This document shows positions 1-64,000 of a DNA stretch of 64,000 nt, in pieces (position 1 is the stretch's first letter; each line of letters opens with the position of its first letter). The notes under the pieces are model-generated. The model did no database searches, was not told the DNA's origin, and saw only the letters and a list, made by a program, of their open reading frames with translations. Source of the stretch: Fasciola hepatica (lineage: Eukaryota; Platyhelminthes; Trematoda; Plagiorchiida; Fasciolidae). The stretch covers positions 558,001 to 622,000 of the forward strand of contig CANUEZ040000205.1 in the NCBI GenBank assembly GCA_948099385.1, in the 5' to 3' direction. The position numbers and the translations under genes were made by a program.

Positions 1-1184
1 TGGTGCAAAATCTAGGTGGATTCGTACCGACTCAAACCAAGTCTGGGTGTTGACCTTTTCCTTGAACTGAAAGCGGATATACACGGTAAACAGAAATATT
101 ACTTCCTATGAGAAATCAATAGGGAAATGCAGTGCAATTTCGCAACACAATGATATCCCGGAGGTAATATGCTGCCTTTCGAGGACATCGTTTAGTAGAA
201 AGAGATTCACCATGCATTAACAACAGTCTATGAGTCTTCGCTGCACAAATATCGGGATTATTTTTTAGCTTTAAAGAGGTTTCATAGACAGAGATATATG
301 AGGTTTTTCCCGAATGAACCAAGAATATCGACTAAAAGTAGGGGAAAAGTGTGGTAAGCTGAAACATGTTCGCACAACATGGTCCACAGTTCCCAAACAA
401 TGAAAGTAGTCGTTGATGCGCATCCACTGATTACACCATAATATAAAAACCTGTGGCGATCGAAGTAATCCAATATTTAGCCACCAGATCAACGAAGCTG
501 GTTTGCAGTGATCTGTTTATCTATAATGATAAATGACACATCGTGACAAACTATGGAAGCAGTGTGAAAGCCAGTTCGAATTCGCTGGTAAATTCAAATG
601 ACTCACAGACCTGACTCCGTCACAACCACTAGAGCTGGAGAAGCCTAAGTTCACCCTTTTTGTTGTGTGCAACAAGTAACAATTCAGCAGACGAGTAATT
701 CGAATGTTTCCGCCGTTGGAAAATGAGAGGCATATGAAAGAACCACAGACCAAAAGGAAAACCACTTTCTCATAATCCGGAATAAAAAGGGGAAAGTAAA
801 TCCCAATAGGTTGACGTACATGGAAAAGGTGCGTCCGAATTAGAAGGACTGCTAAATGAAAAGGATAAACAAATGCGATAAGAATTTGTGTATTCCCACA
901 AGACCACCATCGGCAGCGTTCTTGTCGTGGCCTAGAATATTCTCCAGCTCTAAAACCTTACTGAAAGCAAATAAATGAAGTGTTTGAAATATTTTCTGAA
1001 ATCCTTGTTGCATCATAAATAATGACCGGGAATGACAACGTGGTGCTCTTGTTGTGTGTGTGGTATTCTATTCGGTTATTTTTCAACGATGAAATCATAC
1101 TTTTACTGAAATAGGAAATACGAAAAAGTGGCACTATATACATACTGTGGAGGAAAGGAACTAAACTAAATCTTATTCCATACC
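1..1184 (+). repeat. Duplication module Q, copy A (left end cut by window)
   Basis: This block recurs in the same orientation at 24644-25827, at a constant offset of 24643 with no indel that I could see. I noticed only a handful of substitutions, clustered around 824-845, 946 and 1025, so identity is roughly 99.5%. Homology stops abruptly after position 1184 (25827 in the other copy). The true left end is unknown because the window starts inside the module. Short open frames of 60-80 codons occur on the minus strand in both copies but resemble nothing I know. I regard the block as non-coding segmentally duplicated DNA. Confidence 0.93.
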
Positions 1185-2194
1185 ACAGAAGTATAAACCC
1201 TCCCAGGTTGGTTGCAACAGTAATATCGAAATACGTGCCCGTATTTTTCTTTCCGTTTTAAATTATCTGTCACCATGTTCTCTTTACGGTTACACACAGA
1301 TGTTTGATATATGAACTTCCATATCCCGTATTTTTGCTTGCTTCTTACCAATGCTGATCAGAATTTGGTTCAATGTCAGTATTATTGGTTATCATAACAA
1401 ATTTTCCTGAAAATCTGCAACGAAGCAAACTGTGCGGAAGACAAAACACAGGTTAATAAAATGAAAACGGGAAGAACTTCCGTAATGTGTCAGATTTGGA
1501 CGGCCTTAATATGTTATACACCATAATGTGCCCCTCCAAAAGCACTGACCAATTCATTGCGGTGCAAGGAAAAAAACGAGCAACTTTTTTCCGGATCGGC
1601 ATCTGTCCACACGACGGAATATGTTTTGAGTGAAACCCGTTGTTGTCTGCGGAATCTTTCTCACAATCGTTTCTATGGTGGGTAAGAATGTGATTAAATG
1701 GAATGAGACGATTCAGATCTGGGAGGTGGTCGGACTGAAACGGCGTCCCCCTATCATTAGTGATAAAAAAGGAACACCGGTAATTAAAAAAAAAGTTATG
1801 TGAAACATTTTCCTCATCGTTTCACTGGATGTATCAGTTAAAAGCGGTCGACACATGTGAAAATGTGGTGAAGATCTAACCATATCAAAGTGGTCAAGTT
1901 TCCTGTGATTATTCCGGTGAAAGGCAAAATCACATGAAGGTCAGTCTTACTCCGTTGACAATATATGCAGATTATGGTTCCAACGAGAGAATTACCACTC
2001 ATATTCGGTCAAATGTACCAGTCGGAAATAAGTTTGATCGGAGTACGCAATACTTGATGAGATATGAATTACAAGTCTGCAGAAAGCTGGCAGGGAAAGA
2101 AATATCGAGAAAAAGGTTGAGGCATACAAGTGGAAACAGCACACAATTGTACCATCTCATTTTGAAAAGGGATGAATATTTTATTATTAATTAG

Positions 2195-2345
2195 GAGAAT
2201 GAGCAGTGGCTCAGTGGTTAATGGTCATTCTCAAACCTGCGCAATCCCTAACAAAATGAATGGTCTCGGGTTGTCTAGCCCATTGATAACTGATAGTGGG
2301 AGAACATCAGCGATTAGAATACCGCACTCTTAGCACCACCACTAC
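2195..2345 (+). repeat. tRNA-derived SINE-like relic
   Basis: Positions 2207-2217 read TGGCTCAGTGG, which fits the RNA polymerase III A-box consensus exactly. About 45 bases further on, 2262-2280 has a degenerate B-box-like stretch (GGGTTGTCTAGCC instead of GGTTCRANNCC). An A-rich run follows near 2346-2355. The spacing and order fit a tRNA-related SINE head. It does not fold as an intact tRNA: the B box is damaged and the acceptor ends do not pair, so I treat it as a decayed retroposon. Confidence 0.4.
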
Positions 2346-5300
2346 TTTTAAAAAAGCTCTACATAGTGAATCGAAAAATATTCGTCGAATAATTAACGGT
2401 TGTTGAAAGAAACACAAAGCAAGACGGAAACTTGTTTCTACGGATTAAATGTTGTCATGTATGGTTTTGCTAACTCTGATCGGCAACACTATTTGTTCCC
2501 TTACTGGAAGCGTACCGAAGTTGGAAATAAGCACAGATAAGTGCCTTTCCTCTCCAAGAAACCTGGTTCCATGAAGTTTATGATCATAGTAATAACAAGC
2601 TAGAAGGCTTCAGAGATTATAACGTCGACAGTCGTGTCCTGAATATCAGAGAAATGGAGGTGTCATTACATACTTATTCAAGTTTGATGCAAGTCAGGAC
2701 ATGTGGGCGCCACTGTTAACATAGGTATTTCGATAATTTGAGTGTGCCGTTTTTGTAAGTGTCTTGATTCCTCGAATACTACCCGGTAATCATTTCCAGT
2801 GCCTAATAGAAACATTTGCCACAGCCTTTGTGGAAGAAACTGATTCACTATTGCGCATAATGTGAGGAGATTCCAGTAGATATCATGTCAGCTTTTGGAC
2901 AGCATTGTTTTCAATGGACATTTTAATTTTTTCTTCCAGGATGTATACAAAATAATATATGTTTTTTGTCAATAACGATATTCTGTTTGGAGTAGGGCGT
3001 CGTCATATCACTGGAAATTCTGATAACAGAAGATTTCGACATGCCACTTCTAAACATAGCAAGACCAACCGCGAACAATTTACCCAGTGCAGTAGTACCT
3101 AAAATAGGAAATAGGAGCGCGACCCTACTTTTTATCTCTAAATTCCCAGAAATAACTGCACAGTCTAATGTGGGTAGTTTTTTGCGCTCGAATCCGCCAA
3201 CGCACTGTGGTCTTCCGAATAGCTTTTCAAAATTGTGGTAAGAAAATTGTTGTGCATGAGAGACTATTCACTTTTGAATCCATCAGTCTTTCTCCCCCAG
3301 CCTCACACAACTACGGTACGGGGAAGAACTCACATCCAAGTTCAAGCATTAAGTACTCACAAAATCTTTTCAAAAAAGTATCATCAGTTAAAAAGACCAA
3401 ATGCGATCTGCGCTCAATCGATACTAGTGTACTAAGTTACCAAAGAATGCATAATATTTGAAAGATCCTGTAGGGAAATTCATCCAGCGGTTGCAAACCG
3501 AAGGTGGATGTTCAGGAGCTCAGTCAAAAGGATAGTAAAGTCACCTGTCTCATTTCAACGAATATGCGGATTACACTTTTCCAGAGAACAACATCACATC
3601 TTATTTGAAGTGCAACGAGTTTGCAGAGGATGAAATACAGTGAATTCGAGGAAGTTAAGTGGGCTGAATGGTGTATCTTCGATGGTACTGAATGAATATG
3701 CTACCATCACATTCCCGGTTTTATCAACCAACACAAGAATAACATATCTGGTTGTTGGAGAGTCACTACATCACACCCAAACGAAGAGAGGGTACCTCTT
3801 AGTTCCGGCCTAAAGCTTGCACATCCGTTGTTAGAAACATGTTCAGGAGACTCACGTTTCAAAAATGACATAAACATTGAACTGATTTAATCCAAACCAG
3901 CGAGCCTATAGCTAGTCATACTTCACTGTATGTGTTCTTGCCTGTTTGTCCGACTACATAATTTTATCCCTAAACGAAAAACAAACCAAAACTGGGAGAA
4001 TCCAGTTTCCAGATTATACTGATGCCTTCATCTGTGGTTGAAGAGGAAAGTTGCTTCACATTCGCTCTGCGAGTACCATTCAGACTTTCATCATTGTACT
4101 TTTATCTGACCACGTCCAATTTCGACAACCCTTTGGTCTTGTAACGCGCAGACAATGTGGTATTTTTTGTAGACTACCTCAATGAGCCTGATTTTCCTGT
4201 TATGCAGCAAGGGTTTTGAACACATTCGAGTGGTCTTCGGACAGCAACATAACTGTGAATTTTTTCAGATTTCTTGATTTGTTTTTTTTTCTTTTGTGAA
4301 AAAGACGGGTATGTAGACATTGTAAAATTGACTCCACATGCATATGCTAACAAAAATGGCATCCTCTGGCTGCCGTCAGTAAAGTACCTTGCATTTATTC
4401 GAACACAAAATCTATTATGATCTGACCATATTCTCACCGTTCCACAAAAGTCAGGGAGATATCTTTCTTTATGTTTATACCAAAACAATTCTCAATGCTA
4501 CGGGTGTATGCCTTTATCCCGCACTTTCACCCAATGGATCAACTGTAATCGTTCCGGGCTAAACGCAATTGACTTCAAACTTGTTTCCGATTTGATCAAT
4601 ATTTTTTCAAAAAGTGTCATCATAACGAATGTTTGCTTTGCTGAGATCTGTTGACAAAGCTATTCCATTCTTGCCACAACATTTCTACAAACCTATTCAA
4701 CGACGGCGCTGATTCAGTTCACAGTGATCTATTTAAAAGCGTTGCAAATTCCTCAACTCAGGAAAATTACCAACACTTTTTCGTTGTACGATAGCTTACA
4801 ACTGTTCTGTTATCACCTATATTGCACGACTCCTTAACAAGCCCGGTCAACAAGAATCTCAGTGAACTGGCATTTTTCCCTAGTTTTTTCATAGTTTCTT
4901 ATTTACAGTATAGTACGTGATTATGTGACTGCTGAATTTTGGCCCCTCGGGACGAATAAAACGTGTTTGTCTTGACTTTATCTGATGTAAATCATATCAA
5001 TGGCATACGGGAAAAACAGTTATTTGTCTGATTTCCATTAGTGAATATCGGTGGCCATTTGAAGCCAATATACAAAATAAATGCTCGGAATAAGTGTAAA
5101 CAATGCTCCATAATTTCCAATTGTAAGGCAATCCAATAGCATTTTGTGGCTACTGAACCAGCACAGAAATCACTCTTATTTCTAGGTCTTGTGGATCTTC
5201 TAGTGGAATGCCTTAAAAAACAATCATGCACGTTTTCTGTTTGTGTTTCTTGGGTAGCTGTTGAAAGTGATACAACTAGTTGCAACTGGTTATAAACTCC

Positions 5301-5539
5301 AAGTAACTGGTTGGGCAAATTATCATATTCCGGATCCTATACCTGGGTGAGTAATAAACTTTAGGATGGATACAGACTCCGGACTCGGCCTGTTTTCGGA
5401 GTGTTTTTTCAGTTCAAATTTTCATTCACGTTTGTGGTCGTTAGGTGTTTTAATCCTTGAGAGTCAAAGTCTGCCTCAATCTTAGGTAAAGGATTCTTGG
5501 TCTTTCGAGAAACCGAACCAAGTTTAATCTAATGCAGAT

Positions 5540-5782
5540 TTAACGATCAAAGAGTGGTAGTGACCTGCAGTCAATTTGAACTGGAAAATGATGCTGAGAG
5601 ATAAGTTCTTTTGCATTCGGTGGTTTCTGAATTACTTGGATGACTTCATTCAAAAATTGAATATGCTCTGTACTAATCTCTTTCGTTTGCACAATCATTC
5701 CACGAACACAAATAATCCATATGGAAGCTGGTTTCGTTGCAGGAATACGCTGGTTATGGAACTTAACCCAATTCTTGCGCAA
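5540..5782 (-). CDS. Unassigned open frame, possible exon
   Basis: This minus-strand open frame encodes about 80 residues with balanced, coding-like composition, including a segment rich in Glu, Ile and Gln around residues 35-60. It opens after a stop codon and its first codon is TTG. The first ATG is internal, at about residue 29, so if real it would be an internal exon or would start there. I recognise no domain. No partner exon with convincing splice sites is seen nearby. It may be a chance frame. Confidence 0.12.
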   Translation of the reverse strand: MRKNWVKFHNQRIPATKPASIWIICVRGMIVQTKEISTEHIQFLNEVIQVIQKPPNAKELISQHHFPVQIDCRSLPLFDR

Positions 5783-6631
5783 ATATACGTATTGTTAGAA
5801 GAATTGGTAACCTTCACATGGTATCGCGAAGTTTTGGTAGGCGAGTCATTGAATATCATTTATATTATTGTTATCATACATGCATTCCTGAATACATTTA
5901 GGACCGTCTAGGTGTTTTGAACACATACGCATCAGCGATATTTTAAGCTATCCACGGTTTTTCGACTTATGGCTGACATTTCAACAATTGAGGAGGGCTT
6001 GTCAGAATCCCAGTCTCCCTGTGCTGGTCGACGTTGCTCAGCCCGGTTTCCGACCATTTTTCACGGCCCATCAGAGAGTAGAAATACCCATACACGTCTT
6101 CCCATTTTTTTATTTTTCCTGTAGTCCTCACAATGGTAGTTTTCTGGAGTACTTAGTGAAATGAAAAGTGGTAAACATCAACTCAATTGCAGTAATTAGC
6201 TGATCCACAGAACAATTTGTTGGTACAACACGTGACGGAGCAATCTAGATTCAGCAGTGCTTGTGTGTGTGTGTTTGTGATTGCATGTGCACGGATTTGG
6301 CAGTCGTGGGTCAGATATTGATTCATCTGGATTCTTAAGACGACCGATTTATTGGCAACTTGCATATGACGATGTTGCACAGTCTGGTTATTTCCCCTAT
6401 TTCTGCAGAAACTCAGTCAGGCGGGAGGTATTTCAAAAATATGTTGGTAGAATAATGTTGGCTAATCACATGTTGATTTTAATTCATGAGAGAACGGTGC
6501 CTGGATGCAAGATGATTTGTTTCTGGTCAAGGTTTTGAAAATTATAGTTGAAATTGTAAGGTAGAAGTGAGTTGGTGTTTGAAAAGCAGAGAAGAATCAC
6601 GGGGCTTCTAGATGGGGTAAACATGAGCAGT

Positions 6632-6853
6632 CTATCGATAAAAGTTTATGTCCCAAAATGGAGGTTCATATAGGAGGTACACTGAAATTATGCAACAGAG
6701 TAGAGTAACGAGCACACCAATGCACATGTCAACGGTTCCTTGACGGATCTGATACGTATCATTCGAAGAAATGTCAGTCGCTATACGGAAACCATTTGGA
6801 GTAGACCAGAGGAAACAAATATCGTAAAAAGGATGTCGATTATTAAAGAACAT
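6632..6853 (-). CDS. Open frame with one predicted membrane segment, possible exon
   Basis: The 73-residue frame contains an N-glycosylation sequon (NDT, residues 31-33) and a strongly hydrophobic stretch at about residues 42-62, flanked by charged or aromatic residues. Another hydrophobic minus-strand frame lies 100 bp upstream at 6955-7146. Together they could be two exons of a membrane protein. However, I could not find a donor/acceptor pair that joins the two in phase, so this is only a suggestion. Confidence 0.15.
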   Translation of the reverse strand: MFFNNRHPFYDICFLWSTPNGFRIATDISSNDTYQIRQGTVDMCIGVLVTLLCCIISVYLLYEPPFWDINFYR

Positions 6854-6954
6854 AATTGTTATTCATGCTTCCGAACAGTTACACCGAAAGTACTTTGTGC
6901 CCCAAAAAATATGCTTATCTCGTCAATATGAAGTGATACTGATTGCGTTGGCAA

Positions 6955-7146
6955 CTAGCCTGTGATAATCGAGTATGTTGTCAATGGAATTACCGTTTGC
7001 ACTGTCTCCAGATGACAGAATGTTTTCGATGGTTTGCCACATACAGTGAAAAACAGAACCGCGAGTGCTATAAGGGCGAAGACATATAACACATTAATTG
7101 TGATTGAGAGAGGCAACATTCGCACTCCAATGGTTAACTCGTCCAT
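6955..7146 (-). CDS. Open frame with one predicted membrane segment, possible exon
   Basis: This 63-residue frame starts at an ATG and is open a further 15 codons upstream, to a TAA. It carries a hydrophobic helix at about residues 13-36, followed by a basic patch (GKPSK). A GT that could serve as a splice donor lies after the codon for Thr in the LETVQT stretch. It sits just upstream of the hydrophobic frame at 6632-6853 on the same strand. No family was recognised and no polypyrimidine/AG acceptor was clear, so a chance frame is quite possible. Confidence 0.15.
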   Translation of the reverse strand: MDELTIGVRMLPLSITINVLYVFALIALAVLFFTVCGKPSKTFCHLETVQTVIPLTTYSIITG

Positions 7147-10100
7147 TGCACAAAACCTTTTTACGGATATTGTACCAATCAGTCTGGCGCTTTATGACTT
7201 CCTGATTCATGGATTTCACTGCAGACGTTCGTTTCAGTAGGGGGATCTGTCGAAACGAACCATTGGGAGTACGCCGCAAGGGTTATTGAGGAGGTTGACA
7301 CAGAGGACCAGTTAGACTGAGTTTGAAAGTACTCCGCTCATGGTTTGACTAACTACTAAAATAAAGAGAATAATTAGTTTATCGACTTCGTGTGTCGTTC
7401 CCGAATACCCAGTGACATTATTCAACAATTGTGATCCCATCAGATTTTTCAGTTTGTCGAATTATCCCTCTAGATCTCTTCAAGCTATCAGCAAATAGGC
7501 GTTCTGGTCGAAGTTGCACGCTCTTCTGCTCAATAAATTTGAAACGACCATTACGTAGAGCACGATGATCTTTGTCTTCTACTGCGATTGCCACTTTTGC
7601 AATTGATCGTACAGTGAATCCGATTTCGCAAAGTAAGTAATCTGGACGTAGGATATCGATTTTGTTCTATTCACATGTAGACAGTGCAACTGTATTGTTC
7701 TCTTGGCCATGAACTTGTAGACTGACGATATTTTATACACACAGTCGTTTTAGTTCTTACTTGATGTCCACCAATGATAGGTGAACTAAGTGCAACCACG
7801 AGTAGTGAACCTGTGAACCTTGTTCTCAATTGAATACGTTTCTTCGTCTACGCGCAAAATACGCATTCACAAATACATTATTTTATCTACAAAATATACC
7901 TTATTTTATGGGGAATTGATAAAACAATTCCACAGTCCCATTCAACCTAGGAAGATTATTTTAAATAAGTTCATCATTTGAAAGCTTTTTTATGTTTTTT
8001 TGCCAAATTACATTTTCACAGTTGGTTACGTCGTGAAGTAGTGTGGAATGTTCTGTAAACAAAACAAGACGAAGACCAGACCAACTGAGTCAAATAATCA
8101 ATAGCCGTGGACCAGCGAGGAGATGGGTAATGAAATGAAAGACTCCCTCAACAGACGAACAAAACCACGTCGAGTATGAATGGAACTCAGTGAAATCTAA
8201 GACAACTGGATAGACAGTCTAGTCTATGTATTCAAAGTTTTCTACCGCGCCTAATAAAAGGGTGACGTTTCATGCCATGACAAACTCAAGCCGTAATAAA
8301 CTACAAACATACCCCCAACTTTCTCATGAATCAGTGAAATGGGACTCTTTTCTTCGCAGCACAATCTCGGATGCATCAGAGCATAAGCATTTTTTTTGTA
8401 GACTCCTACAATAGGGGCCATTATTTTTGGCTTTGCAATGACCGGTTCGTTTTTCACGTCGTCTAGTATATTCAATCTGGACGATTACTATCCCATTCGC
8501 TGCCCGTACACCAATAAAGCTACTAACTACCGGTTGTGTAATCCAAAACAATTCTACATTTATCCTGAGTGGATATATTTTTGACACTATTTGCTGTTCG
8601 CGGTTTGCTGTTTGGTGATTGCCCCGTTACTTTTCAGTCATCTTCTCTTGTTCTAACGTTGATAATAAGTGTGTTTTCTAGCTATAAAATGAGCCACAGG
8701 CAGTGATGAAAGGAAACTTCAATTTTACAGTCGACATGGAGCGGTATGTCTGAGCAGAGTATGCAAACCGAATACGTCCTTCACGAATGGAATTGCTACA
8801 ATTTCAATGGGAAATACATTTTCGTATTTTTCAGGCACACACTGAGCATGCGCTTTTTATTGCTTGTTTAGGTTATCATTTTTGATGCATTTTGACTTCT
8901 GTTCTTTTTCTATCTCTCTGCAGTCTAGATAGCCAAGTCTTCTTTCCACTTTGGTAAACACTAGTTTGAGCAAACGTTATCAGACCCACGAAACCGTTGA
9001 GTAGGAGTGCTTCAATGCCTCGTGCATCACTATACTCGTAATCTAAACGAACGGTTTGCTTATCTAGTTGAGTCAGAGCACATTCCTCCCTAAGCAACGT
9101 CTATTTGAATAAATCATGATGAATCTTGAATCTGCTTCCAAATGCACCAATTTACCATACCAATTAGGCGTACAATGTTCACTTTAAATCAGCCACAAGA
9201 TTGAGCAGCCTGAATGTGCTTCATTCTCTTTCACGATGGAAATGGTCCATCCGGATGTTATCAGTGTATCTTGATCTTTGATAAAATCAAACCTCCAGTA
9301 GAGGCGTTGTCGAAAAAAACTGCGCAGGCATTAGCCGCTGCTGCCTGGTAAAGTATGACCATTTTTACGGAAACAATGCAAAATAAATGCTTTTCGATTT
9401 AGGGGAAGGATCCGAAACAACCTACTACAGAAAATCTTTTGAATGCGGCATCCTGGCTATGCTGCTCTCTTATCAGCTAGTAAAGAGAGATTTTTATATC
9501 ATGATTGAACATTTCTTCTTCATCGTGGAAATAAGGGGGATGTCTAAAGGGCCCTACTTAGATGACCTTGGTCATGTTTTCCAACACACTCATCGGCCTC
9601 ATTCTCAGGAACCTAACATCAAAGGTGAAATCGTTCGTAATCCACCGGATAATACACCGTTTTCTGATACTTTGTTTGCATTTCTAACTTCCTCAGCTAA
9701 TCAAAAATACAGTCGACATATATAGTTATTCACGGGGTGACTATTATTTATGCCTTTGTGGCTGAAATCACATTTAAAAAACACAGGTTGGTGAACAAGC
9801 TCTTTTTTAAGAATTCAAACTGGTACCATCATATCACAATATATTACAACCTTATGGATAGGAAAAATTGGACAAAAGGAAATTGGAGAAATCTGGGTTG
9901 CACAAAACGTTAGGTAGATGAATTATTATCCACCCCCTAACCGAAACCAGATGCGAATTGTTTTCCGTGTGTTAGGTTAGATTTTATTTGTCCTATGACC
10001 TAATGTAAGAAGAGGTTGGGTCAAAGAAGCACAAACGAACACGAAAATTGTTCCCGAAAACGCTGATGATGAAAGCTTCAGCCCTGGTTGAAATGCGGCA

Positions 10101-11124
10101 TTTCTCTAGTCTTGATTATCAACCTCCCCTTTCTCATCACCCATTACTCACTTGTCTGCGGAAAGCTGATCGGCGTGATGTCATACATTATGATAAAAAT
10201 CATCTAACGAATTCAGTACGCACCTCGGTAGTTGGATGGCCAATGTAGGCCCTACGTGAACTGATTCTGCCCACATTTGAAGTCATTTCCTTCTATTTTG
10301 AAAGAGGAACTGCTTGTGAGTGCAATGCGCGTGAAATTTTACTCCTCTGCCATGCTGGGTCTTCCTCCTCTAGAATGTAAATTTGCGCAGTCATTTTATG
10401 TCATTTATCTGATAACTGGTTTACATATTCTGGGTAGTGATTGAAGGACACACGTAGCGGAAAGAACTAAACTCCTTAGTCTACGTCATAGGTTAAGTAT
10501 AAACATACGCATACAAAACCCAATGGACCTCAGGAATTCGTACTGTGTGCTCTGTCACATAACCGCCTAGTTGCATGTGATCCAGAAGTATGTATCCCAG
10601 ATATAGGTCACAGGGGTGAAATAGAACCTAGGTCGATCGAGTTATCTACATAAAGTCCATGTGAGGCATTATACATGCACGTGTTCATTAGTTGAGTAGA
10701 TACGTGTTTTCACTGTTGGAAAACGTTTGAGTTGTGGGACTCCCGGTCAAAGAAATGGACACAAAAAGCTCAACATTGGGCATCAAAAGAATAAGCCAAC
10801 TGCTCTCTTACCGCGGAGGCAGCTCTGTACTAATATCGGTGAATTGGAAGAGGAAGCAACACAAATTGATCCACCAATTTTGCATGCCTCCTCATGCTGG
10901 TAGGGACAGAAATACATGAGTCTTTGTGTCGAAAGCGCCTTTATTGTGTTCAGATGTTCCACAGCAGGGTCCCTGGATCTGACGGCACTGTTTCATCTTG
11001 ATCAAAACATATACCAGAAAACCATACAGGCATCCTCTGGGTTATTGGTCCTTTCACACTGTGTGTTATGACTACAGTGCCCAATGTGGTATAACTTAAT
11101 CCTGTGATCTACTGAAAGACTTCC

Positions 11125-13299
11125 GTCACAAGAACTACTCGTTAAAGCTGACCTCCTTTGGAAACATGGCGCGCAGTATACGGAAAACAGTTTATACAAT
11201 ATCTAGAGCTAAATAGAGCAAACATCGCTTTGACTAGAAATTCGCTCTTCGCAAATAATACCTACTCACATCTCGGACGACTCGTGGTAATTAGCAACAT
11301 CCTTCTGTCCCTACTGAACATTTTTCGATGCCGTCCAACATTGCTGAGAAAGAAAATACTCTCAGCTTGGAACAACCCTTCTGCCAAAAACCTGTCTTCC
11401 AACTGATACCGAAGGTGAAATAGTTGCATCTGGTTTCTTCCTTGGATATCTTGCGGATCGTTACTCAGTTGTCATGTATGTAAATAACCGTTGTTGTATA
11501 CCCCCTTGAATGTTTCACCCATTCCACGGTTTCCTTTTTCTATTCCATGGGCGATGACCAATCCAAATGTTTGACCAAATTTTGGGTTTTTCCTGATAAT
11601 GAATGGAAGTGCTTCGTCTCAGTGTTTCCTGACAGACTACCTGGAAAACTTGGATCCGTTTCACTAATTTTGGTAAAAAACATTGCTAAGCCGTTATAAA
11701 GATTTTCCGGCCAATTTAACCGTTTTGAATAAAGCTTCATTTATCCCTCCGGTTTTATAAAAATGTGTCATTTCCAACTAGAATGGGCGCTTCTTTTGAT
11801 TTTCTTCTACTTGACAACTCACATTTTTTCTACTCTGAGTTGACCACAACTAGGCTGTTCTGACCCTGCAATAATCAACAGTTCACCCGAATCTAAAGTC
11901 AAACCAACGACGTACGATTCACATGAAACCTCACTTACCCTATTCGGAAGAGGTAGATCTGCTTTGAAAATATGTTGATGCTACGGGAAATAATTGCTCA
12001 TTCAGAATTCTCTTCATTTTCAGACACGGATCTTCCGGTCTACTTGGACCAACTCACCAACTGCTTATGTTTTCACTTCGATGTTTGCTGGGCTCTGAAC
12101 GTTTGTCACCTCCTCACTTCAAGCGCCTTCGTCGCAAGAGGGAATTCTCCCCGCGTCCTCAACACAGACATCTTTATGCACGCGCCAGTATGTAAGGCTG
12201 TTCCAAGATTCTCTGTTTGACAAGGTATTCCCACACACTGGCTTCTGTAATAGCAGAACTAACAGAGCATTTTCGGTAAGATAGGGGCCTGCGCTTTATT
12301 ACCTCGTGTTCCATTTTATTTTGGATCGTAAAGTTTTCCCTTGTTCTCCAGGACATGTACATACATGTATCAGTGCTGAATATTCACCCGCCTCGGTGCT
12401 TACAGTAATTAAGTGACGTGACTTGAAAAAAATAGAAATTTGCCACCTGACTGGCACCAGTCACTGGTCCTCGCTAATAAAGTCTAATCGACATCTTTGA
12501 TATCCACTTCTTTAGTGTGGGCGAAATGATCGGATTGAAAAAACTCATAACTGCAGTTGAAATATTGTGATGTATTAACAGAATTAGTTGTGTGTGGTGC
12601 AACATAACTATAATACGTGTGCAATTATTACCGCGGTGAAAAAGTCAGCGATAAATTGCTGAGTCAGTCACAAACCATTGTGAATATCTGGCAGTGATTA
12701 TGGGTACTGACTGCGGTTATGCAACTAAGCGTTGATCAAAATATCCAGAAGATAAAAAGCAGATTATGGCACTATTTTCCAATTAGCATTCCATATATGA
12801 ACCAATCATACCTCTTAGAGTGGGCCGTAGACAATATTCAGCCTAGTTTTCAAAAATCAATTTGACGGTTATGGTAGCATACCGCAATTATCGTCCGTGG
12901 AAGGGAACATTTTCCACAAAAGATATATAACAACATGATTGGTTTCACGGGAGAAGCTCTTCACACAATCAGACTGGGCGAATAGAATTACTGAGCGCAG
13001 AAGCCGAAAATAATCACAGAGCAGGCTCAGAAGCTATCATTGATTCCAGAAGTTATTACATGAAACAGAACTCCAATAAGATTGATAGATGTAGAGCAAT
13101 TTATCATGTCATCCCGTGGAGTGAATAGAGCTACCGCATACACCATTGTCGTTAGGAATGAAGGTGTGTCGAGAATAATAGTGAGAAGACAAACGAAATT
13201 ATGAGCTTTCAACTTCACTTAACGCTGCAATGCCCAAAAATATTCAATTTTTTCAGATCAATAACATAAATAAAAATCCCATCGATTCCACTAGCACAT
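11125..13299 (+). repeat. Duplication module P, copy A
   Basis: The module recurs in the same orientation at 25828-28002 with a constant offset of 14703 over 2175 bp. I noticed about eight substitutions, near 11340, 11377-11384, 11463, 11562, 12677 and 13166, so identity is about 99.6%. Homology starts at GTCACAAG and ends after CTAGCACAT. No recognisable gene lies inside: frames up to 82 codons occur in both copies but lack known motifs. Confidence 0.94.
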
Positions 13300-13384
13300 T
13301 GACCAAATTTATAGCCTCAGATTCATTGCACAAAGAGCATATTTATTGAGAGGATAAGTGCTTCATTCTATCATTAGCACTCTC

Positions 13385-14546
13385 CTGCATAAAGTCAATA
13401 AGCTTATTCATGGTATCTTTCTGAAATAAGATGTTACCCTTGAGCAGTTGTAAACTCAATAATGAAACACGAATTTAAACCAAATACTCTCATCCTAAAC
13501 AAGCTTTTGAACGATGAACGTGACGAGCAGTGAAATTAGAGCAATGTTGCTTTCGTGTTGCTAACATTTGCGCGAAACCCAATATCCAACTAGCAATTGT
13601 TTATATTCAAGTACGGCTCCGTTTGGCAGTTCGCTTAGGCTTGCAATAATCCAGTAATCATCACATTATTTGGTCCCATTTGCAAGATAGTCTGGGTAAG
13701 AATGCAGTTTTCGTGAAATATAGAAATAGTAAAATAAATTGTAACAATGAATCTTGTTTGCAGGTGGAAGGCAAATGTAAGAAAGCGCACCTGGACTAAC
13801 AGTTTCCTATGGGTACTGTGAGCATGGTCACAATCGTGATAATGCTTTGAAACGGCTTTATTTGTGTTCATAAAATTATAACTGGAAGAAGTGACAACAT
13901 AAGTTTTCCAACTGCTCAATAGAACCAATTTATATTTTTGAACTTCATCCCCGTAATAGATGATTTTCACTCTGCTTTTTCCTAATCTAAGCATTTCTTA
14001 TAAGATTTTTCTTCCTTTTTGTCAGCGATAACCGTTGCAGTTTCGTTTGCCTAAATCGGTCTCTGTTACAGTAATCTCGTTTGGTGACGGGAAATTGTCA
14101 GAAAATGAGAATGCGAAAATTAAAACTGGTACGTAGTCGTTTGGTTTTCGAAATTCAACTCTATTTACCATGAATGACGAAAAGTGAAGGCTAGAGTAGA
14201 CCTGTTTGGAGTTCATTCAGTGGTTGACCAGGTTCTAATAGACACGGGGCCCATCGTATGCGTGCCTCGCAAACCCCTTGGATCATTTGCGGAGTATGTT
14301 TGTTCTTTCGATAAGAACATGTTTTCACCCTAAGCGTTTGCGTTTGAGGTTAGAAAATCGTTTCCATTTATTCTGTGCTCTTGGATTGTCCTTGTTTTAG
14401 TGTAACCAAACCATAACCAGCAAGCCGAGCTAGCTTTTGTTCTTTTATATCATAAAAGGCTTCACGCTACAAAAAAAGAACGAGGTTCAGTCAGTTCGCA
14501 GTTGAACGAGTTGTCCGACAGAGAAGTCATACAGATCCAGGTACAT

Positions 14547-14600
<54 letters not shown>

Positions 14601-15227
14601 TGCTACCTATTCGAACTGACCTGTAAACTCAGTATTGTGAGCAATTTTGAGCACATTCCTTCATTTGTTGCCATCATATGATAGAAAACATAGAACGTGA
14701 TTGCTCAGCTGACCAGTGAACAGTATATGAGCACTGTGTACACGTTTGTTCATCTAACTCACTTGTTCACAGTTAGAACAATTGCATATTGACCGATTGC
14801 TAACTGGCATCGGAACACGAATTTAACGATTGTCACACTGATCGGCCTCTTCCACGTGGACGATATATGAATGAATAAGAACTGAGAATGATCCATGTGA
14901 TTTTCCAGTCCTAATTCAGAATGGATAAATACAGACTGCTCATTGCTCACAACAGTCCATATAAAACCGATTAGTACTGAATTCAATTGAACATATCTCG
15001 AAACAAGCTACACAAAATGCCAATGTGTAAAATTCAAAAATTTGTTCCAACAGAACAAAGAAACAAAGTAACAAACGACCAAACAACAAAAGGATACTGA
15101 ATTTATCAATTTGCCCAACTGGTCGCATTTGTGCACAAATGATTCCACATTTGAAATATAATAGTGTAAAAGGGAGAATCAATTCGCTGTTTTCTCCTAT
15201 TATACACTCACACTCTCACAATCACTC
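13385..15227 (+). repeat. Duplication module R, copy A
   Basis: R recurs directly at 29497-31227, and part of it (13762-15027) recurs inverted at 21735-22854. An 85-bp stretch (13300-13384) separates it from module P; in copy B that place holds 1494 bp of other sequence. Positions 13878-13981 are missing from copy B. The left part, up to 13877, differs from copy B at about 16 places in 493 bp, whereas the part after 13982 is nearly identical, so the module is a mosaic of ages or conversion tracts. It contains a 50-bp (TA)n tract. Confidence 0.92.
14549..14598. repeat. (TA)n microsatellite in R copy A
   Basis: This is an uninterrupted alternating AT tract of about 50 bp. The same locus in the other R copies has different lengths (15525-15562, about 22023-22067, 30557-30598), so it is variable in length. 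Confidence 0.97.
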
Positions 15228-15522
15228 CCATCGTATGCGTGCCTCGCAAACCCCTTGGATCATTTGCGGAGTATGTTTGTTCTTTCGATAAGAACATGTT
15301 TTCACCCTAAGCGTTTGCGTTTGAGGTTAGAAAATCGTTTCCATTTATTCTGTGCTCTTGGATTGTCCTTGTTTTAGTGTAACCAAACCATAACCAGCAA
15401 GCCGAGCTAGCTTTTGTTCTTTTATATCATCAAAGGCTTCACGCTACAAAAAAGAACGAGGTTCAGTCAGTTCGCAGTTGAACGAGTTGTCCGACAGAGA
15501 AGTCATACAGATCCAGGTACAT

Positions 15523-15564
<42 letters not shown>

Positions 15565-15582
15565 GGCTACCTATTCGAACTG
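15228..15582 (+). repeat. Partial tandem duplication of 14251-14616
   Basis: Beginning at CCATCGTATGCG, the sequence repeats 14251 onward at an offset of 977, through a shorter (TA)n tract, and stops about 20 bp past that tract, after CTATTCGAACTG. The join on the left replaces the sequence found at 31228 in copy B. So copy A acquired this duplication, or a conversion event, at the end of R. Confidence 0.9.
15525..15562. repeat. (TA)n microsatellite in the R tandem duplicate
   Basis: This is an alternating AT tract of about 38 bp, homologous to the 14549-14598 tract but shorter. It lies about 20 bp from the right-hand breakpoint of the tandem duplicate. Confidence 0.96.
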
Positions 15583-16039
15583 CGCTGATAGTATCTCCGT
15601 AGTCCCCGTTCTAAATGTGGTTTGGTCCGACCAGAGTGAAAAGTTATCGAAGTTATCCAAGTCAGTTTATCAGTACCTCCTACCCTGCTGGAGAAACCTC
15701 AATGCATGTTTGTCTCATTACATCAACTTTATCCCCAAACCAAGACTTTTCCCGGTGGTCACTTCGGATAAAGCACACACTGAATTTGAACGACAGTGCT
15801 GAAACGATATGCAGGCAACAGTGATAACAGATAAACAGTGAATGATTCAGAGGTTTGAATTGCAGATTGAATCAGGACATTTTTCTATATTATGACCCTC
15901 CCCTAGTGCATTAGAACCATTTATTTGAGTACCTTAAGCTCTGAGCTAATATCGGTTATCTAATGTTGTCTTTGCACGTTCGATTCTCCTCTTATTTGAT
16001 GCTTCTGCCTAGCGTGAATAAGGGTGCACATTACAGTCA
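15583..16039. other. Unpaired segment outside the left palindrome arm
   Basis: These 457 bp have no partner on the right side of the palindrome, where the arm is followed at once by inverted R sequence. I see no gene or known repeat in it. Together with 15028-15582 it makes about 1 kb of left/right asymmetry. Confidence 0.75.
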
Positions 16040-18664
16040 AAAATTGCCGTATTTTGAAGACGTTGTTCAAAACGATATAAAATGAACTTCGTTTAATGAA
16101 TGCCATGTGATTTTGATCAATGGAAGCCTGCAGGGATTATATGAAAATGGGCAAGAACATTGTGCATCACACAGTCCGCAGAAGGTGCATAATCGAATGG
16201 CCTATTCGTCACTATTTCACACCAAACAGGCACTTCAAGCACTAAAGCTGGCCCACACCAGAACTCTGCCACGGATAACACTGCCTCTTCGAAAGTGAAC
16301 AAAAAACTTATTTAGCCCAATTAGAACAACCCCTGTTATTCGACCTCCATTACCGAATGCCCGAGTTCACAAGTGTCCAAACATAAATGGTACAAATGAA
16401 CTCAGACATTTTCGAACAATTTCGCCAACTATTTTCGAATTCGTCTTCTTGAGTGCGCTTCCAAACCACATTTACTTTTCTCTTGGTCTTCGTACATAGG
16501 GCCTTAAAGCACCGTTTTTTTGATCACAGCAGTCCGATGGATGTATGAAATTTGTTCATTGTGACAAACAAATCGGCGAAAAGTCAGTCAGTTGTGGCAG
16601 GAAACATAAACAGCCTAAATCGTGTGAAAGCATGTTACTTAACTGACAAGCAAATAAATACATGATAAATTACGAAATCTCAATGGCATACTGGTCGGGC
16701 ACGCAACAATAAGTATTCATGGGTCATCATTTATCAACTGAAAAACTGATAGTGTCTGACATGAGCGGTCATACTGACACAGAATAATGCAACCGTAAGG
16801 CAAACGTGTTTCATCTGTACCATTATTACCACCTAATCTGCTGAATGTGTGTACCATGTTGCGAAAAATTGTTTGGCTAAACTTTGTTGTGGTTAAAGTA
16901 TTTTTGAATGTGTGGACAGTGTTTCATTGGTAGAGTGGCACGCGTTTTTACCTGACCTTCGTTTAGATCTACCAAATAGGGTAAAAATTGAAGCAGGCAA
17001 AACAATTCTTTTATGTGGAGCTTATTACGTACATTCAACCTAACTGTTTGGTTATTGTATTGTTTTTTGCTCCGGATCACTGAGCTGTGTTACTAGGTGG
17101 CAAGGGTTTCCTCAGCAGTGAAGGTGATATCACGGATTCCCCGGTTGTAAAATCCTTTGACTAGTGTTGATATTTCCGCGAAATGACGCAAACCTCAGGG
17201 ACCAGAACTGCTCTATTACTCAAGGTATTATGTCGATGGGTGAGTTTTATGAAGTGATTTTTTAACGGGTGTTTATTACTACGTTCACCCTTTTTCACTC
17301 TGGAAAAATGATCCACGGATACCATGATTTTTGTTTCAATGAGGAGTTTTCAATTTGGGTAATCATATATTTCGCACTGATAACAGAGCCGAAGAGGGTG
17401 ACCACGGCCTGAGCAAGCAAATGCAAAAAGTTCATATATTGTATAATTCCAAGATACTGTCACTCGCCATATTTTCTTGTCGATGTGCTAGGATTATCTA
17501 CGGTCGGCAGACTTACTATGAAGTGCTCTACCCAAAGCCATGACAAATATCTAATTAGTCTTTAAATGATAGCGAATGATTGGTTACATCTTAAACATCT
17601 CTCTGTTGTTCACTTTAACTCAACACCATGCCCCAAGATTCGCAATTATCATTTTTTCCTTCCTGAGTCCTCATGCATTCGTCATCATCAATAATCCCTG
17701 AATTCCAATACTTCCACTAACAAACTGGAAAGAAATAGTGCTTGATACCATTTTTTCCATGATCGTAATTTCGGTATTTACCCTAAGTGTTATGCTGATC
17801 ATGTGTTTGCTAAGCATGTATCTTGGGTACAAAAAAAGTTCATTTCAAACGACCTAACCTAAGAGGGAATCCAGTTGAAGCAATAAGTAAAGCAAAAATT
17901 TAGGGAGAACCATAGGAGGTATTCCGGGCAGAGCTATGTATGATGTAAAATATAAATTACAATCGTGAGAGTGGAACTGAATGAACTGTTCAGAAAACAT
18001 TCAATTTACACCAAAACATACCCCATCAGAAAGTTTTGCTAGTGTGTTTGACACCGGAAACCACCGACTTTACAAACAACTTTTGAATATGTTCACGAAA
18101 TTCACGATAGACTTGAGCTATATCCTATGGGGTTCTGTAAAGAAATAGTTGAATATCTAGTTTTCATTTATTGATGAGCGATATATATTTTCACTTACTT
18201 TTGAACTCACTGTTATCTGAATTTCGGAAAAAATGATACATAATGTGGATTTACAACTAAAAATATGGAATACATTTTTTGCCAAAACTTGCTGGAGTTC
18301 TTTGGAACTACCCTCAAAATCAACCAAGACGGAAAGAAGATTCTTTGTGCGCATCAAACTGATTATTCGCTCAGCTGGATGTCGTTTATTAGCGCTCTCT
18401 TTCCCAAAACGTACTTGCAGTTTACGTCTGCGATTGAATAACAACTCAAGAAGAACTTTGTACGTAATTTCTGATTGCTACTACTCAGAAGCAAAGCAAC
18501 TCCGAGATAGAAGCAGTCTGAAACACTGAATAAAAGAATACGTTGAAAAGACATACAAAAATAGTGCCAATTCCAAAGTGTGCAGATTGTAGCTAAGCGA
18601 GCTGAGTAGGTTTCAATCTTGTTTGACGAACCTGACGTGAAAAAAACGTAATATTGAGAGACTG
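16040..18664 (+). repeat. Palindrome, left arm (2625 bp)
   Basis: The arm is the reverse complement of 19110-21734, base i pairing with base 37774 minus i throughout with no indel. I noticed one mismatch, T at 16546 against T at 21228. Both ends of the homology are sharp. Minus-strand frames of 95 codons (18157-18444) and 63 codons (18363-18554) are duplicated exactly in the right arm. They have no motif that I recognise, although the shorter one begins with a hydrophobic stretch. A hairpin or cruciform could form. Confidence 0.95.
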
Positions 18665-19109
18665 CAAGCGATACGACAAACCAAGGAGACTTTCACAATA
18701 AAAAGGGATTTTACTTTAGTCCCCGTGGAGGCTGCCATGTCCTATGTGATACATTGATTCTCTCCGCCTACGATCTGGTGGCTAAGTGAGAGGAATGTGA
18801 TGTAGTTTCCCAGGGAAAAGTCTTGTTGCGAAGTGAAAAATTGGTTTGCGTACAGGGGTTTGAAATAGTACCATGTAAAATTAGCCTACGAGTATTTCAC
18901 ACCACCACGAACTCGACGACTCTAGTTGTCGTCAACCGAGACAAACGTGAAAGGCAGGGGTCGGAAAATAGTGAGGAATTAAGTATGAGAGATAGTAAAT
19001 ATGATGAACGAAAAAAACCCAGATATTGCGGCCTCACGAGTTCAGAACAACTTTTAAAACACGCAGAAGAATGGCTAAAAATAGGGAGAAGTAAGTCAAA
19101 ACAAAGTAC
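18665..19109. other. Palindrome spacer (445 bp)
   Basis: This unique sequence separates the two palindrome arms. A plus-strand frame of 112 codons starts at 18823 and runs into the right arm, ending at 19161. It is rich in Lys, Arg, Ser and Glu in its second half. I recognise no family and see no clear splice sites, so I do not call it a gene. Confidence 0.85.
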
Positions 19110-21734
19110 CAGTCTCTCAATATTACGTTTTTTTCACGTCAGGTTCGTCAAACAAGATTGAAACCTACTCAGCTCGCTTAGCTACAATCTGCACACTTTG
19201 GAATTGGCACTATTTTTGTATGTCTTTTCAACGTATTCTTTTATTCAGTGTTTCAGACTGCTTCTATCTCGGAGTTGCTTTGCTTCTGAGTAGTAGCAAT
19301 CAGAAATTACGTACAAAGTTCTTCTTGAGTTGTTATTCAATCGCAGACGTAAACTGCAAGTACGTTTTGGGAAAGAGAGCGCTAATAAACGACATCCAGC
19401 TGAGCGAATAATCAGTTTGATGCGCACAAAGAATCTTCTTTCCGTCTTGGTTGATTTTGAGGGTAGTTCCAAAGAACTCCAGCAAGTTTTGGCAAAAAAT
19501 GTATTCCATATTTTTAGTTGTAAATCCACATTATGTATCATTTTTTCCGAAATTCAGATAACAGTGAGTTCAAAAGTAAGTGAAAATATATATCGCTCAT
19601 CAATAAATGAAAACTAGATATTCAACTATTTCTTTACAGAACCCCATAGGATATAGCTCAAGTCTATCGTGAATTTCGTGAACATATTCAAAAGTTGTTT
19701 GTAAAGTCGGTGGTTTCCGGTGTCAAACACACTAGCAAAACTTTCTGATGGGGTATGTTTTGGTGTAAATTGAATGTTTTCTGAACAGTTCATTCAGTTC
19801 CACTCTCACGATTGTAATTTATATTTTACATCATACATAGCTCTGCCCGGAATACCTCCTATGGTTCTCCCTAAATTTTTGCTTTACTTATTGCTTCAAC
19901 TGGATTCCCTCTTAGGTTAGGTCGTTTGAAATGAACTTTTTTTGTACCCAAGATACATGCTTAGCAAACACATGATCAGCATAACACTTAGGGTAAATAC
20001 CGAAATTACGATCATGGAAAAAATGGTATCAAGCACTATTTCTTTCCAGTTTGTTAGTGGAAGTATTGGAATTCAGGGATTATTGATGATGACGAATGCA
20101 TGAGGACTCAGGAAGGAAAAAATGATAATTGCGAATCTTGGGGCATGGTGTTGAGTTAAAGTGAACAACAGAGAGATGTTTAAGATGTAACCAATCATTC
20201 GCTATCATTTAAAGACTAATTAGATATTTGTCATGGCTTTGGGTAGAGCACTTCATAGTAAGTCTGCCGACCGTAGATAATCCTAGCACATCGACAAGAA
20301 AATATGGCGAGTGACAGTATCTTGGAATTATACAATATATGAACTTTTTGCATTTGCTTGCTCAGGCCGTGGTCACCCTCTTCGGCTCTGTTATCAGTGC
20401 GAAATATATGATTACCCAAATTGAAAACTCCTCATTGAAACAAAAATCATGGTATCCGTGGATCATTTTTCCAGAGTGAAAAAGGGTGAACGTAGTAATA
20501 AACACCCGTTAAAAAATCACTTCATAAAACTCACCCATCGACATAATACCTTGAGTAATAGAGCAGTTCTGGTCCCTGAGGTTTGCGTCATTTCGCGGAA
20601 ATATCAACACTAGTCAAAGGATTTTACAACCGGGGAATCCGTGATATCACCTTCACTGCTGAGGAAACCCTTGCCACCTAGTAACACAGCTCAGTGATCC
20701 GGAGCAAAAAACAATACAATAACCAAACAGTTAGGTTGAATGTACGTAATAAGCTCCACATAAAAGAATTGTTTTGCCTGCTTCAATTTTTACCCTATTT
20801 GGTAGATCTAAACGAAGGTCAGGTAAAAACGCGTGCCACTCTACCAATGAAACACTGTCCACACATTCAAAAATACTTTAACCACAACAAAGTTTAGCCA
20901 AACAATTTTTCGCAACATGGTACACACATTCAGCAGATTAGGTGGTAATAATGGTACAGATGAAACACGTTTGCCTTACGGTTGCATTATTCTGTGTCAG
21001 TATGACCGCTCATGTCAGACACTATCAGTTTTTCAGTTGATAAATGATGACCCATGAATACTTATTGTTGCGTGCCCGACCAGTATGCCATTGAGATTTC
21101 GTAATTTATCATGTATTTATTTGCTTGTCAGTTAAGTAACATGCTTTCACACGATTTAGGCTGTTTATGTTTCCTGCCACAACTGACTGACTTTTCGCCG
21201 ATTTGTTTGTCACAATGAACAAATTTCTTACATCCATCGGACTGCTGTGATCAAAAAAACGGTGCTTTAAGGCCCTATGTACGAAGACCAAGAGAAAAGT
21301 AAATGTGGTTTGGAAGCGCACTCAAGAAGACGAATTCGAAAATAGTTGGCGAAATTGTTCGAAAATGTCTGAGTTCATTTGTACCATTTATGTTTGGACA
21401 CTTGTGAACTCGGGCATTCGGTAATGGAGGTCGAATAACAGGGGTTGTTCTAATTGGGCTAAATAAGTTTTTTGTTCACTTTCGAAGAGGCAGTGTTATC
21501 CGTGGCAGAGTTCTGGTGTGGGCCAGCTTTAGTGCTTGAAGTGCCTGTTTGGTGTGAAATAGTGACGAATAGGCCATTCGATTATGCACCTTCTGCGGAC
21601 TGTGTGATGCACAATGTTCTTGCCCATTTTCATATAATCCCTGCAGGCTTCCATTGATCAAAATCACATGGCATTCATTAAACGAAGTTCATTTTATATC
21701 GTTTTGAACAACGTCTTCAAAATACGGCAATTTT
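19110..21734 (-). repeat. Palindrome, right arm (2625 bp)
   Basis: This is the inverted copy of 16040-18664. The outer boundary falls in an AATTTT stretch, also present in the R module that follows in inverted orientation, which suggests a microhomology junction. The plus-strand frames 19220-19411 and 19330-19617 are exact counterparts of minus-strand frames in the left arm. The near identity points to recent formation, arm-to-arm gene conversion or an assembly artefact. Confidence 0.95.
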
Positions 21735-22021
21735 GCACATTGGCATTTTGTGAAGCTTGTTTCGAGATATGTTCAATTGAAATCAGTACTAATCGGTTTT
21801 ATATGGACTGATGTCATCAATAAGCAGTCTGTATTTATCCATTCTGAATTAGGACCAGAAAATCACATGGATCATTCTCAGTTCTTATTCATTCATATAT
21901 CGTCCACGTGGAAGAGGCCGATCAGTGTGACAATCGTTAAATTCGTGTTCCGATGCCATATACTGTTTAATGGTCAGCTGAGCAATCACGTTCTATGTTT
22001 TCTAGCATATGATGGCAACAA

Positions 22022-22069
<48 letters not shown>

Positions 22070-22854
22070 ATGTACCTGGATCTGTATGACTTCTCTGTCG
22101 GACAACTCGTTCAACTGCGAACTGACTGAACCTCGTTCTTTTTTTGTAGCGTGAAGCCTTTTATGATATAAAAGAACAAAAGCTAGCTCGGCTTGCTGGT
22201 TATGGTTTGGTTACACTAAAACAAGGACAATCCAAGAGCACAGAATAAATGGAAACGATTTTCTAACCTCAAACGCAAACGCTTAGGGTGAAAACATGTT
22301 CTTATCGAAAGAACAAACATACTCCGCAAATGATCCAAGGGGTTTGCGAGGCACGCATACGATGGGCCCCGTGTCTATTAGAACCTGGTCAACCACTGAA
22401 TGAACTCCAAACAGGTCTACTCTAGCCTTCACTTTTCGTCATTCATGGTAAATAGAGTTGAATTTCGAAAACCAAACGACTACGTACCAGTTTTAATTTT
22501 CGCATTCTCATTTTCTGACAATTTCCCGTCACCAAACGAGATTACTGTAACAGAGACCGATTTAGGCAAACGAAACTGCAACGGTTATCGCTAACAAAAA
22601 GGAAGAAAAATCTTATAAGAAATGCTAAGATTAGGAAAAAGCAGAGTGAAAATCATCTATTACGGGGATGAAGTTCAAAAATATAAATTGGTTCTATTGA
22701 GCAGTTGGAAAACTTATGTTGTCACTTCTTCCAGTTATAATTTTATGAACACAAATAAAGCCGTTTCAAAGCATTATCACGATTGGGACCATGCTCACAG
22801 TACCCATAGGAAACTGTTAGTCCAGGTGCGCTTTCTTACATTTGCCTTCCACCT
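21735..22854 (-). repeat. Inverted partial copy of module R (13762-15027)
   Basis: The block is the reverse complement of the R sequence. Base pairs sum to 36763 at its inner end and 36616 at its outer end, so it has internal deletions relative to copy A. One removes most of the region corresponding to 14720-14800, and another lies next to the (TA)n tract. Homology ends within a short CCTTCCA tandem run at about 22845-22862. It lies directly outside the right palindrome arm, so the whole right side is an inverted, shortened image of 13762-18664. Confidence 0.9.
22023..22067. repeat. (TA)n microsatellite in inverted R copy
   Basis: An alternating TA tract with one interruption near its left end. 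It is homologous to the tract at 14549-14598 and lies at the edge of an internal deletion of this R copy. Confidence 0.93.
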
Positions 22855-24643
22855 TCCACCTTCCATCTTCATAACGATTCGCTCGTGAACAGTAATAAAG
22901 AATGAATATATATATATGACTGGAAAAAAAAATATTTTTCTGTGTACGAATCGCTTAGGTTAGTATTATTTAGCACTGTACAAACAAAATTGTTGTTTCA
23001 AAATTCAAGCAAATACGGCTTTGACTTGTGGCTGAATGATCGAAGAACCACGACCAAGAAATTGATGTTTACGTCTTACGGCAACGTGGAATACAAAAAG
23101 TCAAGAAAAGAATGTATACCAAAGATAAGGTTACCTACAAGTAATTAGCAGATACGTATCTTCTATCTGGCTTCAGGTACCGACTTCAGAGCGAAATTTT
23201 GGGCATTTCACTGTGCTGAAGTAACATCAGTTATTGAATTCCCCGGCTATCTCGTTGAGAACGTCTCTCATACATCGACATTTGTCAATAATTAGTAAGT
23301 AAGATGTTCAGGGCCTGACTACAGTTCTATTTATCAGGGATCTGTTTTGCATAATGCCACTGACTGCACTTAATCGCACTGGAAACACCACAACCAAATT
23401 TAATTTTTGTCAAAATATGATTCGTCATGCTGCTCCAACTCTCAACTCACAACTGAAAACCATGAATGATAGGTACAGCTGGTTAATTCTTGTTGGGAAT
23501 CAGTAGCAATGCACATCCACCAAATCCCCACGGGGACTCGAACCGGAGATGAATGATTGTGGGGTCCTAATATTGTGATACTCTTGCATATCGTTCAGTA
23601 TTCTCGATTTGGCACGTGAATCAGCAAATCTCACAAATAGTGGTACATGAAACAAACAGTGGAAACACTGAGGATACTTTTTAGCCCATATGAGTCAGCA
23701 ATATTTATGCTTTTTTAAGACTGTTTTTAAAAGAGGCAACCCGTTTGAAACGACTGTTCTTGTCTTCGCCTACACAGCCTCCCCAAAAGCCAGCGGCTTT
23801 TGTTATTCTGGAAGGGCAATCGCGCTTGTTAAAAATGAATATTCCGCAGTACCTGAACCTGGATTTCTTGCCCAAATTCGTTAAGTTTAGTCTTACCGAA
23901 ATATTGCGCGAGAATGCAATTTCGGAATGGATTCATTACACTGAACCTAGTGTCTTTCTTTTTGACGAAGTACTTGTCACCACAGCCTAAATGGAACTGG
24001 TGGATAATATCTGAGGCTTCTCTATCAATACAACAGTCAGACTGCTCTCTGAAGCTTAATCTTGTAGTGGTCTGCACTATGTGTAATTGGGCTGCCAAAT
24101 ATTTTCTGCCCAGTGCACATCTTTAGTTGTGACCATAATTTTGAAATTGTAGTCACTGTTTGTGGGAACGAATAAAATGAGTTGTTGACTTTCGGCCGTG
24201 GATGCGGGCTCCATTTTGCAACGTGGTTCTCGATGAGCTTTTCCAGATAACCATTGACTGTAGGGAATTCCTCTTATGTGATCACAATTACAGGTCATCT
24301 AGCTGCATGGGTAAGTTTTCTGACACAACCAGGTTTTAAAAGCAACCGGGGTGAAACTGAAAACTGCTCACAACTTCAGTCGTATTTTGCTTCTCTATGA
24401 TTGGCTTCTTGTAATGTGCCATCCAAATGCTTTCCGAATAAATTTCAATAAAAAGAAAATCTAGAGTGGATTGTTTTCTCAGGGCCAAGATAAATTACGA
24501 TGTACAGAACCCCTAATATTTTGAACTGGAATAAACGGTCAACATTTGAAATCATTAGGATGTTCTAAATAAACCATTTGTGCAACGGAAACTAGCTCAT
24601 TCGACGGGCCAGCTTTTCTGATCATTCCCAGGAAAGTATCTCT
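22855..24643. other. Intervening sequence between inverted R and module Q copy B
   Basis: I find no second copy of this segment in the window, but its right part may belong to the duplication, because copy A is cut off by the window start. It contains a solitary Sm-alpha-like SINE relic at 23440-23560. Open frames up to 89 codons are present with no recognisable product. Confidence 0.7.
23440..23560 (-). repeat. Solitary Sm-alpha-like SINE relic with B box and dead hammerhead
   Basis: On the minus strand, 23544-23534 reads GGTTCGAGTCC, a perfect RNA polymerase III B box. Downstream of it comes a segment that aligns base for base with the satellite monomers: GTGCATTG, then a damaged CTGATGA box, a stem-loop with CCCAACAAG, and AGCTGTAC. 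The conserved catalytic boxes are mutated (CTACTGA and TAAC), so no ribozyme activity is expected. It lacks the 5-bp duplication that almost all satellite monomers carry. The order B box then hammerhead is that of the schistosome Sm-alpha retroposons, as I know the family. Confidence 0.65.
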
Positions 24644-25827
24644 TGGTGCAAAATCTAGGTGGATTCGTACCGACTCAAACCAAGTCTGGGTGTTGACCTT
24701 TTCCTTGAACTGAAAGCGGATATACACGGTAAACAGAAATATTACTTCCTATGAGAAATCAATAGGGAAATGCAGTGCAATTTCGCAACACAATGATATC
24801 CCGGAGGTAATATGCTGCCTTTCGAGGACATCGTTTAGTAGAAAGAGATTCACCATGCATTAACAACAGTCTATGAGTCTTCGCTGCACAAATATCGGGA
24901 TTATTTTTTAGCTTTAAAGAGGTTTCATAGACAGAGATATATGAGGTTTTTCCCGAATGAACCAAGAATATCGACTAAAAGTAGGGGAAAAGTGTGGTAA
25001 GCTGAAACATGTTCGCACAACATGGTCCACAGTTCCCAAACAATGAAAGTAGTCGTTGATGCGCATCCACTGATTACACCATAATATAAAAACCTGTGGC
25101 GATCGAAGTAATCCAATATTTAGCCACCAGATCAACGAAGCTGGTTTGCAGTGATCTGTTTATCTATAATGATAAATGACACATCGTGACAAACTATGGA
25201 AGCAGTGTGAAAGCCAGTTCGAATTCGCTGGTAAATTCAAATGACTCACAGACCTGACTCCGTCACAACCACTAGAGCTGGAGAAGCCTAAGTTCACCCT
25301 TTTTGTTGTGTGCAACAAGTAACAATTCAGCAGACGAGTAATTCGAATGTTTCCGCCGTTGGAAAATGAGAGGCATATGAAAGAACCACAGACCAAAAGG
25401 AAAACCACTTTCTCATAATCCGGAATAAAAAGGGGAAAGTAAATCCCAATAGGTTGACGTACATAGAAAAGGTGCGTCCGAAATAAAAGGACTGCTAAAT
25501 GAAAAGGATAAACAAATGCGATAAGAATTTGTGTATTCCCACAAGACCACCATCGGCAGCGTTCTTGTCGTGGCCTAGAATATTCTTCAGCTCTAAAACC
25601 TTACTGAAAGCAAATAAATGAAGTGTTTGAAATATTTTCTGAAATCCTTGTTGCATCATAAATAATGACCGGAAATGACAACGTGGTGCTCTTGTTGTGT
25701 GTGTGGTATTCTATTCGGTTATTTTTCAACGATGAAATCATACTTTTACTGAAATAGGAAATACGAAAAAGTGGCACTATATACATACTGTGGAGGAAAG
25801 GAACTAAACTAAATCTTATTCCATACC
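24644..25827 (+). repeat. Duplication module Q, copy B
   Basis: Direct copy of 1-1184. At 25827/25828 it is joined to module P without the 9940 bp that separate them in copy A. The join shows a 2-bp overlap (CC), as expected for end joining. Homology may extend left of 24644, which cannot be tested here. Confidence 0.93.
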
Positions 25828-28002
25828 GTCACAAGAACTACTCGTTAAAGCTGACCTCCTTTGGAAACATGGCGCGCAGTATACGGAAAACAGTTTATAC
25901 AATATCTAGAGCTAAATAGAGCAAACATCGCTTTGACTAGAAATTCGCTCTTCGCAAATAATACCTACTCACATCTCGGACGACTCGTGGTAATTAGCAA
26001 CATCCTTCTGTCCCTACTGAACATTTTTCGATGCCGTCCGACATTGCTGAGAAAGAAAATACTCTCAGCTTGGAACAACACTTTTACCAAAAACCTGTCT
26101 TCCAACTGATACCGAAGGTGAAATAGTTGCATCTGGTTTCTTCCTTGGATATCTTGCGGATCGTGACTCAGTTGTCATGTATGTAAATAACCGTTGTTGT
26201 ATACCCCCTTGAATGTTTCACCCATTCCACGGTTTCCTTTTTCTATTCCATGGGCGATGACTAATCCAAATGTTTGACCAAATTTTGGGTTTTTCCTGAT
26301 AATGAATGGAAGTGCTTCGTCTCAGTGTTTCCTGACAGACTACCTGGAAAACTTGGATCCGTTTCACTAATTTTGGTAAAAAACATTGCTAAGCCGTTAT
26401 AAAGATTTTCCGGCCAATTTAACCGTTTTGAATAAAGCTTCATTTATCCCTCCGGTTTTATAAAAATGTGTCATTTCCAACTAGAATGGGCGCTTCTTTT
26501 GATTTTCTTCTACTTGACAACTCACATTTTTTCTACTCTGAGTTGACCACAACTAGGCTGTTCTGACCCTGCAATAATCAACAGTTCACCCGAATCTAAA
26601 GTCAAACCAACGACGTACGATTCACATGAAACCTCACTTACCCTATTCGGAAGAGGTAGATCTGCTTTGAAAATATGTTGATGCTACGGGAAATAATTGC
26701 TCATTCAGAATTCTCTTCATTTTCAGACACGGATCTTCCGGTCTACTTGGACCAACTCACCAACTGCTTATGTTTTCACTTCGATGTTTGCTGGGCTCTG
26801 AACGTTTGTCACCTCCTCACTTCAAGCGCCTTCGTCGCAAGAGGGAATTCTCCCCGCGTCCTCAACACAGACATCTTTATGCACGCGCCAGTATGTAAGG
26901 CTGTTCCAAGATTCTCTGTTTGACAAGGTATTCCCACACACTGGCTTCTGTAATAGCAGAACTAACAGAGCATTTTCGGTAAGATAGGGGCCTGCGCTTT
27001 ATTACCTCGTGTTCCATTTTATTTTGGATCGTAAAGTTTTCCCTTGTTCTCCAGGACATGTACATACATGTATCAGTGCTGAATATTCACCCGCCTCGGT
27101 GCTTACAGTAATTAAGTGACGTGACTTGAAAAAAATAGAAATTTGCCACCTGACTGGCACCAGTCACTGGTCCTCGCTAATAAAGTCTAATCGACATCTT
27201 TGATATCCACTTCTTTAGTGTGGGCGAAATGATCGGATTGAAAAAACTCATAACTGCAGTTGAAATATTGTGATGTATTAACAGAATTAGTTGTGTGTGG
27301 TGCAACATAACTATAATACGTGTGCAATTATTACCGCGGTGAAAAAGTCAGCGATAAATTGCTGAGTCAGTCACAAGCCATTGTGAATATCTGGCAGTGA
27401 TTATGGGTACTGACTGCGGTTATGCAACTAAGCGTTGATCAAAATATCCAGAAGATAAAAAGCAGATTATGGCACTATTTTCCAATTAGCATTCCATATA
27501 TGAACCAATCATACCTCTTAGAGTGGGCCGTAGACAATATTCAGCCTAGTTTTCAAAAATCAATTTGACGGTTATGGTAGCATACCGCAATTATCGTCCG
27601 TGGAAGGGAACATTTTCCACAAAAGATATATAACAACATGATTGGTTTCACGGGAGAAGCTCTTCACACAATCAGACTGGGCGAATAGAATTACTGAGCG
27701 CAGAAGCCGAAAATAATCACAGAGCAGGCTCAGAAGCTATCATTGATTCCAGAAGTTATTACATGAAACAGAACTCCAATAAGATTGATAGATGTAGAGC
27801 AATTTATCATGTCATCCCGTGGAGTGAATAGAGCTACCGCATACACCATTGTCGTTAGGAATGAAGCTGTGTCGAGAATAATAGTGAGAAGACAAACGAA
27901 ATTATGAGCTTTCAACTTCACTTAACGCTGCAATGCCCAAAAATATTCAATTTTTTCAGATCAATAACATAAATAAAAATCCCATCGATTCCACTAGCAC
28001 AT
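25828..28002 (+). repeat. Duplication module P, copy B
   Basis: Direct copy of 11125-13299, about 99.6% identical by eye and without indels. It carries the same short frames as copy A and no recognisable gene. Confidence 0.94.
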
Positions 28003-29496
28003 CCAATCGAAACATTATTCATGCACACTGTATTTATTCCAGCTTTGCTGTTTTTTTTCAAACTGCAGGCAATTTCCTTCCACCCGTTCATCTTCCTTTT
28101 GGTTAAGGAGCTTACCTAACATCCCTTGGAAACTGCCAATTCACGGTCTTTCTACTACCTTTTACATTTCCTAAATAATTCTTAGAAGCAGGAGCCCACA
28201 TCTACATCCGCCAGAATTTTACCAACCCCTTCATTCCGTACTACCACTTTCCCAACGGCGAGTTCCATATGACGTGAAGGTCTGCCTTCTCAAATGAGTA
28301 ATTCTGTATGGCTCATCGAATTAAAACAATAGCGATCCCACAATTTCGATGCTTTGTCTTATATCAGAAAAACTTGGTGTGCTAAAGTTAAAAGTCCAAT
28401 GCAATCGTTCGCTGTGAACAGAATGTCGAGAATAAGAACTGGTTTACACACACTACTTTTATCCTCATTCAATGAGTCGACCTCCATTTATCTTGATGAG
28501 AAATAGACTCAGTCCTTCTTCCTCTTTCAGCAGCTTTCCTTCTGACAAGCTTGAACACTTAATTCGCGTTACAGATTGGTCATTTGGGATGAGCTTCGTG
28601 AAATTCTGCGGTCATACTCGTGGAAATAATGATGAAACCATGTTGTTTCGCATTCCATCCCAAATTCTGCCAAAGTATTCCGGAGGGATATGTTTCTTTT
28701 AATCCCAGAACTCCGAATAACCAGCAAATGACGATTCTTCTGCTGGTTCAAACACGTGCGCAACGGAATCTTGCACCAGATCTTATAACTTGTTACCACT
28801 TCCTTATTCTTGAAGTGATTCCACTGCAGCTACCAACACCGATCGTAGCCGTTGTGTTGACGCTATACAAAATCTTTAACTAGTGCACAGGAAAAGTACA
28901 TTTTCAGTGTCCGTGTTAACCTCTATTTCACCTGGCCCAACGTGAAGCTATTCGCTTGATAGAGGACATGGCTTTATAATCCAGTTTTGATCGGACGGAC
29001 AGCCACATAATTGCTCCCGTTTCGAGCCAATATTTTCGTTTTCCTACTCACACGAGCAAACCCCGGCTGTTATCAATAATGTTTTCTAACGACACCGATC
29101 CTGACCGCACATAGCATGTCATCCTAACCAGGTTTACGTCTTTAGATGTTGGACTCCTAATTCCTAAATTCCCTCCCTCCCGAAACTACTAAACATCAGA
29201 ACACCCTTATCCGCTGTTTTCCGGGCACGGAGGAACTCTTTACAAAGCCAAAAAACAAATTTGTTTTGGATTACAATTTTTCCACAAACGTCTTTATCAG
29301 AACGTCTGTGTAATGAGAGAGTGTACAGGGGTAGACATAATCTTCAATAATGCGAACATGGCACGACGTTTTATCAATACACAAGGACACATTTCAACAT
29401 AAAAATCCAACATGAGCTGGATGGCAGTAGCATCTTTCGATAGAAATCTGACTTCGGGAAAATATTTTCGATAAATTATCCTTCGAACTCTTAGTT
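28003..29496. other. Copy-B-specific segment between P and R (1494 bp)
   Basis: This sequence takes the place of 85 bp (13300-13384) in copy A. It has frames up to 87 codons on both strands (28472-28883) but no transposase, reverse transcriptase or terminal inverted repeat that I could see. I saw no clear target-site duplication at its edges, so I cannot call it a transposon. It may be ancestral sequence lost from copy A. Confidence 0.75.
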
Positions 29497-30554
29497 CTGC
29501 ATAAAGTCAATATGCTTATTCATCGTATCTTTCTGAAATAAAATGTTACCCTTGAGCAGTTGTAAACTCAATAATGAAACACGAATTTAAACCAAATACT
29601 CTCATCCTAAACAAGCTTTTGAACGATGAACGTGACGAGAAGTGAAATTAGAGCAATGTTGCTTTAGTGTTGCCAACATTTGCGCGAAACCCAATAGCCA
29701 ACTAGCAACTGTTTATATTCAATTACGGCTCCGTTTGGCAGTTCGCTTAGGCTTGCAATAATCCAGAAATCATCACATTATTTGGTCCCATTTGCAAGAT
29801 AGTCTGAATAGAAATGCAGTTTTTGTGAAATATAGAAACAGTAAAATAAATTGTACCAATGAATCTTGTTTGCAGGTGGAAGGCAAATGTAAGAAAGCGC
29901 ACCTGGACTAACAGTTTCCTATGGGTACTGTGAGCATGGTCACAATCGTGATAATGCTTTGAAACGGCTTTATTTGTGTTCATAAAATTGCTAATCTAAG
30001 CATTTCTGATAAGATTTTTCTTCCTTTTTGTCAGCGATAACCGTTGCAGTTTCGTTTGCCTAAATCGGTCTCTGTTACAGTAATCTCGTTTGGTGACGGG
30101 AAATTGTCAGAAAATGAGAATGCGAAAATTAAAACTGGTACGTAGTCGTTTGGTTTTCGAAATTCAACTCTATTTACCATGAATGACGAAAAGTGAAGGC
30201 TAGAGTAGACCTGTTTGGAGTTCATTCAGTGGTTGACCAGGTTCTAATAGACACGGGGCCCATCGTATGCGTGCCTCGCAAACCCCTTGGATCATTTGCG
30301 GAGTATGTTTGTTCTTTCGATAAGAACATGTTTTCACCCTAAGCGTTTGCGTTTGAGGTTAGAAAATCGTTTCCATTTATTCTGTGCTCTTGGATTGTCC
30401 TTGTTTTAGTGTAACCAAACCATAACCAGCAAGCCGAGCTAGCTTTTGTTCTTTTATATCATCAAAGGCTTCACGCTACAAAAAAGAACGAGGTTCAGTC
30501 AGTTCGCAGTTGAACGAGTTGTCCGACAGAGAAGTCATACAGATCCAGGTACAT

Positions 30555-30600
<46 letters not shown>

Positions 30601-31227
30601 TGCTACCTATTCGAACTGACCTGTAAACTCAGTATTTTGAGCAATTTTGAGCACATTCCTTCATTTGTTGCCATCATATGATAGAAAAAATAGAACGTGA
30701 TTGCTCAGCTGACCAGTGAACAGTATATGAGCACTGTGTACACGTTTGTTCATCTAACTCACTTGTTCACAGTTAGAACAATTGCATATTGACCGATTGC
30801 TAACTGGCATCGGAACACGAATTTAACGATTGTCACACTGATCGGCCTCTTCCACGTGGACGATATATGAATGAATAAGAACTGAGAATGATCCATGTGA
30901 TTTTCCAGTCCTAATTCAGAATGGATAAATACAGACTGCTCATTGCTCACAACAGTCCATATAAAACCGATTAGTACTGAATTCAATTGAACATATCTCG
31001 AAACAAGCTACACAAAATGCCAATGTGTAAAATTCAAAAATTTGTTCCAACAGAACAAAGAAACAAAGTAACAAACGACCAAACAACAAAAGGATACTGA
31101 ATTTATCAATTTGCCCAACTGGTCGCATTTGTGCACAAATGATTCCACATTTGAAATATAATAGTGTAAAAGGGAGAATCAATTCGCTGTTTTCTCCTAT
31201 TATACACTCACACTCTCACAATCACTC
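29497..31227 (+). repeat. Duplication module R, copy B
   Basis: Direct copy of 13385-15227, with a deletion corresponding to 13878-13981 at position 29989/29990. Past 31227 it continues into sequence not present in copy A, where the tandem duplicate begins instead. Divergence from copy A is clearly higher before 29989 than after it. Confidence 0.92.
30557..30598. repeat. (TA)n microsatellite in R copy B
   Basis: An alternating AT tract of about 42 bp, homologous to the tract at 14549-14598 and differing in length. Confidence 0.97.
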
Positions 31228-31297
31228 TCACGCTCAGTCTATCGTATCGCAAATACGACGCTCAATAATATTATTGTATTATGGTTGTTCTCATTTG

Positions 31298-31336
31298 ATT
31301 GGATACCTCCCTGTACGCGGGAATTTCGTATCCAAT
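31298..31336. other. Inverted repeat / hairpin
   Basis: ATTGGATAC at 31298-31306 pairs perfectly with GTATCCAAT at 31328-31336. Inside the loop CCC and GGG can pair as well. The hairpin lies about 70 bp beyond the end of the duplicated module R. No function is implied by the sequence alone. Confidence 0.5.
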
Positions 31337-34300
31337 AATAATCGTTCAAGAACTCATCCGAGATGTTTGGACCATTATTCGGCCTGGTCACGCTAAACTT
31401 GACATCAGACGCGTTCATTGATAACTGTTTACTCTTTGGTCAGCAGTTAGTTACACGAACTACATTGGTAGTCATTTAGCTCGCATACAAGATAAACCTA
31501 TTGTCGTTCAATTTATTTGGGAGCATTCGCGTGAATAATGATTCAGATTTCAGATCCGTTCGGATTGTATCCCAAAAACCATGCGCTATGAGATATGTTA
31601 GGGTCACACAGCGTTATCAGAAAAAACTGTGGTCAGTCGACGGTTCGGTTATTGCGGGTGACCTTTCTCAAGACCAGTTTGCCACAACCGCACAGTTTGC
31701 GTGCTCTGCTCAACACTGCTATGGATGATGGTCACCCCACCAAACAGTTTATAAATTGGGCTTAAAAAAGGTCACCTACCGTAACCGAAACATCGATTGA
31801 CCACCATCATTTATGATAAGGTAGTGTTACCGAATAAAGAGGTACATAGAACGAAAGGAATGTCAAGAATCAGTGGTCACATCTAGTACAGCACAGGTTC
31901 ATACAAAAACGGTTCATCACTGATCCAAAGAGCAATCTTTCGGATGGTCTAGAGCTTGTAGTTGTACCATCCGGGTGATCCAGTGTAGACCAATAATATA
32001 CAAAAACGACATCTATGTTAAAGGAATGAATCTATTGATGTATATGAAATTGTAAACAAGTTCAAATCCACGCCTAATCTGCTTGCAAGGAACGGGGATT
32101 GCCATCCGTGGTCCACATTGCGTGAGCAAAAATAACAGTACGAGTGGGGATTTTTGCCAAGAAAACTATTGGTTTTTAGATCGATCGCATTTTATGAAAG
32201 CATTCTCCTCATGTTTACCTGTTCCGTGTATTGAGTATGGTTTTTGAATAAAGAATGGCTCAGCCGTTGATCATTCAGTTGAACATTGCTTGAACTGACA
32301 TCACTTGCTGCTTTCAACGATGACAAAACTATCAAACCTTATTCCTACCTACGGCTTTTCTTCTAAATCCACTACCACGCGAGCGACTAACAGTAGTTAC
32401 TAGTCAAATTCATTTCACGTGGTTTATATTTGAAGGACTGCTCATTTTCGTGTCACATTCTAGCTTATGCCTGACTATCTTCTTTCTTCGAGAAGAGACT
32501 ACAAGAGACTACAGCGGTATTAACTACACAGTATTACCGGTATCTCATTGCAATTTAACCAGGAAGAAAGGTCGATGTCAGAGTTTAACAATAATTGAAC
32601 AGAACTTTACCATAAACTGTTAGTCCATGTTTACGATTATCCGAGTTGAAGCAGAGTTCCATTCTTTGATTTCTGAAGAAACAATATTCAATTTTCTCCT
32701 ATTGTTATTTGGATATCAGTTTACTTTTGAATGCATATCAAGAGGAAACTGATCGCAAAGAATATTTTATGTTTCAGTATCTGACTGAATTTGGGAAACC
32801 CCACAATTTGCAGGTAACTTGATGCGTGCCCATTTACTTTGCCGAATGACTGCTCTGGGTCCACTCGTCGACGTGTTCCTACAGTTAAGGAAAAACTAGA
32901 TTTGAAATTCATTGTGGCACTGGCAAATAACAACTAACTTTGCCTGCCTTTCGAAAACCAATCGGCTCCCAGAGGTTATGGCAGCAATTGAATTTACAAG
33001 CAATTCAGTAGCTTTGCCGGATTTCAACCCCGATAAGCTCCTCAAATTTTTAAATGAACAAATCACTTATGAATGCGTCTTTATTTGGCCTTCGATCAAC
33101 ATATTTGGGTACTAGAGTCCTCACTCTTGGTGACATATCGCCTTACCAACGTTTGACTTCCATAGCCACTACCATGTAAAGTGCAGTTTTATGCCAAATT
33201 TTCCGAACAACTGCTTTTTATACTAGGTGGTCTACTGTCGAGTACCCAAGTTGCTGGTGGATAATTTATTCCAACCCACTTTGCCTGTGGCTTCCATGAA
33301 CTTAGTACATGGGCAGCAGAATCCAATGACAGTGACTGAAAATAACACAAAATTAGCCTCAGAATGAACAAATAAACCATTTTTGTCTAACTTTTCGACC
33401 ACTGGAACGAAACAAGAAGAATAACTAGGTGATGCATACATTCCTGCAAATCAGAAGTTGACGAAGGTGGGTTGTTCTTAGCCTATTATCAATTCAAATA
33501 ATCCAGTTACCTTGGGAACATTCCACCCTATTTCGGTAGTAATCGGTAGTTCCCCTCCGAAATCTGCCCCTACGAGTATAAAGGCTAGAAACCAGTCGTG
33601 GATGTATTGTTCATCACAGACAAACATTCAACATCACGAACTGCTCCAGAAGCTGTTTTGATAGATGTAGATTAGCAGTTTTGTCTCTCGGTATACTTCC
33701 CTTCGAACATATCTTTGAATCACCATTGTAAAGCTTTTATAAGTACCTCGTCGCTAGACATGAAGAATAAATCGTGTGCATATCGATTATCAGTCCAACG
33801 AGAAGTTGCGTGCCAGTTCGACTAAATAAATGTTTTCTTGTAATAACTGCATGCTCTCATATCAGTCTCAACTGCTTCCTATATGCAATCACCGACATTC
33901 GTTTGACTGTGCATTCTTCCCATTCAGTACCGTATGGGAAAAGCAGAATGAACTGTAGTCCAGAATGCTGTTCGAATCCGACATGTGGTGACAATAGTAC
34001 TAGAGAGCGAACCGTTAAAAACCATCTTTATTAATCTAACCGTTCATAGATATAAATTAAATTCAAAAACGGTGAGTTCGATTACCAAGTTCAACTCGAT
34101 GCATTTGTATGAATGATGCAAATTCCAAAGAAAACAAACGGAACAGCCATCTGTCTATTGACTTCATGCCGCCAGTGTGTTTCTGTTAAGGATTTCAGTG
34201 CTGTTTGAGAACAGAGCATCTTTCGGTATAGGCTATAATACACTGCATCATTTTTTATAAAGGTCATAGTAACGTTCACGCGCCGGTTCTCGTTCGAGTG

Positions 34301-37300
34301 CAATGTTCTCATACAAGAAGAAAATACGATCACAAGTGCGACACCTTTTTGTAGGTTCGGATATGTAACAAAACAGTGATATGGCGCAGGAAAAAATTGA
34401 AAGTAGTATTGCGCATCCGGATTCACTAGAGGTCTCGAATAGTGAAATAATTTGTCACCGTGGTGAGGAAATCACTAAATTGAATGGCCGCAGTTGATAT
34501 TGCACAAATTGAAAAGGAATGGCTCTGGTGAGCACCGCATTCCGATAGGCCATTACCAAAATGCCTTGCCGATAAACATGTGCTTGCTAAAGTGACACAA
34601 CTGTATATGGGTTCGAATTTCCACATTCGGTGCGATGGGATTATATGCCCTTATCCCACAGTAGTGGTGCACATTTGAGTAAGTACAAATTCGAGCGCCA
34701 CAGTGTACTCTCATTGAACTAGCTATGTAATAGCTTCATTGGAATTCCTTATTCCGCTCACGTAGATGCCTCTGTGTAAATAACATCTTCAGCACATTGC
34801 AGCAGCTATTGGCAGGTAAGCTATCCTGGAATTGGATCGTAGTCAAACTCGCTTGAAATATAGCTCACTCATCATCCAAGTTTACATAAGTTCGAATAAA
34901 TAAGAGATGAAGCCATAGTCCATCAACCACTGCACGGATTACCTTAGAGTCGAATAAACCCTCACGTTTCTCACTGATGTTCAATCAATCATATACCGAT
35001 AGTTGTGTTCGTACTTATGCTTATCACGCTAAGCGCTATACGGTCAGATATGTGGCGAACTAAGATGGGCTTTAGGTTTGTTCCAGACTCCTATTTCGAG
35101 CAGTAATATAAACCTCTTAGATTCCACGAATATTCAGTTAAAATGCATAGAACATAAGTAAAACCCATTTGATGTTCTTATAAACATAATTTATTATTTA
35201 TGAAAAATAGTAGCCCTCTATGATTGCAATCACCTATCTGAAATAAACCCGTTTGCGTTTCTACGAAACATTCCCTTCATAGAACTTCGTACCATGTGAT
35301 AAGTGGCCGGGAATTGAGGAGGATGCTCTTTAATTGATATTCTAGTCAAGAATGAATTATTTTTGGTCTTGTGAGTTTTCATTTTTTCCCTACCAAAACT
35401 ATCCACACACTCTCGTCCTGGAATATGATATATGTGAGACTAATCAGGTCAGTGGGTTTGATGAACTGCACCCGCGTACATCAAGTCTTGGGTGGGTTAT
35501 TGTGCAATTTAGATGAAGACCACAGTCAGGGCTATAAGGGTAAATTTCTGCATTTGTGCTTGGACCCGAATAATGTCCACTTGTTGAGGTGGCAATATTA
35601 AACTGGACAGTAGTCACCATGTTGGTAAACCATTTGCTCGTCCCGTCTTGACAATATGTATAATCCGTCATGCCAACATCATGTGATTTTTCCCGAATAG
35701 TACTCAGCTTTCCTAAGGCTTCACACATATTCACACGAGTCAGTACCAATCATTCAGTTGGATTTGTGAACCCGCAAGTGAATCATGGATCAGCTAAGCG
35801 GCTACCGACTCAGAGGTCAGAACTGATTCATCTGGGCCTATCTGGTGAAAGCAAACAGAAAATGGTATACATAATCAGTATCAGTCGTTGTCTCGTACGG
35901 TGCCTTTCGCAGAAGGAAGGCCAAGCTACAAATAGCAATAACGAGATAAAGTAATAAAATGTTTATACTTGCCCGGTCTGCACCAATCCCGGTGTTGAAG
36001 AGAAAAAACAGCCAGTGGGTAACTGAAGCCTGAGGAAATGGTTTCTGTTTATTACAGATAGGTGTGAGAAAAATTCAGCAAATGAGCTTGTTTAACCCGG
36101 TGAGAAACATTTACGGCGAATAAAAATTGTCGGGATACCTGGAAATTTCCGAAACATTTGAGCAGCAAAAATTCAATGAAACTCCCACCAGTGGTTGGTG
36201 ATAAATATTTCAATCGGAACGTCATTTTCTCGAAATAATAAGGTACGCGTCTTATAAATATCCGTTCACTAATTTCAGAAACAAAAAATGCCTCAAGATC
36301 GTCTATCCCCTTCTAGTATAACAAATCCCCTGATATCAAAAAATACACGTCTGCATAAGTTTTGTCCACGATCAGAATTTTTTTTCGACGTGGTAGGCTT
36401 CACGTTGCATACATCAATTACTAAGAAAAGTCGACATTGCTGGAAATATAAATGGCTTCATCTTGGGTAGTCTGATGAGCCATAGAATAGACTGACAAGG
36501 TCTTCTGAGATGAAAGTTCTTTATTTCTAAGCTCGACTTTCTACGCCCTAATTGAAGGAAAGTTTTGTTGCTGTTGCAAAATTGCAAATAGTACAGTTAA
36601 TGGTTAAGGAGCGATTCATCCCGCATGAGTTTGTCCACAAACCTTTCATGGAACAAATCATGAAGCGCTATTTTCAAAAACTGCTATTTCTCCAGGTGAC
36701 TTCGTTCTTTGGTTTTTTGGATGATTTATTGACGATGGTGATTATTTTCCTGACTTGTATGATGTTTCAAAATAAAGTCCACCTATAAAGCTAAACGCGA
36801 TTTATTCCGATCCAAATCAATAATGATGGTTGGTTTAATACGCTTCGGGGACCAAATTGACTTTCTCATAAACCAAACACTCAAACGATGAGCTAACCCA
36901 CTGCCAAAATGGTGGTCTTTTGAACTTGAATCCACTGATGAAATTATTTTTGTCCTCTTTCATTTGGTTTGCAATCCAGCCTTCATATCACGTGGAACTA
37001 ATTGCACTGAAAATTGCCGTTACTCTATGTCTAACGGGGAGTGAGTGGTCCCGGGAAGATTCCCGTTGGTGATTAAAGCGAAGATTTCAGACATTTTTCT
37101 CGATCACAATGCACACAACATTTTCTCCCATTCATTCAAGTTTTTAGTTATCCTAAATCAGAGAATTACACTTTGGATATTTTTATAAGATTCATCCGGC
37201 AATAAGTGGTTTTATTTAGGTTGAAACGCTGAGCACAATAATTGAAAAAGGCGTCAGCAATTCGAAATTCGCCCCTTTTTTAGATAGTACCGGGAAAGTT

Positions 37301-37443
37301 GAGTTTGAGAGGTGCTTCTCAACGCCATCACGGTAACATATAAGCGATTATCAAGGCTTGTTCGTATGACTCTGACGCCAGTTCTCACACCGATGCGGGC
37401 TAGTTTTCCTTTTCTTCAGTAAGCTTGGCAGTGTTACAGTCGT

Positions 37444-37767
37444 TTAATTATACACGGCGCAGCATAGACACAGTATGAATGAGAGGGAACCGAATAAATA
37501 AGTGTTGTCACTGAAAAAGCTTCCGTGCCCATTGAAATCGACACCAGCAGAATATATTTGTGCATGTGTATATTCCGAATTCGAGTTTCGCTCCGGTAAT
37601 TCAACAAAATTGTGAGTATACAGACACTGATCTATAATTGTCTTTAAGCCGCCAATAGTATTTATTGAGAAGTACGCATATTTCAGAGCAGTCCTCCAGC
37701 ATGACAAGACAATGTTACAGCGTTTAGGCGGGTTCGTTTTGGTGTAGTGAACATCCCGACAAAGCAT
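37444..37767 (-). CDS. Unassigned open frame with hydrophobic C-terminus
   Basis: This 107-codon frame starts at an ATG and ends in a hydrophobic, Cys-containing tail (about residues 91-107). Such tails are seen on tail-anchored or GPI-anchored proteins. There is no signal peptide at its own N-terminus, so if real it would be the last exon of a spliced gene. I recognise no domain and found no convincing upstream exon. A chance frame is the simpler explanation. Confidence 0.13.
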   Translation of the reverse strand: MLCRDVHYTKTNPPKRCNIVLSCWRTALKYAYFSINTIGGLKTIIDQCLYTHNFVELPERNSNSEYTHAQIYSAGVDFNGHGSFFSDNTYLFGSLSFILCLCCAVYN

Positions 37768-40700
37768 CCAGTGATGTGCTTCGTTTGATCAGAAATGAGC
37801 ATGATACCGAACTGCGAATTGTTCATCACACACAAAGCCTTTCAGGCCATTCAAATGAAGTGTGCAAACATCATGAAATCGGGCAGCAGCAATCCATTTC
37901 AACCGGTTCCACGTCGTCTACAGTTTCATCATCCTCCGTGGTATGATGATGGACAGAATCAATCCGAATGCCGTCAGATTCAGTTTTCTCATTCGGTAAC
38001 CAATAAAGTATAGAAACCACTGCTTCCGCGACCGCTGGGTTTGACTTCTTGTGTTCAAGAATATCAAGTTTACCCTGAATATTCTCACAACTTAGTAAAT
38101 AATAATATTGATACCAATAGAGTCAAGGATACGCTCCCCATAAGTGAGATCGGAGAGGTGTATGAGAATCCATATGGACGGAGTAAAATAAGGTGAACGA
38201 GACATACAATCTCCCCGAACATATCCGATTACAAAGATTTGCGTGATGAAAATGAGGTTTTTGGCTGTATATTACTGATGTCGGTATTTTTTTTTTGAAA
38301 AATTTGTCCAGCGATAAAGAACTGTAAATCGATGAGAATTAAAGAATGAACGTTTGTTACCGTAAACATATTGGTGGATCTAAAGCAGGAAATTCCAAGG
38401 ACTGGTATCCGCCCGACTTCGTGGTGGACTTTGAGGATTTGACGAGGCTTCTTGAAACTTGGGCCTCCTAAGCCGAGTTGAGGCCTGTTGAGTGTAAGCT
38501 ATTGTCAAAGCGATGGTTGTGAATGGAACTTACTGGGGATCTAGAAGGGGCGGACCGAAATCATGGCATATTTTTGGGTTTATATACCCCTGTAAACCGT
38601 CGTGATATAAAATGATTGTTTCAGGTGGCTCTGCTCAAACCTGATGCGTATTCGCGTTTGCACGCTGTCAGTCATGATAGCCTCCTGAATATGTCATCAC
38701 CTACGCAAAATTATTGACAAAAGTCGGCAGATCGTTTTATGGACATTTCTTTGGAACCACTGAAAGAAAAATGCGTATCACCGGCGTATGGTGAGAACTG
38801 AAAATTTCGCAGTCGGTACAGGCCATCAGTTATCCAGACTTTATCGATGGACCCGAAGAAGAACACAAAAGATTCGGCAATATGTGACTTATTGGAGCTG
38901 ACTTCTATAAGGTTTAGGGAAGATCAGTGATATCGATAAAGCGAATCAAGTCCGGTGGTTCTGTTTTTGCTTGTACCATCGCACACATTTTGTGATTTCT
39001 ATGGAATTTTTTTAATTATTTCTGGGGAAAGCGATTTCCTAATCGAGTAGCACATCATTTTCGCCCCTGGCTTTGCTTCTGAGTTAATTTCTCGACGTTT
39101 TCGACCTATTGGAATCTTAATCACTTGGCAACCAACCAGGGAGTCAAAACGTGCCAACTAAGGCCATTGCTCGATTCAAGATATTGATGCCTCTCCGCCA
39201 AGCCATATATTGACCGTCACGACACATCTTCCACCAACAACCAATATATATGAGGAAATATTTTTTTACCTAATTTTTCTTTCCATCTTACCATAATTTA
39301 TCACAATTCAGGAATTGGGCTGTGGCCAAAAACTGCCTACTGAGAAAAAAACCCGTGGGTTTGGGATTGAATCCGAATTATTATATTTCAGAGTCCACGA
39401 TGATAACTGCTCGGCGACCGCCAGTGAAGCGCGAATAGCGAAAAAATGACATCCAATGTGCACGCATGTGTGAAAAGTGTTTGCTATAGTTCTAGCAGAC
39501 AAGTCCGTGATGTCCATGGTTTATTGATCAGAACCAAGGGTATTGTTGAGCCTCCCGACACAGATAGAAAATTTGGCAGATAGACAGTATGTCATCGCTT
39601 TATAAACGAAATTCGATTGTCTCCCACCCCGCTGTTATGATTCTTTCGGCTTTTTATCCGTTTTTGGTTTCTTTCGCTTGTATCAATTTGTTTCTTATCC
39701 TGCTCACCTAGAAGATGCACTGGTTATGGATGTGATTGATTTTCTATACGGTTCTTTAATTTATGAGCATTAGAGAACATAAGGAATTGAACATATGACT
39801 AAGAATCTTTGAACACGCAAAGAAAACTATCACATCAAATAATGCGACAGAATACCGAGTAGTTCGGGTTCAGTGCATTTACCCAGAACGTATTTGAAGC
39901 TGACTAAATGTGCGCGCCTTCGCAGAAATCTACGCCCATGAGGAACCAATTGAACGTTTATGTGTTTTGTGTGTGCAAACAATTCAATGATCGTAGGGCG
40001 GACAGTGATCTCTCTTAAGTTACAAGTGAGCGTGTGTGTGTGCCTTGGGTTCAATGGTGATAATTGGACGGTGAACACACATGCAATTTCAAGTGTCTAA
40101 GTCTGTCGGATAGGTGGGTGTGTGCGTGTTGGCAGGTAGTAAGGGCTAAAGTGATGTTATGAATGAGCGTTGAGCTTGTCAATCAAACATCATTGCATCT
40201 TGGGTATCCCTGCTTATATTTCAGAGAGTGGTCGTGTAATGCACCGAAAATTCGGTCGATCGAAAGCATATATTCAGACAAGTGAATGTCGGCAGTCTGT
40301 CTAGTTGACTTCCCTTGCCATTGCTTTATTGTTGAGATTCAGCGAAAATTATGTGTAACGTGCACACCATCAAACAGTTTTATTTAAGGAGAAATGACGA
40401 GATAAAACGTTTACGGTTTGTCATCGTACTGCATCCAACCAGTTGCAAATGGGGTAATTGGTGGCCGCATCCATAAAAAAGAAAGGATTTCTTTTTCACT
40501 CCAGTCTCTTCAGAGGGGATAAATCATGCATGCCACTCTTAGGTAATTGGAGTATCACCTGATGGTACACCCAAACACTTATCCTCATCATATTGTTCAG
40601 CACGTGTTCCACACCACCATTTCGTATGCTCAGAGAGATTTTCCAATAGTTTTCTACCCACTTTGATGCGGATGACTGAGTAATGCTGTTACCTATTTTA

Positions 40701-41922
40701 TTCGCGTTCGCCACAGATTCAACTATTTATCCGCATGTTTGTTGTTACCGGTTCGCAAAAGTGTGTAACACATGCACACAGTTTACTGGTAAGCAAAACA
40801 GAACGTTCTGAATATTGTGAAAGTAATGATGTTGATGACACAGTGTTACCAACACATGGTATATTGTATTTTCGATACACACCTTATATCATTTGATGCA
40901 AATATTCAAAAGCAAGTTTAGAAAAAACGGCCCGAAAAACCCCATTCAGCCTAGATATCCCTGAGTTTCATCTCACTACAACCTCGTGAAGAGATTAGTG
41001 TCAAAGAAGTAGGGTGATGGATCATTCAGTGACCAACAGTTGTCTGAAACAACCGAGGCCGAATCATCCAATCGGGTGGTCCAGAAAAGCCAACCAGAAG
41101 AGTTGATCCTCAATCACATTTGGGTCAATAATTTCCCAATCAAGGATTTCATTATGATCAACGCATTTTCTATATGAATGGTAGTTTTTGTGGCAAAGAA
41201 ATCAGATTGTTCGAAGATAGATATATCTTTTTTTAGATCAAGTAGGGCGGATTAAAGCCGCGTTCAAGCGAATACATCGGTCGGAAAGTTTTACATAACA
41301 TACACACAAAAACAGCATGGTCGCGGTTCACTCGATGTTCCCACCAAATGCGACTTCTCCTTCAGAGACATCAGAGGCCGAAGACGGAAAGTCATCATGA
41401 ATCCTCAACATGTATCCGATTCACAATCGTAGGGCAAAACACTGTCTGCAGCCGAATCGGCGACGTGCTCAAATATTGTGTGACGGATATAATTTCGGTG
41501 CTAGTTTTAACTCTGCCATTTTTTATGCCACCTCCCAAAAGCCAGAGATAATTAAACGTGCTGAATAACTCCAACTTCTCACTATTGAGGGTTAAGACTG
41601 GAACAGGCTTCTGCCAGTCCTGCAGGAGAAATTTTAAATTAGGTGGGGCAAAAAACAGGCCGTATCCGAACATATCAATCTGCGCGGTTTAAAGTTCATC
41701 ACATTTCTGTTGCATAGTTATTAACGAAGATGACGCAAGGTGTGGAAAAAAAATCACTACTGGATTTGTCAGACCAAAACTCGTTATGCACGAAGAGTAT
41801 ACAATCCTTTATCGAGCTACCATGGTTCATGAACGCTGTTTGGTTGCGCGTAATGGATGTTCGAAAGACCACAGGTATTTTAGTTTGTCATAGTCTAGCC
41901 GTCATTGTTCTGTGCGTTTGAG

Positions 41923-42264
41923 ATGCCTACCGAAGCAGTGGGATGGCTGGACTCACAACTGAATGTGGTCGGAGTCCATATAGGGGGCGGGGTACGATCG
42001 GTGGAACTAGAGGAACAATATGAAAGGGATGTCATTGGTCGTCAAATCCACGTGCCTTTCATCAGCTCTCAACTGACACACGAGTCACAACATATTGATA
42101 AGGTATCATCCGAGGATACTATATCTGAAGATAATTTTGAAATCAGAGATTTGCTAACTGTTTTCATAATGAATTCAAGATCCCAGAGTGGGCAATGTGT
42201 CCGAGATAAATGTACATCAAGAGATATCGGTAGAATAAGATCGCTGAGGCTGGGCGAGAAATGA
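41923..42264 (+). CDS. Unassigned open frame, hydrophilic, 113 codons
   Basis: Counting from the ATG at 41923, the frame encodes about 113 mostly charged residues with a coding-like composition rich in Glu, Arg, Asp and Ser. A good splice donor (AAG followed by GTATCA) lies near 42103, and a pyrimidine-rich stretch ending in AG directly precedes the ATG. A second frame at 41730-41921 ends near a possible donor (ACAG/GTATTT), but joining the two there puts the second frame out of phase. No known family is recognised. Confidence 0.18.
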   Translation: MPTEAVGWLDSQLNVVGVHIGGGVRSVELEEQYERDVIGRQIHVPFISSQLTHESQHIDKVSSEDTISEDNFEIRDLLTVFIMNSRSQSGQCVRDKCTSRDIGRIRSLRLGEK

Positions 42265-44620
42265 GGCGATGTTAACGGACGCTAATTCAGGTTTCAAATC
42301 TCTACTAGGATAGCGCAATTGGAACACACAAACATATTCCGAAAGCAACATTCAGTCATCATTCAACGGGTTCTCATCGCTCTCATAGGAGATGAATTTA
42401 TTCACCTCCTCGATGGTGATTTGTATCAGTGTTTTAAGGAATACTTTGCGGGTGACAGGATCTAAATTGGTATTTTTCAACTGTGAACATCCTAAAGGTG
42501 TCTCCGGATTAGTTAAACTCATCTTGCAGGGAAATTTAACGACTTAGTCACAGTTCGGCTACCTACTCTTGCGTAGCGAAATGTGATTTTACCATGGTTA
42601 TGGTGCCCGATGTAAACTGCCCTTCATACTGTGCTGACTGCTTCTTGTGCTTGGGCATACTCCAGGTCGTTATTATTATTTAGTCAAGCCTCATTAATTA
42701 CTAGTCGATCACACTATCTGTCGATCGAACTTAATTTCTTGTACGTAAAATCATATTGCTATCCCGATGATTTACTCAGCTGCTTACGTGACCGTTTGCT
42801 TGCTTGCCTGCATTCCCGTCGGCTACGTCCGGTTTGTGTCTACTTTTATCCAAATAATGAATACAAAATCATTACATGTTCGAACAATAATATTAAAGTA
42901 AAAAACATGTGACGCAGAAGAGAATTGGGTTTATCACTCAATGACATACCTAGAATAAACAAGTCATCATCCGAAAAGTTCTCTACACATAAAAATTCCG
43001 CAAACCCACTAAAATTACCACCGTTTGCGTAGGACGTCATGGCATTGGGTAAATTGTATATTCTCGTCTCATTCAGCAGACTAATTAATAAGTCGCTCTA
43101 TCTGCAGATATGCTTGTTAGCATGGTTACGAAGCCTTTTACCACATATCTGACGGAGAATTAAGGTGAACCTTTGGTAAATGGTAAATCACCCACAATTC
43201 TATGAATCAGAGTCAGGAATCGTATTAGGAAGTTAATTTGACTGCAGTTTTATATCAATAGCTCAGTTGTATTGCTCTCGGGGACAATTTTTGCGTTTGA
43301 AAATAGTAGATGTGGAACATGTAGTTTTTACACCATGTACTCGCATAAACACAAACCCACTGTGAATGTGGTCAGTAAGATAGGAGGCATGCAAGATGGT
43401 GGTGACGTAATCGAATGAGTTAGTTAGCAGTTTGTCGTGGTCTTACGACCAAGTGAGTAAGTTCCGTGGATCAGCATAGCTGTTCGCGCTAGATCATGCC
43501 TAAATGTCAACACCAAGCAAACCTACGTGTAAGTGTGAGAGGGACTTTGATTAAATGTCAGCTTAGTGTGCGGGACTGTTTAGGCCAATCATAACGGTTG
43601 TTTAGATGACGAGAGAACCAATTGTATGCAAACACTCCACAAGCTTTACCGTCAGCAAGAAGTATCAACCGGAGCTCACTGTCCGATATGCCTCCACACC
43701 ATAGTCACCTTTTGCCAAGACTACACGTTTCTTCGATTTAACCATGTCACCATGTCAAATTCGTAGATGAAAACAATGGCATTTGATTTTCAATATTAAA
43801 GGGTTCCATGTACAGTCACTTTACTATCATAACTCGCTACAGATGATCATAACATGAACGAGTGATCGGAGCTGCTTATAATATTATCAGGCCTCAAAAA
43901 TGACATACGGATTAGGGGTGTGATACGAAATGCAGGCAAGGATCGGAATCCAGACGACTGTTTATGGATCCTCCAATAATAGCCTAATCTTATGGCCATT
44001 CGTGAGAAAGCGAAAAGTCATAGTCAAAAGGAACAATGATGCCCTCAGTAGTGAACAAATAAGTTTGTTTTTTCACAATGCAATCTTCTGTACAGATAGT
44101 GTATATACCCAAAGCATAGTTTTTTTATCATTTCGTTTAGCAAGGAGTACCAGTGAGTATTTTTTCACAAGCATTCAATTTGTATTTTGATATGATGATG
44201 TCCGCAGTAGTGAGTTTTCATTTGCATTCATCCAAATGGTGTGGGAGGAGCCTGTAGCCTGTTCACTGCCAAGAGGTTCTGAGTATTATGCAAAAAGCCA
44301 GAAAATTAAGTCACTTCCCTTCGAAGAAATTGTTTCAGCAGACTGAATAATGATACTATGTATGATTATTAATTTGTGAAATAATTGGCAGTATATCTTC
44401 CGGAGAGAAGCAGGTTCAGCGTAATATACTGAACAAGTCACTTAGCTGTTTAAGTCATTCTCGACTAGTAAGATGTAAAACAATTTGTGTATATTTAATA
44501 TAATTTATCATGACGGGCGCTGACTGAGTTACTCCAAATTACGTTGAAAAAAAAAAGTGAAACCGATGAATTTAGGTGAACATATTAGCATAGATGCAAC
44601 TTTTGAAGAACCGAAATTCG

Positions 44621-44744
44621 TGTCTATTTTATATGACAGGGGCATTTGATTCAGTCGACCACGAAGTTCTATAAATTTGTATAATCTGGGGCTCGCACCA
44701 GAGAAATGTATTTCACATTTTAAATTTTTGTATCCGAAAAGCAA
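44621..44744 (+). pseudogene. Non-LTR retrotransposon reverse transcriptase fragment, decayed
   Basis: Translation from 44621 gives CLFYMTGAFDSVDHEVL followed by a stop. This matches the region around reverse transcriptase motif A of RTE/CR1-like elements, typically (F/L)(V/I)DF.(G/A)AFDSVD.EVLW. Shifting frame after EVL gives LYNLGLAPEKCISHFKFLY, matching the following GxPxKxI...LY segment of the same domain. The catalytic Asp expected two residues after Phe appears as Tyr, and there is both a stop and a frameshift, so the fragment is dead. Homology to the satellite begins immediately afterwards, at CAACAACCGG. Confidence 0.72.
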
Positions 44745-45044
44745 CAACAACCGGTGAACCATTGTGAATCGAACAACTTAACAACACAAGGCTATCCGGG
44801 ATGGCTCTCAACGCTTTGTTCAACATCTTCACTACATGATATAGCACCCTTCCCAAACTCGCTTTCAATGGTAAGAACCAGCTTCGCGCACACCGATCCA
44901 CTCCTATGATGGATGACGTCTCTGTACGGGCCTAAGTACAACCAACGCATTCCCAAATGAACAACCTACACAGCTTCCTTATTATGCATGCATTTGATTA
45001 GTAGTAGATTAGATTAGATTAGATTAGATTAGATTAGATTAGAT
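44745..45044 (+). repeat. Truncated first satellite monomer
   Basis: This copy begins in the middle of the monomer (CAACAACCGGTGAACC) and lacks the hammerhead-containing half. Its sequence then follows the satellite consensus to the (GATTA)n tract at about 45005-45044. Upstream, in place of the missing half, it has reverse transcriptase sequence, so this may be the ancestral or junction unit. Confidence 0.88.
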
Positions 45045-45104
45045 TTGTATAATATGATTGATCATGCAGCTTGAACGCTCAACTGAGCATTGAAATCCAT
45101 GGAA

Positions 45105-45154
45105 GCACTGTACAGCTGATTCATCCTTGTTGGGACTCGACTCATCAGCAGTGC
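45105..45154 (-). ncRNA. Hammerhead-derived motif, majority (GAAT) form, representative
   Basis: Minus strand: GCACTG, then CTGATGA, a stem-loop, GAAT, CAGCTGTA and CAGTGC. GCACTG/CAGTGC gives a perfect 6-bp stem I. The universally conserved A that follows GAA (position 15.1) is T here, which opposes T at 16.1, so cleavage is expected to be weak or absent. The same form recurs in most of the 43 monomers at the same place. Confidence 0.7.
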
Positions 45155-45949
45155 ACATCGACCGAGCCCACACGGGCATTCCAACAACCGGGGAACCAGT
45201 GTGAATCGAACAACTTAACAACACAAGGCTATCCGCGACGGCTCTCAACGCTTTGTTCAACATCTACACTACATGATATAGCACCCTTCCCAAACTCGCT
45301 TTGAATGGTAACAACCAGCTTCGCGCACACCGATCCACTCCTATGATGGATGACTTCTCTGTAGGGGCCTAAGTACAACCAACGCATTCCCAAATGAACA
45401 ACCTACACAGCTTCCTTACTATGCATGCAATTGATTAGTTGTACGAGATAAGTTTAGATTAGATAAGATTTGTATAATATGATTGATCATGCAGCTTGAA
45501 TGCTCAACTGAGCATTGAAATCCATGGAAGCACTGTACAGCTGATTCATCCTTGTTGGGACTCGACTCATCAGCAGTGCATATCGACCGAGCCCACACGG
45601 GCACTCCAACAACCGGTGAACCATTGTGAATCGAACAACTTAACAACACAAGGCTATCCGGGATGGCTCTCAACGCTTTGTTCAACATCCACACTACATG
45701 ATATAGCACCCTTCCCAAACTCGCTTTGAATGGTAAGAACCAGCTTCGCGCACACCGATCGACTCCTATGATGGATGACTTCTCAGTAGGGGCCTAAGTA
45801 CAACCAACGCATTCCCAAATGAACAACCTACACAGCTTCCTTACTATGCATGCAATTGATTAATAGCACGAGATTACATTAGATTAGATTTGTATAATAT
45901 GATTGATCATGCAGCTTGAACGCTCAACTGAGCATTGAAATGCATGGAA

Positions 45950-45999
45950 GCACTGTACAGCTGTTTCATCCTCTAAGGGACTCGACTCATCAGCAGTGC
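45950..45999 (-). ncRNA. Hammerhead ribozyme motif, GAAA form, monomer 3
   Basis: All conserved elements are present on the minus strand: stem I GCACTG/CAGTGC (6 bp), CTGATGA, stem II GTC...GAT, GAAA, and a minimal stem III in CAGCTG. The cleavage triplet is GTA, with cleavage expected just before CAGTGC. The tiny stem III (2-3 bp, 2-nt loop) resembles Sm-alpha and newt satellite ribozymes, which often work as dimers. The loop of stem II carries the CTTAGA variant. A 5-bp duplication follows CTGATGA: pairing can use the first GTC (13-nt loop) or the second (6-nt loop plus a 5-nt bulge). Confidence 0.68.
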
Positions 46000-48517
46000 A
46001 CATCGACCGAGCCCCCACGGCCACTCAAACAACCGGTGAACCATTGTGAATCGAACAACCTAATAAGACAAGGCTATCGGGCATGGCTCACATAGCTTTG
46101 CACCACATCTACACTACATGATATAGCACCCTTCCCAAACTCGCTTCAAATTTGAATGGTAAGAACCAGCTTCGCGCACACCGATCCACTCCTATGATGG
46201 ATGAATTCTCTGTAGGGGCCTAAGTACAACCGACGCATTCCCAAATGAACAATCTACACAGCTTCCTTACTATGCATGCAATTGATTAGTAGTACGAGAT
46301 TAGATTAGATTAGATTAGATTAGATTAGATGAGATTAGATTAGATTTGTATAATATGATTGACCATGCAGCTTGAACACTCAACTGAGCATTGAAATCCA
46401 TGGAAGCACTGTACAGCTGATTCATCCTTGTTGGGACTCGACTCATTAGCAGTGCACATCGACCGAGCCCACACGGGCACTCCAACAACCGGTGAACCAT
46501 TGTGAATCGAACAACTTAACAACACAAGGCTATCCGCGATGGCTCTCAACGCTTTGTTCAACATCTACATTACATGATATAGCACCCTTCCCAAACTCGC
46601 TTCAAATTTGAATGGTAAGAAACAACTTCGCGCACACCGATCCACTCCTATGATGGATGACTTCTCTGTACGGGCCTAAGTACAACCAACGCATTCCCAA
46701 ATGAACAACCTACACAGCTTCCAAACCATGCATGCAATTGATTAGTAGTACGGGATTAGATTAGATTAGATTAGATTAGATTAGATTAGATTTGTATAAT
46801 ATGATTGATCATGCAGCTTGAACGCTCAGCTGAGCATTGAACTCCATGGAAGCACTGTACAGCTGATTCATCCTTGTTGGGACTCGACTCATCAGCAGTG
46901 CACATCGACCGAGCCCACACGCGCACTCCAACAACCGGTGAACCATTGTGAATCGAACAACTTAACAACACAAGGCTATCCGGGATGGCTCTCAACGCTT
47001 TGTTCAACATCTACACTACATGATATAGCACCCTTCCCAAACTCGCTTCAAATTTGAATGGTAAGAACCAGCTTCGCGCACACCGATCCACTCCTATGAT
47101 GGATGACTTCCCTGTACGGGCCGAAGTACAACCAACGCATTCCCAAATGAACAACCTACACAGCTTCCTTACTATGCATGCAATTGATTGGTAGTAGGAG
47201 ATTACATTAGATTAGATTAGATTTGTATAATATGATTGATCATGCAGCTTGAACGCTCAACTGAGCATTGAAATGCATGGAAGCACTGTACAGCTGATTC
47301 ATCCTTGTTGGGACTCGACTCATCAGCAGTGCACATCGACCGAGGCCACACGAGCACTCCAGCAACCGGTGAACCATTGTGAATCGAACAACTTAACAAC
47401 ACAAGGCTATCCGCGATGGCTCTCAACGCTTTGTTCAACATCTACACTACATGATATAGCACCCTTCCCATACTCGCTTCAAATTTGAATGGTAAGAACT
47501 AGCTTCGCGCACACCGATCCACTCCTATGATGGATGACTTCTCTGTAGGGGCCTAAGTACAACCAACGCATTCCCAAATGAACAACCTACACAGCTTCCT
47601 TACTATGCATGCAATTGATTAGTAGTACGAGATTAGATTAGATTAGATTAGATTAGATTAGATTTGTATAATATGATTGATCATGCAGCTTGAACGCTCA
47701 ACTGAGCATTGAAATGCATGGTAGGACTGTACAGCTGATTCATCCTTGTTGGGACTCGACTCATCAGCAGTGCACATCGACCGAGCCCACACGCGCACTC
47801 CAACAACCGGTGAAACATTGTGAATCGAACAACTTAACAACACAAGGCTATCCGGGATGGCTCTCAACGCTTTGTTCAACATCTACACTACATGATATAG
47901 CACTCTTCCCAAACTCGGTTTGAATAGTAAGAACCAGCTTCGCGCACACCGATCCACTCCTATGATGGATGACTTCTCTGTAGAGGCCTACGTACAACCA
48001 ACGCATTTCGAAATGAACAACCTACACAGCTTCCTTACTATGCATGCAATTGATTAGTAGTACGAGATTAGATTAGATTAGATAAGTTTAGATTTGTATA
48101 ATATGATTGATCATGCAGCTTGAACGCTCAACTGAGCATTGAAATGCATGGAAGGACTGTACAGCTGATTCATCCTTGCTGGGACTCGACTCATCAGCAG
48201 TGCACATCGACCGAGCCCACACGCGCACTCCAACAACCGGTGAACCATTGTGAATCGAACAACTTAACAACACAAGGCTATCCGGGATGGCTCTTAAGGC
48301 TTTGTTCAACATCCACACTACATGATATAGCACCCTTCCCAAACTCGATTTCAATGGTAAGAACCAGCATCGCGCACACCGATCCACTCCTATGATGGAT
48401 GACTTCTCTGTACGGGCCTAATTACAACCAACGCATTCCCAAATGAACAACCTACACAGCTTCCTTACTATGCATGCAATTGATTAGTAGTAGGAGATTA
48501 GATTAGATTAGATTAGA

Positions 48518-50748
48518 TTTGTATAATATGATTGATCATGCAGCTTGAACGCTCAACTGAGCATTGAAATGCATGGAAGCACTGTACAGCTGATTCATCC
48601 TTGTTGGGACTCGACTCATCAGCAGTGCACATCGACCGAGGCCACACGAGCACTCCAGCAACCGGTGAACCATTGTGAATCGAACAACTTAACAACACAA
48701 GGCTATCCGGGATGGCTCTCAACGCTTTGTTCAACATCTACATTACATGATATAGCACCCTTCCCAAACTCGCTTCAAATTTGAATGGTAAGAACCAGCT
48801 TCGCGCACACCGATCCACTCCTATGATGGATGACTTCTCTGTAGGGGCCTAAGTACAACCAACGCATTCCCAAATGAACAACCTACACAGCTTCCTTACT
48901 ATGCATGCAATTGATTAGTAGTACGAGATTAGATTAGATTAGATTAGATTAGATTAGATTAGATTAGATTAGATTAGATTAGAATATATTAGATTTGTAT
49001 AATATGATTGATCATGCAGCTTGAACGCTCAACTGAGCATTGAAATGCATGGAAGCACTGTACAGCTGATTCATCCTTGTTGGGACTCGACTCATCAGCA
49101 GTGCACATCGACCGTGCCCACACAGGCACTCCAACAACCGGTGAACCATTGTGAATCGAACAACTTAACAACACAAGGCTATCCGGCATGGATCACATAG
49201 CTTTGCACCACATCTACACTACATGATATAGCACCCTTCCCAAACTCGCTTCAAATTTGAATGGTAAGAACTAGCTTCGCGCACACCGATCCACTCCTAT
49301 GATGGATGACTTCTCTGTAGGGGCCTAAGTACAACCAACGCATTCCCAAATGAACAACCTACACAGCTTCCTTACTATGCATGCAATTGATTAGCAGTAC
49401 GAGATTAGATTAGATTAGATTAGATTAGATTAGATTTGTATAATATGATTGATCATGCAGCTTGAACGCTCAACTGAGCATTGAAATGCATGGAAGCACT
49501 GTACAGCTGATTCATCCTCCAAGGGACTCGACTCATCAGCAGTGCACATCGACCGAGCCCACACGCGCACTCCAACAACCGGTGAACCATTGTGAATCGA
49601 ACAACTTAACAACACAAGGCTATCCGGGATGGCTCTCAACGCTTTGTTCAACATCTACACTACATGAAATTGCACCCTTCCTAAACTCGCTTCAAATTTG
49701 AATGGAAAGAACCAGCTTCGCGCACACCGATCCACTCCTATGATGGATGACTTCTCTGTACGGGCCGAAGTACAACCAACGCATTCCCAAATGAACAACC
49801 TACACAGCTTCCTTACAATGCATGCAATTGATTAGTAGTACGAGATTAGATTAGATTAGATTAGATTAGATTTCTATAATATGATTGATCATGCAGCTTG
49901 AACGCTCAACTGAGCATTGAAATGCATGGAAGCACTGTACAGCTGATTCATCCTTTTAGGGACTGGACTCAACTGCAGTGCACATCGACCGAGCCCACAC
50001 GGGCACTCCAACAACCGGTGAACCATTGTGAATCGAACAACTTAACAACACAAGGCTATCCGCGATGGCTCTCAACGCTTTGTTCAACATCTACACTACA
50101 TGATATAGCACCCTTCCCAAACTCGCTTCAATTTTGAATGGTAAGAACCAGCTTCGCGCACACCGATCCACTCCTATGATGGATGACTTCTCTGTAGGGG
50201 CCTAATTACAACCAACGCATTCCCAAATGAACAACCTACACAGCTTCCTTACTATGCATGCAATTGATTAGTAGTACGAGATTAGATTAGATTAGATTAG
50301 ATTAGATAAGTTTAGTTTTGTATAATATGATTGATCATGCAGCTTGAACGCTCAACTGAGCATTGAAATCCATGGAAGCACTGTACAGCTGATTCATCCT
50401 TGTTGGGACTCGACTCATCAGCAGTGCACATCGACCGAGCCCACACGCGCACTCCAACAACCGGTGAACCATTGTGAATCGAACAACTTAACAACACAAG
50501 GCTATCCGGGATGGCTCTCAACGCTTTGTTCAACATCTACACTACATGATATAGCACCCTTCCCAAACTCGCTTCAAATTTGAATGGTAAGAACCAGCTT
50601 CGCGCACACCGATCCACTCCTATGATGGATGACTTCTCAGTAGGGGCCTAAGTACAACCAACGCATTCCCAAATGAACAACCTACACAGCTTCCTTACTA
50701 TGCATGCAATTGATTAGTAGTAGGAGATTAGATTAGATTAGACTAGAT
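48518..50748 (+). repeat. Five-monomer higher-order repeat, unit 1
   Basis: Monomers at 48518, 48994, 49436, 49871 and 50317 correspond in order to those at 50749, 51225, 51667, 52102 and 52547, at a constant offset of 2231 (2230 for the last). Shared private variants include ACACGAGCACTCCAGC in the first, CGGCATGGATCACATAG and a very long (GATTA)n in the second, and GGGACTGGACTCA in the fourth. Confidence 0.88.
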
Positions 50749-52992
50749 TTGTATAATATGATTGATCATGCAGCTTGAACGCTCAACTGAGCATTGAAAT
50801 GCATGGGAGCACTGTACAGCTGATTCATCCTCCAAGGGACTCGACTCATCAGCAGTGCACATCGACCGAGGCTACACGAGCACTCCAGCAACCGGTGAAC
50901 CATTGTGAATCGAACAACTTAACAACACAAGGCTATCCGGGATGGCTCTCAACGCTTTGTTCAACATCTACATTACATGATATAGCACCCTTCCCAAACT
51001 CGCTTCAAATTTGAATGGTAAGAACCAGCTTCGCGCACACCGATCCACTCCTATGATGGATGACTTCTCTGTAGGGGCCTAAGTACAACCAACGCATTCC
51101 CAAATGAACAATCTACACAGCTTCCTTACTATGCATGCAATTGATTAGTAGTACGAGATTAGATTAGATTCGATTAGATTAGATTAGTTTAGATTAGATT
51201 AGATTAGATTAGATTAGATTAGATTTGTATAATATGATTGATCATGCAGCTTGAACGCTCAACTGAGCATTGAAATGCATGGAAGCACTGTACAGCTGAT
51301 TCATGCTTGTTGGGACTCGACTCATCAGCAGTGCACATCGACCGAGCCCACACAGGCACTCCAACAACCGGTGAACCATTGTGAATCGAACAACTTAACA
51401 ACACAAGGCTATCCGGCATGGATCACATAGCTTTGCACCACATCTACACTACATGATATAGCACCCTTCCCAAACTCGCTTCAAATTTGAATGGTAAGAA
51501 CCAGCTTCGCGCACACCGATCCACTCCTATGATGGATGACTTCTCTGTACGGGCCGAAGTACAACCAACGCATTCCCAAATGAACAACCTACACAGCTTC
51601 CTTACTATGCATGCAATTGATTAGTAGTACGAGATTAGATTAGATTAGATTAGATTAGATTAGATTTGTATAATATGATTGATCATGCAGCTTGAACGGT
51701 CAACTGAGCATTGAAATGCATGGAAGCACTGTACAGCTGATTCATCCTTGTTGGGACTCGACTCATCAGAAGTGCACATCGACCGAGCCCACACGCGCAC
51801 TCCAACAACCGGTGAACCATTGTGAATCGAACAACTTAACAACACAAGGCTATCCGGGATGGCTCTCAACGCTTTGTTCAACATCTACACTACATGATAT
51901 AGCACCCTTCCCAAACTCGCTTCAAATTTGAATGGTAAGAACCAGCTTCGCGCACACCGATCCACTCCTATGATGGATGACTTCTCTGTACGGGCCGAAG
52001 TACAACCAACGCATTCCCAAATGAACAACCTACACAGCTTCCTTACAATGCATGCAATTGATTAGTAGTACGAGATTAGATTCTATTAAATTAGATTAGA
52101 TTTGTATAATATGATTGATCATGCAGCTTGAACGCTCAACTGAGCATTGAAATGCATGGAAGCACTGTACAGCTGATTCATCCTTTTAGGGACTGGACTC
52201 ACCTGCAGTGCACATCGACCGAGCCCACACGCGCACTCCAACAACCGGTGAACCATTGTGAATCGAACAATTTAACAACACAAGGCTATCCGCGATGGCT
52301 CTCAACGCTTTGTTCAACATCTACACTACATGATATAGCACCCTTCCCAAACTCGCTTCAAATTTGAATGGTAAGAACCAGCTTCGCGCACACCGATCCA
52401 CTCCTATGATGGATGACTTCTCTGTACGGGCCTAAGTATAACCAACGCATTCCCAAATGAACAATCTACACAGCTTCCTTACTATGCATGCAATTGATTA
52501 GTAGTAGGAGATTAGATTAGATTAGATTAGATTAGATAAGTTTAGATTTGTATAATATGATTGATCATGCAGCTTGAACGCTCAACTGAGCATTGAAATC
52601 CATGGAAGCACTGTACAGCTGATTCATCCTTGTTGGGACTCGACTCATCAGCAGTGCACATCGACCGAGCCCACACGGGCATTCCAACAAACGGTGAACC
52701 ATTGTGAATCGAACAACTTAACAACACAAGGCTATCCGGGATGGCTCTTAACGCTTTGTTCAACATCTACACTACATGATATAGCACCCTTCCCAAACTC
52801 GCTTCAAATTTGAATGGTAAGAACCAGCTTCGCGCACACCGATCCACTCCTATGATGGATGACTTCTCTGTAGGGGCCTAAGTACAACCAACGCATTCCC
52901 AAATGAACAACCTACACAGCTTCCTTACTATGCATGCAATTGATTAGTAGTACGAGATTAGATTAGATTAGATTAGATTAGATAAGTTTAGT
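50749..52992 (+). repeat. Five-monomer higher-order repeat, unit 2
   Basis: Second copy of the five-monomer block, adjacent to the first. Differences include the 51667 monomer, which carries CATCAGAAGTGC and AACGGTCAACTG, variants otherwise seen in the monomer at 61467. This points to exchange with a distant part of the array. Confidence 0.87.
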
Positions 52993-53053
52993 TTTGTATA
53001 ATATGATTGATCATGCAGCTTGAACGCTCAACTGAGCATTGAAATCCATGGAA

Positions 53054-53103
53054 GCACTGTACAGCTGTTTCATCCTTGTTGGGACTCGACTCATCAGCAG
53101 TGC
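53054..53103 (-). ncRNA. Hammerhead ribozyme motif, GAAA form, monomer 19
   Basis: It has the intact boxes CTGATGA and GAAA, perfect stem I and the GTA cleavage triplet on the minus strand. Here the GAAA box is combined with the majority CAACAA loop of stem II. It therefore differs from the majority form essentially at the one base that repairs position 15.1. Confidence 0.66.
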
Positions 53104-54326
53104 ACATCGACCGAGCCCACACGCGCACTCCAACAACCGGTGAACCATTGTGAATCGAACAACTTAACAAAACAAGGCTATCCGGGATGGCTCTCAACGC
53201 TTTGTTCAACATCTACACTACATGAAATTGCACCCTTCCCAAACTCGCTTCAAATTTGAATGGTAAGAACCAGCTTCGCGCACACCGATCCCCTCCTATG
53301 ATGGATGACTTCTCTGTACGGGCCGAAGTACAACCAACGCATTCCCAAATGAACAACCTACACAGCTTCCTTACAATGCATGCAATTGATTAGTAGTACG
53401 AGATTAGATTAGATTAGATAAGTTTAGATTTGTATAATATGATTGATCATGCAGCTTGAACGCTCAACTGAGCATTGAAATGCAAGGAAGCACTGTACAG
53501 CTGATTCATCCTTGTTGGGACTCGACTCATCAGCAGTGCACATCGACCGAGCCCCCACGGGCACTCCAACAACCGGTGAACCATTGTGAATCGAACAACT
53601 TAACAACACAAGGCTATCCGGGATGGCTCTCAACGCTTTGTTCAACATCTACACTACATGATATAGCACTCTTCCCAAACTCGCTTCAAATTTCAATGGT
53701 AAGAACCAGCTTCGCGCACACCGATCCACTCCTATGATGGACGACTTCTCTGTAGGGGCCTAAGTATAACCAACGCATTCCCAAATGAACAATCTACACA
53801 GCTTCCTTACTATGCATGCAATTGATTAGTAGTACGAGATTAGATTAGATTAGATTAGATTAGATAAATTTAGTTTTGTATAATATGATTGATCATGCAG
53901 CTTGAACGCTCAACTGAGCATTGAAATCCATGCAAGCACTCACTGTACAGCTGATTCATCCTTGTTGGGACTCGACTCATCAGCAGTGCACATCGACCGA
54001 GCCCACACGGGCATTCCAACAACCGGTGAACCATTGTGAATCGAACAACTTAACAACACAAGGCTATCCGGGATGGCTCTCAACGCTTTGTTCAACATCC
54101 ACACTACATGATATTGCAACCTTCCCAAACTTGCTTCAAATTTGAATGGAAAGAACCAGCTTCGCGCACACCGATCCACTCCTATGATGGATGACTTCTC
54201 TGTACGGGCCTAAGTACAACCAACGCATTCCCAAATGAACAACCTACACAGCTTCCTCACTATGCATGCAATTGATTAGTAGTACGAGATTAGATTATAT
54301 TAGATTAGATTAGATTAGATTAGATT

Positions 54327-55673
54327 TTTATAATATGATTGATCATGCAGCTTGAACGCTCAACTGAGCATTGAAATGCATGGAAGCACTGTACAGCTGA
54401 TTCATCCTTGTTGGGACTCGACTCATCAGCAGTGCACATCGACCGAGGCCACACGCGCACTCCAACAACCGTTGAACCATTGTGAATCGAACAACTTAAC
54501 AACACAAGGCTATCCGGGATGGCTCACATAGCTTTGCACAACATGTACACTACATGTTAAGGCACCCTTCCCAAACTGGCTTCAAATTTGAATGGTAAGA
54601 ACCAGCTTCGCGCACACCGATCCACTCCTATGATGGATGACTTCTCTGTAGGGGCCTAAGTTCAACCAACGCATTCCCAAATGAACAACCTACACAGCTT
54701 CCTTACTATGCATGCAATTGATTAGTAGTACGAGATTAGATTAGATTAGATTAGATTAGATTAGATTAGATTAGATTTGTATAATATGATTGATCATGCA
54801 GCTTGAACGCTCAAGTGAACATTGAAATGCATGGAAGCACTGTACAGGTGATTCATCTTTGTTGGTACTCGACTCATCAGCAGTGCACATCGATCGAGCC
54901 CACACGCGCACTCCAACAACCGGTGAACCATTGTGAATCGAACAACTTAACAACACAAGGCTATCCGGGATGGCTCTCAACGCTTTGTTCAACATCTACA
55001 CTACATGATATAGCACTCTTCCGAAACTCGCTTTGAATGGTATGATCCAGGTTCGCGCACACCGATCCACTCCTATGATGGATGACTTCTCTGTAGAGGC
55101 CTCAGTACAACCAACGCATTCCCAAATGAACAATCTACACAGCTTTCTTACTATGCATGCAATTGATTAGTAGTACGGGATTAGATTAGATTAGATTAGA
55201 TTAGATTAGATTAGATTAGATTAGATTAGATTTGTATAATATGATTGATCATGCAGCTTGAACACTCAACTGAGCATTGAAATGCATGGAAGCACTGTAC
55301 AGCTGTTTCATCCTCTAAGGGACTCGACTCATCAGCAGTGCACATCGACCGAGCCCCCACGGGCACTCCAACAACCGTTGAACCATTGTGAATCGAACAA
55401 CTTAACAACACAAGGCTATCCGGGATGGCTCTCAACGCTTTGTTAAACATCTACACTACATGATATAGCACCCTTCCCAAACTCGCTTCAAATTTCAATG
55501 GTAAGAACCAGCTTCGCGCACACCGATCCACTCCTATGATGGATGACTTCTCTGTAGGGGCCTGAATACAACCAACGCATTCCCAAATGAACAATCTACA
55601 CAGCTTCCTTACTATGCATGCAAATGATTAGTAGTACGAGATTAGATTAGATTAGATTAGATTAGATTAGATT
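54327..55673 (+). repeat. Three-monomer higher-order repeat, unit 1
   Basis: Monomers 54327, 54776 and 55231 correspond to 55674, 56123 and 56568 (offset 1347, then 1337). Private variants are TACATGTTAAGGCACC, CAAGTGAACATTG with TTGTTGGTACTCG, and CTCTAAGGG with GAAA in the ribozyme. Confidence 0.87.
55292..55341 (-). ncRNA. Hammerhead ribozyme motif, GAAA form, monomer 24
   Basis: Same architecture and same stem II loop (CTTAGA) as the motif at 45950-45999. It lies in the third monomer of the first 3-unit higher-order repeat. Confidence 0.67.
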
Positions 55674-57009
55674 TGTATAATATGATTGATCATGCAGCTT
55701 GAACGCTCAACTGAGCATTGAAATGCATGGAAGCACTGTACAGCTGATTCATCCTTGTTGGGACTCGACTCATCAGCAGTGCACATCGACCGAGGCCACA
55801 CGCGCACTCCAACAACCGTTGAACCATTGTGAATCGAACAACTTAACAACACAAGGCTATCCGGGATGGCTCACATAGCTTTGCACCACATGTACACTAC
55901 ATGTTAAGGCACCCTTCCCAAACTGGCTTCAAATTTGAATGGTAAGAACCAGCTTCGCGCACACCGATCCACTCCTATGATGGATGACTTCTCTGTAGGG
56001 GCCTAAGTACAACCAACGCATTCCCAAATGAACAACCTACACAGCTTCCTTACTATGCATGCAATTGATTAGTAGTACGAGATTAGATTAGATTAGATTA
56101 GATTAGATTAGATTAGATTAGATTTGTATAATATGATTGATCATGCAGCTTGAACGCTCAAGTGAACATTGAAATCCATGGAAGCACTGTACAGGAGATT
56201 CATCTTTGTTGGTACTCGACTCATCAGCAGTGCACATCGATCGAGCCCACACGCGCACTCCAACAACCGGTGAACCATTGTGAATCGAACAACTTACCAA
56301 CACAAGGCTATCCGGGATGGCTCTCAACGCTTTGTTCAACATCTACACTACATGATATAGCACTCTTCCGAAACTCGCTTTGAATGGTATGAACCAGGTT
56401 CGCGCACACCGATCCACTCCTATGATGGATGACTTCTCTGTAGAGGCCTCAGTACAACCAACGCATTCACAAATGAACAATCTACACAGCTTCCTTTCTA
56501 TGCATGCAATTGATTAGTAGAAGGAGATTAGATTAGATTAGATTAGATTAGATTATATTAGATTAGATTTGTATAATATGATTGATCATGCAGCTTGAAC
56601 ACTCAACTGAGCATTGAAATGCATGGAAGCACTGTACAGCTGTTTCATCCTCTAAGGGACTCGATTCATCAGCAGTCCACATCGACCGAGCAACGACGGG
56701 GACTCCAACAACCGTTGAACCATTGTGAATCGAACAACTTAACAACACAAGGCTATCCGGGATGGCTCTCAACGCTTTGTTCAAAATCTACACTACATGA
56801 TATGGCACCCTTCCCAAACTCGCTTCAAATTTCAATGGTAAGAACCAGCTTCGCGCACACCGATCCACTCCTATGATGGATGACTTCTCTGTACGGGCCG
56901 AAGTACAACCAACGCATTCCCAAATGAACAACCTACACAGCTTCCTTACTATGCATGCAATTGATTAGTAGTACGAGATTAGATTAGATTAGATTAGATT
57001 AGATTAGAT
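55674..57009 (+). repeat. Three-monomer higher-order repeat, unit 2
   Basis: Second copy of the three-monomer block. It differs by scattered substitutions, including the stem I damage in the ribozyme of its last monomer. Confidence 0.86.
56629..56678 (-). ncRNA. Hammerhead motif, GAAA form but stem I damaged, monomer 27
   Basis: GAAA and the GTA triplet are kept. However, one stem I strand has changed (plus strand CAGTCC instead of CAGTGC), so one pair near the middle of the stem is lost. The base after CTGATGA is also altered (A instead of G). It is the higher-order counterpart of 55292-55341 and shows decay after duplication. Confidence 0.6.
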
Positions 57010-59231
57010 TTCTATAATATGATTGATCATGCAGCTTGAGCGCTCAACTGAGCATTGAAATCCATGGAAGCACTGTACAGCTGATTCATCCATGTTCGGA
57101 CTCGACTCATCAGCAGTGCACATCGACCGAGGCTACACGAGCACTCCAGCAACCGGTGAACCATTGTGAATCGAACAACTTTACAACTCAATGCTATCCC
57201 GGTTTTCTCACATAGATTTGCACCACATTTACACTACATGATATAGCACCCTTCCCAAACTCGCTTCAAATTTGAATGGTAAGAACCAGCTTCGCGCACA
57301 CCGATCCACTCCTATGATGGATGACTTCTCTGTAGGGGCCTAAGTACAACCAACGCATTCCCAAATGAACAATCTACACAGCTTCCTTACTATGCATGCA
57401 ATTGATTAGTAGTACGAGATTAGATTAGATTAGATTAGATTAGATTTGATTTGTATAATATGATTGATCATGCAGCTTGAACGCTCAACTGAGCATTGAA
57501 ATGCAAGGAAGGACTGTACAGCTGATTCATCCTTGTTGGGACTCGACTCATCAGCAGTGCACATCGACCGAGCCCACACGGGCACTCCACTAACCGGTGA
57601 ACCATTGTGAATCGAACAACTTAACAACACAAGGCTATCCGGGATGGCTCACATAGCTTTGCACCACATCTACACTACATGATATAGCACCCTTCCCAAA
57701 CTCGCTTCAAATTTGAATGGTAAGAACCAGCTTCGCGCACACCGATCCACTCCTATGACGGATGACTTCTCTGTACGGGCCTAAGTACAACCAACGCATT
57801 CCCAAATGAACAACCTACACAGCTTCCTTACTATGCATGCAATTGATTAATAGTACGAGATTAGATTAGATTAGATTAGATTAGATTTGTATAATATGAT
57901 TGATCATGCAGCTTGAACGCTCAACTGAGCATTGAAATGCATGGAAGCACTGTACAGCTGATTCATCCTTGTTGGGACTCGACTCATCAGCAGTGCACAT
58001 CGACCGAGCCCACACGCGCACTCCAACAACCGGTGAACCATTGTGAATCGAACAATTTAACAACACAAGGCTATCCGCGATGGCTCTCAACGCTTTGTTC
58101 AACATCTACACTACATGATATAGCACCCTTCCCAAACTCGCTTCAAATTTGAATGGTAAGAACCAGCTTCGCGCACACCGATCCACTCCTATGATGGATG
58201 ACTTCTCTGTAGGGGCCTAAGTACAACCAACGCATTCCCAAATGAACAACCTACACAGCTTCCTTACTATGCATGCAATTGATTAGTAGTACGAGATTAG
58301 ATTAGATTAGATTAGATTAGATTAGATTAGATTAGATTTGTATAATATGATTGATCATGCAGCTTGAGCGCTCAACTGAGCATTGAAATCCATGCAAGCA
58401 CTCACTGTACAGCTGATTCATCCTTGTTGGGACTCGACTCATCAGCAGTGCACATCGACCGAGCCCCCACGGGCACTCCAACAACCGGTGAACCATTGTG
58501 AATCGAACAATTTAACAACACAAGGCTATCCGCGATGGCTCTCAACGCTTTGTTCAACATCTACACTACATGATATAGCACCCTTCCCAAACTCGCTTCA
58601 AATTTGAATGGTAAGAACCAGCTTCGCGCACACCGATCCACTCCTATGATGGATGACTTCTCTGTAGGGGCCTAAGTACAACCAACGCATTCCCAAATGA
58701 ACAATCTACACAGCTTCCTTACTATGCATGCAAATGATTAGTAGTACGAGATTAGATTAGATTAGATTAGATAAGATTAGATTAGATTTGTATAATATGA
58801 TTGATCATGCAGCTTGAACGCTCAACTGAGCATTGAAATGCATGGAAGCACTCACTGTACAGCTGATTCATCCTTGTTGGGACTCGACTCATCTGCAGTG
58901 CACATCGACCGAGCCCACACGGGCACTCCAACAACCGGTGAACCATTGTGAATCGAACAACTTAACAACACAAGGCTATCCGGGATGGCTCTCAACGCAT
59001 TGTTCAACATCTACACTACATGATATAGCACCCTTCCCAAACTCGCTTCAATTTTGAATGGTAAGAACCGGTGTCGCGCACACCGATCCTCTCCTATGAT
59101 GGATGACTTCTCTGTATGGGCCTAAGTACAACCAACGCATTCCCAAATGAACAACCTACACAGCTTTCTTACTATGCATGCAATTGATTAGTAGTAGGAG
59201 ATTAGATTAGATTAGATTAGATTAGATTAGA

Positions 59232-61907
59232 TTTGTATAATATGATTGATCATGCAGCTTGAGCGCTCAACTGAGCATTGAAATGCAAGGAAGGACTGTA
59301 CAGCTGATTCATCCTTGTTCGGACTCGACTCATCAGCAGTGCACATCGACCGAGCCCACACGCGCACTCCAACAACCGGTGAATCATTGTGAATCGAACA
59401 ATTTAACAACACAAGGCTATCCGGGATGTCTCACATAGCTTTGCACCACATCTACACTACATCACATAGCACCCTTCCCAAACTCGCTTCAAATTTGAAT
59501 GGTAAGAACCAGCTTCGCGCACACCGATCGACTCCTATGATGGATGACTTCTCTGTAGGGGCCTAAGTACAACCAACGCATTCCCAAATGAACAACCTAC
59601 ACAGCTTCCTTACTATGCATGCAATTGATTAGTAGTACGAGATTAGATTAGATTAGATTAGATTAGATTAGATGAGATTAGATTAGATTTGTATAATATG
59701 ATTGACCATGCAGCTTGAGCGCTCAACTGAGCATTGAAATGCATGGAAGCACTGTACAGCTGTTTCATCCTCTAAGGGACTCGACTCATCAGCAGTGCAC
59801 ATCGACCGAGCCCCCACGGGCAATCCAACAACCGGTGAACCATTGTGAATCGAACAACTTACCAACACAAGGCTATCCCGGATGGCTCTCAACGCTTTGT
59901 TCAACATCTACACTACATGATATAGCACCCTTCCCAAACTCGCTTCAAATTTGAATGGTAAGAACCGGCTTCGCGCACACCGATCCTCTCCTTCGATGGA
60001 TGACTTCTCTGTAGGGGCCTAAGTACAACCAACGCATTCCCAAATGAACAACCTACACAGCTTTCTTACTATGCATGCAATTGATTAGAAGTACGAGATT
60101 AGATTAGATTAGATTAGATTAGATTAGATTAGATTTGTATAATATGATTGATCATGCAGCTTGAACGCTCAACTGAGCATTGAAATGCATGGAAGCACTG
60201 TACAGCTGATTCATCCTTGTTGGGACTCGACTCATCAGCAGTGCACATCGACCGAGCCCACACGCGCACTTCAACAACCGGTGAACCATTGTGAATCGAA
60301 CAACTTAACAACACATAGCTATCCGGGATTGCTCTCAACGCTTTGTTCAACATCTGCACTACATGATATAGCACCCTTCCCAAACTCGCTTCAAATTTGA
60401 ATGGTAAGAACCAGCTTCGCGCACACCGATCCACTCCTATGATGGATGACTTCTCTGTAGGGGCCGAAGTACAACCAACGCATTCCCAAATGAACAACCT
60501 ACACAGCTTTCTTACTATGCATGCAATTGATTAGTAGTACGAGATTAGATTAGATTAGATTAGATAAGATTAGATTAGATTTGTATAATATGATTGATCA
60601 TGCAGCTTGAACGCTCAACTGAGCATTGAAATGCATGGAAGCACTGTACAGCTGATTCATCCTTGCTGGGACTCGACTCATCAGCAGTGCACATCGACCG
60701 AGCCCACACGGGCAATCCAACAACCACTGAACCATTGTGAATCGAACAACTTACCAACACAAGGCTAACCGGGATGGCTCTCAACGCTTTGTTCAACATC
60801 TACACTACATGATATAGCACCCTTCCCAAACTCGCTTCAAATTTGAATGGTACGAACCGGCTTCGCGCACACCGATCCTCTCCTTCGATGGATGACTTCT
60901 CTGTAGGGGCCTAAGTACAACCAACGCATTCCCAAATGAACAACCTACACAGCTTCCTTACTATGCATGCAGTTGATTAGTAGTACGAGATTAGATTAGA
61001 TTAGATTAGATTAGATTAGATTAGATTAGATTTCTATAATATGATTGATCATGCAGCTTGAACACTCAACTGAGCATTGAAATGCATGGAAGCACTGTAC
61101 AGCTGATTCATCCTTTTTGGGACTCGACTCATCAGCAGTGCACATCGACCGAGCCCACACGCGCACTCCAACAACCGGTGAACCATTGTGAATCGAACAA
61201 CTTAACAACACAAGGCTATCCGGGATGGCTCTCAACACTTTGTTCAACATCTACACTACATGATAAAGCACCCTTCCCAAACTCGCTTCAAATTTGAATG
61301 GTAAGAACCAGCTTCGCGCACACCGATCCACTCCTATGATGGATGAATTCTCTGTAGGGGCCTAAGTACAACCAACGCATTCCCAAATGAACAACCTACA
61401 CAGCTTCCTTACAATGCATGCAATTGATTAGTAGTACGAGATTATATTAGATTAGATTAGATTAGATTCGTATAATATGATTGATCATGCAGCTTGAACG
61501 GTCAACTGAGCATTGAAATGCATGGAAGCACTGTACAGCTGATTCATCCTTGTTGGGACTCGACTCATCAGAAGTGCACATCGACCGAGCCCACACGCGC
61601 ACTCCAACAACCGGTGAACCATTGTGAATCGAACAACCTAACAACACAAGGCTATCCGGGATGGCTCTCAACGCTTTGTTCAACATCTACACTACATGAT
61701 ATAGCACCCTTCCCAAACTCGCTTCAAATTCGAATGGTGAGAACCAGCTTCGCGCAAACCGATCGACTCTTTCGATGGATGACTTCTCTGTAGGGGCCTA
61801 AGTACAACCAACGCATTCCCAAATGAACAACCTACACAGCTTTCTTACTATGCATGCAATTGATTAGTAGTACGAGATTAGATTAGATTAGATTAGATTA
61901 GATTAGA
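59232..61907 (+). repeat. Six-monomer higher-order repeat, unit 1
   Basis: Monomers 59232, 59688, 60135, 60581, 61032 and 61467 form a block of 2676 bp that restarts at 61908. Private variants include GCAAGGAAGGACTG with TCACATAGC in the first and CTCTAAGGG with GGGCAATCC in the second. Confidence 0.85.
59749..59798 (-). ncRNA. Hammerhead ribozyme motif, GAAA form, monomer 34
   Basis: All boxes are intact, with the CTTAGA loop. It sits in the second unit of the 6-monomer higher-order repeat, and its counterpart one repeat later is at 62425-62474. Confidence 0.67.
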
Positions 61908-62424
61908 TTTGTATAATATGATTGATCATGCAGCTTGAGCGCTCAACTGAGCATTGAAATGCAAGGAAGGACTGTACAGCTGATTCATCCTTGTTGGGAC
62001 TCGACTCATCAGCAGTGCACATCGACCGAGCCCACACGCGCACTCCAACAACCGGTGAATCATTGTGAATCGAACAATTTAACAACACAAGGCTATCCGG
62101 GATGTCTCACATAGCTTTGCACCACATCTACACTACATCACATAGCACCCTTCCCAAACTCGCTTCAAATTTGAATGGTAAGAACCAGCTTCGCGCACAC
62201 CGATCCACTCCTATGATGGATGACTTCTCTGTAGGGGCCTAAGTACAACCAACGCATTCCCAAATGAACAACCTACACAGCTTCCTTACTATGCATGCAA
62301 TTGATTAGTAGTACGAGATTAGATTATATTAGATTAGATTAGATTATATGAGATTAGATTAGATTTGTATAATATGATTGACCATGCAGCTTGAGCGCTC
62401 AACTGAGCATTGAAATGCATGGAA

Positions 62425-62474
62425 GCACTGTACAGCTGTTTCATCCTCTAAGGGACTCGACTCATCAGCAGTGC
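62425..62474 (-). ncRNA. Hammerhead ribozyme motif, GAAA form, monomer 40
   Basis: Identical in layout to 59749-59798, from which it appears to derive by block duplication (offset 2676). CTGATGA, GAAA, stem I and the GTA triplet are all present. Confidence 0.67.
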
Positions 62475-62870
62475 ACATCGACCGAGCCCCCACGGGCAAT
62501 CCAACAACCGGTGAACCATTGTGAATCGAAAAACTTACCAACACAAGGCTATCCGCGATGGCTCTCAACGCTTTGTTCAACATCTACACTACATGATATA
62601 GCACCCTTCCCAAACTCGCTTCAAATTTGAATGGTAAGAACCGGCTTCGCGCACACCGATCCTCTCCTTCGATGGATGACTTCTCTGTAGGGGCCTAAGT
62701 ACAACCAACGCATTCCCAAATGAACAACCTACACAGCTTTCTTACTATGCATGCAATTGATTAGAAGTACGAGATTAGATTAGATTAGATTAGATTAGAT
62801 TAGATTAGATTTGTATAATATGATTGATCATGCAGCTTGAACGCTCAACTGAGCATTGAAATTCATGGAA

Positions 62871-62920
62871 GCACTGTACAGCTGTTTCATCCTTGTTGGG
62901 ACTCGACTCATCAGCAGTGC
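62871..62920 (-). ncRNA. Hammerhead ribozyme motif, GAAA form, monomer 41
   Basis: The boxes are intact and the loop is the majority CAACAA. Its counterpart one higher-order repeat earlier (monomer at 60135) has GAAT, so the GAAA state here arose or was copied in after the block duplication. Confidence 0.66.
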
Positions 62921-64000
62921 ACATCGACCGAGCCCACACGCGCACTCCAACAACCGGTGAACCATTGTGAATCGAACAACTTAACAACACAAGGCTATCC
63001 GGGATGGCTCTCAACGCTTTGTTCAACATCTACACTACATGATATAGCACCCTTCCCAAACTCGCTTCAAATTTGAATGGTAAGAACCCGCTTCGCGCAC
63101 ACCGATCCACTCCTATGATGGATGACTTCTCTGTACGGGCCTAAGTACAACCAACGCATTCCCAAATGAACAACCTACACAGCTTCCTTACTATGCATGC
63201 AATTGATTAGTAGTAGGAGATTAGATTAGATTAGATTAGATTAGATTAGATTCGTATAATATGATTGATCATGCAGCTTGAACGCTCAACTGAGCATTGA
63301 AATGCATGGAAGCACTGTACAGCTGATTCATCCTCCAAGGGACCAGACTCATCAGCAGTGCACATCGACCGAGCCCACACGCGCACTCCAACAACCGGTG
63401 AACCATTGTGAATCGAACAATTTAACAACACAAGGCTATCCGCGATGGCTCTCAACGCTTTGTTCAACATCTACACTACATGATATAGCACCCTTCCCAA
63501 ACTCGCTTCAAATTCGAATGGTGAGAACCAGCTTCGCGCAAACCGATCGAATCTTTCGATGGATGACTTCTCTGTACGGGCCGAAGTACAACCAACGCAT
63601 TCCCAAATGAACAGCCTACACAGCTTTCTTACTATGCATGCAATTGATTAGTAGTACGAGATTAGATTAGATTAGATTAGATTAGATTAGATTTCTATAA
63701 TATGATTGATCATGCAGCTTGAACACTCAACTGAGCATTGAAATGCATGGAAGCACTGTACAGCTGATTCATCCTTGTTGGGACTCGACTCATCAGCAGT
63801 GCACATCGACCGAGCCCACACGCGCACTCCAACAACCGGTGAACCATTGTGAATCGAACAACTTAACAACACAAGGCTATCCGGGATGGCTCTCAACACT
63901 TTGTTCGACATCTACACTACATGATATAGCACCCTTCCCAAACTCGCTTCAAATTTGAATGGTAAGAACCAGCTTCGCGCACACCGATCAACTCCTATGA

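Follow-up and report, generated by a model that had tools for sequence, protein, structure and literature searches.

Introduction

Animal genomic repeats that carry hammerhead ribozymes are regarded as mobile elements (PMC7229834). In schistosomes, hammerhead repeats contain a full tRNA (PMC4918200), and the hammerhead W-element W36.2 has a length of 335 bp (PMC8490949). The published ribozymes of this family include examples with a stem II of two base pairs or even a single one (PMC3088659). By what route such elements become large satellites, and whether the ribozyme survives en route, is a matter on which the available text of PMC7229834 makes no statement.

Here we characterise a 441-bp satellite that fills the right end of a 64-kb window (the whole stretch of DNA that was analysed) and that carries a hammerhead-derived motif on the minus strand. 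Sequence comparison suggests, with a probability that we put at roughly 80%, that this satellite is an amplified and decayed offshoot of a tRNA-headed, non-autonomous hammerhead retroelement, Sm-alpha-like and retrozyme-like, from the same genome.

Results

A 441-bp satellite array at the right end of the window

In the 64-kb window TRF reports one tandem array with a period of 441, 43.4 copies and 91% matches, and its G+C content is 0.43–0.45 from 46 kb onward. On the minus strand of this array lie 43 copies of the motif. The long tandem array with a minus-strand motif described in an earlier note on this DNA is real; its left end had been set at 45045, while TRF has the array begin about 300 bases before that, at 44745. 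Runs of AGATT punctuate the array (36 listed by TRF) and, judging from alignment, are the expanded tail of a 400-bp relative described below.

44745–64000, minus strand: satellite array of 441-bp units; TRF counts 43.4 copies up to the right end of the window, beyond which the array continues
47630–47664, plus strand: run of AGATT pentamers (minus strand: AATCT), from TRF and alignment to the 400-bp relative

The minus-strand consensus of the satellite is without TTTT, which might, on weak grounds, permit RNA polymerase III read-through. Positions 1–44700 gave 39 Rfam matches, all under cut-off and mostly of miRNA models on AT microsatellites.

The window copies descend from a hammerhead and are altered beside its core

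The hammerhead descent of the motif is clear: type I topology, a 6-bp stem I, a short palindromic stem III and a GUA triplet are all present on the minus strand, as had been proposed. The CUGANGA core is intact, as CTGATGA, in 39 of the 43 window copies. Inspection of all 43 also places the seven copies with a GAAA box exactly at the positions given in the earlier note; in six of them the 6-bp stem I is uninterrupted, and the seventh, at 56629, starts with GGACTG.

45950–45999, minus strand: GAAA motif with CTGATGA, unbroken stem I, CTTAGA loop II and GAGTC duplication; RF00163 24.5 bits
53054–53103, minus strand: GAAA motif with CAACAA loop II and GAGTC duplication; RF00163 25.0 bits
55292–55341, minus strand: GAAA motif with CTTAGA loop and GAGTC duplication; RF00163 24.5 bits
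56629–56678, minus strand: GAAA motif with broken stem I (GGACTG) and ATC for GTC after the core
59749–59798, minus strand: GAAA motif with CTTAGA loop and GAGTC duplication; not given a separate row by Rfam
62425–62474, minus strand: GAAA motif with CTTAGA loop and GAGTC duplication; not given a separate row by Rfam
62871–62920, minus strand: GAAA motif with CAACAA loop and GAGTC duplication; RF00163 25.0 bits
47283–47332, minus strand: example of the majority type, with GAAT (A15.1 changed), intact CTGATGA and stem I, and GAGTC duplication
47342–47418, minus strand: decayed tRNA-like head, approximate, upstream of the 47283 motif in the same unit, its position taken from the analogous part of the 400-bp unit

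The view that every unit holds a hammerhead finds no confirmation. All 43 copies have five bases beyond the Rfam consensus between CUGAUGA and the GUCC/GGAU stem II, in 37 of them as an exact GAGTC duplication, and alignment leaves a gap at this position in the 400-bp relatives. Furthermore, 36 of the 43 copies read GAAT rather than GAAA, lacking A15.1 and with it the A15.1-U16.1 pair. Stem II does not directly adjoin the core in the window copies, an adjacent register of 3 bp being possible. The satellite consensus has a disrupted outer stem I, and alignment shows that it has lost the B box of the relatives, GGTTCGAGTCC. ARAGORN called no tRNA in the window, and the satellite is without GGTTCGANTCC, though the string GTTCGATTC persists. 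An A box TAGTGTAGATG together with GTTCGATTC was considered as a new satellite promoter; it was picked out by eye only and set aside as likely coincidence.

The covariance-model search proposed earlier, one half of the refuting test set out in the earlier note, returned nothing above threshold. Against RF00163, the Rfam model of the type I hammerhead, no match in the window reached the gathering cut-off of 34 bits, and a lax search (E up to 10) listed 4 of the 43 copies, at 24.5–25.0 bits and E 0.03–0.05. A chance resemblance to the hammerhead was nevertheless rejected, because relatives of the same unit that lack the insert, dispersed in the genome, reach 40 bits.

In a folding model, the GUCC/GGAU register, with 5 nt left over in the core, is favoured by 5.7 kcal/mol over a stem II adjoining the core. 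This model is a weak judge because tertiary contacts are absent from it, and the canonical form makes up only about 6e-5 of its free ensemble. Across 236 aligned monomers, many of them from array edges, the variability of the 50-nt motif was 0.085, as compared with 0.025–0.068 in all other 50-nt blocks outside the AATCT region; the motif thus bears no sign of purifying selection. Its variability resides mainly in loop II; the core gives 0.065, stems I and II together 0.040 and the rest 0.045.

It is against this background that we consider it unlikely that the GAAA copies function as minimal type I hammerheads, cutting minus-strand read-through transcripts to unit lengths, perhaps as dimers via ACAGCUGU. 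Core, GAAA, U16-H17 and stem I are all kept in 25 of 241 motifs from five array stretches, the 8-nt palindrome ACAGCUGU is found in most GAAA copies, pairing at the first two positions of stem III is kept in all 17 rows of canonical relatives, and dimeric action has been described for newt and axolotl (PMC7229834, PMC6155905), all of which speaks for activity. Set against this are the five extra bases in every window copy, the missing A15.1 in most, a best score of 25.0 bits against the required 34, and a consensus with a broken outer stem I and no B box. Cleavage of a read-through transcript into multiples of about 444 nt, as the earlier note envisaged, is accordingly not favoured, given the lost B box, the disrupted outer stem I and an insert that displaces the preferred stem II from the core, the last by the folding model's weak judgement.

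A 400-bp tRNA-headed hammerhead unit in the same genome

Rather than being fused to other sequence, as had been supposed, the 441-bp unit is collinear over its whole length with a tRNA-headed hammerhead unit of 400 bp: it aligns to three such units with 86.5–88% identity (88% over 400 aligned columns). This 400-bp element occurs both dispersed and in tandem in the 1.5-Gb genome that also hosts the satellite. Its tRNA-like head, in which the B box is perfect, is followed about 10 nt further on by a type I hammerhead and then by a body whose tail is of AATCT type. The head scores up to 36.9 bits with the Rfam tRNA model (cut-off 29); ARAGORN called a tRNA in all six units of L058 and three times in L055, and none in eight other loci holding relatives. 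One dispersed relative lies in the window itself.

23414–23561, minus strand: dispersed relative with B box GGTTCGAGTCC, then a degenerate hammerhead that lacks the 5-nt duplication; aligned across 156 columns at 70.5% identity (E 5e-15)

Among the 61 places listed for RF00163, 37 score at least 34 bits, the best 40.0; 20 of the listed places were fetched, and 16 of these match the 400-bp unit. The tandem 400-bp arrays stay under the cut-off, at 24.4–28.8 bits in L055, L058 and L059 and at 26.1 and 28.8 bits in L099 and L100; their core is intact, with a U.U mismatch at the base of stem II. On contig C13 a tandem 400-bp array extends, by probes, over at least 300 kb, with an intact core, one stem II mismatch and a score of 28.8 bits. 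GGAT and GAAA are both present in 15 of its 16 probe motifs, and on account of this array we dropped the idea that ribozyme loss is a prerequisite for large arrays.

Stem I and its outer part covary in the dispersed relatives, with 11 cells changed on both sides as compared with 2.6 in shuffles, and 90.8% of cells paired as compared with 26–52% when slid. This covariation test is not clean; of 500 shuffles, 78 match the count of pairs changed on both sides (4) and 348 match the number of pair types. Stem II gave no both-side changes in the same test. The longest strings shared between flanks at five dispersed loci, given here with no chance control, are 11 (L074), 7 (L070), 6 (L069), 5 (L135) and 13 (L138, partly inside the element).

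A further satellite, lying further in and with a 423-bp unit, has CTCATGA and CAAA, and ten probes of it gave no RF00163 match up to E 10. These core changes differ in kind from those of the 441-bp satellite.

The minimal hammerheads that Penelope-like elements carry in their pseudo-LTRs offer another conceivable source of the motif, and a very improbable one. Penelope-like hammerheads have a tiny stem III and dimer potential, a likeness to the motif seen here, and they are mentioned in PMC7229834. The relatives, however, carry a tRNA-like head and a B box, and their outer stem I has an internal loop and is therefore not of the minimal form.

The duplicated form beyond the window

One exact-pattern count found 16,908 copies of the duplication with GAAA genome-wide, in an assembly that may hold both haplotypes. 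In the same arrays outside the fully read stretches, GAAA is present in 24 of 35 probe motifs, and taken together with the copy number this argues that the core there is far from random. The window lies at the margin of an array in whose interior GAAA prevails; GAAT was dropped as the ancestral form, GAAA being what the relatives and the majority of interior probes show. C204, C205 and C229 show an apparent mirror-image arrangement. Two dispersed copies, L135 and L138, combine the duplication with an intact B box and an intact outer stem I, from which it follows that the duplicated form has been mobile.

These same observations, together with the very short stems II found in nature (PMC3088659), are what might be expected if the GAGTC duplication were a genuine variant, with a GUC/GAU stem II next to the core and a 13-nt loop, or with a switch between two registers, active enough to spread. 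We regard this as improbable: the register with the 5-nt insert is the one favoured in folding, no compensating change is seen, satellite amplification alone can give the copy number, and that number may include both haplotypes. Equally doubtful is its extension, that the GAGTC form would be a new, still-catalytic hammerhead that spread tRNA-headed and then reached at least 16,908 copies, with loss of A15.1 switching off the array edges.

Discussion

Since the ribozyme is altered in every unit, the array probably represents a large remnant of an element of known type and not a working ribozyme array. For the origin of the satellite from the tRNA-headed retroelement we propose the following course. 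The mobile form would be transcribed by RNA polymerase III, would cleave itself and perhaps circularise, and would be copied into a tandem arrangement. A single duplicated lineage would then have been amplified into very large arrays via recombination, within which the ribozyme would no longer be kept. The window copies are predicted to cleave very slowly or not at all, and the best reading of the ribozymes in this putatively retrozyme-derived satellite is as decayed or very slow hammerheads.

A single genome brings together dispersed canonical copies with tRNA heads, a homogeneous array whose core is intact and whose length by probes is at least 300 kb, and two lesioned satellites. Both very large satellites (441-bp and 423-bp) carry ribozyme lesions, different in each. 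Because the series stands side by side, whether a satellite keeps its ribozyme can be tested with natural sequences. Should the duplicated form still cleave, the hammerhead fold would tolerate an insertion at a site thought to be critical.

Comparison with known systems

With newt satellite 2 and Dolichopoda pDo500, as described, the locus has in common that a satellite DNA carries a type I hammerhead in its unit. Metazoan non-LTR retrozymes, in the available descriptions (PMC7229834, PMC7761336), are tandem units of 150–450 bp with low G+C and type I hammerheads. The satellite, at 441 bp and 0.43–0.45 G+C, agrees in unit length and composition; a bona fide type I hammerhead is absent from the window copies, more nearly attained in the 400-bp units and present in the dispersed relatives. 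Flank duplications of more than 4 bp, as in metazoan retrozymes, may also be present at some dispersed relatives here, though without a chance control, and the U.U mismatch at the stem II base of the 400-bp arrays recurs in axolotl HHR_Amex2 (PMC7229834). The elements described here differ from these retrozymes in a tRNA-like head and in window copies that are not bona fide hammerheads.

The SINE-like Sm-alpha and Sj-alpha elements and the hammerhead W-elements of schistosomes, as far as the available texts go (PMC2770079, PMC8490949, PMC4918200), share with the elements described here a tRNA-derived head, seen here in the relatives, a type I hammerhead, a satellite-like arrangement and the coexistence of copies with and without core lesions. 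The CAAATA loop II of the Rfam hammerhead consensus, our sole sequence comparison toward Sm-alpha, also occurs in relatives L063, L067 and L068. The differences are as follows: the units here measure 441, 423 or 400 bp as compared with 335 bp for schistosome W36.2 (PMC8490949), ARAGORN assigns the head to Val or Met where Sm-alpha has Gln, the triplet is GUA and not GUC, and the satellite has a 5-nt duplication at the junction of core and stem II that sets it apart from Sm-alpha-type elements. The anatomy of the element is the published anatomy of Sm-alpha and the retrozymes.

The 441-bp satellite carries a lengthened hammerhead motif

The earlier note described a long tandem array, and TRF confirms it as a single array of 43.4 copies with a period of 441. 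The features of the window considered here are as follows:

517-957 and 25160-25600: two open frames of 146 codons, almost identical to each other and separated by 24.6 kb; they belong to a block duplicated in the flank
23414-23561: dispersed relative of the satellite unit, with a perfect B box and without the duplication described below
44600-44730: fragment resembling, by eye, a broken non-LTR reverse transcriptase frame; the array begins directly after it
44745 to the window end: the satellite array, with the hammerhead-derived motif on the minus strand

The claim that every unit holds a hammerhead is not confirmed: the motif is readable in 43 copies, but in all 43 it measures 50 nt from one end of stem I to the other, 5 more than the 45 positions of the Rfam type I model (RF00163), and in 36 of the 43 the core box reads GAAT, which removes A15.1. 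The extra bases, between the CUGAUGA core and stem II, are a tandem duplication (CTGAT-GAGTC-GAGTC-C) in 37 of the 43 copies; the remaining six motifs are of equal length, with substitutions. Seven copies keep GAAA, six of them with an unbroken stem I, exactly as previously counted. Five fetched array stretches yielded 241 motifs, 237 of 50 nt and four one base shorter; GAAA is found in 44 of the 237, the core, GAAA, U16-H17 and stem I are all kept in 25 of the 241, and the duplication-free form CTGANGAGTCCC does not occur among the 241.

The covariance search that the earlier note had proposed went against it, RF00163 giving no match in the window at the gathering score. Under lax settings over 44600-64000, four copies match with 24.5-25.0 bits against a cut-off of 34, and all four alignments place the extra bases in an insert of stem/loop II.

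Secondary-structure estimates allow two registers for the duplicated form. In one, stem II pairs GUC/GAU, adjoins the core and closes a 13-nt loop; in the other it pairs GUCC/GGAU and 5 nt are left as an insert behind A9. With GAAA, the latter is the more stable by 5.7 kcal/mol. The minimum of the GAAT form is a competing structure in which GCUGAU pairs with AUCAGC; the folding model disfavours the canonical hammerhead too (fraction 6e-5). Among the 50-nt blocks outside the AATCT region, the motif varies most across 236 monomers (0.085 vs 0.025-0.068), mostly owing to loop II, with the core at 0.065, stems I and II at 0.040 and the rest at 0.045. Given these folding estimates and this variability, we would expect cleavage of the window copies to be absent or very slow, with real doubt as regards the GAAA copies.

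The satellite unit is related to a tRNA-headed 400-bp element

The best candidates of a DNA search with the relative at 23414-23561 were arrays of 400-401 bp on contigs C47, C13 and C165, together with dispersed copies. The motif of these arrays, CTGATGA-TTCC-CAACAA-GGAT-GAAA-CAGCTGTA-CAGTGC, has an intact core and a U.U mismatch at the base of stem II, and scores 24.4-28.8 bits with RF00163, below the Rfam cut-off. At the extreme start of C13, only three of eight motifs have that form; in four, stem II is altered further, and one carries a deletion. According to excerpts of PMC3088659, U.U is the best tolerated mismatch at this position, and it also occurs in an axolotl retrozyme (PMC7229834, in excerpt).

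A tRNA-like head lies ~10 nt upstream of the hammerhead in the 400-bp units, and in the relatives it scores up to 36.9 with the Rfam tRNA model (cut-off 29). ARAGORN called tRNAs in six of six units of locus L058 and three in L055, and none in the window, L059, L060, L063, L065, L070 or L074. Among the 20 loci fetched around RF00163 places, L063 and L074 reached the cut-off of the Rfam tRNA model, and L065, L066 and L070 scored below it.

The satellite unit aligns end to end with the 400-bp units (88% identical to C13 across 400 columns), from which it differs in that it has the insert, its AATCT repeats are expanded and its B box is destroyed; the string GTTCGATTC is still present. Because of this end-to-end alignment, the idea of a ribozyme fused to other sequence has to be given up: judged by sequence, nothing foreign is fused to it and the satellite is the element.

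On C13, a homogeneous 400-bp tRNA-hammerhead array extends from 1 to at least 300 kb (L059, L099, L100, L115-L121). Probes at 8-300 kb show 99.0-99.9% identity to its unit and the probe at 500 kb lacks it; GGAT and GAAA are present in 15 of 16 probe motifs. The C13 array thus appears a better candidate than the window for an active hammerhead satellite, its motif likewise lying below the Rfam cut-off.

Extent and composition of the arrays

Probes place the 441-bp satellite on C205 (~603 to 950 kb), C204 (632 kb to 1.0 Mb and 2.4 to 2.68 Mb) and C229 (400 to 661 kb); the 1.5 Mb probes on C204 and C205 contained no satellite. Further in lies a 423-bp satellite that carries CTCATGA and CAAA and is 79-80% identical to the 400-bp unit. 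GAAT predominates in the four array-start stretches (67/77, 70/82, 24/28 and 19/21), and GAAA is found in 22 of 33 motifs of an inner stretch (C204, 684-699 kb); the 35 motifs caught by pattern in 28 probes comprise 24 GAAA, 10 GAAT and one CAAA. The duplicated form with GAAA has 16,908 exact matches genome-wide (reversed control, 0), a count that is inflated if the assembly holds both haplotypes, which it may. The duplication also occurs in arrays on C187 and C191, and in dispersed copies L135 and L138, where the B box and outer stem I are intact.

The flanks at all four array starts (C204, C205, C229) are 98.8-99.8% identical over 1.2-5.7 kb. By probes, C204 reads from 0.63 to 2.68 Mb as flank, 441, 423, a non-satellite probe, 423, 441 and inverted flank, a mirror image that may reflect a palindrome on the megabase scale, copies from haplotypes or a fold-back in the assembly. 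C<->G is strikingly frequent among the consensus differences of both satellites from the 400-bp unit: 24 of 52 between the 441-bp satellite and C47, compared with 46 of the 363 site-variants that are polymorphic within the satellite (Fisher p 8e-8), and, for the 423-bp satellite, 21 of 80 compared with 16 of 145 (p 0.005).

Canonical hammerheads in dispersed copies

Genome-wide, RF00163 gave 288,504 first-look candidates, of which 74 were scored and 61 places listed; 37 of these 61 reach the cut-off, the best at 40.0 bits. Matches also arise in 11 of 14 control genomes, none over the cut-off. Sixteen of 20 pieces fetched around such places match the 400-bp unit, L068 across no more than 107 bases; L062, L076 and L078 have another hammerhead in common, and L077 is unclassified. 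These three constitute a second repeat family, whose hammerhead has a GUC triplet and, in two of three, a GCACCA stem I; stem III of L076 is palindromic (ACTCGAGT). A B-box-like string is visible by eye upstream of the hammerhead in all three, and neither Rfam tRNA nor ARAGORN calls a tRNA in them.

Covariation was assessed in 17 motif sequences (15 of the 20 pieces, excluding L064, L071, L072, L075 and L077, plus L044 and L059). Both-side changes occur in stem I and in an outer stem I, separated from it by a 3x1 internal loop: pair 8-60 changes from G-C to A-U and to C-G, and 17-53 and 18-52 change between the two families. In stem III, pair 45-48 also changes on both sides. Stem II shows no both-side change, and in 7 of the 17 sequences its first pair is lacking. 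Cells are paired in 90.8% of cases vs 26-52% in slid structures. Of 500 shuffles, 78 reached the four pairs with both-side changes and 348 the 16 pair types; none reached the 11 cells changed on both sides or the covariation score, and relatedness among the sequences inflates these statistics. Since outer stem I is absent from the Rfam model, it is more independent evidence than the stems of that model; it is broken in the consensus of both the 441-bp and the 423-bp satellites.

The dispersed copies (L061-L080 range; L069, L070, L074, L135, L138) are mostly head-to-head inverted partial dimers. Matches to the 400-bp unit in both orientations are seen in 13 of the 16 family loci, most pieces being only 645 bases long. 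One arm exceeds one unit in L070 and L074, so a multimer was copied there. Common flank strings measure 11 nt in L074, 13 nt in L138 and only 5-7 in L069, L070 and L135. These features suggest that reverse transcription was primed from either side of a single target.

Comparison with known elements

Among the titles and abstract starts listed by searches of open-licence papers, none concerned this repeat or a duplication of 5 nt at the core/stem II junction. The kind of element is already known, since Sm-alpha, W-element and retrozyme precedents are published, cited here from excerpts. Sm-alpha elements combine a tRNA-Gln-derived sequence with a hammerhead, and in S. mansoni a blastn search yielded ~38,500 candidate hammerheads (PMC2770079). 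Rejected hits mentioned elsewhere include cryptic, mutated hammerheads located in repeats (PMC3088659), and among the W-elements of schistosomes some families have active hammerheads and others mutated ones (PMC8490949). Tandem repeats with type I hammerheads in animals, platyhelminths being named among them, are described as non-LTR retrozymes that yield circular RNA (PMC7229834).
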